Of a stretch of DNA of 64,000 nt, positions 1 to 64,000 are shown piece by piece; position 1 is the stretch's first letter; every line of letters begins with the position of its first letter. A model generated the notes under the pieces. It was not told the origin of the DNA, searched no databases, and worked only from the letters and a program-made list of their open reading frames with translations. The translations under genes and the position numbers were made by a program. This DNA is from Oceanimonas aquatica (lineage in GTDB: Bacteria > Pseudomonadota > Gammaproteobacteria > Enterobacterales > Aeromonadaceae). The stretch lies in assembly GCF_030732065.1 (NCBI RefSeq), contig NZ_JAVBHX010000004.1:1-64000 (forward strand). Reading direction: 5' to 3'.

Positions 1-119
1 TGCCTGGCGGCCATAGCGTTGTGGAACCACCTGATTCCATGCCGAACTCAGCAGTGAAACGCAACCGCGCCGATGATAGTGTGGCAGCTGCCATGTGAAA
101 GTAGGTCACTGCCAGGCAC
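1..119 (+). rRNA. rrf: 5S ribosomal RNA
   Basis: The sequence opens with TGCCTGGCGGCCATAGCG and ends with CTGCCAGGCA, which pair to form the closing helix of a bacterial 5S rRNA. The internal CCATGCCGAACTCAG block is the conserved 5S core. The gene appears complete, so the window starts at the very end of an rRNA operon whose 16S and 23S genes lie upstream and outside view. A terminator follows within 15 bases. Confidence 0.97.
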
Positions 120-130
120 CCAAACCCGAA

Positions 131-160
131 AAGCCCGATACTCATGTATCGGGCTTTTTT
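131..160 (+). terminator. rRNA operon terminator
   Basis: AAGCCCGATA and its complement TATCGGGCTT form a 10-bp stem around a short loop, followed by a run of T. It is a standard intrinsic terminator ending the rRNA operon. Confidence 0.9.
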
Positions 161-370
161 CGTGTTTGTCGCTTTTGTGTTTCGAGTCACACTGAGAATC
201 ACGGTATTTCAGGAAACGGCTGATTTATGGCCAGTTGCTATACAGGTTCGTGAGCGGGGCTTGCCCATGGAAGAAAAAAGGCATAGCGTTAAATCGTAAT
301 AAAGCTGTCACGGCCCGATGCTTTAACTGGGCCATGACCATGACAAGGGCTCAGCCCGGGGAGCACGCCT

Positions 371-1750
371 ATGGACGGCTACGACCGCAAACGCTTTATT
401 CTCGACACTAATGTGCTGTTGCACGAACCTCTCTCCATCTATTCCTTCAAGGAGCACGACGTCGTCATTCCCATGACGGTGCTGGAAGAACTCGATCGCA
501 TCAAGGACCGACAGAAGGATGTCAGCCGGGACGCGCGGGTGGCCATTCGCACCCTGGAGGATATTTTCCACGATGCCACACCTGAAGAGATCATTGCCGG
601 TGTGCCACTGGGACTGAAAGACGACGAGGCCTCGGGCCGTATTGCCATTATCTCGGATCGTCACCTGCCGGAAGGCTATGCGGTGTTCACCGATGACGAG
701 GCCGATAACCGTATTATCAACACCGCCCTCTACCTGCAAAAACACCAGGGGGGCGGCAAGGCGGTACTGGTCACCAAGGACATCAACATGCGGCTCAAGG
801 CCAAGGGCGCGGGCCTGGAGCATGTGGAAGATTACCGCTCAGATCAGCTGGTGGATGATATTCGCTTGCTGGCCAAGGGTTTCTGCCATGTTGAAAACTG
901 CTTCTGGGACCGGGTGGGCGAGTGCGAAAGTGAAACCCACGGCCGCGAAGTTATTCACACCGTCTCGGAAGAATTGCTGCCGGGGGCCCATATCAACCAG
1001 TATCTGATCGATGATACCGATGACTTTGCCGGCCGGGTGCTCGACAAGGAAAATGGGCATCTTCGTTTTGTGGATCTCGGCCGGGAACGCATGATGGGAC
1101 GCAAGGCCTGGGGGATTCAGCCCAAGAATATCTATCAGGCCATGGCACTGGATGCGTTGCTGGATCCCCATATCGACATGGTGATCCTGACCGGCCCGGC
1201 GGGCTGTGGTAAAACCCTGCTGGCCATGGCATCGGCACTGGAAATGACCATCGAAAAAGGTATTTATGACAGAGTTATCGTGACGCGTAACACGCCGGAA
1301 ATCGCCGAGAGCATCGGTTTTCTGCCCGGCTCGGAAGAGGAAAAAATGGCGCCCTGGCTGGCGGCCATTACCGATACCCTGGAAGTACTGCACAAGCAGG
1401 ACGAATGCATGGACGGTTCGCTCAGCTACATCATGGGCAAGGCCAACATTCAGTTCAAATCGGTCAATTTTATGCGTGGCCGCAGCATTCAGAACACCTT
1501 TGTGCTGCTGGACGAGTGCCAGAACCTGACCGCGTCCCAGCTCAAGACCATCATCACCCGCTGCGGTGAAGGTACCAAGCTGGTGTGCTCGGGTAACCTA
1601 GCACAGATTGACTCCAATTACCTCACCCCGGTGACCTCCGGGCTGACCTACATCGTAGAGCGCTTCAAGGATTTTGAAGGCAGCGCCAATATTTACCTGA
1701 ATGGCGTCATGCGCAGCCGGCTGGCATCCTTTGCCGAGGAAAATCTGTGA
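371..1750 (+). CDS. PhoH family ATPase with N-terminal PIN domain (PhoH2/YlaK type)
   Basis: A 459-residue protein. The N-terminus (about 8-150) is a PIN ribonuclease domain: FILDTNVLLHEP carries the first catalytic Asp, and further acidic residues appear in DDEADNRI and VTKDIN. The C-terminal half is a PhoH-type P-loop ATPase with Walker A GPAGCGKT at 275-282 and Walker B VLLDECQN around 378-385. PIN-PhoH fusions are known as RNA helicase/ribonuclease proteins. The ATG follows GGGGAG, a good ribosome-binding site. The gene is monocistronic and convergent with thiQ. Domain assignment is firm; the physiological RNA target is unknown. Confidence 0.93.
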   Translation: MDGYDRKRFILDTNVLLHEPLSIYSFKEHDVVIPMTVLEELDRIKDRQKDVSRDARVAIRTLEDIFHDATPEEIIAGVPLGLKDDEASGRIAIISDRHLPEGYAVFTDDEADNRIINTALYLQKHQGGGKAVLVTKDINMRLKAKGAGLEHVEDYRSDQLVDDIRLLAKGFCHVENCFWDRVGECESETHGREVIHTVSEELLPGAHINQYLIDDTDDFAGRVLDKENGHLRFVDLGRERMMGRKAWGIQPKNIYQAMALDALLDPHIDMVILTGPAGCGKTLLAMASALEMTIEKGIYDRVIVTRNTPEIAESIGFLPGSEEEKMAPWLAAITDTLEVLHKQDECMDGSLSYIMGKANIQFKSVNFMRGRSIQNTFVLLDECQNLTASQLKTIITRCGEGTKLVCSGNLAQIDSNYLTPVTSGLTYIVERFKDFEGSANIYLNGVMRSRLASFAEENL

Positions 1751-1784
1751 AAAAGTGAGGGGGTGAATGGCTCACCCCCTCACT
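1751..1784 (-). terminator. thiBPQ terminator overlapping the thiQ stop codon
   Basis: A 13-bp inverted repeat (1754-1766 with 1772-1784) is followed on the minus strand by a T run. It ends the thiBPQ transcript, and its stem includes the thiQ stop codon. On the plus strand it could also stop phoH transcription, but no good T run follows there. Confidence 0.8.
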
Positions 1785-2475
1785 GCCCAAGATAAGCCTT
1801 CAACTCACTGGTTCGGGGGCCCGACAGCAGCGCCCCGTCGCCCTGCTCAAGGATCCGGCCATCATGTACATAGGCAATCCGGTCGGCGACCTGTGCTGCT
1901 TCTTCCGGATGATGGGTCACCAGCAGTACGACTAATTGCCACTTGTCAGTTAGCTCCCGCAACAGCTGTAGCAATTCAAAGCGCAACGCCGGGTCCAATG
2001 CGGAAAAGGGTTCATCCAGCAGCAATACCGGGCGGTTGCGAACCAGACAGCGGGCCAGTCCCACCCGTTGTTGCTGCCCCCCCGACAGCTGCGCCGGCTT
2101 GCGCTCCAGCAGGGTATCGATGCCCAACTGGCTGGCTACCTGTTGTACCTGTCGTTTCTGGGCGTCGTTCAGCCTCAGCCCCGAATTCAGGCCAATGGCG
2201 ATATTCTGGTACACGCTCATATGCCAGAACAGGTTATTGTCCTGAAACAGGGTGGTGATGGGCCGTTCTGCAGGGGACAGGGGCAGCAGGTTTGCTTCGC
2301 CCAGCGCCAGGCTGCCCGAGTCGGTTTTGGCAAAGCCCCCAATCATCGCCAGCAGGGTAGACTTGCCGGCGCCGCTGGGGCCGATCAGCGCCGTGATGGT
2401 GCCCGGAGCGGCGCTTAGCGAGAAGCACTGTTTTTGCTCCGGATAGTGAGCCGTCAGGTTAGTCAGTGTGAGCAT
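1780..2475 (-). CDS. thiQ: Thiamine ABC transporter ATP-binding protein ThiQ
   Basis: ATPase subunit of the ThiBPQ importer for thiamine and thiamine diphosphate, acting at the inner face of the cytoplasmic membrane. Walker A is GPSGAGKST, the signature is LSGGQQQR, and Walker B is VLLLDEPFSALD. The length of 231 residues fits ThiQ. The start MLTLTN is chosen because it matches the family N-terminus; an upstream in-frame start at 2499 would add eight unlikely residues. It overlaps the 3' end of thiP by 17 bases, so translation is probably coupled. Last gene of the operon. Confidence 0.93.
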   Translation of the reverse strand: MLTLTNLTAHYPEQKQCFSLSAAPGTITALIGPSGAGKSTLLAMIGGFAKTDSGSLALGEANLLPLSPAERPITTLFQDNNLFWHMSVYQNIAIGLNSGLRLNDAQKRQVQQVASQLGIDTLLERKPAQLSGGQQQRVGLARCLVRNRPVLLLDEPFSALDPALRFELLQLLRELTDKWQLVVLLVTHHPEEAAQVADRIAYVHDGRILEQGDGALLSGPRTSELKAYLGQ

Positions 2476-4057
2476 TCCGGCCTCCCAGTACGCGCTCAAT
2501 CAACAGGAACAGCGCCAGGTTCAGCACCAGCAGCACCAGAGCGGTAGCGGCGGCTTGCGTCATCTGGTAGCTGCCCAGCTGCTGGTAGAGTAGCCAGGGC
2601 AGGGTCTGCAACTGTTGACTGCCAAACAGCGCAATGGCGTTTAAATCACCCAGTGACAACATCATCGCCAGGGCCAGTGCCAGCGCGAGGGGTTGGCGCA
2701 ACAGCGGCCACTCCACCAGCCAAAGACGGTTGAGGGCACGTATGTTCAGGCTGTCACACAGCCGGTCGTAGCGCTGGGCCACTCGCTCCATGGGATGTTG
2801 CAGGGTACGCAGGCCATAGGGCATGGCCATCAGGGCATTGACCAGAACCACCAGTAAGGGGCCAAGGGCAAACACATCGGCCACGCCACGCAGCAAAATA
2901 AACAGGCCGGTGGACAGTACCACGGCGGGCAGCACCAGAATGGTGGAGCCGCTGGCTTCCAGTATGCTGGCCAGCCGTGAGCGATCCTGTCTGAGTCGCA
3001 GATGCCGGCTGGTTACCAGCAGTCCGGTGGTCAGCATTACCGACAGCAGGCCGGCGCAGACGGCAATGGCCATCGACTGCCCAAGGGCCGACCACAGCTG
3101 CTGTGAAGCCAGTGCCGGTAGTAGTTGTGGATTGATTCCGGCGGTCACAATGGCCAGCAGCGGTGGCAGAAATATGCTCAGCGCCAGTGTCATCACCAGG
3201 GTGTCGGTCAGCCGGGTACGCCACCAGAGGGAGTCATGACGCAGGCAGGGTAATTGCCGTTCTCCCCGGTATTCGGGCGCTTTACTGACGCGGTATTGCA
3301 GCAGCAGGAAAGCGCTGCAGAACACCAGTTGCAGCAGGGCCAGGCTGCCCGCCAGGGGCAGGTCGAAGTCATACCGCAGGGCCTGGTAGATGGCCACTTC
3401 CAGGGTGGTGGATTTGGGGCCGCCACCCAAGGCCATGACGGTGGCGAAGCTGGTAAAGCACAGCATGAAAATGAGGCTGGCCAGCCCCGGAAGGGGGCCG
3501 CGTACCGCCGGCCAGATCAGCCAGCGAAACAGTTGCCTGCTGTTAAAGCCGAGCTGACTGGCCAGTCGCCACTGGCTGGCGGGAATGGCTTCCATGCTCT
3601 GCAGCAAAATACGCGCCGCCAGCGGCATGTTGAAAAACACATGGGCCAGCAAAATGCCGGTCAGGCCATAGAGATAGCTGACCGGCTCAAAGCCAAGCAG
3701 GGTCAGCAGTCCGTTACTCCAGCCCTGGCGACCATGCACCGCCACCAGCCCGAACACCACCAGGATCACCGGAAGTACCAGGGTCAGGCCGAACAGCCTT
3801 AGCAGCAGGGTTCGGCCGGGAAAGCGTCGGCGCGACAGGGCCTGAGCCAGAGGCAGGGCCAGACCCAGGCTGAGCAGGGTAGACAGCGCCGCCTGGTAAA
3901 AACTGAACCAGACCACATGGCGCAGATAAGGGTCGGCAAACACCTGTGCCGCATCGCTGCCGCCCTGAAGCAGCAGCGCGGTAATGGGGGCGGCGGTGAG
4001 CAAAAGAATGGCGCCAGTGCTGATTAAGCCTGGCAGCCACCATAAACGTACCGGCAT
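2459..4057 (-). CDS. thiP: Thiamine ABC transporter permease ThiP
   Basis: A 532-residue inner-membrane permease with two fused BPD-type halves and about a dozen hydrophobic segments, as expected for ThiP, which acts without a second permease. The start is the ATG in a TGATG overlap with the thiB stop, giving MPVRLWWLPG; a longer frame runs upstream into thiB and is rejected. Gene order thiB-thiP-thiQ is the enterobacterial one. Confidence 0.93.
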   Translation of the reverse strand: MPVRLWWLPGLISTGAILLLTAAPITALLLQGGSDAAQVFADPYLRHVVWFSFYQAALSTLLSLGLALPLAQALSRRRFPGRTLLLRLFGLTLVLPVILVVFGLVAVHGRQGWSNGLLTLLGFEPVSYLYGLTGILLAHVFFNMPLAARILLQSMEAIPASQWRLASQLGFNSRQLFRWLIWPAVRGPLPGLASLIFMLCFTSFATVMALGGGPKSTTLEVAIYQALRYDFDLPLAGSLALLQLVFCSAFLLLQYRVSKAPEYRGERQLPCLRHDSLWWRTRLTDTLVMTLALSIFLPPLLAIVTAGINPQLLPALASQQLWSALGQSMAIAVCAGLLSVMLTTGLLVTSRHLRLRQDRSRLASILEASGSTILVLPAVVLSTGLFILLRGVADVFALGPLLVVLVNALMAMPYGLRTLQHPMERVAQRYDRLCDSLNIRALNRLWLVEWPLLRQPLALALALAMMLSLGDLNAIALFGSQQLQTLPWLLYQQLGSYQMTQAAATALVLLVLNLALFLLIERVLGGRNAHTD

Positions 4058-5040
4058 CAGCGGGTGGTGGCGGCAAGCCACTCGCGCAGCCATTGCTTGC
4101 GCTGGCTCGCCATTTCCTCGGCGGTAAAGCTTAACGACCCGCTCGGGGTGACCAGCTCGTCAAAGCCGGCGGGCAGTTCGGCATCAATGACCGGATACAT
4201 CCAGTTACCGGCGGGAATATGCTGCTGGAAACCGGGCGTGGTCATGAATTGCATAAAGCGGTCGGCCAGTTCGGGTTGCGTTGAGCCTTTCACTTTGCCG
4301 GCCACTTCCACCTGCAGATAATGACCTTCGTCAAAGGCGGCGGCCCGATACTGGTGCTGCTGCTCCGCCTCGATGTGATAGGCGGGGGAGGTGGTGTAAG
4401 ACAGCACCATGTCGGCTTCGCCCTTGAGGAACATGCCGTAGGACTCGCTCCAGCCCTTGGTTACCGAGATGGTGCGGCCGGCCAGGTTTTGCCAGACCTC
4501 GGGAGCTTGGTCGCCGTACAGCTTCTGTACCCACAGCAGCAGGCCCTGCCCCGGAGTACTGGTGCGGGGGTCCTGATACAGCAGGGTCAGCTCGGGTCGC
4601 GCGAGCAGTTCGGCAAAGCTGGTTGGCGGCTTGGCCAGCTTATCGGCATTGTAGATAAAGGCGAAATAGCCGTAATCAAAGGGCAGGAAATTGGGGTTGT
4701 TCCAGCCGCCGGGCAGGGTCAGTCCCTCGGGCGTCAGGCCATGAGGTTCAATCAAGCCGGTGTCTGTGGCCGCCTGCAGCAGGTTGTTGTCGAGCCCCAG
4801 CACGATGTCGGCTTTGGTGTTGTCCCCTTCCAGCCGCAGCCGGTTAAGAATGGAGACACCGTCGTCCAGTGCGACCCACTGCAAATCGCAGTCGCATTCG
4901 GCTTCAAAGCTTTTCTCAATGGCTGGCCCGGGCCCCCAGTCGGATGCAAATGAGCTATAGGTATAGATGGTAAGCGTCGGTGTCTGCGCCGCCAGCGGTG
5001 TACTGGCTGCCAGCAGCAAGGCAAGCAGAGTCTTTTTCAC
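4057..5040 (-). CDS. thiB: Thiamine-binding periplasmic protein ThiB (TbpA)
   Basis: Solute-binding protein that delivers thiamine to ThiPQ. The GTG start gives a short Lys-rich N-region and a hydrophobic core ending in PLAAQ, a clear Sec signal peptide. The mature part begins TPTLTIYTYSSFASDWGPGP, which is characteristic of TbpA. GTG at 5040 is preferred over an ATG 39 bases upstream because GGGAG lies just before it and the signal peptide then starts correctly. First gene of the operon. I could not find a TPP riboswitch in the 130 bases before it. Confidence 0.92.
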   Translation of the reverse strand: MKKTLLALLLAASTPLAAQTPTLTIYTYSSFASDWGPGPAIEKSFEAECDCDLQWVALDDGVSILNRLRLEGDNTKADIVLGLDNNLLQAATDTGLIEPHGLTPEGLTLPGGWNNPNFLPFDYGYFAFIYNADKLAKPPTSFAELLARPELTLLYQDPRTSTPGQGLLLWVQKLYGDQAPEVWQNLAGRTISVTKGWSESYGMFLKGEADMVLSYTTSPAYHIEAEQQHQYRAAAFDEGHYLQVEVAGKVKGSTQPELADRFMQFMTTPGFQQHIPAGNWMYPVIDAELPAGFDELVTPSGSLSFTAEEMASQRKQWLREWLAATTR

Positions 5041-5172
5041 GGGCCACTCCCTGGTTGAGTTTTCGCATCGGGGTGACACGCTGCTTTTGCCGGCGATCCC
5101 GATTGCAATGGGGTAAGGGCGCTATTGTAGGAAGATTTATCCTGTGAAACCAGCCATTGAAAGGATGAGCCC

Positions 5173-5463
5173 ATGTTATCTGCCAACAAGGAGCAGCGGC
5201 TGTTCAGCCGCATTCAAATCAACGCCACCGTGATCCTTGCGACCACCAGCGAACGTGTTCAGGGAACCTGCCTTAACCTCAGCCCGGAAGGCATGCTGAT
5301 GGAAGTGGAGTGCGGTCGTTGCCAGCCGGGACAGCAGTGGCAGCTGGTATTGCCCTCGGCCGGCGAGCGGGTGCCTCCGCTCAAGGCCATGGCCCAGGTG
5401 CTGAGGGTGGAAGAAGGCGTCACCAGCGATCTGGTGGCGGTGTTTCTGGAAGAGGTGCACTGA
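5173..5463 (+). CDS. PilZ domain protein (probable c-di-GMP binder)
   Basis: A 96-residue single-domain protein. It carries both halves of the PilZ ligand motif: RLFSR (RxxxR) near residue 9 and NLSPEG (NxSxxG) near residue 36. PilZ proteins bind cyclic di-GMP and act as effectors in motility, adhesion or exopolysaccharide output. There is no membrane segment, so it is probably cytoplasmic. It stands alone, divergent from thiB, with AAGGA before the ATG. Its output partner cannot be deduced from the neighbourhood. Confidence 0.85.
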   Translation: MLSANKEQRLFSRIQINATVILATTSERVQGTCLNLSPEGMLMEVECGRCQPGQQWQLVLPSAGERVPPLKAMAQVLRVEEGVTSDLVAVFLEEVH

Positions 5464-5478
5464 CCCGCTGCACCAATA

Positions 5479-5504
5479 AAAACGCCGGCATCATGCCGGC
5501 GTTT
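5479..5504. terminator. Bidirectional terminator between the PilZ gene and leuD
   Basis: AACGCCGGCA and TGCCGGCGTT form a 10-bp stem with A runs on one side and T runs on the other. It can terminate the PilZ gene (plus) and leuABCD (minus). Confidence 0.85.
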
Positions 5505-5521
5505 TGAAGCAGGGGCAGGCG

Positions 5522-6121
5522 TTACAGCCAGGCCGGCTGCTTGGCCTCATAGGCATCAATCTGATCTGCGTGCTGCAGAGTCAGACCGATGTTGTCGAGG
5601 CCGTTGAGCAGGCAGTAGCGACGGAACTCGTCGATTTCGAAGGGGAAGGCGTGCTCGCCGGCGCGTACTTCACAGGCTTCCAGATCAACGGTGATCTCGG
5701 CGCCCTTGCTGGCCGCCACATGCTGGAACAGGGCGTCAACCTGCGCTTCGGTCAGGCGTACCGGCACCATGCCGTTGTTGATGGCATTGCCATAGAAGAT
5801 ATCGGCAAAGCTCGGCGCTATCACCGCCTGCAGGCCGAAGTCGGCCAGGGCCCAGGGGGCGTGCTCACGGCTGGAGCCACAACCGAAATTTTCCCGGGCC
5901 AGCAGGATCACGGCCTGATCGTAAGGTGCCTGGTTGAGCACGAACTCCGGGTTCGGCTGCTCGCCGGCGTCATCCAGAAAGCGCCAGTCGTGAAACAGGT
6001 GCTTGCCAAAACCGGACCGGGTCACCTTTTGCAGAAACTGCTTCGGAATGATCTGATCGGTGTCTACGTTGGCCGCATCCAGGGGGGCGGCGATACCGGT
6101 TAATTGCTTGAATCCGCTCAT
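5522..6121 (-). CDS. leuD: 3-isopropylmalate dehydratase small subunit LeuD
   Basis: A 199-residue small subunit of isopropylmalate isomerase, which with LeuC converts 2- to 3-isopropylmalate in leucine biosynthesis. The aconitase swivel-domain motifs [11 protein letters not shown] and [14 protein letters not shown] are present. The start MSGFKQL follows AAGGGGAATAAC; an upstream frame adding 11 residues is rejected. It starts ten bases after the leuC stop and is the last gene of leuABCD. Confidence 0.96.
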
Positions 6122-6131
6122 GTTATTCCCC

Positions 6132-7528
6132 TTATAAATCCCGAATGTCGACAAAGTGACCGAACACGGCGGCGGCGGCGGCCATGGCCGGGCTCACCAG
6201 ATGGGTGCGGCCACCCCGGCCCTGACGGCCTTCAAAGTTGCGGTTGCTGGTGGCGGCACAACGCTCGCCCGGCTGCAGCCGGTCGTTGTTCATGGCCAGA
6301 CACATGGAGCAACCGGGCAGGCGCCATTCAAAGCCGGCTTCGATAAAGATCTTGTCCAGACCTTCGGCTTCCGCCTGGGCTTTCACCTGCTGCGAGCCGG
6401 GTACCACCAAGGCCTGAACCCCGGCGGCCACCTGACGCCCCTGAGCGATGGCGGCAGCGGCGCGCAGATCTTCGATGCGGCTGTTGGTACAGGAGCCGAT
6501 GAATACTTTGTCTACCTTGACGTCGGTCAGCTTGCCACCGGCGGGAATATCCATGTACTGCAGCGCCTTGACGGCAGACTGACGCTCAACGGCGTCGTCA
6601 AAGTCTTCCGGGGCGGGAATGGTACCGTTCACCGGCATTACCTGGCCCGGGTTGGTGCCCCAGGTTACCTGCGGCGCAATGTCGGCGCCGTCGAGCTCAA
6701 CCACAGCGTCAAACTCGGCGCCTTCGTCGGACTTGAGGGTCTGCCAGTAAGCCACGGCGGCATCCCACTGCTCGCCTTCGGGAGCGAACGGCTTGTCTTT
6801 GAGGTAGTCAAAGGTGGTCTGGTCGGGAGCGATAAGGCCGGCCTTGGCACCCAGCTCGATGGCCATGTTACAGATGGTCATGCGTGCTTCCATGGAGAGC
6901 GCCTCGATGGCGCTGCCACAGAATTCCACCACATAACCGGTGCCGCCGGCGTGGCCGACTTCACCGATAATGGCCAGCACCACGTCCTTGGCGCTGATGC
7001 CCGGGTTGAGTTTGCCGTTGACCTGGATTTTCATGGTCCTGGCCCGGCCCTGCTTCAGGGTCTGAGTGGCCATGACGTGCTCTACCTCTGAGGTACCGAT
7101 ACCGAACGCCAGGGCGCCAAAGGCACCGTGGGTGGCGGTATGGGAGTCACCACAGACGATGGTTGTGCCGGGCAGGGTCAGACCCAGCTCCGGGCCGATC
7201 ACGTGCACTATGCCCTGGTACTTGTGGTGCAGGTCGTACAGGGGCACGCCGAACTCTTCACAGTTTTTAGCCAGGGTTTCCATCTGGATGCGGGCCATTT
7301 CACCGGAAGCGGCGATGTCGTTGGTTTCGGTGGACACGTTGTGGTCCATGGTCGCCCAGGTGCGGTCGGGGCGGCGCAGCTTGCGGCCCTTTTCACGCAG
7401 GCCGTCAAAGGCCTGGGGCGAGGTCACTTCGTGCACCAGGTGACGGTCGATGTACAGCAGCGGGGTTTCACCGGCTTCGTTACGCACCAGGTGGGCGTCA
7501 AATACTTTCTGATAGAGGGTCTTGGCCA

Positions 7529-7529
<1 letters not shown>
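6132..7529 (-). CDS. leuC: 3-isopropylmalate dehydratase large subunit LeuC
   Basis: A 465-residue aconitase-family subunit carrying the [4Fe-4S] cluster. [14 protein letters not shown] and [11 protein letters not shown] supply the three cluster cysteines. Other family blocks ([20 protein letters not shown]) are intact. Its ATG overlaps the leuB stop as TAATG, so the two are translationally coupled. Confidence 0.96.
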
Positions 7530-10197
<2,668 letters not shown>

Positions 10198-10233
10198 GTC
10201 GCTTTCCTCTGTGTATTCGTGCCGCCCGAGGCA

Positions 10234-10268
10234 GAATGAAAAAAACCCGTGCGGACGGCACGGGTTTT
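10234..10268 (-). terminator. leu operon attenuator terminator
   Basis: On the minus strand AACCCGTGC and GCACGGGTT form a 9-bp GC-rich stem followed by a run of about eight T, between the leader peptide and leuA. Placed here, it is the attenuator: ribosome stalling at scarce leucyl-tRNA would prevent it from forming. Confidence 0.88.
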
Positions 10269-10320
10269 TAAGTGTGAAACTGTGTGAATGATAAATTCCA
10301 GCTACGCCTGACCCCGTGCG

Positions 10321-10368
10321 CTAAAGCACCTTGTTGGTTAGTAGTAGTAGCTGAATCTGCTTATGCAT
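10321..10368 (-). CDS. leuL: leu operon leader peptide LeuL
   Basis: A 15-codon open frame read on the minus strand gives MHKQIQLLLLTNKVL and then TAG. Four consecutive leucines are all encoded by CTA, a rare codon in a GC-rich genome, which is the classic control-codon arrangement of the leu leader. It lies between a good promoter (10409-10437) and the attenuator terminator before leuA. The ribosome-binding site is weak (GAGTG). No homology search is needed for the call; position and codon run are diagnostic. Confidence 0.9.
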   Translation of the reverse strand: MHKQIQLLLLTNKVL

Positions 10369-10913
10369 GGTCACTCACATCAGGAAAGAATCCGTTAACA
10401 ACGCTATACAGATAACGATTAACGATGATGATGTCAACTTTAGCGACATTCACATTACAGGGTAAACCCTTTAAATATGAATGAAATAAAACAAGGTTGT
10501 GGTTTTTTATGCTGCCATTTAACTTTAAATTCTAGTGATGGTTCTGACCTTTGTTGATTTTGCATTGTTATTGTTTTGTTGTTGGTGAATGGCTGTTTTG
10601 CCGGTCACTTTGGTGAGGGTTTGAGCACTGGCGCCAGCACCTGCGTTTTATTGGCGCTGTCACGCTGAAGGCGGCCGTGGCAGGCTGTTTCGAGCGAAGC
10701 CAACGGATTTGTCAAAGCCCGTAGACAACGGATTTAAAGCAGGTTAAGGTGATTTTTCATCCTTTTTCTGCTTATCTTCAGCTTCGCTGTTGTAAGTTGT
10801 TGTTTTATAAATATAAAAAGTCGCTCCTTTTGTCATGTTGCCCGGCTGGCGGCCGTGCATCGCTGTACGAGAGAGTGGCAAGGTGAACGGAGCAGAGCCT
10901 GGAGGGCTTTACC
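10369..10913. other. leu-ilv divergent intergenic region
   Basis: This 545-bp gap separates leuL from ilvI. It holds the leu promoter, an AT-rich stretch around 10480-10600, two exact copies of CAACGGATTT 25 bases apart (10701 and 10726), and an AT-rich segment near 10790-10820 that could hold the ilvI promoter (TTGTAA, 16 bp, TATAAA). In E. coli leuO lies here; no leuO-like frame is present. Confidence 0.7.
10409..10437 (-). promoter_or_regulatory. leuL promoter
   Basis: On the minus strand TTGACA (10432-10437) and TATCTG (10409-10414) are separated by exactly 17 bp, about 40 bases before the leuL start. This is a sigma-70 type promoter placed as in the E. coli leu operon. Confidence 0.75.
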
Positions 10914-12632
10914 ATGGAGATGTTATCAGGCGCAGAAATGGTCGTGCGAGCGCTGGAGGACCAGGGGATTGATTACCTGTTTGGTTATCCCGGCGGCTCG
11001 GTACTGGACATCTATGATGCCTTGTTTGAAAACAGCAAAATAGAACACGTGCTGGTGCGCCACGAGCAGGCGGCCGTGCACATGGCCGATGGTTATTCCC
11101 GGGCCACCGGCAAGGTGGGTACCGTGCTGGTAACCTCGGGGCCGGGTGCGACCAACTGCATTACCGGTATTGCCACCGCCTACATGGATTCCATTCCCAT
11201 GGTGGTGCTGTCCGGTCAGGTGCCGACCAACTACATTGGTGATGATGCCTTCCAGGAAACCGACATGATCGGTATTTCCCGCCCCATCGTGAAGCACAGC
11301 TTTCTGTGTAAAAAGGCGTCTGATATTCCGCTGGCCATTAAAAAGGCCTATTACATCGCGGCGTCCGGCCGTCCCGGACCGGTAGTGGTGGATCTGCCCA
11401 AGGACATTCAGAACCCGAAGGAAAAGCACCCTTATGTTTATCCGTCGTCGGTAGACATGCGTTCCTACAACCCCACCGGTGTGGGCCATAAGGGCCAGAT
11501 CAAGAAAGCCATGAAGGCCCTGGCCGCGGCCAAGCGCCCGGTGATGTACGTGGGGGGCGGTGCCATTACCGCCGACGCCAGCGGCCTGGTGGTGCAACTG
11601 GCCGAGCAGTTCAACCTGCCGGTCACCAACACCCTGATGGGCCTGGGCGTGATGCCCGGCACGCACAAGCAGTTTGTGGGCATGTTGGGCATGCATGGTA
11701 CCTATGAAGCCAACAAGACCATGCACAACTCGGATCTGATCCTGGCCATCGGCGCCCGCTTTGACGATCGGGTCACCAACAACGTGGCCAAGTTCTGCCC
11801 CCACGCCACCATAGTGCACGTGGACGTGGATCCGACCTCCATCTCCAAGACCATTCCGGCGCACATTCCCATTGTGGGCTCGGCCGACACCGTACTGGCC
11901 CAGATGCTGGAAGCCATTCGCGAGCTTGGGCTCAAGCCCGACCCCCAGGCGATGGACGACTGGTGGGTGCAGATCGAACAGTGGCGTGACCGCAAGTGCC
12001 TGAGCTACGAGAAAAGCGAGCAGTACATCAAGCCCCAGCAGGTGATGGAGGCGGTTTACCGCATCACCGAGGGCAAGGCCATCATCAGCTCCGATGTGGG
12101 CCAGCACCAGATGTTCGCCGCGCTTTACTATCCCTACGACAAGCCGCGCCAGTGGATCAACTCCGGTGGTCTGGGCACCATGGGCTTTGGCCTGCCCGCC
12201 GCCATGGGCGCCAAGCTGGGCTGCCCCGATGCGGTGTCGGTGTGCGTGACCGGCGACGGCTCCATTCAGATGAACATTCAGGAGCTCTCCACCTGTATGC
12301 AATACAACATACCGGTGAAGATCATCTCCATGAACAACAGTGCCCTGGGCATGGTGAAACAGTGGCAGAAGATGTTCTATGAAGGCCGCCAGAGCCATTC
12401 CTACATGGACTCACTGCCCGACTTCGTCAAGCTGGCCGAATCCTACGGTCACGTGGGCATGAAGGTCACCGAACCGGCCGAGCTGGACGCGGCCCTGGAG
12501 AAGTGTTTCTCCCTGACCGACAAGCTGGTGTTCATGGATATTCAGATCGATCCGGAAGAGCATGTTTACCCCATGCAAATCAAGACCGGAGCCATGGATG
12601 AAATGTGGTTGAGCAAAACGGAGCGAACCTGA
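10914..12632 (+). CDS. ilvI: Acetolactate synthase large subunit IlvI (isozyme III)
   Basis: Thiamine-diphosphate enzyme condensing pyruvate to acetolactate, or pyruvate and 2-oxobutyrate to acetohydroxybutyrate. The catalytic Glu is in [16 protein letters not shown], and [12 protein letters not shown] through ISMNN is the ThDP-binding motif. 572 residues matches IlvI. The ATG at 10914 follows GGAGGG. The stop overlaps the ilvH start as TGATG. Identity as isozyme III rather than I or II rests on the paired small subunit and on its position divergent from leuABCD. Confidence 0.95.
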
Positions 12633-13126
12633 TGCGGCGTATTATTTCCCTGTTGCTGGAAAACGAGTCCGGTGCCCTGAGCCGGGTAGTAGGGCTGTTT
12701 TCCCAGCGGGCCTATAACATTGAAACCCTGACCGTGGCGCCCACCGAGGATCCCACCCTGTCCCGCATGACCATTGTTACCAATGGTGACGAGCGGGTGA
12801 TCGAGCAGATCACCAAACAGCTCAACAAGCTGGTGGACGTGCTCAAGGTCAGCGACCTGACCGACGGCGATCATATCGAGCGGGAAATTGTACTGGTCAA
12901 GGTGCGTGCCGACGGCAGCAACCGCGACGAGGTCAAGCGTACCGCCGATATTTTCCGCGGTCAGATCGTGGATGTAACTCCGCATCTGTACACGGTGCAG
13001 CTGGTGGGCACCAGCGACAAGCTCGACGCCTTTATTGGCAACATGAGCGAGACCACCGAGGTGGTGGAAGTGGTGCGCAGTGGCGTGTGTGGCGTATCCC
13101 GGGGCGAAAAATCCCTGCGGGCCTGA
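12632..13126 (+). CDS. ilvH: Acetolactate synthase regulatory small subunit IlvH
   Basis: A 164-residue subunit giving valine feedback control to IlvI. The N-terminus [20 protein letters not shown] is an ACT domain nearly identical to E. coli IlvH, followed by the C-terminal domain with [20 protein letters not shown] 12632 is inside the TGATG overlap with ilvI. A frame starting 27 bases earlier is rejected. A terminator follows. Confidence 0.95.
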
Positions 13127-13149
13127 GCCGTTCGCCTGTGAATAAAAAA

Positions 13150-13172
13150 AACCGCCTGCGGGCGGTTTTTTT
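13150..13172 (+). terminator. ilvIH terminator
   Basis: AACCGCC/GGCGGTT stem with a small loop followed by a T run; the A run upstream also allows some function on the other strand. Confidence 0.88.
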
Positions 13173-13272
13173 GTGAGTGCGCTTTCGGCCTCACGCTTCG
13201 CTTCAAAAAAAGTTGACATTCATTACCAGCGATTGAAAATCAGAGCCAGACACAAGGGGGGTGAAGCCAGCA

Positions 13273-14010
13273 ATGCCAACGGAAAGTGGGACGGCCCGTT
13301 CCGGGACGGCCCGTATGCTGAACACAACGGCCACGGAAACGGCAGCCAGCGCATCGCAGCACGATGCAGTGGCTTCCTGTGCCCAGCTGGTGGACGGCCT
13401 TGCCGCCCTCTATGGCCGGCACTGCGAGGTGGCGCTCTATCGCCTGGACCCGCCCGAGGGCATGGCGGAGCGTCTGGCCGGCGGCAACCGCCAGCCGGGG
13501 GCGGCCATGACCGATGCCGAGCAACGGCTGCTGGCCGAACTGCAACGCCGGGGCGAAGACAGGTTATGCCTGACCCACCAGCGCCTGGGGGCACCGGTGC
13601 GCAGTCTGGTGCAGGCGGTGCGCGGTGCTCATGGCGAGCTGGCCGGACTGTTGTGCCTGCATCTCGATCTGGGAGCGCCGCTGCATGAGCTGATGGCCGA
13701 CCTGCTGCCGCCGGAAAACGAGCGGCCCCAGGCCTCGGCGGAAAATTTCAGTAACAACGTGGAAGAGCTGGTGACGCTCACGGTGGAGCGCACCATCGAC
13801 GCCATCAATGCCGATCCCGATGTGGCCAACAACGCCAAGAACAAGCAGATCGTCACCACCCTGTTTGAAAAAGGCATCTTCGACATCAAGGACGCCATCG
13901 CCATGGTGTCGGACAAACTCAACATTTCCAAACACACTGTCTATCTCTATATCAGACAGAAAAAACGCGATGACGAAGCGTCATCGCCACATAACCAGGA
14001 GAACCCATGA
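13273..14010 (+). CDS. YheO/DauR-type transcriptional regulator (PAS-like plus HTH)
   Basis: About 245 residues. The C-terminal segment ([17 protein letters not shown] through [14 protein letters not shown]) is the HTH_22 DNA-binding domain of the YheO/DauR family. The middle resembles the YheO PAS-like sensor but is divergent. The start is uncertain: ATG 13273 has a G-rich Shine-Dalgarno 12 bases upstream, and ATG 13315 is possible after a short direct repeat. The stop overlaps the ridA ATG (ATGA), so the two genes are co-translated. Members near ridA often govern amino-acid catabolism; the ligand here is unknown. Confidence 0.8.
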
Positions 14011-14390
14011 CTAAAACCGTAATCGCCACCGACCAGGCCCCCGCCGCCATCGGCCCCTATGTTCAGGCCACCCGCGTGGGCAACATGGTCTACACCTCCG
14101 GCCAGATCCCGCTGGATCCGTCTACCATGGACGTGGTGGAAGGCGGCATTGAAGCCCAGACCAAGCAGGTAATGGACAACCTGATGGCGGTACTGGCCGA
14201 AGCCGGCGCCGACGCCACCAGCGTGGTCAAGACCACCTGCTTCCTGTCCGACATGAACAACTTCCTGGCCTTCAACGAAGTGTACGCCAGCTACTTTGCC
14301 GCCGGTGCCCCGGCCCGCTCCTGCGTGGAAGTGGCCCGTCTGCCGAAAGACGTGCTGGTAGAAGTGGAAGCCATCGCCCTGGTGGAATAA
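14007..14390 (+). CDS. ridA: RidA family enamine/imine deaminase
   Basis: A 127-residue RidA protein, which hydrolyses reactive 2-aminoacrylate and similar enamines made by PLP enzymes. Diagnostic blocks are [23 protein letters not shown] and [24 protein letters not shown], where the Arg of PARS binds the substrate carboxylate. It is soluble and usually trimeric. It overlaps the upstream regulator by four bases and is followed by a terminator. Its location just after the ilv genes is consistent with protecting branched-chain amino-acid metabolism. Confidence 0.95.
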
Positions 14391-14398
14391 ACCTTGCC

Positions 14399-14424
14399 AA
14401 GAGCGGCCCCGGCCGCTCTTTTGC
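14399..14424 (+). terminator. Terminator between ridA and tusD
   Basis: AAGAGCGGCC and GGCCGCTCTT form a 10-bp stem followed by TTGCTTTTT. Confidence 0.8.
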
Positions 14425-14441
14425 TTTTTGCGGACTTTTCC

Positions 14442-14843
14442 ATGACCGACACTCCCCTGCGTTTTGCCCTGCTGGTGACCGGCCCCTGTTACGGTACTCA
14501 GGCCGCCGCCGATGCCTGGCGTTTTGCCAGCGCCGTGCTGGAACAGGGTCATGCCATCGACAGTGTGTTTTTCTATCAGGAAGGGGTGCATAACGGTAAC
14601 CGCCTGGTACAGCCCGCCAGCGACGAATTCGACTTGCACCGGGCCTGGGTTACGCTTGCCGAACGCCATGACCTCACCCTGGACCTGTGCGTGGCAGCGG
14701 CGCTGCGCCGTGGCCTGTGCGACGACAAAGGGGCTGCGGAAGCGGGCCTGGACGGTGGCAACGTGGCCGCACCCTTTCGTCTGAGTGGCCTCGGTGCCCT
14801 GGCCCAGGCGGCCCTGACCGCCGATCGCGTGGTGCAATTCTGA
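14442..14843 (+). CDS. tusD: Sulfurtransferase complex subunit TusD
   Basis: Subunit of the TusBCD sulfur relay that carries persulfide sulfur from TusA to TusE for 2-thiouridine in tRNA wobble position 34. The protein has the DsrE fold with FALLVTGPCYGTQ at the N-terminus; Cys83 in DLCVAAALRRG aligns with the sulfur-accepting cysteine. 133 residues. The start MTDTPLRF is chosen over an upstream frame that runs through the terminator. Overlaps tusC as TGATG. Confidence 0.94.
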   Translation: MTDTPLRFALLVTGPCYGTQAAADAWRFASAVLEQGHAIDSVFFYQEGVHNGNRLVQPASDEFDLHRAWVTLAERHDLTLDLCVAAALRRGLCDDKGAAEAGLDGGNVAAPFRLSGLGALAQAALTADRVVQF

Positions 14844-15199
14844 TGAACAAGGTTGCCTTTATATTCCGCACGCTGCCTCACGGCAGCGCCGCCGGCCGGG
14901 AAGGACTGGACGCGGTGCTGGCCACCTCGGCCCTGAGCGAGGAGCTGGCGGTATTTTTTATCGACGATGGCGTCTACCAGCTGAAAGCCGGTCAGGCACC
15001 GGCCGCCATTCATGGCCGTGACTATGCGCCCACCTTTGGCCTGCTGGAGCTTTACGATATCGAACGCGTCTATGTGTGTGCCGAATCCCTCGCTGAGCGT
15101 GGCCTGAGCCCGGCCGATTTGTGTATCGATGCCGACGTCTGTGATGCCGGCGAGCTGCGCCGTCTGCTGAGCGAACACGACGTTTGCCTGACCTTCTGA
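14843..15199 (+). CDS. tusC: Sulfurtransferase complex subunit TusC
   Basis: A 118-residue DsrF-like subunit beginning MNKVAFIFRTLPHGSAAGREGLD. The start lies in the overlap with the tusD stop; the longer upstream frame is a shadow of tusD. Gene order tusD-tusC-tusB before rpsL is the conserved gammaproteobacterial arrangement. Confidence 0.93.
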   Translation: MNKVAFIFRTLPHGSAAGREGLDAVLATSALSEELAVFFIDDGVYQLKAGQAPAAIHGRDYAPTFGLLELYDIERVYVCAESLAERGLSPADLCIDADVCDAGELRRLLSEHDVCLTF

Positions 15200-15205
15200 G
15201 GGCCT

Positions 15206-15490
15206 ATGCTGCATACCGTTAAACATTCTCCCTTCGGTCACCACGGCCTCGAGCAGGCACTGCACCATATGCAGCCCGATGATCACCTGGTGCTGTGGCA
15301 GGACGGCGTGATTGCCGCTACCCTGCCGGCCTGGCAACCCCGGCTGCAGCCGTTGGCCGACGCTGGCCGGCTGCATGTGATGAGTGAAGACCTTGCTGCC
15401 CGCGGCCTTGAGCCCATTATGGGGAAAGTGCTGACCATGGCCGGCCTGGTTGAGCTGGTGGTGGAGCAGGGCAGTCCCACCGCCTGGTGA
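15206..15490 (+). CDS. tusB: Sulfurtransferase complex subunit TusB
   Basis: A 94-residue DsrH-like protein beginning MLHTVKHSPFGHHGLEQAL. It is the third subunit of the TusBCD hexamer. It follows tusC by six bases and precedes the str-operon promoter. Confidence 0.92.
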   Translation: MLHTVKHSPFGHHGLEQALHHMQPDDHLVLWQDGVIAATLPAWQPRLQPLADAGRLHVMSEDLAARGLEPIMGKVLTMAGLVELVVEQGSPTAW

Positions 15491-15568
15491 TGGGCAAGCG
15501 GCCAGTGACGGGGGTGCACGCTGCAGACCGTAACTCTGCCATTGTCCGTACGAGTAACTGTATAAATC

Positions 15569-15597
15569 TTGACTTGCCTTCGGGGCAGGCATAGAAT
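15569..15597 (+). promoter_or_regulatory. str operon (rpsL) promoter
   Basis: TTGACT (15569-15574) and TAGAAT (15592-15597) with a 17-bp spacer lie 65 bases before rpsL. The GC-rich run after the -10 hexamer resembles a stringent discriminator. This fits a strong ribosomal-protein promoter. Confidence 0.85.
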
Positions 15598-15661
15598 TTT
15601 GCGTCCCCGCTTTTGGGGATGGATTTTTTCAACTGTAGAACGACATTATCAGGAGCTGTTA

Positions 15662-16036
15662 ATGGCAACTATTAACCAGCTGGTGCGCAAGCCTCGCCAA
15701 CAAGCCGTTGCTAAGAGCAACGTGCCGGCGCTGGAAGCCTGCCCGCAAAAGCGCGGCGTGTGCACCCGTGTATACACCACCACTCCGAAGAAGCCGAACT
15801 CCGCACTGCGTAAGGTATGCCGTGTTCGTCTGACCAACGGTTTCGAAGTGAACTCCTACATCGGTGGTGAAGGCCACAACCTGCAGGAGCACTCCGTTGT
15901 TCTGATCCGCGGTGGTCGTGTTAAAGATCTTCCCGGTGTGCGTTACCACACCGTGCGCGGCGCGCTGGACACCTCCGGTGTTTCCGCCCGTCGTCAGGGC
16001 CGCTCCAAGTACGGCGCCAAGAAGCCCAAGGCTTAA
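15662..16036 (+). CDS. rpsL: 30S ribosomal protein S12
   Basis: A 124-residue S12. [13 protein letters not shown] and [13 protein letters not shown] are invariant family blocks. Lys43 and Lys88, the usual streptomycin-resistance positions, are wild type, so no resistance mutation is visible here. AGGAG precedes the ATG. First gene of rpsL-rpsG-fusA-tuf. Confidence 0.98.
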
Positions 16037-16120
16037 TGGTTCTCCGTTAAGTAAGGCCAAACATTTATTTTTTTAACCTGTTTTGTTTTGGGTTATTCCT
16101 GAAGTTACGGAGAGTTTGCA

Positions 16121-16591
16121 ATGCCAAGACGTCGCGTAATCGGCCAGCGTAAAATCCTGCCGGATCCCAAGTTCGGATCCGAGCTGCTGGCAAAGTTTGT
16201 TAACGTAGTAATGGTAGACGGCAAGAAGTCTACCTCTGAAAAGATTGTTTACGGTGCCCTGGACATCGTTGCTGCCAAAAGCAGCAAAGAGCACCTGGCG
16301 CTGTTCGAAGAAGCCCTGGACAACGTTCGTCCTACTGTTGAAGTTAAATCCCGCCGGGTAGGTGGTTCCACCTATCAGGTGCCTGTTGAAGTACGCCCCG
16401 TGCGTCGCAACGCCCTGGCCATGCGTTGGCTGGTAGAAGCTGCGCGCAAGCGTGGCGAAAAATCCATGGCCCAGCGTCTGGCTGGCGAGCTGATGGATGC
16501 CTCTGAAAACAAAGGCTCTGCCGTGAAGAAGCGTGAAGACGTTCACCGCATGGCCGAAGCCAACAAGGCCTTCGCTCACTACCGCTGGTAA
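16121..16591 (+). CDS. rpsG: 30S ribosomal protein S7
   Basis: A 156-residue S7, starting [21 protein letters not shown]. In E. coli S7 binds the rpsL-rpsG intercistronic mRNA to repress translation; the 84-base gap here could serve the same role, but I did not verify the structure. Second gene of the str operon. Confidence 0.98.
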
Positions 16592-16666
16592 TGAGAGCGG
16601 GCGCGGCGCATGCCGCGCCCCTTGTGGCTCACTAAGGACATTCGACCTTGGCAAGAGGATCTTATT

Positions 16667-18766
16667 GTGGCTCGTACAACTCCGATTGAGCGCTATCGTA
16701 ATATCGGTATCAGCGCTCACATTGACGCCGGCAAGACCACCACCACCGAGCGCATCCTGTTCTACACCGGTGTAAGCCATAAACTGGGTGAAGTTCATGA
16801 GGGCGCTGCCACCATGGACTGGATGGAGCAGGAGCAGGAGCGTGGCATTACCATTACGTCCGCAGCAACTACCTGTTTCTGGGACGGCATGGATCACCAG
16901 TTTCCCCAGCACCGCATCAACATCATCGACACTCCCGGACACGTTGACTTCACCATTGAAGTAGAACGCTCCATGCGGGTGCTCGATGGTGCTGTTATGG
17001 TGTATTGCGCCGTGGGTGGTGTTCAGCCACAGTCCGAGACGGTATGGCGTCAGGCCAACAAGTACCACGTTCCCCGTATTGCCTTCGTCAACAAGATGGA
17101 CCGTACCGGTGCCGACTTTCTGCGTGTGGTCGAGCAAATCAAGACCCGCCTGAAAGGCGTGCCCGTACCGGTGCAGCTGCCCATTGGTGCCGAAGAAGGC
17201 TTCAAGGGTGTGGTCGACCTGGTCAAAATGAAGGCCATCGACTGGAGTGACGAAGACAACGGCACCAGCTTTGAATATCACGATATTCCTGCAGACCTGC
17301 AGGAGCTGGCCGAGGAGTGGCACCAGAATCTGGTTGAAGCCGCCGCCGAAGCCAGTGAAGAGTTGATGGAAAAGTACCTGGATGAAGGCGAGCTGAGCGA
17401 GGAAGACATCAAGTCCGGCCTGCGCAGCCGTGTGCTCAGCAATGAGGTCATCCTGGTCACCTGTGGATCCGCGTTCAAGAACAAGGGTGTACAGGCCATG
17501 CTCGACGTGGTGTTGGAATACCTGCCGTCGCCGCTGGAAGTACCTGCCATTGCCGGTGTGAAGGAAGACGGCGAAACGCCTGATACCCGTCCCGCCGACG
17601 ACGCGGCGCCCTTTGCGGCGCTGGCGTTCAAGATCGCCACCGATCCCTTTGTGGGCAACCTGACCTTCTTCCGCGTTTACTCCGGCGTCGTCAACACCGG
17701 CGATACCGTGGTGAACCCGGTCAAGGGCAAGCGTGAACGCATTGGCCGCATCGTACAGATGCACGCCAACAAGCGTGACGAGATCAAGTCCGTTTGCGCC
17801 GGCGATATTGCTGCCGCCATCGGCCTGAAAGACGTGACCACCGGTGACACCCTGTGTGCCCCGGACGCGCCGATCATTCTGGAGCGGATGGAATTTCCCG
17901 AGCCGGTGATCTCCATCGCGGTTGAGCCTAGAACCAAGGCCGACCAGGAGAAAATGGGCCTGGCCCTGGGCCGTCTGGCCCAGGAAGATCCCTCGTTCCG
18001 GGTCTGGACCGACGAAGAGTCCGGTCAGACCATTATCGCCGGCATGGGCGAACTGCACCTGGACATCATCGTGGACCGCATGAAGCGCGAGTTCAAGGTG
18101 GAGGCCAACGTGGGCAAGCCCCAGGTGGCGTTCCGCGAAACCATTCGTGGTTCTGTGGAGCAGGAAGGCAAGTTCGTGCGTCAGTCCGGTGGTCGTGGTC
18201 AGTTTGGTCATGTCTGGATCAGAATCGAGCCCCAGGAAGAGGGCGCCGGCTACACCTTCGTGAACGCCATTGTGGGCGGTGTGATTCCCAAGGAATACAT
18301 CCCTGCCGTGGACAAGGGTATTCAGGAGCAGATGAAGCAGGGCGTGCTGGCGGGTTATCCCATCGAAGACCTCAAGGTCACCCTGTATGACGGCTCGTTC
18401 CACGATGTTGACTCTTCCGAAATGGCCTTTAAAATCGCCGGCTCCATGGCATTTAAAGAGGGTTTCATGAAATGTAACCCTGCGCTGTTGGAACCGCTGA
18501 TGAAGGTGGAAGTGGAAACGCCGGAAGAGTACATGGGTGATGTGATCGGCGATGTAAACCGTCGCCGTGGCATCATTGAAGGCATGGAAGACGGCCCCAG
18601 TGGCAAGACTGTGCATGCCCTGGTTCCGCTGTCCGAAATGTTCGGTTACGCTACCGACCTGCGTTCTCAGACTCAGGGCCGTGCTTCCTACTCCATGGAG
18701 TTTGCCAAGTACGCCGAAGTGCCTGCGAACATGGCCGAGGCAGTGATTGCTGTCCGCCGAGGTTAA
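16667..18766 (+). CDS. fusA: Elongation factor G
   Basis: A 699-residue translocation GTPase. [19 protein letters not shown] is the G1 box, DTPGHVDF is G3 and NKMD is G4. The start is GTG at 16667, giving [23 protein letters not shown], which matches EF-G; the longer frame from 16610 adds 19 non-homologous residues. AGAGGAT lies upstream of the GTG. Confidence 0.97.
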
Positions 18767-18783
18767 TTAATCTTTGTTAAATC

Positions 18784-18805
18784 TTCCCGCCCCAGCAGGG
18801 CGGGA
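18784..18805 (+). other. Hairpin between fusA and tuf
   Basis: TCCCGCCC and GGGCGGGA flank a short AGCA-type loop with no T run behind. It may stabilise or partly attenuate the mRNA between fusA and tuf. Confidence 0.55.
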
Positions 18806-18827
18806 GCAAATCAGGAAGGACTAGTCC

Positions 18828-20012
18828 GTGTCTAAAGAAAAATTTGAACGTACGAAACCGCACGTTAACGTTGGTACCATCGGCCACGTTGACCACGGTA
18901 AAACCACTCTGACCGCTGCCATCACCAACGTGCTGGCCAAGCAGTTCGGCGGTGCCGCTCGCGCCTTCGACCAGATCGATAACGCCCCGGAAGAAAAGGC
19001 CCGTGGTATCACCATCGCCGCTTCTCACGTTGAGTACGACACCGAAACCCGTCACTACGCTCACGTTGACTGCCCCGGCCACGCCGACTACGTGAAGAAC
19101 ATGATCACCGGTGCTGCCCAGATGGACGGCGCGATCCTGGTAGTTGCTGCCACCGATGGCCCCATGCCGCAAACCCGTGAGCACATCCTGCTGGCCCGCC
19201 AGGTAGGTGTACCTTACATCGTTGTCTTCATGAACAAGTGTGACATGGTTGACGATGAAGAGCTGCTCGAGCTGGTAGAAATGGAAGTGCGTGAGCTGCT
19301 GTCCGAGTACGACTTCCCGGGCGACGACATTCCGGTAATTCAGGGCTCCGCTCTGAAGGGCCTGGAAGGCGATCCCGAGTGGGAACCGAAGATCATCGAA
19401 CTGGCCAACGCCCTGGATTCCTACATCCCGGATCCCGAGCGTGCCATCGACGGTGCCTTCCTGCTGCCGATCGAAGACGTATTCTCCATCCAGGGTCGTG
19501 GTACCGTTGTTACCGGTCGTGTAGAGCGCGGTATCATCAAGGTTGGTGAAGAAGTTGAAATCGTAGGCATCAAGGACACCACCAAGACCACCTGTACCGG
19601 CGTTGAAATGTTCCGCAAGCTGCTGGACGAAGGCCGTGCTGGTGAGAACGTAGGTGTTCTGCTGCGTGGTACCAAGCGTGAAGACGTTGAGCGTGGTCAG
19701 GTTCTGGCCAAGCCGGGCTCCATCACCCCGCACACCGACTTCGAATCCGAAGTGTACGTACTGTCCAAAGACGAAGGCGGCCGTCACACTCCGTTCTTCA
19801 AGGGCTACCGTCCGCAGTTCTACTTCCGTACCACTGACGTGACCGGTACCATCGAACTGCCGGAAGGCGTTGAAATGGTAATGCCTGGCGACAACATCAA
19901 GATGGTTGTAAGCCTGATCGCTCCCATCGCGATGGAAGACGGTCTGCGCTTCGCTATCCGTGAAGGTGGCCGCACCGTAGGCGCCGGCGTTGTAGCCAAG
20001 ATCGTCAAGTAA
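18828..20012 (+). CDS. tuf: Elongation factor Tu
   Basis: A 394-residue EF-Tu with GTG start. G1 is [11 protein letters not shown]3 is DCPGHADY and G4 is NKCD. Codon use is strongly biased, as expected for a highly expressed gene. AGGAAGGA precedes the start. Last gene of the str operon. A second tuf copy is common in these genomes but is not in the window. Confidence 0.98.
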
Positions 20013-20038
20013 TTGATGACTGGCGCAACCTGCGCGTT

Positions 20039-20067
20039 TAAAAAGGAGGCTTCGGCCTCCTTTTTTC
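20039..20067 (+). terminator. str operon terminator
   Basis: AAGGAGGC-TTCG-GCCTCCTT hairpin with a stable UUCG tetraloop and a T run. Confidence 0.92.
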
Positions 20068-20084
20068 GTTTTAGCCCTTGCGAC

Positions 20085-20122
20085 CATGCCTTTATGTTAG
20101 TAGCTTCTAATTTAAAGGCATG
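20085..20122. promoter_or_regulatory. 38-bp dyad upstream of the DUF442/SulP pair
   Basis: CATGCCTTTA (20085-20094) and TAAAGGCATG (20113-20122) are exact inverted repeats. TTAG/CTAA lies symmetrically inside at 20097-20100 and 20107-20110. Placed 50 bases before the phosphatase gene with no T run, it looks more like an operator than a terminator. The cognate regulator is unknown. Confidence 0.55.
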
Positions 20123-20173
20123 GGCGTAGTGCACGTGATGTTGCGAGCCCGATAACACCACGAGGAGCACAGT

Positions 20174-20614
20174 ATGGACATCAGACAGGTCACACCGGAC
20201 TTTGCCGTGGCGGATCAGGTCACCGCCGACGATCTTCCCCGGTTAAAGGAGTTGGGGTACAACACCCTCATCTGCAACCGGCCCGACGGTGAAACTGCCG
20301 GCCAGCCGGCGGCCGAAGCGCTGGCCGAGCAGGCTCACGCCGAGGGCTTTAATTGGGCGTGGATTCCCATCTCCTCGGGCAACTTTACCGAGCAGGCCAT
20401 CACCGACTTTGGCGCCGCCCTCGCACGTCATCCGCAGCCGGTGCTGGCCTTTTGCCGCACCGGCACCCGCTCCATCACCCTGTGGGCATTGTCCCGGGCG
20501 TCACAACAGCCTGCCGCCGAGTTGCTTCAGCAGTGCGCCGCTGCCGGGTATGATCTGTCGGCTCACAGCGAACGCCTTAACGAGCGCTATCTTTCCCGCG
20601 ACAACAAGGGCTGA
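20174..20614 (+). CDS. TIGR01244/DUF442 family sulfurtransferase or phosphatase
   Basis: A 146-residue protein of the DUF442 (beta-lactamase-hydrolase-like phosphatase) family. VLAFCRTGTRS supplies the catalytic Cys and Arg of a rhodanese/dual-specificity-phosphatase-like loop. LKELGYNTLICNRPDGE is the typical N-terminal block. It ends two bases before a SulP anion transporter, so the two are co-transcribed. Family members have been linked to sulfur and sulfide handling; the substrate here is not evident from sequence. Confidence 0.8.
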   Translation: MDIRQVTPDFAVADQVTADDLPRLKELGYNTLICNRPDGETAGQPAAEALAEQAHAEGFNWAWIPISSGNFTEQAITDFGAALARHPQPVLAFCRTGTRSITLWALSRASQQPAAELLQQCAAAGYDLSAHSERLNERYLSRDNKG

Positions 20615-20616
20615 GC

Positions 20617-22335
20617 ATGCGCCTGCCCATTCTGCAATGGGGGCGGGGCTACGACAGGAAAACCCTGGCACAGGACGGTGCCGCCGCCCTGATTGTGACC
20701 CTGATGCTGATCCCCCAGTCGCTGGCCTATGCCATGCTGGCGGGCCTGCCGCCACAAGCCGGCTTGTACGCCAGCATACTGCCATTGGTCATTTACGGCC
20801 TGTTCGGCTCCAGCCGTACCCTGTCGGTGGGGCCGGTGGCGGTGTTGTCGCTGATGACCGCCGCCACCCTGGGGCAGCTTTCCCTGAAGGGGATCGCTTA
20901 CGCCGACGGTGCTCTGGCCCTGGCGCTGCTCAGCGGCGGCTGGCTGCTGTTGTTTGGCCTGTTGCGGCTGGGCTTTGTGGCCCACTTTATCAGTCACTCG
21001 GTGATGTCGGGCTTTATCAGCGCCTCGGCGGTGCTGATCACCCTGAGCCAGCTTCGCCACCTGCTGGGGGTGCCGCTGGAAGGGGCACTCTGGCAATGGC
21101 CGGGCGTCTTGCTGGCACAGCTGGATGCCATGGCGCCGGCCACCCTGGCGGTCTCCGTCATCTCGCTGGGGTTGCTGCTTTGGGCCCGTCATGGCCTGGG
21201 GCATCTGTTGCAGGGCCGGCTGAGCGCAGGCCGCGCATTGGCCCTGGTGCGGCTGATGCCGGCGCTGGTGGTGGTGCTGGCCATCGTGCTGTCGGGCCTG
21301 CTTGAGCTTGAGAATGCCGGCGTGGCCGTGGTGCAGGCGGTTCCGGCGGGGTTACCGGCCCTGAGCTGGCCGGACTGGGCCAGGCTGCCCTGGCGCGAGT
21401 TGCTGATGCCGTCGTTGCTGCTGGCTCTGGTGGGATTTGTGGAGTCGGTGTCCATCGGCCAGACCCTGGCGGCCCGGCGGCGCCAGCGCATTTCCCCCAA
21501 TCAGGAGCTGATCGGCCTGGGGCTGGCCAATCTGTCGGCAGGGCTCTCCAGCGGCATGCCGGTGACCGGTGGCTTCGCCCGCTCCGTGGTTAATTTCGAC
21601 GCCGGTGCGCGTACCCCGGCGGCGGGCATGTATGCGGCCATCGGCATCACCCTGGCGGGGCTCTGGTTTGCGCCCTGGTTGAGCGGCCTGCCCCAGGCGG
21701 TGCTGGCCGCCACCATAGTGGTGTCGGTGCTGGGGCTGTTTGACTGGCGCCGGTTTGGTCATGCCTGGCGCTATTCCCGGGCCGACTTTACCGCCCTCTG
21801 CGCTACCTTTGTGGTAACCCTGCTGGCCGGGGTGGAAGCCGGGCTGGTGAGCGGTATTCTGGTGTCGTTACTGCTGCACCTGTACCACAGTCATCGCCCG
21901 CACTGGGCCGAAGTGGGACGCATTGACGGCACCGAGCATTTTCGCAACCGGCTGCGCCATCGTGTTGAGCTGCGGCCCTCGCTGCTGTGTTTGCGGGTGG
22001 ATGAAAGCCTGTATTTTGCCAATGCCGGCCAGCTGGAAGACATTATCGCCACCCTGGTCAGTCTGCGGCCTGGTTTGCGCCACCTGGTGCTGCAATGCAG
22101 TGCGGTTAACCGTATTGATGCCTCGGCCCTCGACAGTCTGCTGATGATCAACGAACGGCTGGGGCTGGCCGGTATCGAGTTTCACTTGGCGGAGGTGAAA
22201 GGCCCTGTGATGGACCGGCTGGAGCGCAGTGAGCTGTTGTCCAGGCTTACCGGCCGCGTGTACCTCAGCCTGTTTCAGGCATGGAATGAGCTGGGGGAGG
22301 CGAATGCCGGGCCGGTCGCCGGGGGTGTGAACTGA
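20617..22335 (+). CDS. SulP family inorganic anion transporter with STAS domain
   Basis: A 572-residue inner-membrane protein. ALIVTLMLIPQSLAYAMLAGLPPQAGLYAS is the conserved SulP membrane core, and about a dozen transmembrane segments follow. Residues from about 440 form a cytoplasmic STAS domain. SulP proteins carry sulfate, bicarbonate or other anions; the substrate is not decided by sequence. Pairing with a DUF442 enzyme suggests a sulfur-related anion. A second, only distantly similar SulP gene lies at 50.2-52.0 kb. Confidence 0.88.
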   Translation: MRLPILQWGRGYDRKTLAQDGAAALIVTLMLIPQSLAYAMLAGLPPQAGLYASILPLVIYGLFGSSRTLSVGPVAVLSLMTAATLGQLSLKGIAYADGALALALLSGGWLLLFGLLRLGFVAHFISHSVMSGFISASAVLITLSQLRHLLGVPLEGALWQWPGVLLAQLDAMAPATLAVSVISLGLLLWARHGLGHLLQGRLSAGRALALVRLMPALVVVLAIVLSGLLELENAGVAVVQAVPAGLPALSWPDWARLPWRELLMPSLLLALVGFVESVSIGQTLAARRRQRISPNQELIGLGLANLSAGLSSGMPVTGGFARSVVNFDAGARTPAAGMYAAIGITLAGLWFAPWLSGLPQAVLAATIVVSVLGLFDWRRFGHAWRYSRADFTALCATFVVTLLAGVEAGLVSGILVSLLLHLYHSHRPHWAEVGRIDGTEHFRNRLRHRVELRPSLLCLRVDESLYFANAGQLEDIIATLVSLRPGLRHLVLQCSAVNRIDASALDSLLMINERLGLAGIEFHLAEVKGPVMDRLERSELLSRLTGRVYLSLFQAWNELGEANAGPVAGGVN

Positions 22336-22366
22336 CGCCTGTTTTTTCAACAAAATTAACTTGCAC

Positions 22367-22381
22367 TGATAACTGCTATCA
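22367..22381 (+). promoter_or_regulatory. Possible Fur box upstream of bfd
   Basis: TGATAACTGCTATCA is a 15-bp near-palindrome with TGATA/TATCA arms, matching most of the 7-1-7 Fur consensus TGATAATnATTATCA. It lies 35 bases before bfd, which is iron-repressed in related bacteria. Confidence 0.6.
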
Positions 22382-22415
22382 TTTAGATTTGTCCTGAACG
22401 CGGAGGACATTATTC

Positions 22416-22607
22416 ATGTATGTGTGTTTGTGCAAGGGCATTACCGAGCGCCAGTTAAAAGAAGCCATTGCCGAGGGCAATACCGAGTTTATGGACCTCA
22501 AGCGTGAGCTGGGGGTCGGCTCTCAGTGCGGCAAGTGCATTCCCGTGGCGCTGGCCATTCTGGCGGAAGAAAACGCCAAAAACGCGGTTTATTACGAAGT
22601 GGCCTGA
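22416..22607 (+). CDS. bfd: Bacterioferritin-associated ferredoxin Bfd
   Basis: A 63-residue [2Fe-2S] protein that passes electrons to bacterioferritin to release stored iron. Cys4 and Cys6 (CLC) and Cys38 and Cys41 (CGKC) are the cluster ligands. MYVCLCKGITERQLKEAI is diagnostic. The GGAGG before the ATG is strong. No bacterioferritin gene is adjacent. A Fur-like site upstream fits iron control. Confidence 0.93.
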   Translation: MYVCLCKGITERQLKEAIAEGNTEFMDLKRELGVGSQCGKCIPVALAILAEENAKNAVYYEVA

Positions 22608-22625
22608 TGTCGCCCGCTTCCAGTG

Positions 22626-22655
22626 AAAAAGCTCCCGACCGGGAGCTTTTTGCGT
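22626..22655. terminator. Bidirectional terminator between bfd and the SieB-like gene
   Basis: AAAAAGCTCCC-GACC-GGGAGCTTTTT hairpin with A and T runs on the two sides, between convergent genes. Confidence 0.88.
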
Positions 22656-22683
22656 TTTATAAGGCAGTGAAAACGATGCCTGA

Positions 22684-23256
22684 TCAGCTTCGGCCCAGCT
22701 GCTTGTAGGCGTAGCGGGGGCGGGTGTTGAGGATCTGGTTTTTCTGCTCCTCGGTCATGCTGGCCGGGTTCAGCCCCAGCACGCGAAAGGTCAGCAGGGG
22801 ACGGGCTTCCAGGGTAATCATCAGGGGTTTGATGGTCTGCAGGCTGCTGTCGCCGGGCTCGCCGTAGGCATAGGTGAGAATGCCCTGATCCAGCAGATTT
22901 TTGACGCAGGGCTCGGTAACCGGCAATTTTATGACACTGCGGCGCTGGATCACGAACTCCCGCAACACCGCCTTTTCACTGGCATCCAGATACTCCAGCA
23001 ACTCTTTCAGCAGCTTTTGCCGGGTCAGCCGCTGCTTGCGGTAAAACACGTGCTGAAACAGCAGCAGGGCGCCAATGGAAAGAAAGTAGGTGGCCGACAG
23101 CACCATGGCCAGCACAAACAGCAGCCGGTATTCCCCCAGCCAGGCGCCAAAGGCCCCGGAAAACAGCCGGTCGGGCAGCAGGGTGATCATCAGGCAGCTC
23201 AGCATCAGCCAGCACATGAACCAGTTCAGCGTTGAAACCTGTCGCAGCTCCGGCAT
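22684..23256 (-). CDS. SieB-like (superinfection exclusion protein B family) membrane protein
   Basis: A 190-residue protein with two hydrophobic segments near residues 14-30 and 42-66, then a soluble cytoplasmic part containing LLEYLDASEKAVLREFVIQ and a Pro-rich tail. This layout resembles the super-infection exclusion protein B family (PF14163), first named from a phage P22 protein; I recognise it by pattern only. Start MPELRQV follows AAAGGAAC; 31 upstream in-frame residues are rejected. No phage genes surround it, so a chromosomal housekeeping role is at least as likely as phage exclusion. Confidence 0.5.
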   Translation of the reverse strand: MPELRQVSTLNWFMCWLMLSCLMITLLPDRLFSGAFGAWLGEYRLLFVLAMVLSATYFLSIGALLLFQHVFYRKQRLTRQKLLKELLEYLDASEKAVLREFVIQRRSVIKLPVTEPCVKNLLDQGILTYAYGEPGDSSLQTIKPLMITLEARPLLTFRVLGLNPASMTEEQKNQILNTRPRYAYKQLGRS

Positions 23257-23410
23257 TGTTCCTTTCTCCAGTGGAAGGCTCGTCTGTCCGGAATAGGCAA
23301 GTTTCATGCCATGGAAGCCACCGCGGAGCGGAGGCGGGCCCTTGGGCACCCCTTGTTAAAAATGCGCCCAAGGTAGAGCAAAGGTGACGGGATATTTATC
23401 TTTATATTAA

Positions 23411-23420
23411 ACGTATACAA
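23411..23420. promoter_or_regulatory. TTGTATACGT-type GntR site (heme-binding-like gene)
   Basis: ACGTATACAA, the exact reverse complement of the element before the GntR gene at 32559. It lies 88 bases upstream of the gene at 23508. See the motif finding. Confidence 0.5.
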
Positions 23421-23471
23421 ATATCTGTTAACTTTGTCTCGGTTTTGTGTTTTATTAGTCTCCAGTTGGTA

Positions 23472-23483
23472 ATACTTTAGTAT
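23472..23483. promoter_or_regulatory. Perfect palindrome in the promoter of the heme-binding-like gene
   Basis: ATACTTTAGTAT is ATACT and AGTAT around a 2-bp centre, 25 bases before the start codon, probably overlapping the -10 region. It would suit a repressor site. Confidence 0.4.
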
Positions 23484-23507
23484 GGCTAGACAGGGAGTCA
23501 TTGAGTA

Positions 23508-23939
23508 ATGAATACAGTTTCACTTGAACAGGCACTGGCAATCACTCAGGGCGCACTGCAACGGGGCAAGGAAATGTCGGCGGCACCGCTGACCGTGGCG
23601 GTGCTCGACAGCGCCGGTGTGCTGGTGTCACTGCAGCGTGAAGACACCGCCAGCCTGATGCGTCCCGACATCGCCATTGCCAAGGCCTGGGGCTCCATTG
23701 CACTGGGTCGCAGCTCCCGCGGTCTGGCTGAAATGGCGGCGGCCCGCCCGGGCTTTATGCAGTCGCTCAACACCCTGGGTGAAGGCAAAATCCTGCCCGC
23801 GCCGGGTGGCGTGCTGATCCGTGATGAGAACAATCTGATCATTGGTGCCGTGGGCATCACCGGCGATTTGTCCGATGTGGACGAAGTCTGTGCCGTGGCC
23901 GGTATCGAGAAAGTGGGCCTGAAGGCCGACTGCAGCTGA
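23508..23939 (+). CDS. GlcG/HbpS-family heme-binding-like protein
   Basis: A 143-residue single-domain protein of the GlcG/HbpS family (PF03928). LTVAVLDSAGVLVSLQREDTA, GAVGITGDLSDVDEVC and the Gly-rich APGGVLIRD loop are typical. Homologues bind heme or cobalamin-like cofactors or are found beside glycolate and other catabolic genes; the role here is unproven. Two tandem terminators follow. A TTGTATACGT element upstream links it to the purine regulator (inference). Confidence 0.8.
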   Translation: MNTVSLEQALAITQGALQRGKEMSAAPLTVAVLDSAGVLVSLQREDTASLMRPDIAIAKAWGSIALGRSSRGLAEMAAARPGFMQSLNTLGEGKILPAPGGVLIRDENNLIIGAVGITGDLSDVDEVCAVAGIEKVGLKADCS

Positions 23940-23974
23940 CGCCGCCGCAGCACCACACCGTTGTTTTGGTCGAG

Positions 23975-23999
23975 GGGTAACCTTGGTTACTCTTTTTTT
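23975..23999 (+). terminator. First of two tandem terminators
   Basis: GGGTAAC-CTTG-GTTACTC stem (7 bp with one G-U pair) followed by seven T. Confidence 0.75.
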
Positions 24000-24001
24000 C
24001 G

Positions 24002-24028
24002 CGCTCACCTGTGGTGGGCGTTTTTTTT
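24002..24028 (+). terminator. Second tandem terminator
   Basis: CGCTCACC-TGT-GGTGGGCG stem (8 bp with one G-U pair) followed by eight T. Confidence 0.8.
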
Positions 24029-24104
24029 ATGCATTTCTACCGGATTCCGGTATGGTTGGCAAAAACAAAGCCACCCATATGTGGCCGGAGCCAAAAAAAC
24101 AAGC

Positions 24105-24725
24105 ATGTCACGGATAAGAGCCAGAAACGAAGAAAAGATCATACGCGCCGCCAGCCGGGTATTTGCCGAGCATGGCTATGCCGCCACCAAGACCGCCGAT
24201 ATCGCCAAACTGGCGCAATTGCCCAAGCCCAACATCTACTACTACTTTGGCAGCAAGGAAAACCTCTACCGGGCGGTGCTGGAGAGCGTCACCGAGCCGC
24301 TGCTGGCGGCGTCGGCTCCTTTTGAGGAGTTTGAGGATCCCGTGATGGCGCTGACCGCCTACATCAAGGCCAAGCTGCTGATCTCCCGGGATTATCCTCA
24401 TGCCTCCAAGGTGTTTGCCAGCGAGATCATGCACGGTGCGCCGCACCTGCCGGAAGATATCATCGCCCGCCTCAGCGAACAGACTCAAGCCTTGAGTGAC
24501 AAGCTGAGCCACTGGATGGGGCAGGGCCTGATCGCCTGTCTGGAGCCCCGGCATTTGCTGTTTGCAATCTGGGCCTCCACTCAGACCTACGCCGACTTCA
24601 ACTGGCAAATCACCATGGCCCTGGGCAAGGAAGAGCTGGACGACAGCGATTACGATCAGGCCGCCGAGGTGATCACCCGGCTGGTGATCGAAGGCTGTCG
24701 GGTCAGGCCCCTGGCCGAGGCCTGA
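24105..24725 (+). CDS. TetR-family regulator, RutR-like
   Basis: A 206-residue TetR protein. The HTH spans about 8-55 (AASRVFAEHGYAATKTADIAKLAQLPKPNIYYYFGSKENLYRAVLE is the TetR core). The C-terminal domain (HASKVFASEIMHGAP through WASTQTYADFNWQITMALGK) matches the YcdC/RutR ligand-binding domain, which in E. coli senses uracil and thymine and controls pyrimidine and purine genes. Start MSRIRARNEEK is chosen over 48 upstream residues that cross the terminators. The Shine-Dalgarno is poor. A RutR-type box lies before nearby xdhA. Confidence 0.78.
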   Translation: MSRIRARNEEKIIRAASRVFAEHGYAATKTADIAKLAQLPKPNIYYYFGSKENLYRAVLESVTEPLLAASAPFEEFEDPVMALTAYIKAKLLISRDYPHASKVFASEIMHGAPHLPEDIIARLSEQTQALSDKLSHWMGQGLIACLEPRHLLFAIWASTQTYADFNWQITMALGKEELDDSDYDQAAEVITRLVIEGCRVRPLAEA

Positions 24726-24727
24726 AC

Positions 24728-24749
24728 AAAGGGGACCATGGTCCTCTTT
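24728..24749. terminator. Hairpin between the convergent regulator and MFS genes
   Basis: AAAGGGGACCA and TGGTCCTCTTT are inverted repeats with one G-T pairing. It lies between two convergent stops and could act as a bidirectional terminator, though T runs are short. Confidence 0.55.
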
Positions 24750-24763
24750 GATGATGCCTTTCT

Positions 24764-26158
24764 TTAACCGGGCTGATTCTTGGCCTGGTTGCCCAGCTCC
24801 CGGTCCGGCATGGCAAATCCCAGCAGCAGGCCGATCAGGCCGTAGGCCGACAGCGAAGCGTACACGGGAGTGGTCCAGTCGGTGAGCTGCTGCTGGTACT
24901 GCCAGCCCAGCCAGATCACGCCCAGCGTCCCACCCAGTGAACGGCAAAAGTTCATCAGCGCCAGCCCGGCCCCCAGCTGGTTTGAGGGCAGGGCGTTCTG
25001 CACTGCAATGGAGCAGGCCACGATCAAAAAGCCAATGCCGATGCCCCCGGCAATCAGGCCGCCGTGCAGCCAGACGCCGTTCAGCCACTGACTGACCAGC
25101 CCCCACAGCAACACACAGCCCAGCCCCAGCAGCAGGCCGCCCGCCCAGGGAAACGGCCGACAGTAGCCCACATGGGCGATACGCTTGCCACTGACAAAGG
25201 TGCCGGCGGTCACGCTCAGAATAAACCACAGCAGCACTCGGCTGGTATCGTCAGGACTCAGTCCCTGTTGCTGTTCCAGCGCCAGCGGCAGGTACACCAA
25301 CAGGCCCAGGCGGACCCCTTCCGACAGGGCCAGTAACAACACCGCAATGGCCATCAGCCGGCCGCCAAGCAACCGCAGCGGCAGCACCGGGTGCGGGTGG
25401 CGCCATTGCTGTACCAGCAACACCAGGCTGAGCAGGGCGGCGCCGGCCATCAGCACCGGCTGGAACTGTGCCAGCGCCGGCAGCAGCTCGGCGGTGTTGG
25501 TGGACAAGCCCCAGCCGGTGCCGGCCAGCAGCAGCAATGCTATGCCCCAGTGATCCGGTGTACTGCGGGCTCCTCTGTGGCCGAGCCCCTTCAGTGCCCA
25601 GTAGCTGACCGCCATGGCCAGCAGCCCCAGGGGCAGCTTGAACAGAAACAGCCAGCGCCAGTCAAAACGGGCAACCAGAAAGGCCCCCAGCAGCGGCCCG
25701 GCCACGCTGGACACCGCAAACAGGGTGGAGATCAGTCCCTGATAGCGGCCCACCTGACGGGGCGGGATCACGTCGGCAATCACCGCAAACGACAGCGCGA
25801 TCAGGCCACCGCCGCCCAGGCCGGTGAGCAGCCGGGTGGCCAACAGCAGCGGCAGGCTGTCGGTCAGGGCGCTGGCCAGCGAGCCGAGGGTAAAAAAGCC
25901 CAGGGCGGCGGCCAGGCAAGGCGTACGGCCAAAGCGATCGCTCAGCCGGCCGTACACCGGCATGGTCAGGGTCATGGCGAACAGATAGCTGCTGACCAGC
26001 AGCGGCGCCAGCGCAGGGGCGTCAAAGATCTGCCCCAGCCGGGAAATGGCCGGCATCAGCAGGGTGATCTCCAGCGCCCCCAGCATGATGGCAAGGGCCA
26101 CGCCGGCAAATACCCGATGCGCCTGCCGGCTTTGCCGGTCCTGAATTGTTTCGGACAT
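24764..26158 (-). CDS. MFS transporter, DHA2 (14-TM) drug:H+ antiporter family
   Basis: About 464 residues with roughly 14 hydrophobic segments. FAGVALAIMLGALEITLLMPAISRLG and the loop GRLSDRFGRTPCLAAALG are the MFS signature; VIPPRQVGRYQGLISTLFAVSSVAGPLLGAFL is the DHA2 motif C region. Likely an efflux pump. Start MSETIQDRQ has GGGAG upstream; a GTG six codons earlier has none. It shares the 230-bp divergent region with xdhA, where a RutR-type box lies. Substrate unknown; export of a purine-related compound is speculation. Confidence 0.85.
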   Translation of the reverse strand: MSETIQDRQSRQAHRVFAGVALAIMLGALEITLLMPAISRLGQIFDAPALAPLLVSSYLFAMTLTMPVYGRLSDRFGRTPCLAAALGFFTLGSLASALTDSLPLLLATRLLTGLGGGGLIALSFAVIADVIPPRQVGRYQGLISTLFAVSSVAGPLLGAFLVARFDWRWLFLFKLPLGLLAMAVSYWALKGLGHRGARSTPDHWGIALLLLAGTGWGLSTNTAELLPALAQFQPVLMAGAALLSLVLLVQQWRHPHPVLPLRLLGGRLMAIAVLLLALSEGVRLGLLVYLPLALEQQQGLSPDDTSRVLLWFILSVTAGTFVSGKRIAHVGYCRPFPWAGGLLLGLGCVLLWGLVSQWLNGVWLHGGLIAGGIGIGFLIVACSIAVQNALPSNQLGAGLALMNFCRSLGGTLGVIWLGWQYQQQLTDWTTPVYASLSAYGLIGLLLGFAMPDRELGNQAKNQPG

Positions 26159-26291
26159 GTTCAAAAATGCTCCCACTACACTTGAAGAAAAGGGCCGGCG
26201 GCCGGGCTTGATGCGTACCTGAAAATCGTTTTTACAGCAGGCAGTTAACTATGAAGTCGGCGACAGTCGCAACCTGAGTGTAAAATTTTTG

Positions 26292-26307
26292 TTGACCACA
26301 GGGTCAG
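26292..26307. promoter_or_regulatory. RutR-type operator before xdhA
   Basis: TTGACCACAGGGTCAG matches the E. coli RutR consensus TTGACCAnnTGGTCAA at 12 of 14 fixed positions. It lies 80 bases before xdhA in the divergent region with the MFS gene, 1.6 kb from a RutR-like regulator. Confidence 0.65.
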
Positions 26308-26386
26308 ATTTTAATTTAATTAGATGTAAAGATATTAACAACTCATTTGTTCGGCCAGAGGCGATAACCCCTGAAGGAGGCAAGCC

Positions 26387-27824
<1,438 letters not shown>

Positions 27825-27832
<8 letters not shown>

Positions 27833-30224
27833 CAAACCTCAGAACACGCTGACCATCGACGAAATGATGGAACGAGTCAAACAGAGCCTGCAAACCGGCG
27901 TGGGCAAAAGCGTGCCCCACGACAGCGCCGCCAAGCAGGTATCCGGCGAGGCCGAGTACATTGACGATCGCCTGGAGTTTCCCAATCAGTTGCATGTGTA
28001 TGCCCGGCTGTCCGACAAGGCCCATGCCCGCATCACCAAACTGGATGTGAGCCCCTGTTACGACTTTCCCGGGGTGGCCATTGCCATTACCGCCGAGGAC
28101 GTGCCCGGCGAACTCGATATTGGTCCGGTCATTGCCGGCGACCCGCTGCTGGCCGACGGCAAGGTGGAATACTACGGCCAGCCGGTGCTGGCGGTGGCCG
28201 CCAGTGATCTCGACACCGCCCGCAAGGCAGCCATGGCCGCCATTGTGGAATACGAGGAGCTGCCGGCGGTGCTGTCGGTGGAAGAAGCGCTGGAAAAAGA
28301 GCTGTTTGTGACCGAAAGCCACAAGCAGCAGCGGGGCGACTCCGCCGGCGGCCTGAAAAAAGCCAGGCACGTGATCGAGGGCAGCCTGCATATCGGCGGC
28401 CAGGAGCACTTTTACCTGGAAACCCAGGTCAGCTCGGTGGTGCCCACCGAAGACGGCGGCATGATGGTGTTTACCTCCAGCCAGAACCCCACCGAGGTGC
28501 AAAAGCTGGTGGCAAGCGTCCTGGACGTGCCCATGAACAAGGTGGTGATCGACATGCGCCGCATGGGGGGCGGCTTTGGCGGCAAGGAAACCCAGGCCGC
28601 CGGCCCCGCCTGCATGGCCGCCGTGGTGGCGCGCCTGACCGGCCGTCCGGCCAAGATGCGGCTGCCGCGCATGGAAGACATGATGATGACCGGCAAGCGG
28701 CATCCCTTCTACAACCAGTACAAAATCGGCTTTGATGATCACGGCCGCATTCAGGCCGCCGAAATCACAGTGGCCGGCAACTGTGGGTACTCGCCGGATC
28801 TGTCCTCGTCCATCGTCGACCGGGCCATGTTCCACTCGGACAACGCCTATTATCTGGGCGATGCCACCGTGATCGGCCACCGCTGCAAGACCAACATTGC
28901 GTCAAACACCGCCTATCGCGGCTTTGGCGGTCCTCAGGGCATGATGACCATCGAGCACGTGATGGACGAGATCGCCTCGCACCTGGGCAAGGATCCGCTC
29001 GATATTCGCAAGGTGAACTTCTACGGCAAGGCCGAGCGCAACGTCACTCATTACCATCAGCCGGTGGAGCACAACATTATTCACGAGCTGGTGAACGATC
29101 TGGAGCTGTCTTCGGAGTACGCCAAGCGTCGTGAACAGATCCGGGCCTTTAACGCGCAAAGCCCGATCCTGAAAAAGGGCATCGCTATCACCCCGGTGAA
29201 GTTCGGTATCTCCTTTACCGCCACCTTCCTCAACCAGGCCGGGGCGCTGATCCACGTTTATACCGATGGCAGCATTCACCTCAATCACGGTGGCACCGAG
29301 ATGGGCCAGGGCCTGAACACCAAGGTGGCTCAGGTGGTGGCGGAAGAGTTCCAGGTAGACATTGATCGCATTCAGATCACCGCCACCAATACCGACAAGG
29401 TGCCCAACACCTCGCCAACAGCAGCCTCGAGCGGCGCCGATCTCAACGGCAAGGCGGCCCAGAATGCGGCCCGCATCATCAAGCAGCGCCTCATCGACTG
29501 GGCGGCGGGTCACTTCCAGGTCAGCCCGGAAGAGGTGGTGTTCAAAAACAACTTCGTGCAAATCCGCCACACCCTGATGTCGTTCCCGGAGTTTGTGCAG
29601 CTGGCCTATTTTAACCAGGTGTCGCTGTCCAGCACCGGCTTCTACAAGACGCCCAAGATCTACTACGACCACGCCACCGGCTCGGGCCGTCCCTTCTACT
29701 ACTTCGCCTACGGCGCCGCCTGTGCCGAAGTGGTGGTGGACACCCTCACCGGCGAGTACAAGCTGCTGCGCACCGACATACTGCACGACGTGGGCGACTC
29801 CCTGAATCCGGCCATCGACATCGGCCAGGTGGAAGGGGCCTTTCTGCAGGGCGCCGGCTGGCTGACCACCGAAGAGCTGGTGTGGAATGACAAGGGCCGG
29901 CTGATGACCTCGGGTCCTGCCAGCTACAAGATTCCGGCGGTGGCCGACATGCCGGTGGACTTCCGCGTCAAGCTGGTGGAAAACCGCAAGAACCCGGAAG
30001 ACACAGTGTTCCACTCCAAGGCCGTGGGCGAGCCGCCCTTTATGCTGGGCATGGCGGTGTGGTGTGCGCTGAAAGATGCCGTGGCCAGCGTCTCCGGTTA
30101 CCTGCGCTACCCGCACATCGATGCGCCGGCTACCCCCGAGCGGGTGCTGTGGGCGGTGGAGCAAATGCGCGAAATGGTGGAGCAGAATGAAGCTGCCAGC
30201 GATGTGCCGGTGACCGCCAAGTAA
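27825..30224 (+). CDS. xdhB: Xanthine dehydrogenase molybdenum subunit XdhB
   Basis: A 799-residue catalytic subunit oxidising hypoxanthine to xanthine and xanthine to urate. MGGGFGGKETQA, GTEMGQGLNTKVAQVVAEE and SSGADLNGKAAQNAA are molybdopterin-binding motifs. KAVGEPPFMLG near the C-terminus holds the catalytic Glu. Length matches the bacterial two-subunit enzyme. Translationally coupled to xdhA. Confidence 0.96.
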
Positions 30225-30282
30225 CTTATCGGCCAGCACATTGCCGGCGAACAGGGGCGGTGCGCCGCCCTGGGAGCAATAG

Positions 30283-31110
30283 ATGTTCAAGGACAACTGG
30301 ATTCAGATTCTGGCCGAGCTGGAGCAGCGGGGTGAGCCCTGTGTCATGGTCACTGTGGTGGAGCACAAGGGCTCGACCCCGCGGGACAGCGGTACCAAAA
30401 TGCTGGTGACCGAAGCCGGCTGTTACGCCACCATCGGTGGCGGCCACCTGGAATACAAGGCCCTGGAGCTGGCGCGGCAAATGCTGGCGGCAGGCGAGCA
30501 GCAGATGCGTGTTGAGCGCTTCAATCTGGGCGCCAGCCTGGGTCAGTGCTGCGGCGGCATGGCCACCATCATGCTGGAGCCGGTGGTGCGGCCACGGCAT
30601 CATCTGGTGTTGTTTGGTGCCGGGCATGTGGCCAAGGCGCTGGTGCACATTCTGGCCACCCTGCCGTTTCGCATCACCTGGGTGGACTCCCGTGCCGAGG
30701 AGTTTCCCGCCGTACTGCCGGAAGGTGTCACCGCTGTGGTCAGTGACGATCCGGTGGACGAGGTGATTGAGCAGCCAACCGGCAGTTACTACCTGGTGAT
30801 GACCCACAACCACCAGCTGGATCTGGAACTGTGCGCCCGCATTCTCAAGCGCAATGATGCCCGCTATTTCGGGGTGATCGGCTCGCGCACCAAGCGCAAG
30901 CGCTTTGACTACCGGCTGAAGGAGCGGGGCTTTGATGATACCGCCCTGGCCGGCATGGTGTGCCCCATCGGCCTGCCCGAGGTGACCGGCAAGCACCCGG
31001 CAGAGATCGCCGTGTCGATGGCCGGCCAGCTGATCGCGGCCTACCAGGCCGAAGACGCCCTCAGGGCCGAGAAACCGGCCCCCGCCGTTACTCAGGCCGA
31101 GCACGCCTGA
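30283..31110 (+). CDS. xdhC: Xanthine dehydrogenase accessory protein XdhC
   Basis: A 275-residue molybdenum-cofactor chaperone that sulfurates and inserts Moco into XdhB. LGQCCGGMATIMLEP carries the conserved cysteines, and HLVLFGAGHVAKALV is a Rossmann-type nucleotide motif. It follows xdhB by about 60 bases and precedes guaD by 28. Confidence 0.95.
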   Translation: MFKDNWIQILAELEQRGEPCVMVTVVEHKGSTPRDSGTKMLVTEAGCYATIGGGHLEYKALELARQMLAAGEQQMRVERFNLGASLGQCCGGMATIMLEPVVRPRHHLVLFGAGHVAKALVHILATLPFRITWVDSRAEEFPAVLPEGVTAVVSDDPVDEVIEQPTGSYYLVMTHNHQLDLELCARILKRNDARYFGVIGSRTKRKRFDYRLKERGFDDTALAGMVCPIGLPEVTGKHPAEIAVSMAGQLIAAYQAEDALRAEKPAPAVTQAEHA

Positions 31111-31138
31111 TTTATTGATTTCAAGGAGACGCGCAGAG

Positions 31139-32452
31139 ATGACGCAACCCGTAGCCTATCGCGCCGCCATTCTTTACAGCCTGGGCGACCCGGCCAAGGT
31201 CGGCCTCGAACAGTCCTTTGCCTGGTACGAAGACGGCGTGCTGGTGGTGGCCGATGGCCATGTGCAGGACGTGGGACCGGCCCCACAAGTGCTGGACCGG
31301 CTGCCCGCCGGCACGCATGTGGTGGAGCTTGAAAACCGGCTGATCACCCCGGGCTTTATCGACACCCATATTCACTTTCCCCAGACCGAGATGATCGCGT
31401 CCTACGGCGATCAATTGCTGGACTGGCTCAACAACTACACCTTTCCGGAGGAGCGCAAGTTCGCCGACCCGGCTCATGCAGCACGGGTGGCGGGGCTGTT
31501 TCTGGACGAGCTGCTGCGCAACGGTACCACCACAGCCATGGTGTACGGCACAGTGCACAAGCAGGCGGTGGACGCCTTCTTTACCGAGTCGGCCCGGCGC
31601 AACACCCGCATGATCGCCGGCAAGGTGATGATGGACCGCAACGCCCCCGATTATCTGCTGGACACGCCCGAGTCGTCCTACGCCGACAGCAAGGCGCTGA
31701 TTGAACGCTGGCATAACCAGGGCCGCCAGCACTATGCGGTGACCCCTCGGTTTGCGCCCACCAGCACGCCGGAACAGCTCGGTGCCGCCGGCCGGCTGCT
31801 GAGCGAGTACCCCGATCTTTACCTGCAGACCCACCTGTCGGAAAACCGCAAGGAAATCGACTGGGTAAAAGAACTGTTTCCCGAGCAGAGCGGTTACCTG
31901 GACGTATACGATCACCATGGTCTGCTCAGCGAGCGTTCCATCTTTGCCCATTGCGTGCACCTGGAAGACAGCGAGTGCGAGCGGCTGCACGCCACCGGTT
32001 CGGGCGTGTCGTTCTGCGCCACTTCCAACCTGTTTCTCGGCTCCGGCCTGCTCGATCTGGCCCGGCTCGAACGCTTTGGTGTCAATGTCAGCCTGGGTAC
32101 CGACGTGGGCGGAGGCACCAGCTTCTCGTTGCTGCAGACCATGAATGAGGCCTACAAGGTGCTGCAACTGCAACAGCAGAAGCTGCATCCGCTCAAGGCC
32201 TTTTATCTGGCCACGCTGGGCGGCGCCGAGTCGCTGCGCCTGGACGACAAGCTGGGCAACCTGCTGCCGGGCAAGGAAGCCGACTTTCTTGTGCTGGATC
32301 TGGATGCCACTCCGCTGATGAAGGTACGTATACAAAACGCACAAAATCTGTACGAAAAACTGTTCGTGCTGATGATGCTGGGGGACGACAGATCCATCGC
32401 CGAAACCTATGTTTACGGCGAGTGCCAACACAGGCGGGACAGGCCTCACTAA
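31139..32452 (+). CDS. guaD: Guanine deaminase GuaD
   Basis: Zinc amidohydrolase converting guanine to xanthine, feeding XdhABC. PGFIDTHIHFPQ gives the HxH metal site, TTTAMVYGTVHKQ is family-specific, and further ligands are in TNLSEN-like THLSENRKEIDW, FAHCVHL and LGTDVGGG. 437 residues as in E. coli GuaD. AAGGAG precedes the ATG; an upstream frame of eight residues is rejected. A terminator follows. An ACGTATACAA element lies inside the 3' end of the gene. Confidence 0.95.
   Translation: MTQPVAYRAAILYSLGDPAKVGLEQSFAWYEDGVLVVADGHVQDVGPAPQVLDRLPAGTHVVELENRLITPGFIDTHIHFPQTEMIASYGDQLLDWLNNYTFPEERKFADPAHAARVAGLFLDELLRNGTTTAMVYGTVHKQAVDAFFTESARRNTRMIAGKVMMDRNAPDYLLDTPESSYADSKALIERWHNQGRQHYAVTPRFAPTSTPEQLGAAGRLLSEYPDLYLQTHLSENRKEIDWVKELFPEQSGYLDVYDHHGLLSERSIFAHCVHLEDSECERLHATGSGVSFCATSNLFLGSGLLDLARLERFGVNVSLGTDVGGGTSFSLLQTMNEAYKVLQLQQQKLHPLKAFYLATLGGAESLRLDDKLGNLLPGKEADFLVLDLDATPLMKVRIQNAQNLYEKLFVLMMLGDDRSIAETYVYGECQHRRDRPH
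32326..32335. promoter_or_regulatory. TTGTATACGT-type element inside guaD
   Basis: ACGTATACAA, an exact copy of the element at 23411 and the reverse complement of that at 32559, lying within the guaD coding end, 233 bases before the second copy. The pair could support looping by the GntR regulator, or this copy may be chance. Confidence 0.3.
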
Positions 32453-32472
32453 CAGAAAGGTCCATTCGAGCA

Positions 32473-32503
32473 CGAAAAAACGCCCGAATCGGGCGTTTTT
32501 TGT
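32473..32503 (+). terminator. xdhABC-guaD terminator
   Basis: AAAAAACGCCCG-AAT-CGGGCGTTTTTT stem with T run. Also usable from the minus strand. Confidence 0.92.
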
Positions 32504-32558
32504 GTTCAGTCACAGACTTGGACATTGTGGCTATCACACCGGCAAAAAGCGCGCTAGA

Positions 32559-32568
32559 TTGTATACGT
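32559..32568. promoter_or_regulatory. TTGTATACGT GntR site before the regulator gene
   Basis: TTGTATACGT lies 86 bases before the FCD-type GntR gene, as expected for autoregulation. The perfect version ATTGTATACAAT lies before puuE at 57073. Confidence 0.6.
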
Positions 32569-32653
32569 GGTTTGTAACAATTTTTTAACTGGTCATGGCA
32601 AGGATGGCGGTGCCCGCATCGCCGCAGCCAGGACCGCAACTGGAAACCAAAGT

Positions 32654-33388
32654 ATGAGTTCACTCAGTCAACTGGAGCCAAGACCTGTCAAGTCGAGCTC
32701 AAATACCCAGGACGACATCGTCTACGAACATATTTTCGACGCCATTCTGGAGCAACGGCTGGCGCCGGGCACCAAGCTCAGCGAAGAAGCGCTGGGCGAG
32801 ATCTTTGGCGTCAGCCGCACCATTATTCGCCGCGCCCTGCTGCGCCTTTCCCACGAGCAGGTGGTGATTATTCGCCCCAACCGGGGCGCCGTGGTGGCCG
32901 CCCCCAGCGTGGAAGAGGCCCGGCAGATCTTTGCTGCCCGCCGGGTGGTGGAGCTGGCAGTCACCGAGCTGGCGGTAGAGAACGCCACTCCCGAAAGCCT
33001 GGCCCGCATGCGGACCATGGTGCAGGAAGAGCAGGATGCCTTTGCCCGGGGCGACCGGGGCAGCGGTATTCGCCTGTCGGGTGAGTTTCACCTGGAGCTT
33101 GCCCACATGGCCAACAACACGCCGCTGCTTAATTTTCAGCGCAGCGTGGTGTCCCAGACCTCGCTGATTATCGCCCAGTACGAAGTGGGGCATCAGGCCC
33201 ATTGCTCCTTTAACGAGCACGAGATCCTGCTGAACGCCATAGAAACCGGCGACAAGGACACGGCGCTGCAAAAGATGACCGAGCACCTGGACCACATTGA
33301 GGCCAAGCTCAATCTGGATGGCGACTCCGCCTCCACCGATCTGCACGTGGTGTTCTCCGGGGTCGCCAAGCAGCGCCGCGGCCGCTGA
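32654..33388 (+). CDS. GntR-family regulator, FadR/FCD subfamily (HpxS-like)
   Basis: A 244-residue repressor-type protein. The winged HTH spans about 20-90 (TKLSEEALGEIFGVSRTIIRRALLRLSHEQVVIIRPNRGAVVA). The C-terminal FCD domain (about 100-225) has the metal-binding set around SGEFHLELAHM, NEHEILLNAIETGD and EHLDHIE. Such regulators control purine catabolism in Klebsiella (HpxS) and related bacteria, and this one sits next to guaD. The start MSSLSQLEP is the most plausible of several; the Shine-Dalgarno is weak. Ligand unproven. Confidence 0.85.
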   Translation: MSSLSQLEPRPVKSSSNTQDDIVYEHIFDAILEQRLAPGTKLSEEALGEIFGVSRTIIRRALLRLSHEQVVIIRPNRGAVVAAPSVEEARQIFAARRVVELAVTELAVENATPESLARMRTMVQEEQDAFARGDRGSGIRLSGEFHLELAHMANNTPLLNFQRSVVSQTSLIIAQYEVGHQAHCSFNEHEILLNAIETGDKDTALQKMTEHLDHIEAKLNLDGDSASTDLHVVFSGVAKQRRGR

Positions 33389-33410
33389 TTTTCCGATATT
33401 CCGGTGTTGT

Positions 33411-33434
33411 CGGGGCAGAATGACTTCTGCCCCG
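33411..33434. terminator. Strong hairpin after the GntR gene
   Basis: CGGGGCAGAA-TGAC-TTCTGCCCCG is a perfect 10-bp stem with no T run. It may end the regulator transcript or insulate it from tauX. Confidence 0.5.
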
Positions 33435-33494
33435 GCCTTGCCGTGCGCGCTTTTCACCCGTGCCCCGCTTTTGTCCTTTCGTGTTTATTTTTTG

Positions 33495-33527
33495 GTGGTC
33501 CAAGCCAACGGCTGAAACTGGCGCTAC
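33495..33527 (+). promoter_or_regulatory. TauR direct repeats before tauX
   Basis: GTGGTCCAAG at 33495 and CTGGCGCTAC at 33518 start exactly 23 bp apart. The same paired arrangement occurs before xsc and tauK. The published Rhodobacter TauR repeat is CTGGACYTAA. CCCTTGCCCC follows 13 bp after the second repeat start, as before xsc. Confidence 0.68.
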
Positions 33528-33625
33528 CGACCCTTGCCCCTTTCCCCCTAATGTTATGAGCATGTAAACGCCCCGGTGCGCCGGGACATGATTCATCGCC
33601 ACTTGTTGGCCAAGGGAGAATTGAT

Positions 33626-34024
33626 ATGTCCGCTGAAAACAACCAGAAAACCGTTGCCCTGCTGGAGCAGCTGTTTGCCGCCTTTAACCGTCACGATATT
33701 GAAGGCGTGATGGCCTGCATGACCGACGATGTGGTGTTTGAAGGCGCCGCCGGCCCCGAAGCCCACGGCAACCGCTTTGAAGGCGCCGACGCCGTTGCGG
33801 CCGCCTTTGTCAATGTGTGGACCACCATGCCGGACGTGCAGTGGGAGAACACCAGCCACTTCGCCGCCGGCGATAAGGGCGTGTCCCAGTGGACCTTCTG
33901 CGCCACCACCCCGGACGGCCGCCGCATTGAAGCCGATGGTGTGGATCTGTTCACCCTCAAGGGTGGCAAGCTGGCGCTCAAGCAGGCCTTCCGCAAGGAT
34001 CGTCCGCTGCTGGATCCTCGCTAA
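33626..34024 (+). CDS. tauX: Taurine dehydrogenase small subunit TauX (SnoaL/NTF2-like)
   Basis: A 132-residue protein with the SnoaL_2/NTF2-like fold (NRHDIEGVMACMTDDVVFE, GADAVAAAFVNVWTTMPDVQWENTS). By itself this fold is not specific. It is assigned as TauX because it directly precedes a TauY-like flavoprotein in a locus with tauR, xsc, pta and tauKLM. AAGGGAGAA precedes the ATG. Probable TauR sites lie about 100 bases upstream. Confidence 0.78.
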   Translation: MSAENNQKTVALLEQLFAAFNRHDIEGVMACMTDDVVFEGAAGPEAHGNRFEGADAVAAAFVNVWTTMPDVQWENTSHFAAGDKGVSQWTFCATTPDGRRIEADGVDLFTLKGGKLALKQAFRKDRPLLDPR

Positions 34025-34062
34025 GCCACGGCAGCCTCACTCTGTTAACGGGAATCACGAAT

Positions 34063-35487
34063 ATGGATATGGTCAACAACACTCAGGCGGACTTCCGCCA
34101 GCCGGCCAAGGCCGATACCGTGCTGGATCGTTACGATCCCAGCTATGATCCCCTGGTGGCGCCCACGCCCGGACGGGGTCAGCAGTATGCCCCCACTTAC
34201 TGGGTTGCCACTGCCGGAACGCCGCCGGAGGATGATGGCCCCGTAACCGGTGACATGGATGTCGACGTCGTGATCATCGGCAGCGGCTTTACCGGCCTGT
34301 CCGCCGCCCTGCACCTGGCCAAGGAACACGGCATCAAGGCGACCGTGCTGGAAGCCAACCAGGTCAGCTGGGGCTGCACCAGCCGTAACGGTGGTCAGGC
34401 CCAGAATGCCTCGGGCCGGCTGACCCGCTCCCAGTGGATCAAGCGCTGGGGCCTGAGCACCGCCCGCAAAATGCACGACGAGGTGCAGGAAGGCTTTGAT
34501 ACCTTTAAAAGCCTGATCAAGGAAGGCAACATCGATTGCGATCCTCAGGCTGGCGGTCACCTCTACATTGCCCATCGCGACAAGGCCATGCGCAAGCTGG
34601 AGGCGGAAGCCAAGGTACTGCGCGAGCAGTTTGGTTATGAAACCGAGCTGCTCGACAAGCCCACCCTGAGCCGCGATTACGTCAACGAGGCCGAGGCCGT
34701 CGGCGCCATGCACGAGCCGGAAGGCATCGGCGTGCATCCGCTCAAGCTGGCCCAGGGTTACCATCGCATGGCCCGGGAGCTGGGTGCCACCATTCATCCG
34801 TCGAGCCCGGTGCTGGGCTGGGAAACCATCAACGGTGTGCATCACATCAAGACCCCGGGCGGCACGGTACGGGCCCGGGCGGTGGGCGTGGCCACCGGCG
34901 GCTATACCTCCCAGGGCCTGCATGGCAGCCTGAACAGCAAGATCATGCCGATACTGTCGAACTCGTTGGTAACCCGGCCGCTGACCGAGCAGGAGATTGC
35001 CGCCTGTAACTTCAAGACCAATGAAGTGATCACCGATACCCGCACCTTGCGTCATTACTACCGCAAGCTGCCCGACAACCGGGTGCAGATCGGCAGTCGC
35101 AGTTCCATTACCGGTGCCGATGCCAGCAATCCCAAGCACCTGCAATTGCTGATCGACGGGCTGCATCGCAAGTTTCCGCCGCTCAAGGGCATTCAGATCG
35201 ATTACTCCTGGTGGGGCTGGGTGGATGTGAGCCACGACATGATGCCGCGCATTTACCAGCCCGACGACAAGGAGCAGATCTTCTACGCCCTGGGTTACGG
35301 TGGCAACGGTGTCATGTTCTCGGCCCATGCCGGCCGCCGCATGGCTCAGCGCATTGCAGGCATTCGTGAAGGCTTTGAGCTGCCCATTTACAACTCGCCG
35401 CTGCCGGGGCATCTGTTCGCGCCCTTCCGCCGTCTGGGGCAGCGCATGCTGTATCACTGGTACCATTTGCGTGACGAAGTGCTGTAA
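34063..35487 (+). CDS. tauY: Taurine dehydrogenase large subunit TauY (FAD-dependent)
   Basis: A 474-residue DAO-family flavoprotein. DVVIIGSGFTGLSAALHLA near residues 68-86 is the ADP-binding beta-alpha-beta motif, followed by LEANQVSWGCTSRNGGQAQNASG, and the C-terminal GYGGNGVMFSAHAGRRMAQ closes the FAD site. It would oxidise taurine to sulfoacetaldehyde and ammonium, passing electrons to the respiratory chain. The sequence alone also fits PuuB/OrdL-type oxidases; locus context decides for TauY. It follows tauX by 38 bases. Confidence 0.82.
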   Translation: MDMVNNTQADFRQPAKADTVLDRYDPSYDPLVAPTPGRGQQYAPTYWVATAGTPPEDDGPVTGDMDVDVVIIGSGFTGLSAALHLAKEHGIKATVLEANQVSWGCTSRNGGQAQNASGRLTRSQWIKRWGLSTARKMHDEVQEGFDTFKSLIKEGNIDCDPQAGGHLYIAHRDKAMRKLEAEAKVLREQFGYETELLDKPTLSRDYVNEAEAVGAMHEPEGIGVHPLKLAQGYHRMARELGATIHPSSPVLGWETINGVHHIKTPGGTVRARAVGVATGGYTSQGLHGSLNSKIMPILSNSLVTRPLTEQEIAACNFKTNEVITDTRTLRHYYRKLPDNRVQIGSRSSITGADASNPKHLQLLIDGLHRKFPPLKGIQIDYSWWGWVDVSHDMMPRIYQPDDKEQIFYALGYGGNGVMFSAHAGRRMAQRIAGIREGFELPIYNSPLPGHLFAPFRRLGQRMLYHWYHLRDEVL

Positions 35488-35523
35488 AACTGCATTAAAT
35501 TGTTAACAATGCTTTTACTTTGC

Positions 35524-35557
35524 CGCCCTCTGAGTTAAAACCATGACTCAGAGGGCG
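35524..35557. other. 12-bp inverted repeat between tauY and tauR
   Basis: The arms 35524-35535 and 35546-35557 (core CCCTCTGAGT/ACTCAGAGGG) are exact complements around a 10-base loop. No T run follows in either direction, so it is either a rho-type or mRNA-stabilising hairpin at the end of tauXY, or an operator before tauR. Confidence 0.6.
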
Positions 35558-35609
35558 CACTGCGTGTTCCCGCCAGACGAACCCAACTCGCTGACAGGAA
35601 AGTCTTTTC

Positions 35610-37076
35610 ATGTTTCCGTTGTTCCATCTTTCCACCGAAAAAAGCACCAGCCTGCAACAACAACTGCGCGAGCAGATCGCCGCCGCCATTCTTAACGGCA
35701 ATATTCCCGTCGACAGTCCGCTGCCGTCCAGCCGCAAGCTGGCCAAGCAGCTCTGCATTGCCCGCAATACCGTGGTACTGGCCTACGAGCATCTGCTGGA
35801 TGACGGTTATCTGCTGGCCAGGGAGCGCAGCGGCTATTTCGTTAATCCCGAAATTCTGTCGCGCCAGCCCGAAGTGCCCGATGCCAAAATTCAGAGCACC
35901 GAAGGGACACCTCCGGACTGGAGCCGCAAGCTCAAAATTCATCCCAGTGGGCAACAGAACATCAGCAAGCCCAGAGACTGGCAGAAATATCCCTATTCCT
36001 TTATTTACGGCCAGTTCGATCCCACCCTGTTTCCCAGCAACAACTGGCGCGAATGCTGCCGCGATGCGGTGAGTATTCCGGCCATTCGCGACTGGGCGTC
36101 CGACAGTTTTGACAACGACGATCCCCTGCTGATCGAGCAGATCCGTACTCGCTTGCTGCCCCGGCGCGGCGTCTGGGCCTCGGCGGATCAGATCCTGGTG
36201 ACGGTGGGCGCTCAGCAGGCGCTGTACCTGCTGGCGCGCTTGTTGCTCGACAAGGACAGCACCATCGGCATCGAGGATCCGGGCTATGTGGATATTCGCA
36301 ATATCGCCACCATGAACCCGTCACAGGTGCGGCCGCTGCCGGTGGATGAGCAGGGGCTGATCATCGATGACAAGCTGTCCGGCTGCGATCTGGTGTACAC
36401 CACCCCCAGCCACCAGTGTCCGACCACGGTGACCATGCCATTGGAACGGCGCTATGAGCTGTTAAAGCAGGCCAGCGAGCAGGACTTTCTGATCATTGAA
36501 GATGACTACGAGAGCGAAACCAACTTCAAGGCCAACCCGACCCCGGCGCTGAAGAGCCTGGACCGTAATGACAGGGTGCTGTATGTGGGCAGCCTGTCAA
36601 AGACCCTGGCGCCCGGGCTGCGGCTGGGTTACCTGGTGGGACCGGCGGAGCTGATCCGCGAGGCCCGGGCCCTGCGCCGGCTGATGCTGCGCCATCCGGC
36701 GGCCAACAACCAGCGTTCGGTGGCGCTGTTTCTGGAGCGGGGCTATCACGATGCCCTGATCATGAACCTGGCCAAGGCCTATGAAGAACGCTGGCAGGAG
36801 ATGGGCGCGGCCCTGGACGAGTTTTTGCCGAGTTCCAGCCGCCAGCCCGGCTTTGGTGGCTCCTGCTACTGGGTGCGGGGGCCGGAAGGCCTGGACAGCC
36901 GCCTGCTGCGCAAGGAAGCCGCCGACAGAGGCATTTTGATCGAGCCCGGTGATATTCATTTTCAGGGCGAGCATGTGCCGCTCAACTATTTCCGGCTGGG
37001 CTATTCCTCCATATCGGCGGAGCGCATTCGTCCCGGTATCGAGGCGCTGGTGGCGCTGATCAAGGACATGACCTGA
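35610..37076 (+). CDS. tauR: MocR-type regulator TauR (GntR HTH plus aminotransferase-like domain)
   Basis: A 488-residue regulator. Residues about 10-75 form a GntR winged HTH (SRKLAKQLCIARNTVVLAYEHLLDDGYL). The rest is a class I/II aminotransferase fold that binds PLP; Lys331 in SLSKTLAPGLRLGYL is the Schiff-base lysine. TauR proteins activate taurine genes, sensing taurine through PLP. Assignment rests on position between tauXY and xsc-pta and on repeats resembling TauR sites at three promoters. GabR/PdxR paralogues are the alternatives. Confidence 0.82.
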   Translation: MFPLFHLSTEKSTSLQQQLREQIAAAILNGNIPVDSPLPSSRKLAKQLCIARNTVVLAYEHLLDDGYLLARERSGYFVNPEILSRQPEVPDAKIQSTEGTPPDWSRKLKIHPSGQQNISKPRDWQKYPYSFIYGQFDPTLFPSNNWRECCRDAVSIPAIRDWASDSFDNDDPLLIEQIRTRLLPRRGVWASADQILVTVGAQQALYLLARLLLDKDSTIGIEDPGYVDIRNIATMNPSQVRPLPVDEQGLIIDDKLSGCDLVYTTPSHQCPTTVTMPLERRYELLKQASEQDFLIIEDDYESETNFKANPTPALKSLDRNDRVLYVGSLSKTLAPGLRLGYLVGPAELIREARALRRLMLRHPAANNQRSVALFLERGYHDALIMNLAKAYEERWQEMGAALDEFLPSSSRQPGFGGSCYWVRGPEGLDSRLLRKEAADRGILIEPGDIHFQGEHVPLNYFRLGYSSISAERIRPGIEALVALIKDMT

Positions 37077-37159
37077 CCAACACTGGAGCATCGTCTGTCC
37101 GCGCAGCAGCAGGGTTGCCTTCGCCGACACGCTTCGAGCCCCTCCATGGGACGCTCGGC

Positions 37160-37179
37160 AAATGTCTTCCCTGACATTT
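37160..37179. repeat. Short inverted repeat in the tauR-exporter gap
   Basis: AAATGTCTTCCCTGACATTT has 7-bp arms. It sits in a 298-bp non-coding stretch that looks like dispersed intergenic repeat material; no frame in it is convincing. Confidence 0.4.
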
Positions 37180-37316
37180 GACGGTCGGCTTCGGCAATCC
37201 CTGTTGCTGCTTTGCTTAACCCTCAGGCCGTCTGCAAGCACCGTTCTTTGGAGCGCGGGCGGCTCGCCCGCAAATTGGCGCGAAGCGGCAAGCTTATTTC
37301 TCAACCCGACAACAAC

Positions 37317-37340
37317 AAAAAAAACCCCGCAAAGGCGGGG
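37317..37340 (-). terminator. Terminator of the exporter gene
   Basis: On the minus strand CCCCGC-CTTT-GCGGGG is followed by eight T. It ends the YeiH/TauZ-type gene. Confidence 0.88.
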
Positions 37341-37374
37341 CGAAAAATAGCAAGGGTAGTAAAAGAAGAAAATA

Positions 37375-38415
37375 TCAGCCCATCAGCAGCAGGTAGGCCA
37401 GTACCAGCAGGGCGATAAAGACGGTTTCCAGTACCACCAGCAGCACCGGCTTCCAGCCTACCGACAGAATGTCCTTGAGCTGGGTGCGCACGCCCAGGGC
37501 GGCAATGGCGGTGAGCAGCAACCAGGAAGAGCTGCCGGCCAGGGGCTGGGCAATTTCCTGCGGAATCCAGCTCAGGCTGTTGAGTACAAACAGCACCACA
37601 AAGCCGATGAGAAAGCCGGGAATGGCCACTCGGCTGCCACCGCTGCTTTCACCCTGCTTGCTGGCGGCGCGGCGGATCAGAATGCCGATGGTCATTACGA
37701 TGGGCACCAGCATGGCCACCCGCAGCAGTTTCACAAAGGTGCTGAGGTCACCGACTTCGGCCGACATGCTGTAACCGGCGCCCACGACCTGGGCCACATC
37801 GTGAATGGTGGCACCGATAAACAGGCCGGCTTCCTGATCCGACAGCCCCAGGGAGTCGCTTATCATGGGGTAGAAGATCATCGCCAGGGTGCTGAGAGTG
37901 GTGACGCTGATCACGGTAAACAGGGTGTCGCGCTTGGCCTGCTCACTCTGGGGCAGCACACTGCTGATGGCCATGGCGGCCGAGGCGCCGCAAATGGCCA
38001 CAGAGCCGCCGGTGAGGGTGCCAAACTCTTTGGAGAAGCCCAGCCAGCGGGCCATGACCACGCCAAAGCAGATGGTCAGCACCACGGCGGAGCACACCAT
38101 CAGCATGGGCTGCCAGCCCAGGGTAAGCACGTCACCAAAGGTGATGCGCAGGCCCAGCATGGCCACGCCCAGGCGCAGTATGGTTTTGGCCGACAGCTCA
38201 AGGCCCGGTGCACATTGGGGCTCCTGGCTGAGAAAGTTGAACGCCAGCCCCAGCAGCAGCGCCATCAGCATGGCGGGGGCGCCATAATGCTGGGACAAAA
38301 AGCTGGCGGCGATGCCGATGGTGGCGGCCACGCAAATGCCTGGAAAATAGCGTTTGCGGGTGCCGTCCAGGCGGTGTAGCAGGCCCATTACCGGAGAGTG
38401 GGTGTCGGCAGCCAT
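37375..38415 (-). CDS. YeiH/TauZ-type putative sulfate (sulfite) exporter
   Basis: A 346-residue, strongly hydrophobic protein with about ten membrane segments of the PF03601 (Putative Sulfate Exporter) family. LSAKTILRLGVAMLGLRITFGDV, GGSVAICGASAAMAISSVLP and FIGATIHDVAQVVGAGYS are family hallmarks. TauZ of Paracoccus belongs here and is proposed to export the sulfur released from taurine. Location inside the taurine locus supports that role. Start MAADTHS follows GGAGGAAATCCC. No TauR-type repeats precede it; a divergent LysR gene may control it. Confidence 0.83.
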   Translation of the reverse strand: MAADTHSPVMGLLHRLDGTRKRYFPGICVAATIGIAASFLSQHYGAPAMLMALLLGLAFNFLSQEPQCAPGLELSAKTILRLGVAMLGLRITFGDVLTLGWQPMLMVCSAVVLTICFGVVMARWLGFSKEFGTLTGGSVAICGASAAMAISSVLPQSEQAKRDTLFTVISVTTLSTLAMIFYPMISDSLGLSDQEAGLFIGATIHDVAQVVGAGYSMSAEVGDLSTFVKLLRVAMLVPIVMTIGILIRRAASKQGESSGGSRVAIPGFLIGFVVLFVLNSLSWIPQEIAQPLAGSSSWLLLTAIAALGVRTQLKDILSVGWKPVLLVVLETVFIALLVLAYLLLMG

Positions 38416-38553
38416 GGGATTTCCTCCGTGAAGCAAGACAAATGAATGTTGCTTTTATGTTATTGATGATGGTGTTGAGCGAGCCAATGCCGTTTTCGGC
38501 CATCGCGGTTACTTTTTTGCATAGGCGTTATTTTTAACAACAAGGACATGCTC

Positions 38554-39468
38554 ATGGAAACCAAATGGCTGCATGATTTTATCGCGCTCAGCGAGCAGGG
38601 CAGCTTTTCCCGGGCGGCGGAAAGCCGCTTTGTGACCCAGCCCGCGTTCAGCCGGCGCATTCGCTCCCTGGAAAACTGGCTGGGGGTGGCGCTGGTGTGC
38701 CGTAACCGCTATCCGCTGGAGCTGACGCCGGCGGGTGAAGCCTTTCTGGAGCAGGCCCGCCAGTTGCTGGCCCAGGTCTACGGCATGCGCAGCCAGTTGC
38801 GCCTGAGCCAGCAGCAGACGCCGGGCCTGAGCCTGATCACCCAGCCGGCGCTGGCGGTGACCTTTTTTCCCGCCTGGCTGCACCGGCTGCGGCCGGCCCT
38901 GGGCGAGGGCCTGGTGCGGCTCAATACCGGCCACTATCACGAGGCCATGGAGCAGTTCGTGGCGGGGGCGGTGGACTTTTTGCTGTGCTTTGCCGATGCC
39001 GGCAGCACCGCGGCGCTGCAGCGTCTGAACGTGGAGCGGCTGCGGGTGGGTCAGGACCGGCTGGCGCTGGTCTCGGCCACCGATGATCAGGGCAGCCCCC
39101 GGTTTCAGCTTGACGATGAGCAACCGCTGCCGCTGCTGCTGTACCCGAAGGATGCCTATCTCGGGGCACTGGTACAGCGGGAATGCCTGCCGGCCCTGGC
39201 GGAGCAGCCCTGGCAGCCGGTGTGTGAAAACGCCCTGGGCGAGGGGCTCAAGGCGCAGTTGCTGCAGGGCGAGGGCGTGGCGTTTCTGCCCGAAAGCCTG
39301 GTACGTGACGAGCTGGCCACCGGCCGGGTGTTGCCCCTCAACGGCGTGCGCCCGCTGGAACTCACCATTGAGCTGTGCCGGCTGGGAGAGCCTCGCTCGG
39401 AACTTGCCGAGCGCTTCTGGCAACAAAGCACCCTGCTGGCAGACAAGATGGGCGCATTGCGGCCCTGA
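38554..39468 (+). CDS. LysR-family regulator, HypT-like
   Basis: A 304-residue LysR protein. The N-terminus METKWLHDFIALSEQGSFSRAAESRFVTQPAFSRRIRSLE closely resembles HypT (YjiE), the hypochlorite-responsive regulator of E. coli; the C-terminal effector domain is generic. ATG 38554 is preferred over ATG 38548, which is too close to AAGGA. It is divergent from the exporter gene, with 138 bases between, so local control of the exporter is likely. Whether it senses oxidants, sulfite or something else cannot be read from the sequence. Confidence 0.8.
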   Translation: METKWLHDFIALSEQGSFSRAAESRFVTQPAFSRRIRSLENWLGVALVCRNRYPLELTPAGEAFLEQARQLLAQVYGMRSQLRLSQQQTPGLSLITQPALAVTFFPAWLHRLRPALGEGLVRLNTGHYHEAMEQFVAGAVDFLLCFADAGSTAALQRLNVERLRVGQDRLALVSATDDQGSPRFQLDDEQPLPLLLYPKDAYLGALVQRECLPALAEQPWQPVCENALGEGLKAQLLQGEGVAFLPESLVRDELATGRVLPLNGVRPLELTIELCRLGEPRSELAERFWQQSTLLADKMGALRP

Positions 39469-39805
39469 GCCGGCAGGCCAGCCCCTGATGGTTGAAAAAC
39501 AGGAGTCCGGGTCGGTCCGGTATGAAAGCCACTTGAGCCCAGTGTCCGGTTCAGGTTGGCCGATGGCGAAATACCAATTTTTTAACGCTGGCGTAACATG
39601 GGTGGCAAAACTGGCCCTATGTTCCCTTGCCCCCCCTTCCTAAGCTGTTTCCCAAGCGAGCCACCAAAGACTCAGTGTTGCAGCGGTGCTTGCTCGTCAT
39701 AACAAACGCAATTGCCCGAACAGAAAACGGAATATTGAACTCAACCCAACCGAGGGGGTTGGCTTAAGGCCGCCACCAACGGGAAACAGCAAAAGGAAGA
39801 CAGTT
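39469..39805. other. xsc upstream region
   Basis: This 337-bp gap holds the TauR-type repeats (39588-39620) and the CCCTTGCCCC box (39624-39633). The remaining 170 bases before xsc show no convincing frame or hairpin. Confidence 0.6.
39588..39620 (+). promoter_or_regulatory. TauR direct repeats before xsc
   Basis: CTGGCGTAAC at 39588 and CTGGCCCTAT at 39611 start exactly 23 bp apart, as before tauX and tauK. CCCTTGCCCC begins 13 bp after the second repeat start, the same offset as at tauX. Confidence 0.72.
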
Positions 39806-41569
39806 ATGCCACGTATGACTCCCAGTGAAGCTTTGGTCGAAACCCTGGCGGCCAACGGTGTTACCGACGTCTTCGGTATCATGGGCTCTGCCTTTATGGA
39901 TGCCATGGACATTTTCGCCCCCGCCGGCATTCGCCTGATCCCCACGGTGCACGAGCAGGGCGCCGGTCACATGGCCGATGGCTATGCCCGGGTCAGTGGC
40001 CGTCACGGTGTGTGTATCGCTCAGAACGGTCCCGGCATCACCAACTTCGTGACCGCCATTGCCGCCGCCTACTGGGCCCACAGCCCGGTGGTCTGCATCA
40101 CGCCGGAAACCGGCTCCATGACTCAGGGCCTGGGCGGCTTCCAGGAAGCGCAGCAGCTGCCCTTCTTTGAAACCATCACCAAATATCAGGGCCATGTGTC
40201 CAACCCGGCGCGTATGGCCGAGTACACCGCCCGCTGTTTTGACCGCGCCATGCTGGAAAACGGTCCGACCCAGCTCAACATTCCCCGTGACTTCTTCTAC
40301 GGCGACATCAACGTGGAAATCCCTCAGCCGATCCGCATCGAGCGTGGTGCCGGCGGTGAGCAAAGCCTGCAGCAGGCCGCGGCCCTGCTGGCCGAAGCCC
40401 AATTCCCGGTCATCATCTCCGGTGGCGGTGTGGTCATGGCCGACGCGGTAGAAGAGTGCAAGGCGCTGGCCGAATACCTGGGTGCGCCGGTAGTGAACAG
40501 CTACCTGCACAACGACTCCTTCCCCGCCAGCCACCCGCTGTGGTGTGGTCCGCTGGGTTACCAGGGCTCCAAGGCCGGCATGAAGCTGCTGTCCCGCGCC
40601 GATGTGGTACTGGCACTGGGCACCCGTCTGGGGCCGTTCGGTACCCTGCCGCAGCACGGTCTGGACTACTGGCCGAAGGAAGCCAAGATCATTCAGGTGG
40701 ACTGCGATGCCAAGATGCTGGGCCTGGTGAAGAAGATCTCCGTGGGCGTATGTGGCGATGCCAAGGCCGCTGCCGTGACCATTCTGGATCGCCTGCAGAG
40801 CCTCAACGTCTCCTGCCTGGAAAACAAGGGCGCCCGTGCCACCGAAATCGCTTCCGAAAAAGAAGCCTGGGAACAAGAGCTGGACCAGTGGATTCACGAG
40901 AAGGACGATTACTCCCTCGACATGATCGCCGAGCAGTCCGAAGAGCAGGGTAACTACCTGCACCCGCGTCAGGTACTGCGTGAGCTGGAAAAGGCCATGC
41001 CCGAAGACGTGATGGTGTCTACCGATATCGGTAACATCAACTCCGTGGCCAACAGCTACCTGCGCTTTGAAAAGCCGCGTTCCTTCTTCGCCGCCATGAG
41101 CTTCGGCAACTGCGGTTACGCCCTGCCGACCATCATCGGTGCCAAGACCGCCGCGCCCAACCGTCCGGCCGTTTCCTACGCCGGTGACGGCGCCTGGGGC
41201 ATGTCCATGATGGAAATCATGACCTGCGTACGTGAGCACATTCCGGTTACTTCCATCGTGTTCCACAACCGCCAGTGGGGCGCCGAGAAGAAGAACCAGG
41301 TTGATTTCTACAACCGCCGCTTCGTGGCCGGTGATCTGGAAAACCCGAGCTTTGCCGACATCGCCCGCTCCATGGGTGCCGAAGGGGTAACCGTCGACAA
41401 GCTGGAAGACGTGGGTCCGACTCTGCAGGCTGCTATCCAACGCCAGATGGAAGAAGGCAAGACCACCGTTATCGAAATCATGTGTACCCGCGAACTGGGC
41501 GACCCCTTCCGTCGTGACGCCCTGTCCAAGCCGGTACGTCACCTGGACAAGTACAAGGACTATTGCTGA
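39806..41569 (+). CDS. xsc: Sulfoacetaldehyde acetyltransferase Xsc
   Basis: Thiamine-diphosphate enzyme cleaving sulfoacetaldehyde with phosphate to acetyl phosphate and sulfite, the desulfonation step of taurine catabolism. 587 residues. VHEQGAGHMADGYARVSG holds the ThDP-activating Glu; GDGAWGMSMMEIMTCVREHIP through FHNRQWGAEKKNQ is the ThDP-Mg motif and is Xsc-like rather than acetolactate-synthase-like. IlvI at 10.9 kb is the clear paralogue for comparison. AAAGGAAG precedes ATG 39806; 40 upstream in-frame residues are rejected. Confidence 0.94.
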   Translation: MPRMTPSEALVETLAANGVTDVFGIMGSAFMDAMDIFAPAGIRLIPTVHEQGAGHMADGYARVSGRHGVCIAQNGPGITNFVTAIAAAYWAHSPVVCITPETGSMTQGLGGFQEAQQLPFFETITKYQGHVSNPARMAEYTARCFDRAMLENGPTQLNIPRDFFYGDINVEIPQPIRIERGAGGEQSLQQAAALLAEAQFPVIISGGGVVMADAVEECKALAEYLGAPVVNSYLHNDSFPASHPLWCGPLGYQGSKAGMKLLSRADVVLALGTRLGPFGTLPQHGLDYWPKEAKIIQVDCDAKMLGLVKKISVGVCGDAKAAAVTILDRLQSLNVSCLENKGARATEIASEKEAWEQELDQWIHEKDDYSLDMIAEQSEEQGNYLHPRQVLRELEKAMPEDVMVSTDIGNINSVANSYLRFEKPRSFFAAMSFGNCGYALPTIIGAKTAAPNRPAVSYAGDGAWGMSMMEIMTCVREHIPVTSIVFHNRQWGAEKKNQVDFYNRRFVAGDLENPSFADIARSMGAEGVTVDKLEDVGPTLQAAIQRQMEEGKTTVIEIMCTRELGDPFRRDALSKPVRHLDKYKDYC

Positions 41570-41578
41570 CAGGTACGG

Positions 41579-41600
41579 CTGCCCTTCGGGGCAGTCTTTT
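41579..41600 (+). terminator. First hairpin between xsc and pta
   Basis: CTGCCC-TTCG-GGGCAG followed by TCTTTTT, a typical intrinsic terminator. Confidence 0.8.
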
Positions 41601-41628
41601 TACCCGGCCGCTTGCGGCCGGGTTTTTT
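41601..41628 (+). terminator. Second hairpin between xsc and pta
   Basis: ACCCGGCCGC-TT-GCGGCCGGGT followed by a T run. Two terminators in tandem should limit readthrough from xsc into pta. Confidence 0.85.
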
Positions 41629-41702
41629 CCAGAAAGCCAACCCAATCCCGTTTGCCGAGCGGTATTCGGTTGTCTACTGGCCATCATCAAAGGGAATCCG
41701 TG

Positions 41703-42656
41703 ATGCTCAATACCAATCCTAAGGAATGTCCGGCCCATCTGCTGGAGCAGGCCCGGCAATACTCAGCCGTCAGCACAGTGGTGATTAACCCGGTCAACCG
41801 GGTGTCCCTGGCCAGCGCGCACCTGGCACAGCAGGAAGGGCTGATCACGCCCATTCTGGTGGGCAATGAAGCGCGGGTGCGCCAGGAAGCCGAGGCCATG
41901 GGCTGGGATCTGTCCGGCGTCCGCCTGGTGGATGCTGCCGACGAGGCCGATGCCGCCCGTCTGGGGGTGGCCCTGGTCAGTCAGGGCGAGGCCGACGCCA
42001 TCATGAAGGGCCATGTGCATACCGACGTATTGCTGCGGGCGGTGCTTAACCGTGCCGCCGGGCTGCGTACCGACAGCCGCCTGAGCCATGTATTCCACAT
42101 GACGGTGCCGGGCAGCTGCCGGGCTCTGTGCATCACCGATGCGGTGATCAACGTACAGCCCGGTGTGCTCGACAAGCTGCATATCGCCCGCAACGCCATT
42201 GAGCTGCTGCACGCCCTGGGCTGCGACGAGCCCAAGGTGGCGCTGCTGTCGGGCACCGAAGAGGTGAGCAAGAGCATGCCCTCGAGCCAGGACGCCGCCG
42301 AGCTGGTCAAGCTGGCGGCCATGGGCGCCCTGCCCGGCGCCGTGGTGGAAGGACCACTGGCGTTCGACAATGCCGTGTCCCGGGAAGCGGCCGAGATCAA
42401 GGGCATTTCCGGGCAGGTTCCGGGCGAGGCCGATATTCTGCTGGTGCCCAACCTGGAGTCGGGCAACTTTCTGTTCAAGCAGATGGTGTACTTTATGGGG
42501 GCCACCGCCGCCGGTCTGGTGCTGGGGGCGCGCGTGCCCATTATCCTCACCTCCCGTGCCGATCCGCCCGAGGCGAGGCTGGCGTCCTGCGCCCTGGCCA
42601 GCATAGTGCACCACAACCGTCAGACCACTGCGGCACCCACCCGCGTCAGCGCCTGA
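41703..42656 (+). CDS. pta: Phosphate acetyltransferase (short Pta type)
   Basis: A 317-residue PTA/PTB-family enzyme converting the acetyl phosphate made by Xsc into acetyl-CoA. GEADAIMKGHVHTDVLLRAVL, LSGTEEVSKSMPSSQDAAELVKLA and LVPNLESGNFLFKQMVYF are family motifs. It lacks the long N-terminal domain of the housekeeping Pta, as in other taurine loci. Phosphate butyryltransferase is an alternative by sequence; xsc next to it favours Pta. Two terminators separate it from xsc, so it probably has some transcription of its own. Confidence 0.85.
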   Translation: MLNTNPKECPAHLLEQARQYSAVSTVVINPVNRVSLASAHLAQQEGLITPILVGNEARVRQEAEAMGWDLSGVRLVDAADEADAARLGVALVSQGEADAIMKGHVHTDVLLRAVLNRAAGLRTDSRLSHVFHMTVPGSCRALCITDAVINVQPGVLDKLHIARNAIELLHALGCDEPKVALLSGTEEVSKSMPSSQDAAELVKLAAMGALPGAVVEGPLAFDNAVSREAAEIKGISGQVPGEADILLVPNLESGNFLFKQMVYFMGATAAGLVLGARVPIILTSRADPPEARLASCALASIVHHNRQTTAAPTRVSA

Positions 42657-42671
42657 ACAAGGAGAGAACAG

Positions 42672-42965
42672 ATGAGCCTGAGTCGTTACGGATTTATTGT
42701 AAAAGCGCCCAGCCTGGAGATGTTCAAGCATCATGGCCGCATCAAGAGCGAAGCCTTTGATCTGGCAGTATCCGGCGTCAGCACCCTGGAAGAAGCCATC
42801 ATGGCCGCTCAGGAAATGCTGACCCGCCGCATCGAGTTGATTGAACTGTGCGGCGGCTTTACCGCCGAGGAAGAAGCGGCGATCCGCGAGGCGATCAACG
42901 ATCATGTGCCTCTGGGTCGTGCGGTTACCCGCCCCGAGGATCAGGACAGGATCCACTGGGCCTAG
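42672..42965 (+). CDS. DUF6506-like small protein of the taurine locus
   Basis: A 97-residue soluble protein beginning MSLSRYGFIVKAPSLEMF and containing IELIELCGGFTAEEEAAIREAI and VPLGRAV. The pattern (GFIVKAP, then ELCGGF, then PxGxV) resembles the DUF6506 family as I recall it; no function is established. It starts 15 bases after pta with GGAG before the ATG, so it is co-transcribed with pta. A role in taurine carbon or sulfur metabolism is inference from position only. Confidence 0.6.
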   Translation: MSLSRYGFIVKAPSLEMFKHHGRIKSEAFDLAVSGVSTLEEAIMAAQEMLTRRIELIELCGGFTAEEEAAIREAINDHVPLGRAVTRPEDQDRIHWA

Positions 42966-42986
42966 CATTCATTGTGTACGCTTTTT

Positions 42987-43011
42987 AACCGGGCCGATGC
43001 CCGGTTTTTTT
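42987..43011 (+). terminator. pta operon terminator
   Basis: AACCGGGC-CGAT-GCCCGGTT followed by a T run. Confidence 0.9.
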
Positions 43012-43060
43012 GTTTCGGAGTGTATCAGTTGCATCGTTGCCCGAACCCCGTCATTCCCGT

Positions 43061-43102
43061 GAAAACAGCAATCCAGGACAGGTGTGCAGCGGCATTAACA
43101 TC
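43061..43102 (+). repeat. 42-base intergenic repeat, copy 1
   Basis: GAAAACAGCAATCCAGGACA then GGTGTGCAGCGGCATTAACA; copy 2 at 43184-43225 differs at about five positions. The flanking TCATTCCCGT and AATCCAG parts are typical of dispersed intergenic repeats. Confidence 0.75.
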
Positions 43103-43183
43103 GACGAAGCCGGTGACATGGCCCCCGCCTTCGCGGGGGTGACGACTTTACAAGCAAGAAGTGCCCACATGTCGTCATACTCT

Positions 43184-43225
43184 GAAAACGGGAATCCAGG
43201 GCAGGTGTGCAGCGGCATTAATATC
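43184..43225 (+). repeat. 42-base intergenic repeat, copy 2
   Basis: GAAAACGGGAATCCAGGGCA then GGTGTGCAGCGGCATTAATA, 123 bases after copy 1. Confidence 0.75.
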
Positions 43226-43410
43226 GGCGCAGTAACTGACATGGGCTTTATGCCTTTACAACGGCTACGCCTGCCAGGCCTGGTAATCAACGTGAGTGTT
43301 GTCTGCTGGGTGGACCCCCCGCCTTGGCGGGGGTGACCTGGTGAAATGCCGGGGAGTGGCCTGGTGAAGGTAAGGAGCCCCTGTCGAAAGACGGGAGCCG
43401 CCTGAAGGGA

Positions 43411-43911
43411 TCAGGCCTTGTTCTTTTCCGGACGGGGCACGATCAGCGTCGGAATGCGCGATTCGCGCAGCACGTTCTTGGCCACGCTGCCCAGCAGGGT
43501 CTGCAGCCAGCCCTTTTCGTGGGCACCCATGATAATCAGATCGCAGTCCAGCTCCTTTGAGCGCTTCAGAATGGTCTGCTCCGGGTAACCTTCCACCACC
43601 TCGCAGCCCGTGATTTTGGGGCGCAGGGCCTTTTCTTCCGGAGCGATATGCTCCCAGAAATAATCCTGGCGCTCCTGCAACTGGGCCTTGGCGTGGTTCA
43701 GGCGCTGGTGCAAAAACTCTTCCCGGCTGTTCTGGTTGAGAATATAGGACTGCAGGGTGAGCTTTTCGTCGCTGGAGAGTTGCTCCACCACCTTGAGAAT
43801 ATGAATGTCGGCGCCGGTCTGTTTGGCCAGATACACGGCATACTGAAAGGCGTAGGACGCGTTCTTGGACAGGTCGGTGCAATACAGGATTCGGTTGACT
43901 TGCGGCAGCAT
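43411..43911 (-). CDS. Universal stress protein (UspA family) linked to the TRAP transporter
   Basis: A 166-residue UspA protein. NRILYCTDLSKNASYAFQYAVYLA is the N-terminal strand-helix, and IIMGAHEKGWLQTLLGSVAKNVL carries the ATP-binding Gly-rich motif. USPs commonly sit beside TRAP transporters, for example TeaD beside TeaABC, where they modulate transport. It lies 143 bases after tauM in the same direction, behind a hairpin, so it may be partly co-transcribed. Role in taurine uptake is inference. Confidence 0.87.
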   Translation of the reverse strand: MLPQVNRILYCTDLSKNASYAFQYAVYLAKQTGADIHILKVVEQLSSDEKLTLQSYILNQNSREEFLHQRLNHAKAQLQERQDYFWEHIAPEEKALRPKITGCEVVEGYPEQTILKRSKELDCDLIIMGAHEKGWLQTLLGSVAKNVLRESRIPTLIVPRPEKNKA

Positions 43912-43984
43912 GTGGTACTCCCTTACTGGCTGGAATCGTAATTTTCACTGATCAGCATAGACGCTGAACCATGACATCATGATG

Positions 43985-44031
43985 ATGCCGCCGGCGCGAA
44001 CGGGCCTTGACCCTGATCACGCCGGCGGCAT
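43985..44031 (-). terminator. Long-loop inverted repeat after tauM
   Basis: ATGCCGCCGGCG (43985-43996) and CGCCGGCGGCAT (44020-44031) are exact complements. There is no T run, so it may be an attenuating or stabilising structure between tauM and the USP gene. Confidence 0.5.
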
Positions 44032-44054
44032 TGTTACAGACTTGAGTTGGCTCC

Positions 44055-45398
44055 CTAATACCCGAGCAATCTGGGCAGGAACAGAGTGATTTCCGGTATA
44101 AAGGCGATAATGAACACCGCCAGTACCGAGGTCAGGGCAAAGGGCAGGGCCCGCACGGAAATTTCCTCGATGGAGGTGCCCGATACCCCCGAGGCGATAA
44201 ACAGGTTTTCACCCAATGGCGGAGTCTGGAAGCCGATGGACAGACAACACACCACCACAATGCCGAAGTGAACCGGGTCAATCCCCAGGCTATAGGCCAC
44301 CGGCAGCAGTACCGGAGTCAGGATCAGAATGGCCGCCAGGGTCTCCATGAACATGCCCACAAACAGCAGGAAGAAGATGATCAGCGCCCAGATCAGGTAG
44401 ATGTTGCTGGTCAGCTCCAGCATCGACGAGGCGACGATGGCCGGGATCTGGTTTTCCACCAGCAGCCGTCCGAACACGGTGGCGGTAAACAGGATGAGCA
44501 GCACGCGGCCGGTAAGCCAGGTGGTGGTTTCCAGCGAACGCAGCACGTCCTTTATCTTCAGCTCCCGGTGCACGAAAAAGCCGATGAACAGGGTGTAGAA
44601 GATGGCGACAATGGCCGACTCGGTGGGGGTGAACAGACCGCTGTAAATACCGCCCAGAATCACGATGGGGGCCAGCACCGACCAGGTTCCCTTGCGCAGC
44701 ATGGCAAGAATGTTGGCGCCGGACCAGCCATCGGTAGTGCCCTTGTAACCCTGTTTCTTGCACATGAAATAGTTCATGGTCAGCAGGCCGCAGGACAGCA
44801 CCAGTCCCGGGAAAAAGCCGGCAATAAACAGTTTGGGAATGGATACCGACTGGAACTGGCCGTGTTCGGCCACTGCCTCGGGGGGCGCCATCAGACCAAT
44901 GGCGGAAATACCGAAGATCACCATGGGAATGGACGGCGGAATGACCACGCCCAGACCGCCGGAAGAAGCGGTAATGGCCGAGGCATAACCCTTGCCATAG
45001 CCCCGATCGACCATGGCCGGAATCATCAGCATGCCCACGGCGGCGGTGGTGGCGGGACCGGAGCCGGAAATGGCGCCAAAGAACATGCAGGCCATGACGG
45101 TGGCGGCCGACATGCCGCCGGTAAAGGGCCCGGCAAAACTCTCGGCCAGATCCACCAGCCGTTTGGAAATGCCGGCGGCTTCCATCAGGGCGCCGGCCAG
45201 TATAAAGGCGGGCAGCGCCATCAGCGGAAAGGAGCCCACCGAGGTAAAGGCGATTTGCACGAACTTGATGGGGTTTTCACCCAGATAAAGGAACGATGCC
45301 AGCGCCGATACCCCCAGCGACACGCTGATGGGCGCACCCAGCAGCAGCAGCGCCAGAAAGCTGCCGAACAGGATTAGTACGACGGATGATTCAACCAT
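44055..45398 (-). CDS. tauM: TRAP transporter large permease TauM (DctM)
   Basis: A 447-residue DctM subunit with about 12-13 membrane segments, the ion-coupled transport channel of the TRAP system. LLLGAPISVSLGVSALASF and MACMFFGAISGSGPATTAAVGMLMIPAMVDRGY are DctM signatures. It overlaps tauL by eight bases. Taurine as substrate is inferred from the locus (tauKLM in Paracoccus and Rhodobacter), not from the sequence itself. Confidence 0.85.
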   Translation of the reverse strand: MVESSVVLILFGSFLALLLLGAPISVSLGVSALASFLYLGENPIKFVQIAFTSVGSFPLMALPAFILAGALMEAAGISKRLVDLAESFAGPFTGGMSAATVMACMFFGAISGSGPATTAAVGMLMIPAMVDRGYGKGYASAITASSGGLGVVIPPSIPMVIFGISAIGLMAPPEAVAEHGQFQSVSIPKLFIAGFFPGLVLSCGLLTMNYFMCKKQGYKGTTDGWSGANILAMLRKGTWSVLAPIVILGGIYSGLFTPTESAIVAIFYTLFIGFFVHRELKIKDVLRSLETTTWLTGRVLLILFTATVFGRLLVENQIPAIVASSMLELTSNIYLIWALIIFFLLFVGMFMETLAAILILTPVLLPVAYSLGIDPVHFGIVVVCCLSIGFQTPPLGENLFIASGVSGTSIEEISVRALPFALTSVLAVFIIAFIPEITLFLPRLLGY

Positions 45399-46011
45399 GA
45401 TGTGCTCCCGCTTTTACTCGGCCTTGAGTGGGGGACTGGGGTTCGTCCTTTTGCGCAGGATCATTTGCCTGCGGCTGCTGGGCCGAGTCCATGAGTTTTT
45501 CCACTTCCAGCGACTCGGGATCGCGAATGTCGATGCCCTTGACCAGCTTGTAGTAATTCACCTGCAAAATACGAAAGGTCATCAGTGCAAAGGCGATGGG
45601 CAGGATCATGTAAACGTATTTCATCGGAAATCCGAGGGTCTGGGATTTCCAGAACAGGTTCATTTTATTGAACACGAAGTCATAGCTGAGCCAGACGAAG
45701 TAGCTGTTGAAACCCACCCAGATCAGGTCGGCCAGTGCTTCGCTCCACACCGCCACGCGGGGCGGGAACAGCTTGAACTGAAAGGTAACCCGGTTGTGGG
45801 CCGCCAGTTTGGTGGCGTAGCTGGCACCAAAATAGACGAACCAGACAAACATATAAGTGGATAGTTCTTCACTCCAGGAGATGGAGTAATCGAACAACTG
45901 CCGCGAAATGATCTGAATAAACAGAATAACAACAAAGGTGGCGAGCAGGGTGCTGCAGAGAACCCTTTCAATGTTGTCGATAATTTTATAAGTAAGTTTG
46001 CCGATACTCAT
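45391..46011 (-). CDS. tauL: TRAP transporter small permease TauL (DctQ)
   Basis: A 206-residue DctQ-family protein with four membrane segments (for example LCSTLLATFVVILFIQIISR) and a charged C-terminal tail. YSISWSEELSTYMFVWFVYFGA is the conserved DctQ block. Start MSIGKLTYK follows GGGAGGAAAATGCC. It pairs with TauM, whose start it overlaps. Confidence 0.84.
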   Translation of the reverse strand: MSIGKLTYKIIDNIERVLCSTLLATFVVILFIQIISRQLFDYSISWSEELSTYMFVWFVYFGASYATKLAAHNRVTFQFKLFPPRVAVWSEALADLIWVGFNSYFVWLSYDFVFNKMNLFWKSQTLGFPMKYVYMILPIAFALMTFRILQVNYYKLVKGIDIRDPESLEVEKLMDSAQQPQANDPAQKDEPQSPTQGRVKAGAHHG

Positions 46012-46034
46012 GGCATTTTCCTCCCTGATGGACG

Positions 46035-46059
46035 CTGCCCCCGGTGGGACCGGGGGCAG
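46035..46059 (-). other. Perfect 11-bp hairpin between tauK and tauL
   Basis: CTGCCCCCGGT and ACCGGGGGCAG around a 3-base loop, without a T run. Such structures protect the upstream mRNA, allowing more binding protein than permease to be made. Confidence 0.65.
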
Positions 46060-46077
46060 TATCACTAGGCCTGTTGC

Positions 46078-47091
46078 TTAGATGGTGTCCCGGCCCAGGG
46101 ATTTCAGGATCTTGTTCAGTTCTTCCTTGCCACCCAGCTGGTCGTAGTACTTGGGCCAGACCTGGCTGACGGCCTTGTCGATCCACTCTTGTTCGCCACC
46201 GGCCGGCTCGGTAATTTCCATACCTTTCTCAACCAGCTCGGTCTTGATCTTGTCTTCCTGGGCAACCAGCCACTCGGCACTGTGCTTGGTGGCTACCTTG
46301 CCAGCTTCCAGAATGGCCTGCTGCACATCTTCCGGCTGTTCCTGGAATACGGCTTCGGACATGACCAGCGGCTCAATGGAGAACAGATAACGAATGTTGG
46401 TGATGTATTTCTGCACCTCATCGAACTTCATGGAAGATACGGTGATGTAGGGGTTGTCCTGACCGTCGACCACGCCCATCTGCAGGCCGGTAAAGGTTTC
46501 GGACCAGGCCATGGGGGTGGGGTTGATGCCCCAGGCGCGGTAGGTGTCGATCATGATCTCGTTGTTGGGCACACGAATCTTCAGGCCCTGCAGATCGGAC
46601 AGCTTTTCTACCGGCTTCTGGGAATTGGTCAGTACCCGGAATCCGGTATAGGTCCAGCCCACAATGCGCACGCCGGCATCACGAACAGTGTTTTCCACCA
46701 GTTGCTGGCCCACTTCCCCTTGAGTCAGGGTCACGGCGTCATCCAGGCTCTGCATCATGTAGGGCAGGGTCAGTACGCCCACCGACGGAGAGAAGGGGGT
46801 CACGTTGTTGATGGCCAGAATGGAGAAGTCGAGCAATCCCATGGAGGCATCGTTGACGGTGGCCTGTTCGTCACCCAGCTGGCCGTTGAGGAACATCTGG
46901 GTGTCGTGTTTGCCGTCGGTTTTTTCTGCAAATGCTTCGGAAAATTTCAGACCCAGCTGGTGCTGGGCACTGCCGGCAGCATCACCGACTGCAATACGAA
47001 ATGTCTTCGCCAGCACCTGAGGGCTGGCCATGGCGGCGCCAAGGCAGAGGGCGAGGGAGACGGACTTCACAAAACGTTGCTTGAATATCAT
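46078..47091 (-). CDS. tauK: TRAP transporter substrate-binding protein TauK (DctP)
   Basis: A 337-residue periplasmic protein. Residues 1-29 are a Sec signal peptide ending ASPQVLA-K. The mature domain has the DctP fold: SAQHQLGLKFSEAFAEKTDGK, then LQGLKIRVPNNEIMIDTYRAWGINPTPMAWSETFTGLQMGVVDGQDNP, where the Arg of KIRVPN usually binds a substrate carboxylate or sulfonate. First gene of tauKLM, with TauR-like repeats upstream. Confidence 0.85.
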   Translation of the reverse strand: MIFKQRFVKSVSLALCLGAAMASPQVLAKTFRIAVGDAAGSAQHQLGLKFSEAFAEKTDGKHDTQMFLNGQLGDEQATVNDASMGLLDFSILAINNVTPFSPSVGVLTLPYMMQSLDDAVTLTQGEVGQQLVENTVRDAGVRIVGWTYTGFRVLTNSQKPVEKLSDLQGLKIRVPNNEIMIDTYRAWGINPTPMAWSETFTGLQMGVVDGQDNPYITVSSMKFDEVQKYITNIRYLFSIEPLVMSEAVFQEQPEDVQQAILEAGKVATKHSAEWLVAQEDKIKTELVEKGMEITEPAGGEQEWIDKAVSQVWPKYYDQLGGKEELNKILKSLGRDTI

Positions 47092-47410
47092 GGTTTCTTG
47101 CTCCAGTTGTGTGGCCCGGTTGAAACCGGGCGTTTACCTTCCGTGATAGCCGGAGTGCGAACACTCCGTGAGACTGGCTCAATACATGCCGCTCTGCCCT
47201 GAAAGGGACCGCCAGGACGGCTTGCCGTGGTGTTCGGCTTCTCGAAAGCCTGACAACATCTTTGAATGAGGCTGTTAAATTGGTTAGGGCCACTTGTGTT
47301 TTCAAGCTGGGTCCAGAATAAAACCTCTTTTTTATCAATGCTTTGAAAATGTCCTTTGTAAAAAAACTGTTAATTATTTTGTGTGAGATGACACTGGTCA
47401 GGAATTCGGT
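47092..47410. other. tauK upstream region
   Basis: A 319-bp gap after cobT. It holds the TauR-type repeats (47284-47316) read toward tauK. The rest is AT-rich and I see no terminator for cobT with a clear T run. Confidence 0.6.
47284..47316 (-). promoter_or_regulatory. TauR direct repeats before tauK
   Basis: Read toward tauK, CTGGACCCAG starts at 47316 and GTGGCCCTAA at 47293, exactly 23 bp apart, matching the pairs at tauX and xsc. The CCCTTGCCCC box of those two promoters is absent here. Confidence 0.7.
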
Positions 47411-49150
47411 TTAGCCTCGCATGGCTCTTGTTAACAGGCCCAGAATTTCATCAAAAATGCGGTTGTCGGGGCTGTGTTCCAGATCGAGCAACTGGTTGTG
47501 GCGGTAATATCGGCTCAGATCGAGCCCCACTCCCAGTGCGCACAGGCGAATGCGCGGATCCCGGTCGATGCGATCGGCCACCGCCATCAGATGGCTGTCG
47601 AGAATGTCCTGCTCGTTGGTCTGGCGGGTCGCGGTATCCATGGGGCAGCCGTCGGAGATCACCAGCAGCAGGCGCTCGTTCACATCCTCGGCCAGCAGTC
47701 GCTGCTCGGCCCACAGCAAGGCTTCGCCGTCCAGCCCTTCCCGGAACATGTCGCTCTTGAGCAGGGCCGCCAGGCTGCGCCGGGCCCGGCGCCAAGGGGT
47801 ATCGGTACCCTTGTAGACCAGGTGGCAGCGCTCGTTAAGGCGCCCCGGGTTGGCCGGGCGGCCCCGGCGTTGCCAGTCCTTGAGTGGCTTGCCGCCATTC
47901 CAGTGGCCGGTGGTAAAACCGAGCACCTCGGTGCGGGCACCGGTGCGCTCCAGCCCCTGTACCAGCAGGTCGATCAGCATGGCGATATGTTCCATGTGGG
48001 TACGCATGGAGCCGGAGTTGTCCACCAGTATGGTGACCGCGGCATTGGCCTGCCATTCATCCCGGGGTTGCTTGAACACTCGGCGGTCGGCGTGGCTGGT
48101 GACCAGGGTTGATAGCCGGCGGCCATCGAGGCGGCCTTCCTCTTCGCCAAAGCGCCAGCCGTCGTCGTGAGGGCGAGCCAGCAGCCGGCGCAGCTTTTTG
48201 GTGAGGCCATTCAGGTTGAGCCCCTGGGCGCGTATGCGCTCATCCAGCTGCTGACGCAGTCGGGCCAGCAGCTCGGGACGCACCTTTTTGGCGGCCTGCC
48301 ATTCCTTGTCGTACTGGCTGGTAAAAATGCGGTAGCCGGCTTCGCCGTCGCTGTCACGGGTCGAGGCGCCGCCGGCCAGACTGCCGCTCTGATCGCCGTC
48401 GCCATCAAAATCCAGCAGCAGGCCAAAGCCGTTGCCGACCTCTTCCAGCGCGTCCTGATCCTGCTCGCCGTCGGCCAGTTGCTGTTGCAGATCCTCGATC
48501 AGTTCGTTCACGGTCAGGGCGATGGCCCGCGCCTGCTCGCCGTAGGCGGCCTGATCCTCGCGGCAACGCCGGATCCGGCCAAAGGGCTGGCCGATTTCCC
48601 GCAGCAGAAACATGCGGGTCGACTCGATCAGCATCTCGGTACCTTCGTCGATGGGACCGCCACCCATCTGTACCCAGCTCATCATCGACAGGGTAAACAG
48701 CAGCATGCCAAGGTGGCTTTCGGTCTGGCCCGAGGCCAGAAAACGATTGCTCCAGGCGCTGAAACGGTAATGCAGGTTGCGCCGGCTGCCGGGGTGGTGG
48801 GCAGGGACCAGGGATTCGACCCTGAGCTGCTCCAGCAACTCGAATACCAGCCGGGCCACCGGCGGCGCCGGCAGCAGGTGCCGGTGCAACTCGGTGTCAT
48901 GATGGCGCAGGCGCAGGGCAATGGCATCGGCCACGCCCCGACATGAAGCCCAGTCGTCCTGCTGGGCGTTCAGTTGCAGGTGCGGTGCGCGCAGCGGATA
49001 GGCCTTGCCGCGCCATTCCAGCCGGTGGCCCCGGTAGCGCACCGCGGCCTGAGCCGACTGGGCCCGTATCAGCGCCGCGCACAGCTCTTCCAGTCGTTGC
49101 TGGCGGCGCGCCTCGGCGGCCGGATCCGGAGTGTGGTTGGAGTCGGCCAT
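47411..49150 (-). CDS. CobT-like von Willebrand factor A protein
   Basis: A 579-residue protein resembling CobT, the VWA subunit of aerobic cobaltochelatase. The C-terminal VWA has the MIDAS motif DNSGSM with Asp377, and LLVISDGCPMDTATRQTNEQDILDSHL, near-diagnostic of CobT. A central acidic stretch (FDGDGDQSG) is also CobT-like, and an N-terminal domain precedes it. It starts three bases after cobS. CobN and other cobalamin genes are absent from the window, so the client of this pair is open. Confidence 0.82.
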   Translation of the reverse strand: MADSNHTPDPAAEARRQQRLEELCAALIRAQSAQAAVRYRGHRLEWRGKAYPLRAPHLQLNAQQDDWASCRGVADAIALRLRHHDTELHRHLLPAPPVARLVFELLEQLRVESLVPAHHPGSRRNLHYRFSAWSNRFLASGQTESHLGMLLFTLSMMSWVQMGGGPIDEGTEMLIESTRMFLLREIGQPFGRIRRCREDQAAYGEQARAIALTVNELIEDLQQQLADGEQDQDALEEVGNGFGLLLDFDGDGDQSGSLAGGASTRDSDGEAGYRIFTSQYDKEWQAAKKVRPELLARLRQQLDERIRAQGLNLNGLTKKLRRLLARPHDDGWRFGEEEGRLDGRRLSTLVTSHADRRVFKQPRDEWQANAAVTILVDNSGSMRTHMEHIAMLIDLLVQGLERTGARTEVLGFTTGHWNGGKPLKDWQRRGRPANPGRLNERCHLVYKGTDTPWRRARRSLAALLKSDMFREGLDGEALLWAEQRLLAEDVNERLLLVISDGCPMDTATRQTNEQDILDSHLMAVADRIDRDPRIRLCALGVGLDLSRYYRHNQLLDLEHSPDNRIFDEILGLLTRAMRG

Positions 49151-49153
49151 GGT

Positions 49154-50134
49154 TCAGATTGCCGTCAGTTGCAGGGTTTGCGGTTCGATCAGCTCCTCAT
49201 CAAAGCAGCGCTGGTAGTATTCGGCCACCAGCGGACGTTCGGCCTCGTCGCACTTGTTGAGAAACGACAGCCGGAACGCCAGCGCGGCATCATTGAAGAT
49301 CTCGGTGTTTTCGGCCCAGGCGATCAGGGTGCGGGGCGACATCAGGGTGGACAGATCGCCGGCGGCAAAGCCGGCCCGGGTGAGCTCGGCCACCGCCACC
49401 ATGCGGCTGATCAGCTCATGGCCACGGGCGTCGTTATAGCGGGGCACCTTGCCCTGAATGATTTGAATTTCGTCTTCCCGGGGCAGGTAGTCGAGCTTGG
49501 CGACGATGTTCCAGCGATCCATCTGGGCCTGGTTGATTTGCTGGGTGCCGTGATACAGGCCGGTGACGTTGCCCAGGCCCACGGTGTTGGCGGTGGCGAA
49601 CAGACGGAAATTGGGGTTGGGAGTGATCACCTGATTCTGGTCGAGCAGGGTGAACTTACCGTCCTGCTCCAGAATGCGCTGGATCACGAACATCACGTCC
49701 GGGCGGCCGGCGTCGAATTCGTCAAAGATCAGCGCCACCGGCCGGCGCAGCGCCCAGGGCACTATGCCTTCCTGAAAGCGGGTGATCTGCTTGCCTTCCT
49801 CCAGCACGATTGTGTCCTTGCCCACCAGATCCAGACGGCTGATGTGGCCGTCGAGGTTGACCCGCACGCAGGGCCAGTTGAGGCGGGCGGCCACCTGCTC
49901 AATGTGGGTGGACTTGCCGGTGCCGTGCAGGCCCTGCAGCAGCACCCGGCGGTTGCGGGTAAAGCCGGCCAGAATGGCCAGGGTGACATCCGGATTGAAG
50001 CAGTAGTTGGGGTCGATGTCGGGCACGTGTTCGTCTTTGTGCTCGAACACCGGTACCTGCATGTCCACGTCGAGGTTGAACAGTTCGCGTACCGGGCGCA
50101 GCCGGCTGGGGTGGTCGTGAAGAAGATCGGTCAT
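49154..50134 (-). CDS. CobS-like AAA+ ATPase
   Basis: A 326-residue AAA+ protein of the CobS/MoxR type. Walker A GLHGTGKST is at 68-76, Walker B VALIFDEFD near 133-141, and FRLFATANTVGLGNVTGLYHGTQQINQAQMDRW is the CobS sensor region. The N-terminal CobS block (LDVDMQVPVFEHKDEHVPDIDPNYCF) is present. MTDLLHDHPSRL is chosen as start; 12 further residues upstream lack support. CobS drives metal insertion by CobN together with CobT. It forms a two-gene unit with the CobT homologue. Confidence 0.85.
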   Translation of the reverse strand: MTDLLHDHPSRLRPVRELFNLDVDMQVPVFEHKDEHVPDIDPNYCFNPDVTLAILAGFTRNRRVLLQGLHGTGKSTHIEQVAARLNWPCVRVNLDGHISRLDLVGKDTIVLEEGKQITRFQEGIVPWALRRPVALIFDEFDAGRPDVMFVIQRILEQDGKFTLLDQNQVITPNPNFRLFATANTVGLGNVTGLYHGTQQINQAQMDRWNIVAKLDYLPREDEIQIIQGKVPRYNDARGHELISRMVAVAELTRAGFAAGDLSTLMSPRTLIAWAENTEIFNDAALAFRLSFLNKCDEAERPLVAEYYQRCFDEELIEPQTLQLTAI

Positions 50135-50246
50135 GGCACTGGCCTCGCTGGCAACGGCTAAGAATAACAAAGTGTTAACACACTCTAACTGTCACCGAAG
50201 CCCTGAACAGGGCCAGTTGCGCGGCGGCCATATGGCCAGTGTGCTC

Positions 50247-52019
50247 TCAGTCTGCTTCGTTGGGCTGCCCCGGCGGCCGAATATGACATTCCCTGAAAAT
50301 ACGGGCGGTACAGGTGCGGCACACGTCCGCATCCAGCTGATCGTAAATGCGGTGGATGGCCTGGCCCTTGTTGATAAACACATGGTCCCGGCGAATGTCA
50401 TCGAGCCGGTTGTTGCGCAGCAAAAAGCGCAGCACCCCTTCGCGCAGGTTGCACAGGTAAAGGTCGCCGCCCAGCTCGCGCCGGCGCTCGGCCTCCTGCA
50501 CCAGCATGTCGGCACCCACCATGTCGACGAAGTTGATGCCGTTGCCCACAATCAGCAGCCTGGGCTCGCGAATGGCCTGCAGGTATTCCTGCACATGGTT
50601 GACCGCGCCAAAGAACAGCGAGCCTTCAATGCGGATCACTCTGAGCTGGGGGCAGTAGGGCAGGCGGCGGCGTTCGGCGTTAACAAAAAACGGATGCTTG
50701 CTGTCGGGGTCGGGCAGAATCGACACCACCCGCGGGGTGGAGGTGCGCTTGAGGTAGAACACCAGCGACAGGATCACCCCGGTGTAAATGGCAAATTCCA
50801 GCTCCACCAGCAGGGTGGCGGCAAAGGTGGCGGTGAGCACCGTGGCCTCGGAGCGGGAGCCGCGAATAATCATGCCAATATGACGAAAGTCGATCAGGTT
50901 CCAGGCTACCACCAGCAGCAGGCCGGCCATGGCCGGGCGGGGCAGCCAGGTGGTAATACCGGGGATCAGCAGAACGATCAGCAGCAAAAAACCGGACGCG
51001 AAAATGGCCGCCATGGGGGTGCGGGCGCCGGAGGTGTAATTGATGCCGGAACGGCTGAAGGAGCCCGACGAGGCGTAACAGGAGAAAAAGGCGCCCACTA
51101 TGTTCGACAGCCCCTGGCCGATGAACTCCTGGTTGTCGTCCAGACGCTGATGCGAGCGGCTGGCAATGGCCCGGGAAATGGCGGCGGCTTCCACCAGCCC
51201 CAGCAGGCTGATGGCCAGTGCTCCCGGGGCCAGAGCGCTGATGCTCGCCAGGCTGAAATCAGGCAGGCTTAAGGGCGGCAGGCCGGAAGGAATGGCCCCC
51301 ACCAGGGCGATGTGCTCATGAGCCGGATCGATCATCACCGCCAGTCCGCTGGCCAGGGCCAGGGCAATCAGCATATTGGGCCAGCGCGGTCGCCAGCGCT
51401 TGATCGCTACGCACACCGCCACGGTAAACAGCGCCACCGACAGGCTGTAATAGTCCACTTCCCGTAAATGATGCAGCAATTGCCACCAGGTGCCGGTGAC
51501 ACTGCCGTTACTCTCGATGGCAACACCGAGCAGGGTGGGCAGCTGACTGGAGGCGATCACCACGGCGGCGCCGGCGGTAAAGCCGATCACCACCGACTGG
51601 GACACAAAATTCACCAGCACCCCGAGCCGGGCCAGGGCCAGCACCAGCTGAAATACCCCCTTCATCAGTGTCAGGGTCAGGGCGAGGGCAATAAAGGTGG
51701 CGGTGCCGGGCTCGGCCAGCGGGCTGACCGAGGTAAACACCACCACCGACATGGCGGCAGTGGGCCCGGAAATCAGGTGCCAGGACGAGCCAAACAGGGC
51801 GGCGATCACGGCGGGAATAATGGCGGCATACAGGCCGTATTCCGGCGGCAGGCCGGCGATCAGGGCATAGGCTACCCCCTGGGGCAGCACCACAATGGCG
51901 TTGGTCAGGCCGGACTGGGCGTCGGACCGCAGGCTGTTGCCATTGACCCGGGGCCACCAGTCGAGAAAGGGCAGCAGGCGCTGCATGCGGGAAAAATAGC
52001 CGGCCGTCGGCTCGGGCAT
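50247..52019 (-). CDS. SulP family anion transporter with STAS domain (second copy)
   Basis: A 590-residue membrane protein. GLTNAIVVLPQGVAYALIAGLPPEYGLYAAI is the SulP core; about 12 membrane segments precede a C-terminal STAS domain from about 440 (RVIRIEGSLFFGAVNHVQEYL). The C-terminus carries extra cysteines (DADVCRTCTARIFREC). Start MPEPTAGYF follows CAGGAGAC. Substrate unknown; being near the taurine locus, sulfate is one candidate. Divergent from the ALDH-like gene. Confidence 0.85.
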   Translation of the reverse strand: MPEPTAGYFSRMQRLLPFLDWWPRVNGNSLRSDAQSGLTNAIVVLPQGVAYALIAGLPPEYGLYAAIIPAVIAALFGSSWHLISGPTAAMSVVVFTSVSPLAEPGTATFIALALTLTLMKGVFQLVLALARLGVLVNFVSQSVVIGFTAGAAVVIASSQLPTLLGVAIESNGSVTGTWWQLLHHLREVDYYSLSVALFTVAVCVAIKRWRPRWPNMLIALALASGLAVMIDPAHEHIALVGAIPSGLPPLSLPDFSLASISALAPGALAISLLGLVEAAAISRAIASRSHQRLDDNQEFIGQGLSNIVGAFFSCYASSGSFSRSGINYTSGARTPMAAIFASGFLLLIVLLIPGITTWLPRPAMAGLLLVVAWNLIDFRHIGMIIRGSRSEATVLTATFAATLLVELEFAIYTGVILSLVFYLKRTSTPRVVSILPDPDSKHPFFVNAERRRLPYCPQLRVIRIEGSLFFGAVNHVQEYLQAIREPRLLIVGNGINFVDMVGADMLVQEAERRRELGGDLYLCNLREGVLRFLLRNNRLDDIRRDHVFINKGQAIHRIYDQLDADVCRTCTARIFRECHIRPPGQPNEAD

Positions 52020-52186
52020 GGGAATTGTCTCCTGGTTCCATACAACAGAGGCAACTGGCCTTTGCGGGCCGGTTAACCCTTGATTAACGTCGGTGAAAAC
52101 GTGGTACCGAGTGCCACCACAGCATTCAGTATACCAGCCGATTTCGTTGCCGAGGGCGCGGTGAGCCCTGCACAAGGAGCCGTGTT

Positions 52187-53512
52187 ATGACCTTTGTTTC
52201 CTTTGATCCCAGTTCTGGCCGCGTGCTGGCTCATCATGCCTGCCTGAGCGGACCCGGCCTGGAGCAATGCCTGACCCGGGCCCATGAGGCCACGCTGGAC
52301 TGGCAGCAAGTGACGCCCGCCGAACGGGCGGCGCTGTTGTTCCGGCTGGCCTCCACCCTGTCGGCAAAGCGCGAGTCCCTGGCCCGGGAGCTGAGTCTGG
52401 AAACCGGCACCCTGCTGGCCGACTGCCTGCAGGAGGTGGAGCGTTGCGCCGAGGAGTGTGCCCATTTTGCCGCTCATGGCCAGGCCATGCTGCCGTCGGC
52501 GCGCAGCCAGGTCAGTCAGCTTCCTCTGGGGCTGATGCTGGCGCTCACCGCCGGACCGGCGCCCTTGTGGCAATGCTTTCGCTTGCTGGTGCCTGCGCTG
52601 ATGGCCGGCAATGGCCTGTTACTGAAGCCGGCGGAGCATCTGTCCCGCTTTGTGACCTTGCTGGAACGGCTGATGGTCGAGGCCGAGGTGCCGGAAGGGC
52701 TGGTGACCCCGCTGCGGATCTCCAAGGAGCAGGTGGCCGGACTGGTGGCGGACTCGCGCATCGGCGGCCTGGCCTACAGTGGCGAGCGCAAGGGCGGGGC
52801 GGCCATGGCGGCCCTGGCCGGCGCTCAGCTCAAGCCGGTGCGGCTTGAGCTGGTTCAGGCGGATCTGCAACTGGTGCTGGACGACGCCGCGCTGGAGCCG
52901 GCGGTGGAATCGGTGCTGAACAGCTGTTTTCGTTACCGGGCCAGCTGGCGCCAGAGCGAGGGTGGTGTGCTGATCACCCCCGGGCTGGCAGAAGCCTTTC
53001 TGGAGCTGCTGACCGCCCGGCTGGCTCAGCTTCACCCGGGGCAGCCCGACGACCTGGGCGTGGAGCTGGGGCCGCTGGCCAAGAGCGGCCAGCGGGAATG
53101 GCTGGAGCGTCAGCTGCGCGAGGCCGAACGCCGGGGCGGGCGCATTCGCTGCGGCGGTTACCTGCCTGACGAAGAAGGCTGGTATTACCCGCCCACCTTG
53201 ATCGAGGGTGATGATCCGGCCATGACGCTGTTTCCCGCCTGGCCCGCCGGTCCGCTCTGTGGCGTATTGCGGGTGGCGGACGACGCGGCCATGGTGGCGC
53301 TGTGCCGGCAATTGCCGCCCGATGGCATGGCGTCCATCTGGACTCAGGATCGCGCTCGCGGCGAGCAGCTGGCCCGGGCGCTGCCCTTTGATCTGTGTCG
53401 GGTCAATCCGGATCCTTACCATGGCCGGCATTGGCCGCCGCACTCCGATCCGGCCCAGCGGCCGGCGCTGAAAGAGTTCTGCCGGGCCAAAACCGTGCTG
53501 GTTTCAGCCTGA
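52187..53512 (+). CDS. Degenerate aldehyde dehydrogenase homologue, catalytic Cys absent
   Basis: A 441-residue ALDH-fold protein most like short SSADH-type enzymes. Recognisable blocks are PLGLMLALTAGPAPLWQCFRLLVPALMAGNGLLLKPAEH and the Glu221 region LKPVRLELVQADLQLVL. In the usual NSGQxCxAxxR segment it reads NSCFRYRASWR, putting Tyr250 where the nucleophilic Cys should be; the PWN motif Asn is also lost. Cys247 lies three residues earlier. The frame is intact and the start is well placed, so this is more likely a pseudoenzyme than a decaying gene. Confidence 0.75.
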   Translation: MTFVSFDPSSGRVLAHHACLSGPGLEQCLTRAHEATLDWQQVTPAERAALLFRLASTLSAKRESLARELSLETGTLLADCLQEVERCAEECAHFAAHGQAMLPSARSQVSQLPLGLMLALTAGPAPLWQCFRLLVPALMAGNGLLLKPAEHLSRFVTLLERLMVEAEVPEGLVTPLRISKEQVAGLVADSRIGGLAYSGERKGGAAMAALAGAQLKPVRLELVQADLQLVLDDAALEPAVESVLNSCFRYRASWRQSEGGVLITPGLAEAFLELLTARLAQLHPGQPDDLGVELGPLAKSGQREWLERQLREAERRGGRIRCGGYLPDEEGWYYPPTLIEGDDPAMTLFPAWPAGPLCGVLRVADDAAMVALCRQLPPDGMASIWTQDRARGEQLARALPFDLCRVNPDPYHGRHWPPHSDPAQRPALKEFCRAKTVLVSA

Positions 53513-53525
53513 CTTCGTCAGGCTG
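53505..53525 (+). terminator. Hairpin over the ALDH-like stop codon
   Basis: CAGCCTGA-CTTCG-TCAGGCTG, a perfect 8-bp stem that includes the stop codon. No T run follows, so termination efficiency is uncertain. Confidence 0.5.
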
Positions 53526-53708
53526 CTGGTGCCAGCGAAAAGGCTGAACTGGCCCTGTTCATTCTTTCCGGGGCGGGCTAGACTTCTCGGCCTGTTGCTC
53601 GACCCGGCCCGCGTGTCGGCGCTGCTCAAGGAAGAAGGCCTGAAGCAACAGTTTTCTCCGCAAGAAGTGCGGGATTGTGTTGAATAATGAACTTCCGAGT
53701 GAGCAGCA

Positions 53709-54113
53709 ATGAGCAATCAGTATCCCACCCTTACCCAGATGGGTATCACCTCTTTTGACAACATCAGCCGCTACCAGCTTCGTCGCGAAGGCCGGGCGGA
53801 TGTACTCAAGATTTATTACCACAGACCCAAGGGCTCGCTGTTGTCGCGCAGCAAGAAGTTTACCTTTGCCCGCCCCAAATCACTGGGTCCGGTGGAGTTT
53901 CAGAAAACCGAGCAGTGGCACCAGCTGGAAGACACCAGCCCGGTATTGCGCCAGGCCTTGCTGGAGCTGCACACCCTGCTGGGCAGCGAGGTGCGCACCG
54001 ATGACACCACCGCCGACACCAAAAAGCAGTTGCTGGCGGATCTGGAGCACATGGAAAGGGTCATGCAGGACAAGCTGGACGAACTGCGCCGTCAGATAGA
54101 AGCGCTGAAGTAA
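53709..54113 (+). CDS. DUF3461 family protein
   Basis: A 134-residue soluble protein. YPTLTQMGITSFDNISRYQLRREGRADVLKIYY and the C-terminal heptad-like helix LADLEHMERVMQDKLDELRRQIEAL are typical of DUF3461, a conserved gammaproteobacterial family without assigned function. The helix predicts a coiled coil. A paralogue lies 500 bases downstream at 54613. Confidence 0.85.
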   Translation: MSNQYPTLTQMGITSFDNISRYQLRREGRADVLKIYYHRPKGSLLSRSKKFTFARPKSLGPVEFQKTEQWHQLEDTSPVLRQALLELHTLLGSEVRTDDTTADTKKQLLADLEHMERVMQDKLDELRRQIEALK

Positions 54114-54121
54114 TCACATAC

Positions 54122-54152
54122 AATAACGCCATGCCTTGCGCATGGCGTTATT
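54122..54152. terminator. Bidirectional terminator after DUF3461
   Basis: AATAACGCCATG and CATGGCGTTATT are exact inverted repeats between two convergent genes, with T-rich sequence on the plus side. Confidence 0.8.
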
Positions 54153-54156
54153 GTTT

Positions 54157-54405
54157 TCAGGCCTGGGCCGCCTGCTGCTGACGCAGCATGGATTCCGCCA
54201 TTTTCTTGCCAAACAGCTCCATCACAGCGTCTTCGTCGTCGCCGGCTTCCTGCAGGGCCGCCACCATGGCTTCCAGGGTGGGCTGGGTCTTTTCCACCAG
54301 CTGCTGAACATACTGCTCCGCGCTGACGCGGGTCAGGGCCTCGTATTCTTCAAACAGTGCCGCGAGCTCCGGGCTCAGTTCCAGGGTAAGAGAATTTGCT
54401 GCCAT
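54157..54405 (-). CDS. Small hypothetical protein
   Basis: An 82-residue, mostly helical and acidic protein (LTLELSPELAALFEEYEALTRVSAEQYVQQLVEKTQPTLEAMV). I do not recognise the family. AAGGAG before the ATG is strong, and the frame ends against a good terminator, both supporting a real gene. It is convergent with the first DUF3461 gene and divergent from the second. Confidence 0.72.
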   Translation of the reverse strand: MAANSLTLELSPELAALFEEYEALTRVSAEQYVQQLVEKTQPTLEAMVAALQEAGDDEDAVMELFGKKMAESMLRQQQAAQA

Positions 54406-54612
54406 GACGGCTCCTTGTCTTTGTTGTATTCACAGGTAGTGGTTCCCACTCTAGAAGTGCTCCTGCCCCGGCATTAGCACCAGCCGGCGGCATTCAATAG
54501 GGCCAGCTGGTCTCATTCCCCACCGGTAACTGGCTCTAGCGTCCAGCAGCACAAATAGCTAGCCTTTCGGTTAATGAGATGTAAATGATTTGTGTGAATG
54601 ACGGAGGTTGTT

Positions 54613-54951
54613 ATGAGTCAGGCTTACCCCACGCTCGCTGCCATGGGCATTGAGAACATCAATGCCATCAGCCGTTTTCGTCTGCGTGACGCTGATGATC
54701 ACAAGGAGCTGAAAGTCTGGTTTGAGCACGCAGCGGACTCCTGTCAGCCCAGCAGCCTCAAGTTCCGTTTTCCGCAAGTGATCGACCGGGAAGTGGCCAA
54801 AACCCTGGATGCAGCCATTGAAGAGCTGGAGCAACTGCTCGGCCGGGAAAGCTCCCGGGAGCGGCTGTTGCTGGAGCTGGGCCGGTTTGAACAGGTGATG
54901 AACGACAAGATGAACGAGCTGCGTCAGCGCATGAGCCGCCTGGCGGGGTGA
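54613..54951 (+). CDS. DUF3461-like protein (shorter paralogue)
   Basis: A 112-residue protein similar to the one at 53709: YPTLAAMGIENINAISRFRLRDADDHKELKVWF and the closing helix LELGRFEQVMNDKMNELRQRMSRL align well. Internal sequence is shorter. ACGGAGGTTG precedes ATG 54613; a start 15 bases earlier lacks this. Function unknown. Probably from an old duplication. Confidence 0.8.
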   Translation: MSQAYPTLAAMGIENINAISRFRLRDADDHKELKVWFEHAADSCQPSSLKFRFPQVIDREVAKTLDAAIEELEQLLGRESSRERLLLELGRFEQVMNDKMNELRQRMSRLAG

Positions 54952-54969
54952 GACGAGTCCGCCGGAAAT

Positions 54970-55000
54970 AAAAAAGCCACCGCATTGCGGTGGCTTTTTA
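54970..55000. terminator. Bidirectional terminator between DUF3461 and the NCS2 permease
   Basis: AAAAAGCCACCGCA and TGCGGTGGCTTTTT form a strong stem with T runs on both strands. Confidence 0.9.
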
Positions 55001-55017
55001 CATTCAGTGGCAACGGC

Positions 55018-56361
55018 TTACATAAAGATAAACTTGGCCACGAAGATGGCACTCAGCACATACACTCCCAGCGAGACCCTGGCGGCCTGGCCGGTGGCCA
55101 CTTTCAGCACCGTGTAGGCGATGAAGCCCATGGCGATGCCGTTGGCGATGGAGAAGGTCAGCGGCATCATCAGGGCGGTGATGGCGGCCGGGGCCATTTC
55201 GGTGTAGTCGTGCCACTCGATGTTGGCCAGGCTGCTGGTCATCAGAAAGGCCACATAGATCAGGGCGCCGGCGGTGGCGTAGGGGGGCACCATACCGGCC
55301 AGCGGCGCCAGAAAGAGCGACAGCAGAAACAGCGCGGCAATGGTCACCGCGGTCAGGCCGGTACGGCCACCGGCGGCCACGCCGGCGGAGCTTTCCACGT
55401 AGCTGGTCACCGGCGGGCAGCCCACAAAGGTACCGATCACGGACGAGGCACTGTCGGCCTTGAGGGATTTTTTCAGGCCTTCAATGGTGCCGTCGGGGCG
55501 GCGCAGGTGAGCGCGTTCGGCCACGCCCATCAGGGTGCCGGCGGTGTCGAACATGTTCACAAACAAAAACGCCAGGATCACGGTGATCATGCCCACGTCC
55601 AGGGCGCCCATGATGTCGAGCTTGAACAGGGTGGGGGACAGGCTCGGCGGCGCGGCAAAAATGCCGTTGTATTCCACAATGCCCATGCCCAGACCGATGA
55701 GGGTGGTACCCAGCACGCCGATCAGCACGGCGCCGAAGATCTTGCGATGCGCCAGTACGGCAATAATCAGAAAGCAGGCAACGGCCAGCCAGGCCGGGGG
55801 CTGGGTCAGATCACCCGTGGTCAGCAGGGTGACCGGGCTGTCGGCGATGATGCCGGCGGTTTTCAGGCCGATAAAGCCCAGAAACAGGCCCACACCGGCG
55901 GTCATGGCATAGCGCAGCGACTGGGGAATGGCGTCGAGCACCCATTCACGAATCTTCCAGAAGCTCATGGCGGTAAAAATGATGCCGGACCAGAACACGG
56001 CACCCAGTGCCACTTCCCAGCTATAGCCCATCTCGCCGACCACGGTAAAGGCAAAGAAGGCGTTCAGGCCCATGCCCGGGGCCAGGCCCACCGGCCAGTT
56101 GGCGTAGAGTCCCATAAACAGGGTGGCGATGGCGGCACCGATACAGGTGGCGACAAATACGGCTCCCGCGTCCATGCCGGAGGCAGACATGATATTGGGG
56201 TTAACAAAAATGATGTACGCCATGGTGATAAAGGTCGTCAGACCAGCCACCAGCTCGGTTTTGACCGTGGTGCCATGGGCGCTCAGTTTGAACAGTCTGT
56301 CCAGGAGTCCCGGTGAAGCCGGGAGGGGGTGAGAGGTTGGCTCGTGCTTGGCGTGTTCCAT
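55018..56361 (-). CDS. NCS2 family purine permease (AzgA/GhxP-like)
   Basis: A 447-residue inner-membrane protein with about 13-14 membrane segments. GLTTFITMAYIIFVNPNIM, GLAPGMGLNAFFAFTVV and FVNMFDTAGTLMGVAERA are hallmarks of the AzgA (hypoxanthine-guanine-adenine) branch of NCS2. Proton-coupled uptake of a purine base would supply guaD and xdhABC. It is co-directional with uraH, whose gene lies 91 bases upstream, so they probably form one unit. Confidence 0.9.
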   Translation of the reverse strand: MEHAKHEPTSHPLPASPGLLDRLFKLSAHGTTVKTELVAGLTTFITMAYIIFVNPNIMSASGMDAGAVFVATCIGAAIATLFMGLYANWPVGLAPGMGLNAFFAFTVVGEMGYSWEVALGAVFWSGIIFTAMSFWKIREWVLDAIPQSLRYAMTAGVGLFLGFIGLKTAGIIADSPVTLLTTGDLTQPPAWLAVACFLIIAVLAHRKIFGAVLIGVLGTTLIGLGMGIVEYNGIFAAPPSLSPTLFKLDIMGALDVGMITVILAFLFVNMFDTAGTLMGVAERAHLRRPDGTIEGLKKSLKADSASSVIGTFVGCPPVTSYVESSAGVAAGGRTGLTAVTIAALFLLSLFLAPLAGMVPPYATAGALIYVAFLMTSSLANIEWHDYTEMAPAAITALMMPLTFSIANGIAMGFIAYTVLKVATGQAARVSLGVYVLSAIFVAKFIFM

Positions 56362-56452
56362 AACCGGAAGTCCTCGTGGGTAATGTGCAGACTGCTCATG
56401 CCGCCAGTCGTTCCCTGGGCCGGCGGCATGAGCAGGAGCCGTCTGCGACCCT

Positions 56453-56806
56453 TTAGCTACCGCGGTAGGTAGAGTAGCTGTAGGGCGAGATCAGCAGGGG
56501 TACGTGATAGTGCTCTTCGCCTTCGGCAATACCAAAGCGGATAACAACGTCATCCAGGAACGCCGGCTCGAGCAGTTCAATACCTTGTTTCTTGAAATAA
56601 GGAGAGGTGTGGAATACCAGCTGGTATTTGCCTGATACATAGTCAGCACCTTCCAGGATGGGCGCATCGGTACGGCCGTCGTGGTTGGTGTAAACGGTGT
56701 TGAGCAGCGTGGTTTGCTCGCCGTCCACCTTGTACAGCTCAACCTTGATGTCGGTGCCGGGCAGGCCCTTGGCAGTATCGAGTACGTGAGTAGTGAGTCT
56801 TCCCAT
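56453..56806 (-). CDS. uraH: 5-hydroxyisourate hydrolase
   Basis: A 117-residue transthyretin-like enzyme hydrolysing 5-hydroxyisourate to OHCU in urate degradation. The C-terminal tetrapeptide YRGS is diagnostic for HIU hydrolase against transthyretin. LTTHVLDTAKGLPG holds the first active-site His. ATG 56806 is preferred; AAGG lies about ten bases before it. First gene of the minus-strand unit with the purine permease, divergent from puuE. Confidence 0.93.
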   Translation of the reverse strand: MGRLTTHVLDTAKGLPGTDIKVELYKVDGEQTTLLNTVYTNHDGRTDAPILEGADYVSGKYQLVFHTSPYFKKQGIELLEPAFLDDVVIRFGIAEGEEHYHVPLLISPYSYSTYRGS

Positions 56807-57169
56807 TTTCAAGTTACCTTGCGCATTACTGCGTCTTCAAAGTCCAAGGTACTACCGACGAACAACGCCGGTAGAAGTATTTTTACATCAAGATAACTGG
56901 TCCGTCTACATTATCTTAACATCGAGATATGTTTTTTTACGTACCAGATCACATTTCTGAACGTGGACATCTTGATTCATCGCTGATTGTCATTGCTTTA
57001 CGGCCACAAAGCAAGATTTCCGGATGCCTTCCGATACAAAAACTAAACCAGTCATTTACATAAGTTGATTTTATTGTATACAATGGGAAGATTGTGACGA
57101 CCGTCAAACTCTCTCTTCCCGGCTGCCTTTGGCCGGCATGTAATCCTTTGTTTTTTTAGGAGTTTTCAG
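56807..57169. promoter_or_regulatory. uraH-puuE divergent control region
   Basis: This 363-bp region contains the perfect palindrome ATTGTATACAAT (57073-57084), the inverted repeat TGACG-AC-CGTCA (57095-57106), and three related sequences ACATCAAGATA (about 56885), AACATCGAGATA (about 56919) and ACATCTTGATT (about 56967). It is AT-rich and carries the two divergent promoters. No coding frame is convincing. Confidence 0.65.
57073..57084. promoter_or_regulatory. Perfect TTGTATACAA palindrome before puuE
   Basis: ATTGTATACAAT is a perfect 12-bp palindrome, the symmetric form of the TTGTATACGT elements at 32559 and 23411. It is a probable binding site of the FCD-type GntR regulator, located 86 bases before puuE. 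Confidence 0.65.
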
Positions 57170-58090
57170 ATGAGCCAAAACAAAGACTATCCCCGCGACC
57201 TGGTCGGGTATGGCGCCAACCCTCCTCACCCCAAGTGGCCCGGTGACGCCCGTATCGCCATCAACTTTGTACTGAACTACGAAGAAGGCGGTGAGCGTAA
57301 CGTGTTGCACGGCGACGGCGAATCTGAAGCCTTCCTGTCTGAAATGCCGGCGGCCGTGGCCTTCCCCGATGCCCGCCACATGAGCATGGAATCCATCTAC
57401 GAATACGGCAGCCGCGCTGGCGTATGGCGTCTGCTGCGCCTGTTCAAGCGCTACGACATTCCGCTGACCATCTTCGCCGTGGCCACCGCCATTGAGCGCT
57501 ATCCGGAAATCGCCAAGGCGTTTATGGACGAAGGTCACGAGATCTGCTCGCACGCCTACAAGTGGATCACCTATCAGTTCATGAGCGAAGAAGAAGAGCG
57601 CGAGCATTACCACAAGGCGATGGAAATCTTTGAACGCGTCTGTGGCCAGCGCCCCCAGGGCTGGTATACCGGCCGTGACAGCCCCAACACCCGCAAGATT
57701 GTGATGGAAGACGAAGGCATTCTGTATGACTCCGATTCCTACGGCGACGATCTGCCTTACTGGGTAGACAACAAGGGCAAGGGCCACCTGGTGATTCCGT
57801 ACGTGATGGACACCAACGACATGCGCTTTGGCCAGGGTTGCTACAACAACGGTGAAGAATTCTACCAGTATCTGAAAGATGCCTTCGACGTGCTCTATGA
57901 AGAAGGCGCCGAAGCTCCCAAGATGCTGTCTATCGGCATGCACTGCCGCCTGCTGGGCCGTCCGGGCCGTATGGCCGGTCTGGAGCGTTTCATCAAGTAC
58001 GCCCGCAGCCACGACAAGGTGTGGTTTACCCGCCGCATCGACATTGCCAAGCACTGGCATGAGCACCACCCCTATAAAGGAAACAAGTAA
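57170..58090 (+). CDS. puuE: Allantoinase PuuE (polysaccharide-deacetylase type)
   Basis: A 306-residue NodB-homology protein converting allantoin to allantoate without the usual amidohydrolase fold. RDLVGYGANPPHPKWPGDARIAINFVLNYEEGGE is the signature start of PuuE. EGHEICSHAYKWITY and GWYTGRDSPNTR are further family blocks. A T-rich leader and TTTTTTAGGAG precede the ATG. Its stop overlaps the uraD start as TAATG. Confidence 0.93.
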   Translation: MSQNKDYPRDLVGYGANPPHPKWPGDARIAINFVLNYEEGGERNVLHGDGESEAFLSEMPAAVAFPDARHMSMESIYEYGSRAGVWRLLRLFKRYDIPLTIFAVATAIERYPEIAKAFMDEGHEICSHAYKWITYQFMSEEEEREHYHKAMEIFERVCGQRPQGWYTGRDSPNTRKIVMEDEGILYDSDSYGDDLPYWVDNKGKGHLVIPYVMDTNDMRFGQGCYNNGEEFYQYLKDAFDVLYEEGAEAPKMLSIGMHCRLLGRPGRMAGLERFIKYARSHDKVWFTRRIDIAKHWHEHHPYKGNK

Positions 58091-58605
58091 TGAGCCTGTT
58101 CAAGACCTGCAAGCCCGCCTCCATGGGCCGCGACGAATTCGTAAAAACTTTCGCCGACATCTACGAGCACTCTCCCTGGGTGGCAGAGCAGACTTATGAT
58201 CAGGGCCTGACCGAGGCCGACAATGAGATTGAAAAGCTGCACGCCCGCATGAGCGGTGTGATGCTGAACGCCGACAAGCAGGCTCAGCTTGACCTGATCA
58301 ACGCTCACCCGGATCTGGCCGGCAAGGCCGCCCAGCGCGGCGAGCTGACCGAAGCCTCCACCAACGAGCAGGCCGGTGCCGGCATCAGCGAGTGCACCGC
58401 CGAAGAGTTCGAGCGCTTCACCACCCTGAACAACGCCTACAAGGAAAAATTCCAGTTTCCGTTCATCATGGCGGTAAAAGGCTCCAACCGTCACCAGATC
58501 CTGGCGGCCTTTGAAGAGCGTATTCACAACGATTACGACACCGAGTTTGATCGCGCCGTTGCCGAGATCAACAAGATTGCCGCGTTCCGTCTGAACGACA
58601 TGTAA
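58090..58605 (+). CDS. uraD: OHCU decarboxylase
   Basis: A 171-residue enzyme giving S-allantoin from OHCU. HPDLAGKA with His73, and the EQAGAGISECTAEEFERFTTLNNAYKEKFQFPFIMAVKG block are diagnostic. Coupled to puuE by a TAATG overlap. In the pathway it acts just before PuuE and after UraH. Confidence 0.95.
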   Translation: MSLFKTCKPASMGRDEFVKTFADIYEHSPWVAEQTYDQGLTEADNEIEKLHARMSGVMLNADKQAQLDLINAHPDLAGKAAQRGELTEASTNEQAGAGISECTAEEFERFTTLNNAYKEKFQFPFIMAVKGSNRHQILAAFEERIHNDYDTEFDRAVAEINKIAAFRLNDM

Positions 58606-58663
58606 CACGGCCGGCGAGGCTGTCTGCCTCGCCGTTCTTTCTTCTTCTCTGCAGGAGGCAGTA

Positions 58664-59173
58664 ATGATCAAAACTCTCAAGATCGAGCCGCTGACCAAGG
58701 AAGCCTTTGCTCCCTTTGGTGACGTGATCGAATCCGAAGGTCGTGACTACTTCATGATCAACAACGGCTCCACTCAGCGTTACCACAAGCTGGGCGAAGT
58801 GCAGCTGGACGAACAGGGCCAGGGCATCATCAACATTTTCCGTGCTGAAACCCTGGAATATCCGCTGCAGGTGAAAATGCTGGAGCGCCACCCGTTTGGA
58901 TCCCAGTCTTTCATTCCGCTGTTCGGTCACGACTTCCTGCTGGTGGTTGCCCCGGTTGGCGACGGCAGCATGAACATAGACCCGTCCACCGTACGCGCCT
59001 TCCGCGCCACCGGTCGCCAGGGTGTGAACTACCACAGAGGCGTATGGCACCATCCGATCATGGCGCTGCGTGACAACGACGAGTTTCTGGTGGTGGATCG
59101 CAGTGGTCCGGGCAACAACTGTGACGAGTTCTTCTTTGACGAGTCGGTACAACTGACCGTTGAACTGGACTGA
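58664..59173 (+). CDS. allA: Ureidoglycolate lyase AllA
   Basis: A 169-residue cupin-fold enzyme splitting ureidoglycolate to glyoxylate and urea. PLTKEAFAPFGDVIES and the C-terminal GVNYHRGVWHHPIMAL metal/active-site segment identify the family. GCAGGAGG precedes the ATG. Third gene of puuE-uraD-allA; a terminator follows. Allantoicase, which would supply its substrate, is not present in this window. Confidence 0.93.
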   Translation: MIKTLKIEPLTKEAFAPFGDVIESEGRDYFMINNGSTQRYHKLGEVQLDEQGQGIINIFRAETLEYPLQVKMLERHPFGSQSFIPLFGHDFLLVVAPVGDGSMNIDPSTVRAFRATGRQGVNYHRGVWHHPIMALRDNDEFLVVDRSGPGNNCDEFFFDESVQLTVELD

Positions 59174-59192
59174 GCCACAGCCCGCTGATGTT

Positions 59193-59226
59193 AAAAGGCC
59201 CGCATTCAATGAATGCGGGCCTTTTT
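59193..59226. terminator. Bidirectional terminator after allA
   Basis: AAAAGGCCCGCATTC and GAATGCGGGCCTTTTT form a long stem with T and A runs, between allA and the convergent AI-2E-type gene. Confidence 0.92.
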
Positions 59227-59236
59227 GTTTACGCGT

Positions 59237-59256
59237 CGCCCCCGCGAAGGCGGGGG
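59237..59256. repeat. Palindromic intergenic unit related to those at 43.1 and 43.3 kb
   Basis: GCCCCCGCGAAGGCGGGGGC is the same CCCCCGCCTTCGCGGGGG unit in the other orientation. Probably a genome-wide dispersed element. Confidence 0.6.
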
Positions 59257-59265
59257 CCCAGGGCC

Positions 59266-60321
59266 TCAGTCCTCCAGCTCGTGGCCGTTGAACTCGCGCA
59301 TAAAGATATCCCAGAACACCAGAAACAGGGCCGCCACCAGCGGGCCGATGACAAAGCCGTTGATGCCCATCAGGCTGATCCCCCCAAGGGTGGAGAACAG
59401 CACCAGATAGTCGGGCAGTTTGGTGTCGCGGCCCACCAGCAGCGGGCGCAGCACGTTGTCGGCCAGGCCGATGACCAGGGCGCCAAAGGCCACCAGCACA
59501 CTGCCCGAAACCCATTCGCCGGTGGCAAACAGGTAGATGGCCACCGGCAGCCACACCAGGGCCGCGCCAATGGCCGGGATCAGTGACAGAAACGCCATCA
59601 CCACGCCCCACAGCAGCGGCCCGGGAATGTCCAGCACCCAGAAAATAAAGCCGCCCAGGGCCCCCTGGGCCATGGCCACCAGAATGTTACCCTTGACCGT
59701 GGCCCGGGTCACTTCCGAGAACTTGGCAAACAGGGTGCGCTCCCGGGCATCTCCCAGGGGCAGGGCCCGCACCAGCAGCTCGGTCAGCTGATGGCCGTCA
59801 CGCAGTAAAAAGAACGTCAGATACAGCATCAGCGCCACGTCCACCACAAAGGTAAAGGTGCTCTGACCGGCGTTAAGCGCCTTGCCCGCCAGCAGTTTGC
59901 TGGCGGTGACTGCCGCCTCCGACAGCTTTTCGCGCACGCTGTCCAGATCGATGCCCAGCCGCCCCAGCAGATCGGGCAGCAGCGGAAAGGCGGTGCGCAC
60001 CTGCTCCAGCAGCTTGCCGGGGCTGATTTCACCCTGATCGATGCGCTGGTACAGCAGCAGCCCTTCCTGGGCGAACGAGGCCGCGATAAACAGCACCGGC
60101 AGCACCACGATGATCACGCAGAACGCCAGGGTCAGCAGCGCTGCCCGGTTGGGCTTGTCGCCGATGCGCGCCATGATGGCGTTTTGCAGCGGATAGAAAA
60201 TCACGCTGATGGCGCAGGCCCAGAAAATGGCGCCCCAGAAGGGCCTGAGCACCAGCCCGAACAGCAGGCTGACCAGCAGCAGGGTAAACAGAAAAGAACG
60301 TTGCTCGATTTTTTCGCGCAT
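59266..60321 (-). CDS. AI-2E family transporter (PerM/DUF20)
   Basis: A 351-residue membrane protein with about 7-8 hydrophobic segments. DIPGPLLWGVVMAFLSLIPAIGAALVWLPVAIYLF and ADNVLRPLLVGRDTKLPDYLVLFSTLGGI are the family core. Members include autoinducer-2 exporters and Na+/H+ antiporters, so the substrate is undefined. MREKIEQRSF is taken as start; a further 24 residues upstream look non-coding. Monocistronic. Confidence 0.87.
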   Translation of the reverse strand: MREKIEQRSFLFTLLLVSLLFGLVLRPFWGAIFWACAISVIFYPLQNAIMARIGDKPNRAALLTLAFCVIIVVLPVLFIAASFAQEGLLLYQRIDQGEISPGKLLEQVRTAFPLLPDLLGRLGIDLDSVREKLSEAAVTASKLLAGKALNAGQSTFTFVVDVALMLYLTFFLLRDGHQLTELLVRALPLGDARERTLFAKFSEVTRATVKGNILVAMAQGALGGFIFWVLDIPGPLLWGVVMAFLSLIPAIGAALVWLPVAIYLFATGEWVSGSVLVAFGALVIGLADNVLRPLLVGRDTKLPDYLVLFSTLGGISLMGINGFVIGPLVAALFLVFWDIFMREFNGHELED

Positions 60322-60426
60322 GAAGTAAAGGTTCCGAAGGAAACGGAGCCCCAGTGTAAAGAAGGGGGGATAAAGTGGCCAGAGAATGCGCACGCCGGCG
60401 GTTGAGGCCGCCGGCGTGAACAGGCC

Positions 60427-60585
60427 TTAGCTGGTGCGGTAGCGTCCTACCAGCTGTTGCGGCTCTGGCATAAGCTGGCCAGATTCCACCGGGTGACCGC
60501 GAGGCCTTAGCTGGTGAGGTAGCGTCCTACCAGCTGTTACAGTGCGGCATAAGCTGGCCACATTCAACCGGCTTACCGCACGGCT
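60427..60585 (-). repeat. Two extra tandem copies of the chemoreceptor 3' end
   Basis: Units begin at 60427 and 60507, and the real gene end begins at 60586, giving periods of 80 and 79 bp. Each extra copy on the minus strand still encodes QLVGRYRTS or QLVGRYLTS and a TAA stop. Similarity continues through TAAGCTGGCC-type sequence between copies. Confidence 0.85.
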
Positions 60586-62256
60586 TTAGCTGGTGCGGTA
60601 GCGTCCCACCAGTTGTTGTAGCCGGCTGGCCAGATCGCCCAGCTGGCGACTGGTCTGAGTGGCGGCCCTGGAGCCGGCGTTGGTCTGCTCGGCAATGGCC
60701 ACAATCTGATGCACGTTGGTGTTGATGCTTTCCGATACCTGAGTCTGCTCTTCCGCCGCGCTGGCGATCTGGGCGTTCATCAGGTTGATGGTGTTCACCG
60801 CGGTGCCGATGTCGAGCAGGGCCTCGTCGATGCGGCGGGCCTCGGTCACGGTGTGACTGGAGCCGTCGCGAATGGTCTCGATGGCCTGCACCGCTTCCTT
60901 GGCCCCCTGCTGCAGCCGGGTGATCATGGTGTGAATCTCCTCGGTGCTGGTCTGGGTACGGCCGGCCAGGGTGCGCACCTCGTCGGCCACCACCGCAAAG
61001 CCACGGCCCTGCTCGCCGGCCCGGGCCGCTTCGATGGCGGCGTTGAGCGCCAGCAGGTTGGTCTGCTCGGCCACGCCGCGGATCACGTCGAGCACGGTAC
61101 CAATCTGCTCCGATTCCTGACCCAGCCGCTGAATGATGTCGACCCCGGCGGCAACCTGGTTTTCCAGCCCATCAATCACCGTAATGGCGCCCTGCAGCTG
61201 CTGCTGGGCGTTGTTCACCAGGGTTTCGGCCTGTTCGGCGGCCTCGGCGGCGTTGGCGGCGCTGCTGGCCACTTCCTGGGCGGTGGCCGACATCTGGTTC
61301 ATGGCGGTGGCCAGCTGGTCGCTCTCGTGATGCTGGCGATCGATGCCGGCCTCGGTTTCTTCCATAAAGCGCTGCAGCTCGTTGCTGGCCTGCTGCAGGG
61401 TGTCAGCGGAATGGCGGGTGTTCTGCACCAGATCGCTGATCTGGCCGGCAAACTGATTAAAGGAGCGGGCCAGGGTGCCCAGTTCGTTTTGCTGGTTGGC
61501 GTCGAGCCGGCGGGTCAGATCCCCTTCTCCCTGAGCGATGTTCTCCATGGTGTGCACCGCCTGACGAATGGGGGCGTGAATGCCCCGGGCGATGACCAGG
61601 CCCACGGCGGCGATCAGCGCCAGCAGCAAGGTGGCGGAGAGTGCCGAGTTGATCAGGCCCTGACGCACCGAGGCCGACAGCTCCTGCTCCAGCCGGGCCA
61701 CGGTGGCCAGCAGGTCGTCGATGTAAAAACCGGTGCCCAGCAGCCAGTCGGTGCCGGGAATGGGCATGATATGGGCCAGCTTGGGCGAGCCCTGATTGCT
61801 GTTGGGCTTGGGCCACTTGTATTCCACATAGCCGCCGCCATTACGGCCCAGATCTATGTATTCCTGCACCAGATGGCGGCCATCCGGGCTGGTGGAATTG
61901 AAGTAGTTCTTGCCTTCCCGGGCCGGGTTGTCGGCGCTGACCACCTGTACACCGTCATGGTTGTAGACAAAAAAGTAGCCTGAGCCCTGGTCAAAGCGCA
62001 GCCGGCGCAGCTGCTCCTTGGCGATGGTGGTGTCGCCCCGGGCCAGCAGCGGCTGAATGCTGGTAATGGCCAGCTCCATGTAGTTGGAGAGCTGTTGCTT
62101 GCGGGACTCAAAAAGGGATTGATGCAGGCTTTGGCCGCTGAGCTCTTTCAGCCGCAGCGACTGGGACACATTGACCCAGGTGCTGACAGCGGCCAGCAGC
62201 AGCAACGGCAACAACGCCAGCAACAGAATTTTTTGCCTGATGGAAAGTCGTTTCAT
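60586..62256 (-). CDS. Methyl-accepting chemotaxis protein with sCache sensor
   Basis: A 556-residue chemoreceptor. Membrane helix 1 is about 11-33; a periplasmic sCache_2-type domain follows ([25 protein letters not shown] through [18 protein letters not shown]); helix 2 is about 205-225; then HAMP, and the signalling domain with the hairpin tip [35 protein letters not shown]. Ligand unknown; sCache domains often bind small carboxylates. The C-terminus ends [10 protein letters not shown] with no CheR pentapeptide. ATG 62256 is preferred; GTG at 62268 is an alternative. Confidence 0.92.
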
Positions 62257-62458
62257 CCTTGATACCACCCTAGATTTGTTTACATATTTTTATCATTTTG
62301 TTTTATGAATGTCATTTGGGTCGGTACAAAATAAGTTAACCCTATGAGCAATCAATACCGGGTTAACGGCAGAAAGCGTCCGGGCTTGAGCCCGGTTTTC
62401 TTTCAAGGCTCAGTGCCAGTGGGTATGATGAGCGCAGATGTAAACATACGGACTCGTT

Positions 62459-64000
62459 ATGAACCTCACCATTCTTGCCGGCCCGCTGTTGCGCCGGGCC
62501 GACCCTTCACGCCTGGTATTCTGGCTGGCCAGCCGCGAAGAGCTGGCCTTTCGCCTGTGCCTGCCCGACCGCGAGCCTTTGCTGTTTTCCGGCGAGGGCC
62601 AGCGGCAGCTGCGGGTGGGGGAGTCCTGTTTTATTCAATTGCTGGACCTGCGCCTGGATGAGCCCCTGCCCACCGACACGCGCCTGTCTTACGATCTGCA
62701 GTGGCGCCGGCCGGGCGAGCAGGACTGGCACGGCATGGCCGAGTGGGGGCGCGAGCTGTGTTATGAAGGGGAAAGCCTGCCCAGCCTGGTGATCCGCAGC
62801 AAGCTCGACAGCCTGCTGCACGGTTCCTGCCGCAAGCCTCACCACGCCGCGCCCGATGGCCTGGTAGCGGCAGACGCCTGGCTCGGTGAGCGTCACAGCC
62901 AGCCGGCCCAGCGTCCGGCGCAACTCATGCTGAGCGGGGATCAGATCTACGCCGACGACGTGGCCGGCCCCATGCTCACCGCCATTCATCAGCTGATCGG
63001 GAAGCTGGGGCTGTATGGCGAGGAGCTGGAGGGCGCCCTGGTGGCCGACAGCGACGAGCTTTTTGCCAGCCCGCTCAACTATTACCGGCGCGAGCAACTG
63101 CTGCCCGGCACGCGGGAAAACGTGCCGCTGCAAAAGCGTTTTTTTGAAGGGGCGCGCAAGCCCATCTTTACCACCAGCAGTGCCGCCAACCACCTGATCA
63201 CCCTGGCCGAGGTGCTGGCCATGTACCTGCTGGTGTGGTCGCCGGTGCCCTGGCAGCTGCTGCCCGAGGATCGTCCGCAGCTTGACGGGGATCTGGCCGA
63301 ACGTTACCGGCACGAGCGGGAGCGGCTGGCGGCTTTTGTGGACGGCCTGCCGGCGGTGCGCCGGCTGCTGGCCCATATGTCCACCCTGATGATCTTTGAC
63401 GATCATGACGTGACCGACGACTGGAACCTCACCGCCGGCTGGGAACAAAGCGCCTATGGCCATCCGTTCTCCAAACGGATCATCGGCAACGCTCTTGCCG
63501 GTTACCTGATCTGCCAGGGCTGGGGCAATGATCCCGATGCCTTTGCCGGCGATCCTTTGGAACGATTACAGGCCTGGAGCGAGCAACCGGACGGTGAGCG
63601 TCAGGATCAACTGATCGATACCCTGCTGACGTTTGACGGCTGGCAATACCAGCTCGACACTCAGCCCCGGCTGCTGGTGCTCGATACCCGTACCCGGCGC
63701 TGGCGCTCCGAGTCCAGCCTGAACCGGCCGTCCGGGCTGATGGACTGGGAGGCGCTGACCGAGCTGCAGGGTGAAATGCTCAATCAGGAGTCGGTGGTGG
63801 TGGTGTCACCCACCCCGGTGTTCGGGGTGAAGCTGATCGAGGTGATTCAGAAGATCTTTACCTGGCTGGGCAAGCCGCTGCTGGTGGATGCGGAAAACTG
63901 GATGGCCCACAAGGGCACCGCCAACGTGATCCTCAACATCTTTCGCCATGCCCGCACCCCGGCCAATTACGTGATCCTCTCCGGCGATGTGCACTACTCC
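62459..64000 (+). CDS. PhoD-like metallophosphatase, truncated by the window edge
   Basis: The frame is open from ATG 62459 through the last base, 514 codons with no stop. It reads MNLTILAGPLLRRADPSRLV at the start. Metal-binding motifs of PhoD-type phosphatases are visible: LSGDQIYADD near residue 160, IFDDHDVTDDWN near 313, and LSGDVHYS at the end. There is no signal peptide, so a cytoplasmic PhoD_2-type protein is likely. GGACTCGTT before the ATG gives a poor Shine-Dalgarno. Substrate unknown. The C-terminus lies beyond the window. Confidence 0.85.
   Translation, partial: MNLTILAGPLLRRADPSRLVFWLASREELAFRLCLPDREPLLFSGEGQRQLRVGESCFIQLLDLRLDEPLPTDTRLSYDLQWRRPGEQDWHGMAEWGRELCYEGESLPSLVIRSKLDSLLHGSCRKPHHAAPDGLVAADAWLGERHSQPAQRPAQLMLSGDQIYADDVAGPMLTAIHQLIGKLGLYGEELEGALVADSDELFASPLNYYRREQLLPGTRENVPLQKRFFEGARKPIFTTSSAANHLITLAEVLAMYLLVWSPVPWQLLPEDRPQLDGDLAERYRHERERLAAFVDGLPAVRRLLAHMSTLMIFDDHDVTDDWNLTAGWEQSAYGHPFSKRIIGNALAGYLICQGWGNDPDAFAGDPLERLQAWSEQPDGERQDQLIDTLLTFDGWQYQLDTQPRLLVLDTRTRRWRSESSLNRPSGLMDWEALTELQGEMLNQESVVVVSPTPVFGVKLIEVIQKIFTWLGKPLLVDAENWMAHKGTANVILNIFRHARTPANYVILSGDVHYS

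Follow-up and report, generated by a model that had tools for sequence, protein, structure and literature searches.

Seven paired direct repeats as probable TauR operators in a taurine gene cluster of Oceanimonas aquatica

For marine bacteria, taurine is an important source of carbon, nitrogen and sulfur. TauR is a MocR regulator described as an activator of taurine metabolism, with regulons in alpha-, beta- and gammaproteobacteria, and its published operator consists of direct repeats of CTGGACYTAA (Suvorova and Rodionov, 2016; PMC5320631). In the parts of that paper considered here, the alphaproteobacterial targets include tauXY, xsc and tauMLK, and for gammaproteobacteria nothing beyond tauABC, tpa and an ABC transporter for amino acids is listed. 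Like these regulons, the locus analysed here has a regulator of the MocR type and direct repeats resembling CTGGACYTAA, and it shares the tauXY, xsc and tauMLK targets of the alphaproteobacteria. It differs from the gammaproteobacterial lists, as far as these parts give them, in that tauXY, xsc and tauKLM and, moreover, CobST-like, DUF3461 and orf82 genes carry sites. The encoded regulator also shares its domain layout and sequence similarity with GabR of Bacillus subtilis (MocR subfamily). Direct repeats are common to both operators, whereas an extra inverted repeat has been proposed between the two direct repeats of GabR in the same parts of PMC5320631. The kind of operator was already known; what is new is the enlarged regulon, above all the CobST–orf82–DUF3461 genes.

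The window, that is, the whole stretch of 64,000 nucleotides that was analysed, contains the following tau genes.

33626..34024, plus strand: tauX, SnoaL/NTF2-like small subunit gene
34063..35487, plus strand: tauY, FAD-dependent oxidoreductase
35610..37076, plus strand: tauR, MocR-type regulator (GntR winged helix-turn-helix and aminotransferase-like domain), from domain and structure matches
39803..41569, plus strand: xsc, sulfoacetaldehyde acetyltransferase (TIGR03457, 1034 bits, cut-off 676)
46078..47091, minus strand: tauK, TRAP solute-binding protein
45391-46065 and 44055-45398, minus strand: tauL and tauM, permeases, after tauK

An NTF2-like gene followed by an FAD oxidoreductase was found in the same order in an annotated tau operon. 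The substrate of the TRAP transporter is presumably taurine. The preliminary description had placed paired repeats before tauX, xsc and tauK, and all six ten-mers were recovered at the coordinates and on the strands it gave, with an offset of 23 bp and each pair facing its gene. The pairs are listed below with their occurrence across the GTDB genus, for which 11 genomes were used, namely, the window's own and 10 that were fetched.

33495..33527, plus strand: boxes before tauX, GTGGTCCAAG and CTGGCGCTAC with a 13-bp spacer; 11 of 11 genomes; -10-like TAATGT at 33549-33554
39588..39620, plus strand: boxes before xsc, CTGGCGTAAC and CTGGCCCTAT with a 13-bp spacer; 11 of 11 genomes; -10-like TAAGCT at 39641-39646
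47284..47316, minus strand: boxes before tauK, CTGGACCCAG and GTGGCCCTAA with a 13-bp spacer; 11 of 11 genomes; AAAGAT at the -10 place, without TAnnnT

The regulon had been described as a three-promoter one, and this count was too low. Seven pairs were found in the window, and the four additional ones, which were absent from that description, had the same geometry as the tau pairs. These pairs and their genes are as follows.

49154..50134, minus strand: CobS-like AAA+ ATPase
47411..49150, minus strand: CobT-like VWA protein, downstream of the CobS-like gene
53709..54113, plus strand: DUF3461 gene a (PF11944)
54598..54951, plus strand: DUF3461 gene b, shorter paralogue (PF11944)
54157..54405, minus strand: orf82, 82-residue protein without a confident Pfam match, three helices predicted
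50207..50239, minus strand: boxes before the CobS/CobT-like pair, CTGGCCATAT and CTGGCCCTGT with a 13-bp spacer; score of at least 20 in 11 of 11 genomes; -10-like TAGAGT at 50182-50187
53526..53558, plus strand: boxes before DUF3461a, CTGGTGCCAG and CTGGCCCTGT with a 13-bp spacer; 10 of 11 genomes; -10-like TAGACT at 53579-53584
54507..54539, plus strand: boxes before DUF3461b, CTGGTCTCAT and CTGGCTCTAG with a 13-bp spacer; 10 of 11 genomes; -10-like TAGCCT at 54560-54565
54474..54506, minus strand: boxes before orf82, CTGGCCCTAT and CTGGTGCTAA with a 13-bp spacer; 11 of 11 genomes; -10-like TAGAGT at 54448-54453

The seven paired-box promoters lay within 21 kb of the window, and the orf82 and DUF3461b pairs stood back to back (54474..54539). 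The offset had been equated with two helical turns; 23 bp corresponds to about 2.2 turns and not exactly two.

The specificity of the offset was evaluated within the window and the genome. The three pairs first described matched CTGGACYTAA at 13, 14 and 16 of 20 positions, which was weak for each pair singly and strong for the pairs jointly. The tauX pair alone reached 13 of 20, a score shared by many other pairs in the window, as would be expected if the pairs were chance similarities in a GC-rich genome rich in CTGG. In the window, 39 pairs at offset 23 scored at least 13 against the published box, and TGG occurred in both boxes in 10 of them. Pairs with TGG in both boxes and a score of at least 14 numbered 6 at offset 23, compared with 0–3 at each of the remaining offsets between 12 and 44. 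A pattern written from the three pairs had nine matches at offsets 11–41 in the 3.45-Mb genome. The four matches at offset 23 all lay inside the window, unlike a random background, and the five at other offsets all lay elsewhere. The fourth match at offset 23 (54506, minus strand; the orf82 pair) was new and had played no part in writing the pattern. A reversed-pattern control gave 67 matches over all offsets; its letter order differs, and the comparison between offsets was therefore relied on instead. When the pattern was widened to all seven pairs, 71 matches were obtained in the genome at offsets 11–41, of which 8 were at offset 23 (7 of those in the window) and 63 were scattered over 30 other offsets. 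When the window was shuffled 200 times by dinucleotides, this seven-site pattern, which was fitted to the seven, averaged 0.005 matches and gave at most 1, versus the 7 observed. The patterns and score weights were fixed after the sites had been seen.

The conservation of the pairs was explored in the genus and beyond. High-scoring cases made up 75 of the 77 promoter–genome combinations versus 8 of 177 controls, the 11 genomes being related and hence not independent samples. At all seven promoters, the 13-bp spacer was less conserved than the box columns in the rows that scored. Furthermore, 70 loci of other families were chosen by TauR similarity alone, and they yielded 71 pairs at offset 23 versus 0–7 at each remaining offset between 15 and 32, with a pattern that was written after the tauX and xsc sites of those same loci had been seen. 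A pair was present at 46 of these loci, and the same pattern found none at the other 24. The spacing was bound to lineage. The fixed spacing given in the preliminary description held here and for most gammaproteobacterial pairs seen, whereas it was 22 bp at three alphaproteobacterial loci (Paracoccus, Sinorhizobium and Limimaricola). Within the GTDB genus, two clusters encode a TauR of 57–58% identity; their tauX and tauK were each faced by a pair, and a pair before xsc or cobS was not found. Chance similarity is opposed by the clustering at one offset and by the conservation, including that of the tauX, xsc and tauK pairs in all 11 genus genomes, and its probability is negligible. The pairs are real. 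Moreover, a TauR regulon with 23-bp spacing, as first suggested, appears well supported by the genome-wide offset scans, the 11-genome conservation and the loci of other families.

The position of the boxes in the promoters was also examined. A -10-like TAnnnT followed about 30 bp past the start of box 2 in six of the seven window promoters, and the regulator therefore probably occupies the place of a -35 element. In the genus, 63 of 75 cases had the hexamer 52–54 from box 1; outside the family, 55 of 71 cases had it 29–31 past the start of box 2. The tauK promoter had TAnnnT at the expected place in 0 of 11 genomes. A box 2 near the -35 place would also suit repression, so that TauR on the pairs could mainly be a repressor relieved by taurine; this reading is unlikely, and TauR is called an activator of taurine metabolism in the parts of PMC5320631 considered. 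Two candidate features of these promoters were rejected. The GG-to-GC spacing appeared wrong by eye for a sigma-54 promoter in the tauX and xsc promoters, and the CCCTTGCCCC stretch common to these two promoters was dropped because it was not kept in all genomes. Elsewhere, a candidate offset-22 pair without TAnnnT at the right place was observed at C21:189868; the genes close by resemble AhpC and isocitrate lyase (our own naming).

The most likely binder of the pairs is TauR, as a MocR-family activator. PF00392 and PF00155 were both above cut-off in TauR. Its translation contains the SLSKTLAPGLRLGY stretch, a putative PLP-binding lysine motif of the aminotransferase-like domain, and it matched the GabR structures 4n0b and 4mgr (E 2.5e-49). 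The targets with pairs include genes of taurine breakdown and transport, namely, xsc (TIGR03457), the TRAP transporter and tauXY-like genes. Another regulator of the cluster might bind the boxes instead, since a GntR gene (32567) lies just upstream of tauX and a LysR gene (38548) just upstream of xsc. This is very improbable. At 40% identity or more, GntR and LysR were found in 0 of the 70 loci of other families although 46 carry pairs (the loci are short, and copies elsewhere are possible), whereas TauR was found in all 70, which had been picked for it. Moreover, four of the 10 genus genomes that were fetched (G001, G015, G020 and G021) had no LysR gene between tauR and xsc, and their xsc pair was intact.

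A 56% identical TauR paralogue is encoded elsewhere in the genome (C20:68751) and could share sites; under the scan settings used, no pair of the TauR kind was seen at its locus (L173) at offsets 22–24. Under a divided arrangement, the tau pairs would belong to TauR and the cobS, DUF3461 and orf82 pairs to this paralogue or another MocR regulator with a similar box. In the window, the cobS and DUF3461a pairs have CTGT in place of CTA at the end of box 2, which is in line with such a division. However, the geometry is the same at tau and non-tau promoters. Four of the fetched genomes (G001, G002, G003 and G013) have a single TauR-class match at E 1e-100 or better, and in these the cobS, DUF3461a and orf82 pairs score at least 20, as does the DUF3461b pair in three of the four. 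Furthermore, orf82 was present in 15 of 61 relatives, exactly those with a TauR of at least 85% identity. Two separate binders are thus rather improbable.

The seven pairs are, with good confidence, operators of the locally encoded TauR, which probably aids the polymerase when taurine is present. We infer the binding, the activation and the role of taurine as the signal from the sequence evidence above. The winged helix of each TauR monomer would read one TGG-containing box, and a head-to-tail dimer would present two reading heads to two same-facing boxes 23 bp apart. In the presence of taurine, TauR at box 2, near the -35 place, would probably help RNA polymerase onto the promoters. With one pair per promoter, the CobS/CobT-like pair, the two DUF3461 genes and orf82 would join tauXY, xsc and tauKLM.

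The best model for the CobS-like protein, taken from an upstream TTG start, was CobS (521.7 bits), below the NCBIfam cut-off of 558.55 bits. That for the CobT-like protein was CobT (298.8 bits), below the cut-off of 759.05 bits. CobN (TIGR02257) had 0 matches in the genome, and its model matched in 5 of 14 control genomes. The locus thus differs from the aerobic cobaltochelatase CobNST both in the lack of a CobN match and in these scores. As far as the sources considered describe them, MoxR AAA+/VWA chaperone pairs (NorQ/NorD and CbbQO) share the adjacent AAA+ and VWA genes, here in a genome without a CobN match; the difference is that the best models here were CobS and CobT, both under their cut-offs. 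When 370 genomes were sampled evenly across the class, orf82 was found in one, the window's own. The fold search with its model (mean pLDDT 89) gave a best E of 1.2, and the model of DUF3461 was of low quality (mean pLDDT 68). In Aeromonadaceae, Pseudomonas and oceanospirilla, members of this set neighbour tauR, with TauR-type pairs retained at the orf82 and DUF3461 promoters. In the literature searched, which had most subscription papers outside it, DUF3461 was not found as a word. The same literature, with its few subscription papers, held no paper joining taurine dehydrogenase and CobT and none with sulfoacetaldehyde acetyltransferase and cobaltochelatase together. The chances are about even that the CobS/CobT-like pair, DUF3461 and orf82 make up an accessory module of C2-sulfonate catabolism that has so far escaped recognition, turned on by TauR along with xsc and perhaps maturing or reactivating a pathway enzyme.

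A TauR operator at a fixed place in the promoter would make the regulon readable from genome sequence. In this way, DUF3461, orf82 and the CobST-like pair of a genome without a CobN match would gain a testable role.

The preliminary description placed two same-facing boxes before each of tauX, xsc and tauK and interpreted them as a likely three-promoter TauR regulon with a fixed 23-bp spacing. The coordinates and orientations of all six boxes were confirmed in the window sequence, and the offset between box starts was 23 bp in every pair. The gene names were likewise upheld: xsc matched its curated model, tauKLM corresponded to a TRAP transporter, tauXY paired a SnoaL-like gene with an FAD oxidoreductase gene, and the regulator was of the MocR type, with MocR domains and a match to GabR. 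A tau operon annotated on a plasmid of Limimaricola contained genes of these same kinds. The nearest TauR relatives in the named collection were those of Oceanimonas (92-93%), followed by Zobellella and Oceanisphaera. A TauR paralogue of 55-56% identity (G000:C20:68751-70190, locus L173 in the window's own genome) adjoined TRAP transporter genes (tauM-like, 43%). Genes resembling those of purine breakdown flanked the taurine cluster on both sides.

Flanking genes (all but the permease named from translations)
27825-33388: xanthine dehydrogenase-like, XdhC-like and guanine deaminase-like genes
55018-59173: xanthine/uracil permease family gene, allantoinase-like gene and others

The TauR operator of Rhodobacter capsulatus consists of direct repeats of CTGGACYTAA (PMC5320631). 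The same paper describes every reconstructed TauR regulon as having a conserved motif, and the box distance as generally constant inside a group with slight variation (PMC5320631). Against CTGGACYTAA, 39 offset-23 pairs within the window scored at least 13/20; a single pair was therefore little proof, and it was the set of pairs that exceeded chance. A pattern built from the three earlier pairs was searched over 3.45 Mb at offsets 11-41 and gave nine matches, four at offset 23 and five at other offsets. All four offset-23 matches were confined to the window, including a new one at 54506 on the minus strand, and the other five lay outside it. When the pattern was widened to fit seven sites, 71 matches were obtained, eight of them at offset 23 (seven in the window and one at C2:63400), and the remaining 63 were spread over the other 30 offsets. 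The reversed pattern gave 67 matches in the three-pair search and 23 in the seven-site search; because its letter order differs, the comparison between offsets was used as the control. A lone offset-22 pair, CTGGCCTAAG/CTGGCTCTAA, occurred at G000:C21:189868-189898 (L172, 3399 on the minus strand), flanked by genes that we named isocitrate lyase-like and AhpC-like, and the -10-like hexamer was absent from its expected place there.

The count of three promoters did not hold. In the window and in ten further genomes from its GTDB genus, offset-23 pairs were located upstream of seven genes, namely tauX, xsc and tauK together with a cobS-like gene, two DUF3461 paralogues and an 82-residue ORF (orf82). 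With a promoter score devised after the sites were known (cut-off 20), at least 20 was reached in 11/11 genomes for tauX, xsc and tauK, as well as for cobS-like and orf82, and in 10/11 each for DUF3461a and DUF3461b. The misses were DUF3461a in G015 and DUF3461b in G013, where the boxes appeared by eye to be 22 bp apart. Over 17 control genes, 8/177 cases scored at least 20 (tauM 4, tauL 2, sulP 1, aldh 1), and the DNA 5' of tauM and tauL was coding sequence of the preceding gene. Among the scoring rows, conservation at each of the seven promoters was higher in the box columns than in the 13-bp spacer.

A TAnnnT hexamer started 52-54 bp past the start of box 1 in 63 of 75 promoter-genome cases within the genus (46 at 53), and for tauK in 0/11 genomes. 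Outside the family, TAnnnT was found 29-31 bp past the start of box 2 in 55/71 pairs, and the DUF3461 promoters of L018-L020 had a full TATAAT beginning at 52-53. If TAnnnT is the -10 element, box 2 would span roughly -42 to -33, a position that would suit an activator replacing the -35 contact.

Seventy loci of other families (L015-L084) were picked on TauR similarity alone; TauR was thus present in all of them, and the window's GntR and LysR neighbours were found, at an identity of at least 40%, in 0/70. The pattern was not blind, being written once some tauX and xsc sites of these loci were known, and the test was the comparison of offsets. Within offsets 15-32, 71 matches were obtained at 23, six at 22, three at 24 and 0-7 at the others. 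An offset-23 match occurred in 46/70 loci, which were not independent (many were Pseudomonas), and any other offset in at most 6/70; no offset-23 match was obtained by this pattern in 24/70. The genes 3' of the pairs included xsc, tauX, tauK and tauZ, together with alanine dehydrogenase-like, Tpa-like and GMC oxidoreductase-like genes named from translations. In six Pseudomonas loci (L024, L029, L030, L032, L033 and L063), a pair whose second box ends in CCAT preceded a GMC oxidoreductase-like gene, which may encode isethionate dehydrogenase. Before xsc in L026 and L030 (Pseudomonas), a third box (CTGGACCCAG) lay 10 bp 5' of box 1, which may account for the additional signal seen for xsc at offsets 33-34. 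Upstream of tauZ, all 14 tauZ-bearing Pseudomonas loci scored 14-16/20 at offset 23 and three Oceanimonas loci scored 10-11; the window's tauZ-like exporter gene (Cons_hypoth698, 37375-38436) was without a pair, as in the rest of the genus. Judged from these upstream regions, regulon membership of tauZ varies by lineage.

In a survey of 61 genomes, the window's own included, TauR of at least 85% identity was found in 15. The set with orf82 was identical to these 15; the CobS-like gene occurred in all of them and in four further genomes with 57-60% TauR. Such shared presence of neighbouring genes may reflect simple co-travel. Near tauR in the 70 outside loci (at least 40% identity), cobS-like was found in 10, orf82 in 8 and DUF3461a in 5. 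Offset-23 pairs preceded orf82 in 7/8 outside loci (scores 13-15; other offsets, 17-30, at most 4/8) and DUF3461a in 6/6 (13-17; other offsets at most 4/6), and 9% of 600 random 420-bp stretches from these loci reached 13. For cobS, 1/10 outside loci passed at offset 23 (L028), which did not exceed the counts at other offsets (up to 6/10 at one of them), so good support for the cobS site is confined to the window's genus; similar boxes were seen by eye in L027 and L029, with a 22-bp version in L031. In clusters with 57-58% TauR, cobS and tauX were divergent, a tauX-facing pair was present in all three fetched, and in both clusters checked gene by gene a tauK-facing pair was present and a cobS- or xsc-facing pair was absent. 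CobN had zero matches in the window's genome, which makes cobalt insertion by the CobS/CobT-like proteins unlikely; a MoxR/VWA-type chaperone role is the best guess.

Spacing was also compared on plasmids, at four loci encoding a TauR homologue. A 22-bp pair lay directly 5' of the homologue in three (Paracoccus pantotrophus, Sinorhizobium medicae and Limimaricola), and the offset therefore seems to be lineage-bound. At a score of at least 16, Limimaricola additionally had one match at offset 17 and one at 24, and the sole match in the Caballeronia locus, at offset 24, lay within a gene. The paired boxes are real and the operator belongs to a known kind; the worth of the finding lies in the larger regulon and the promoter geometry.
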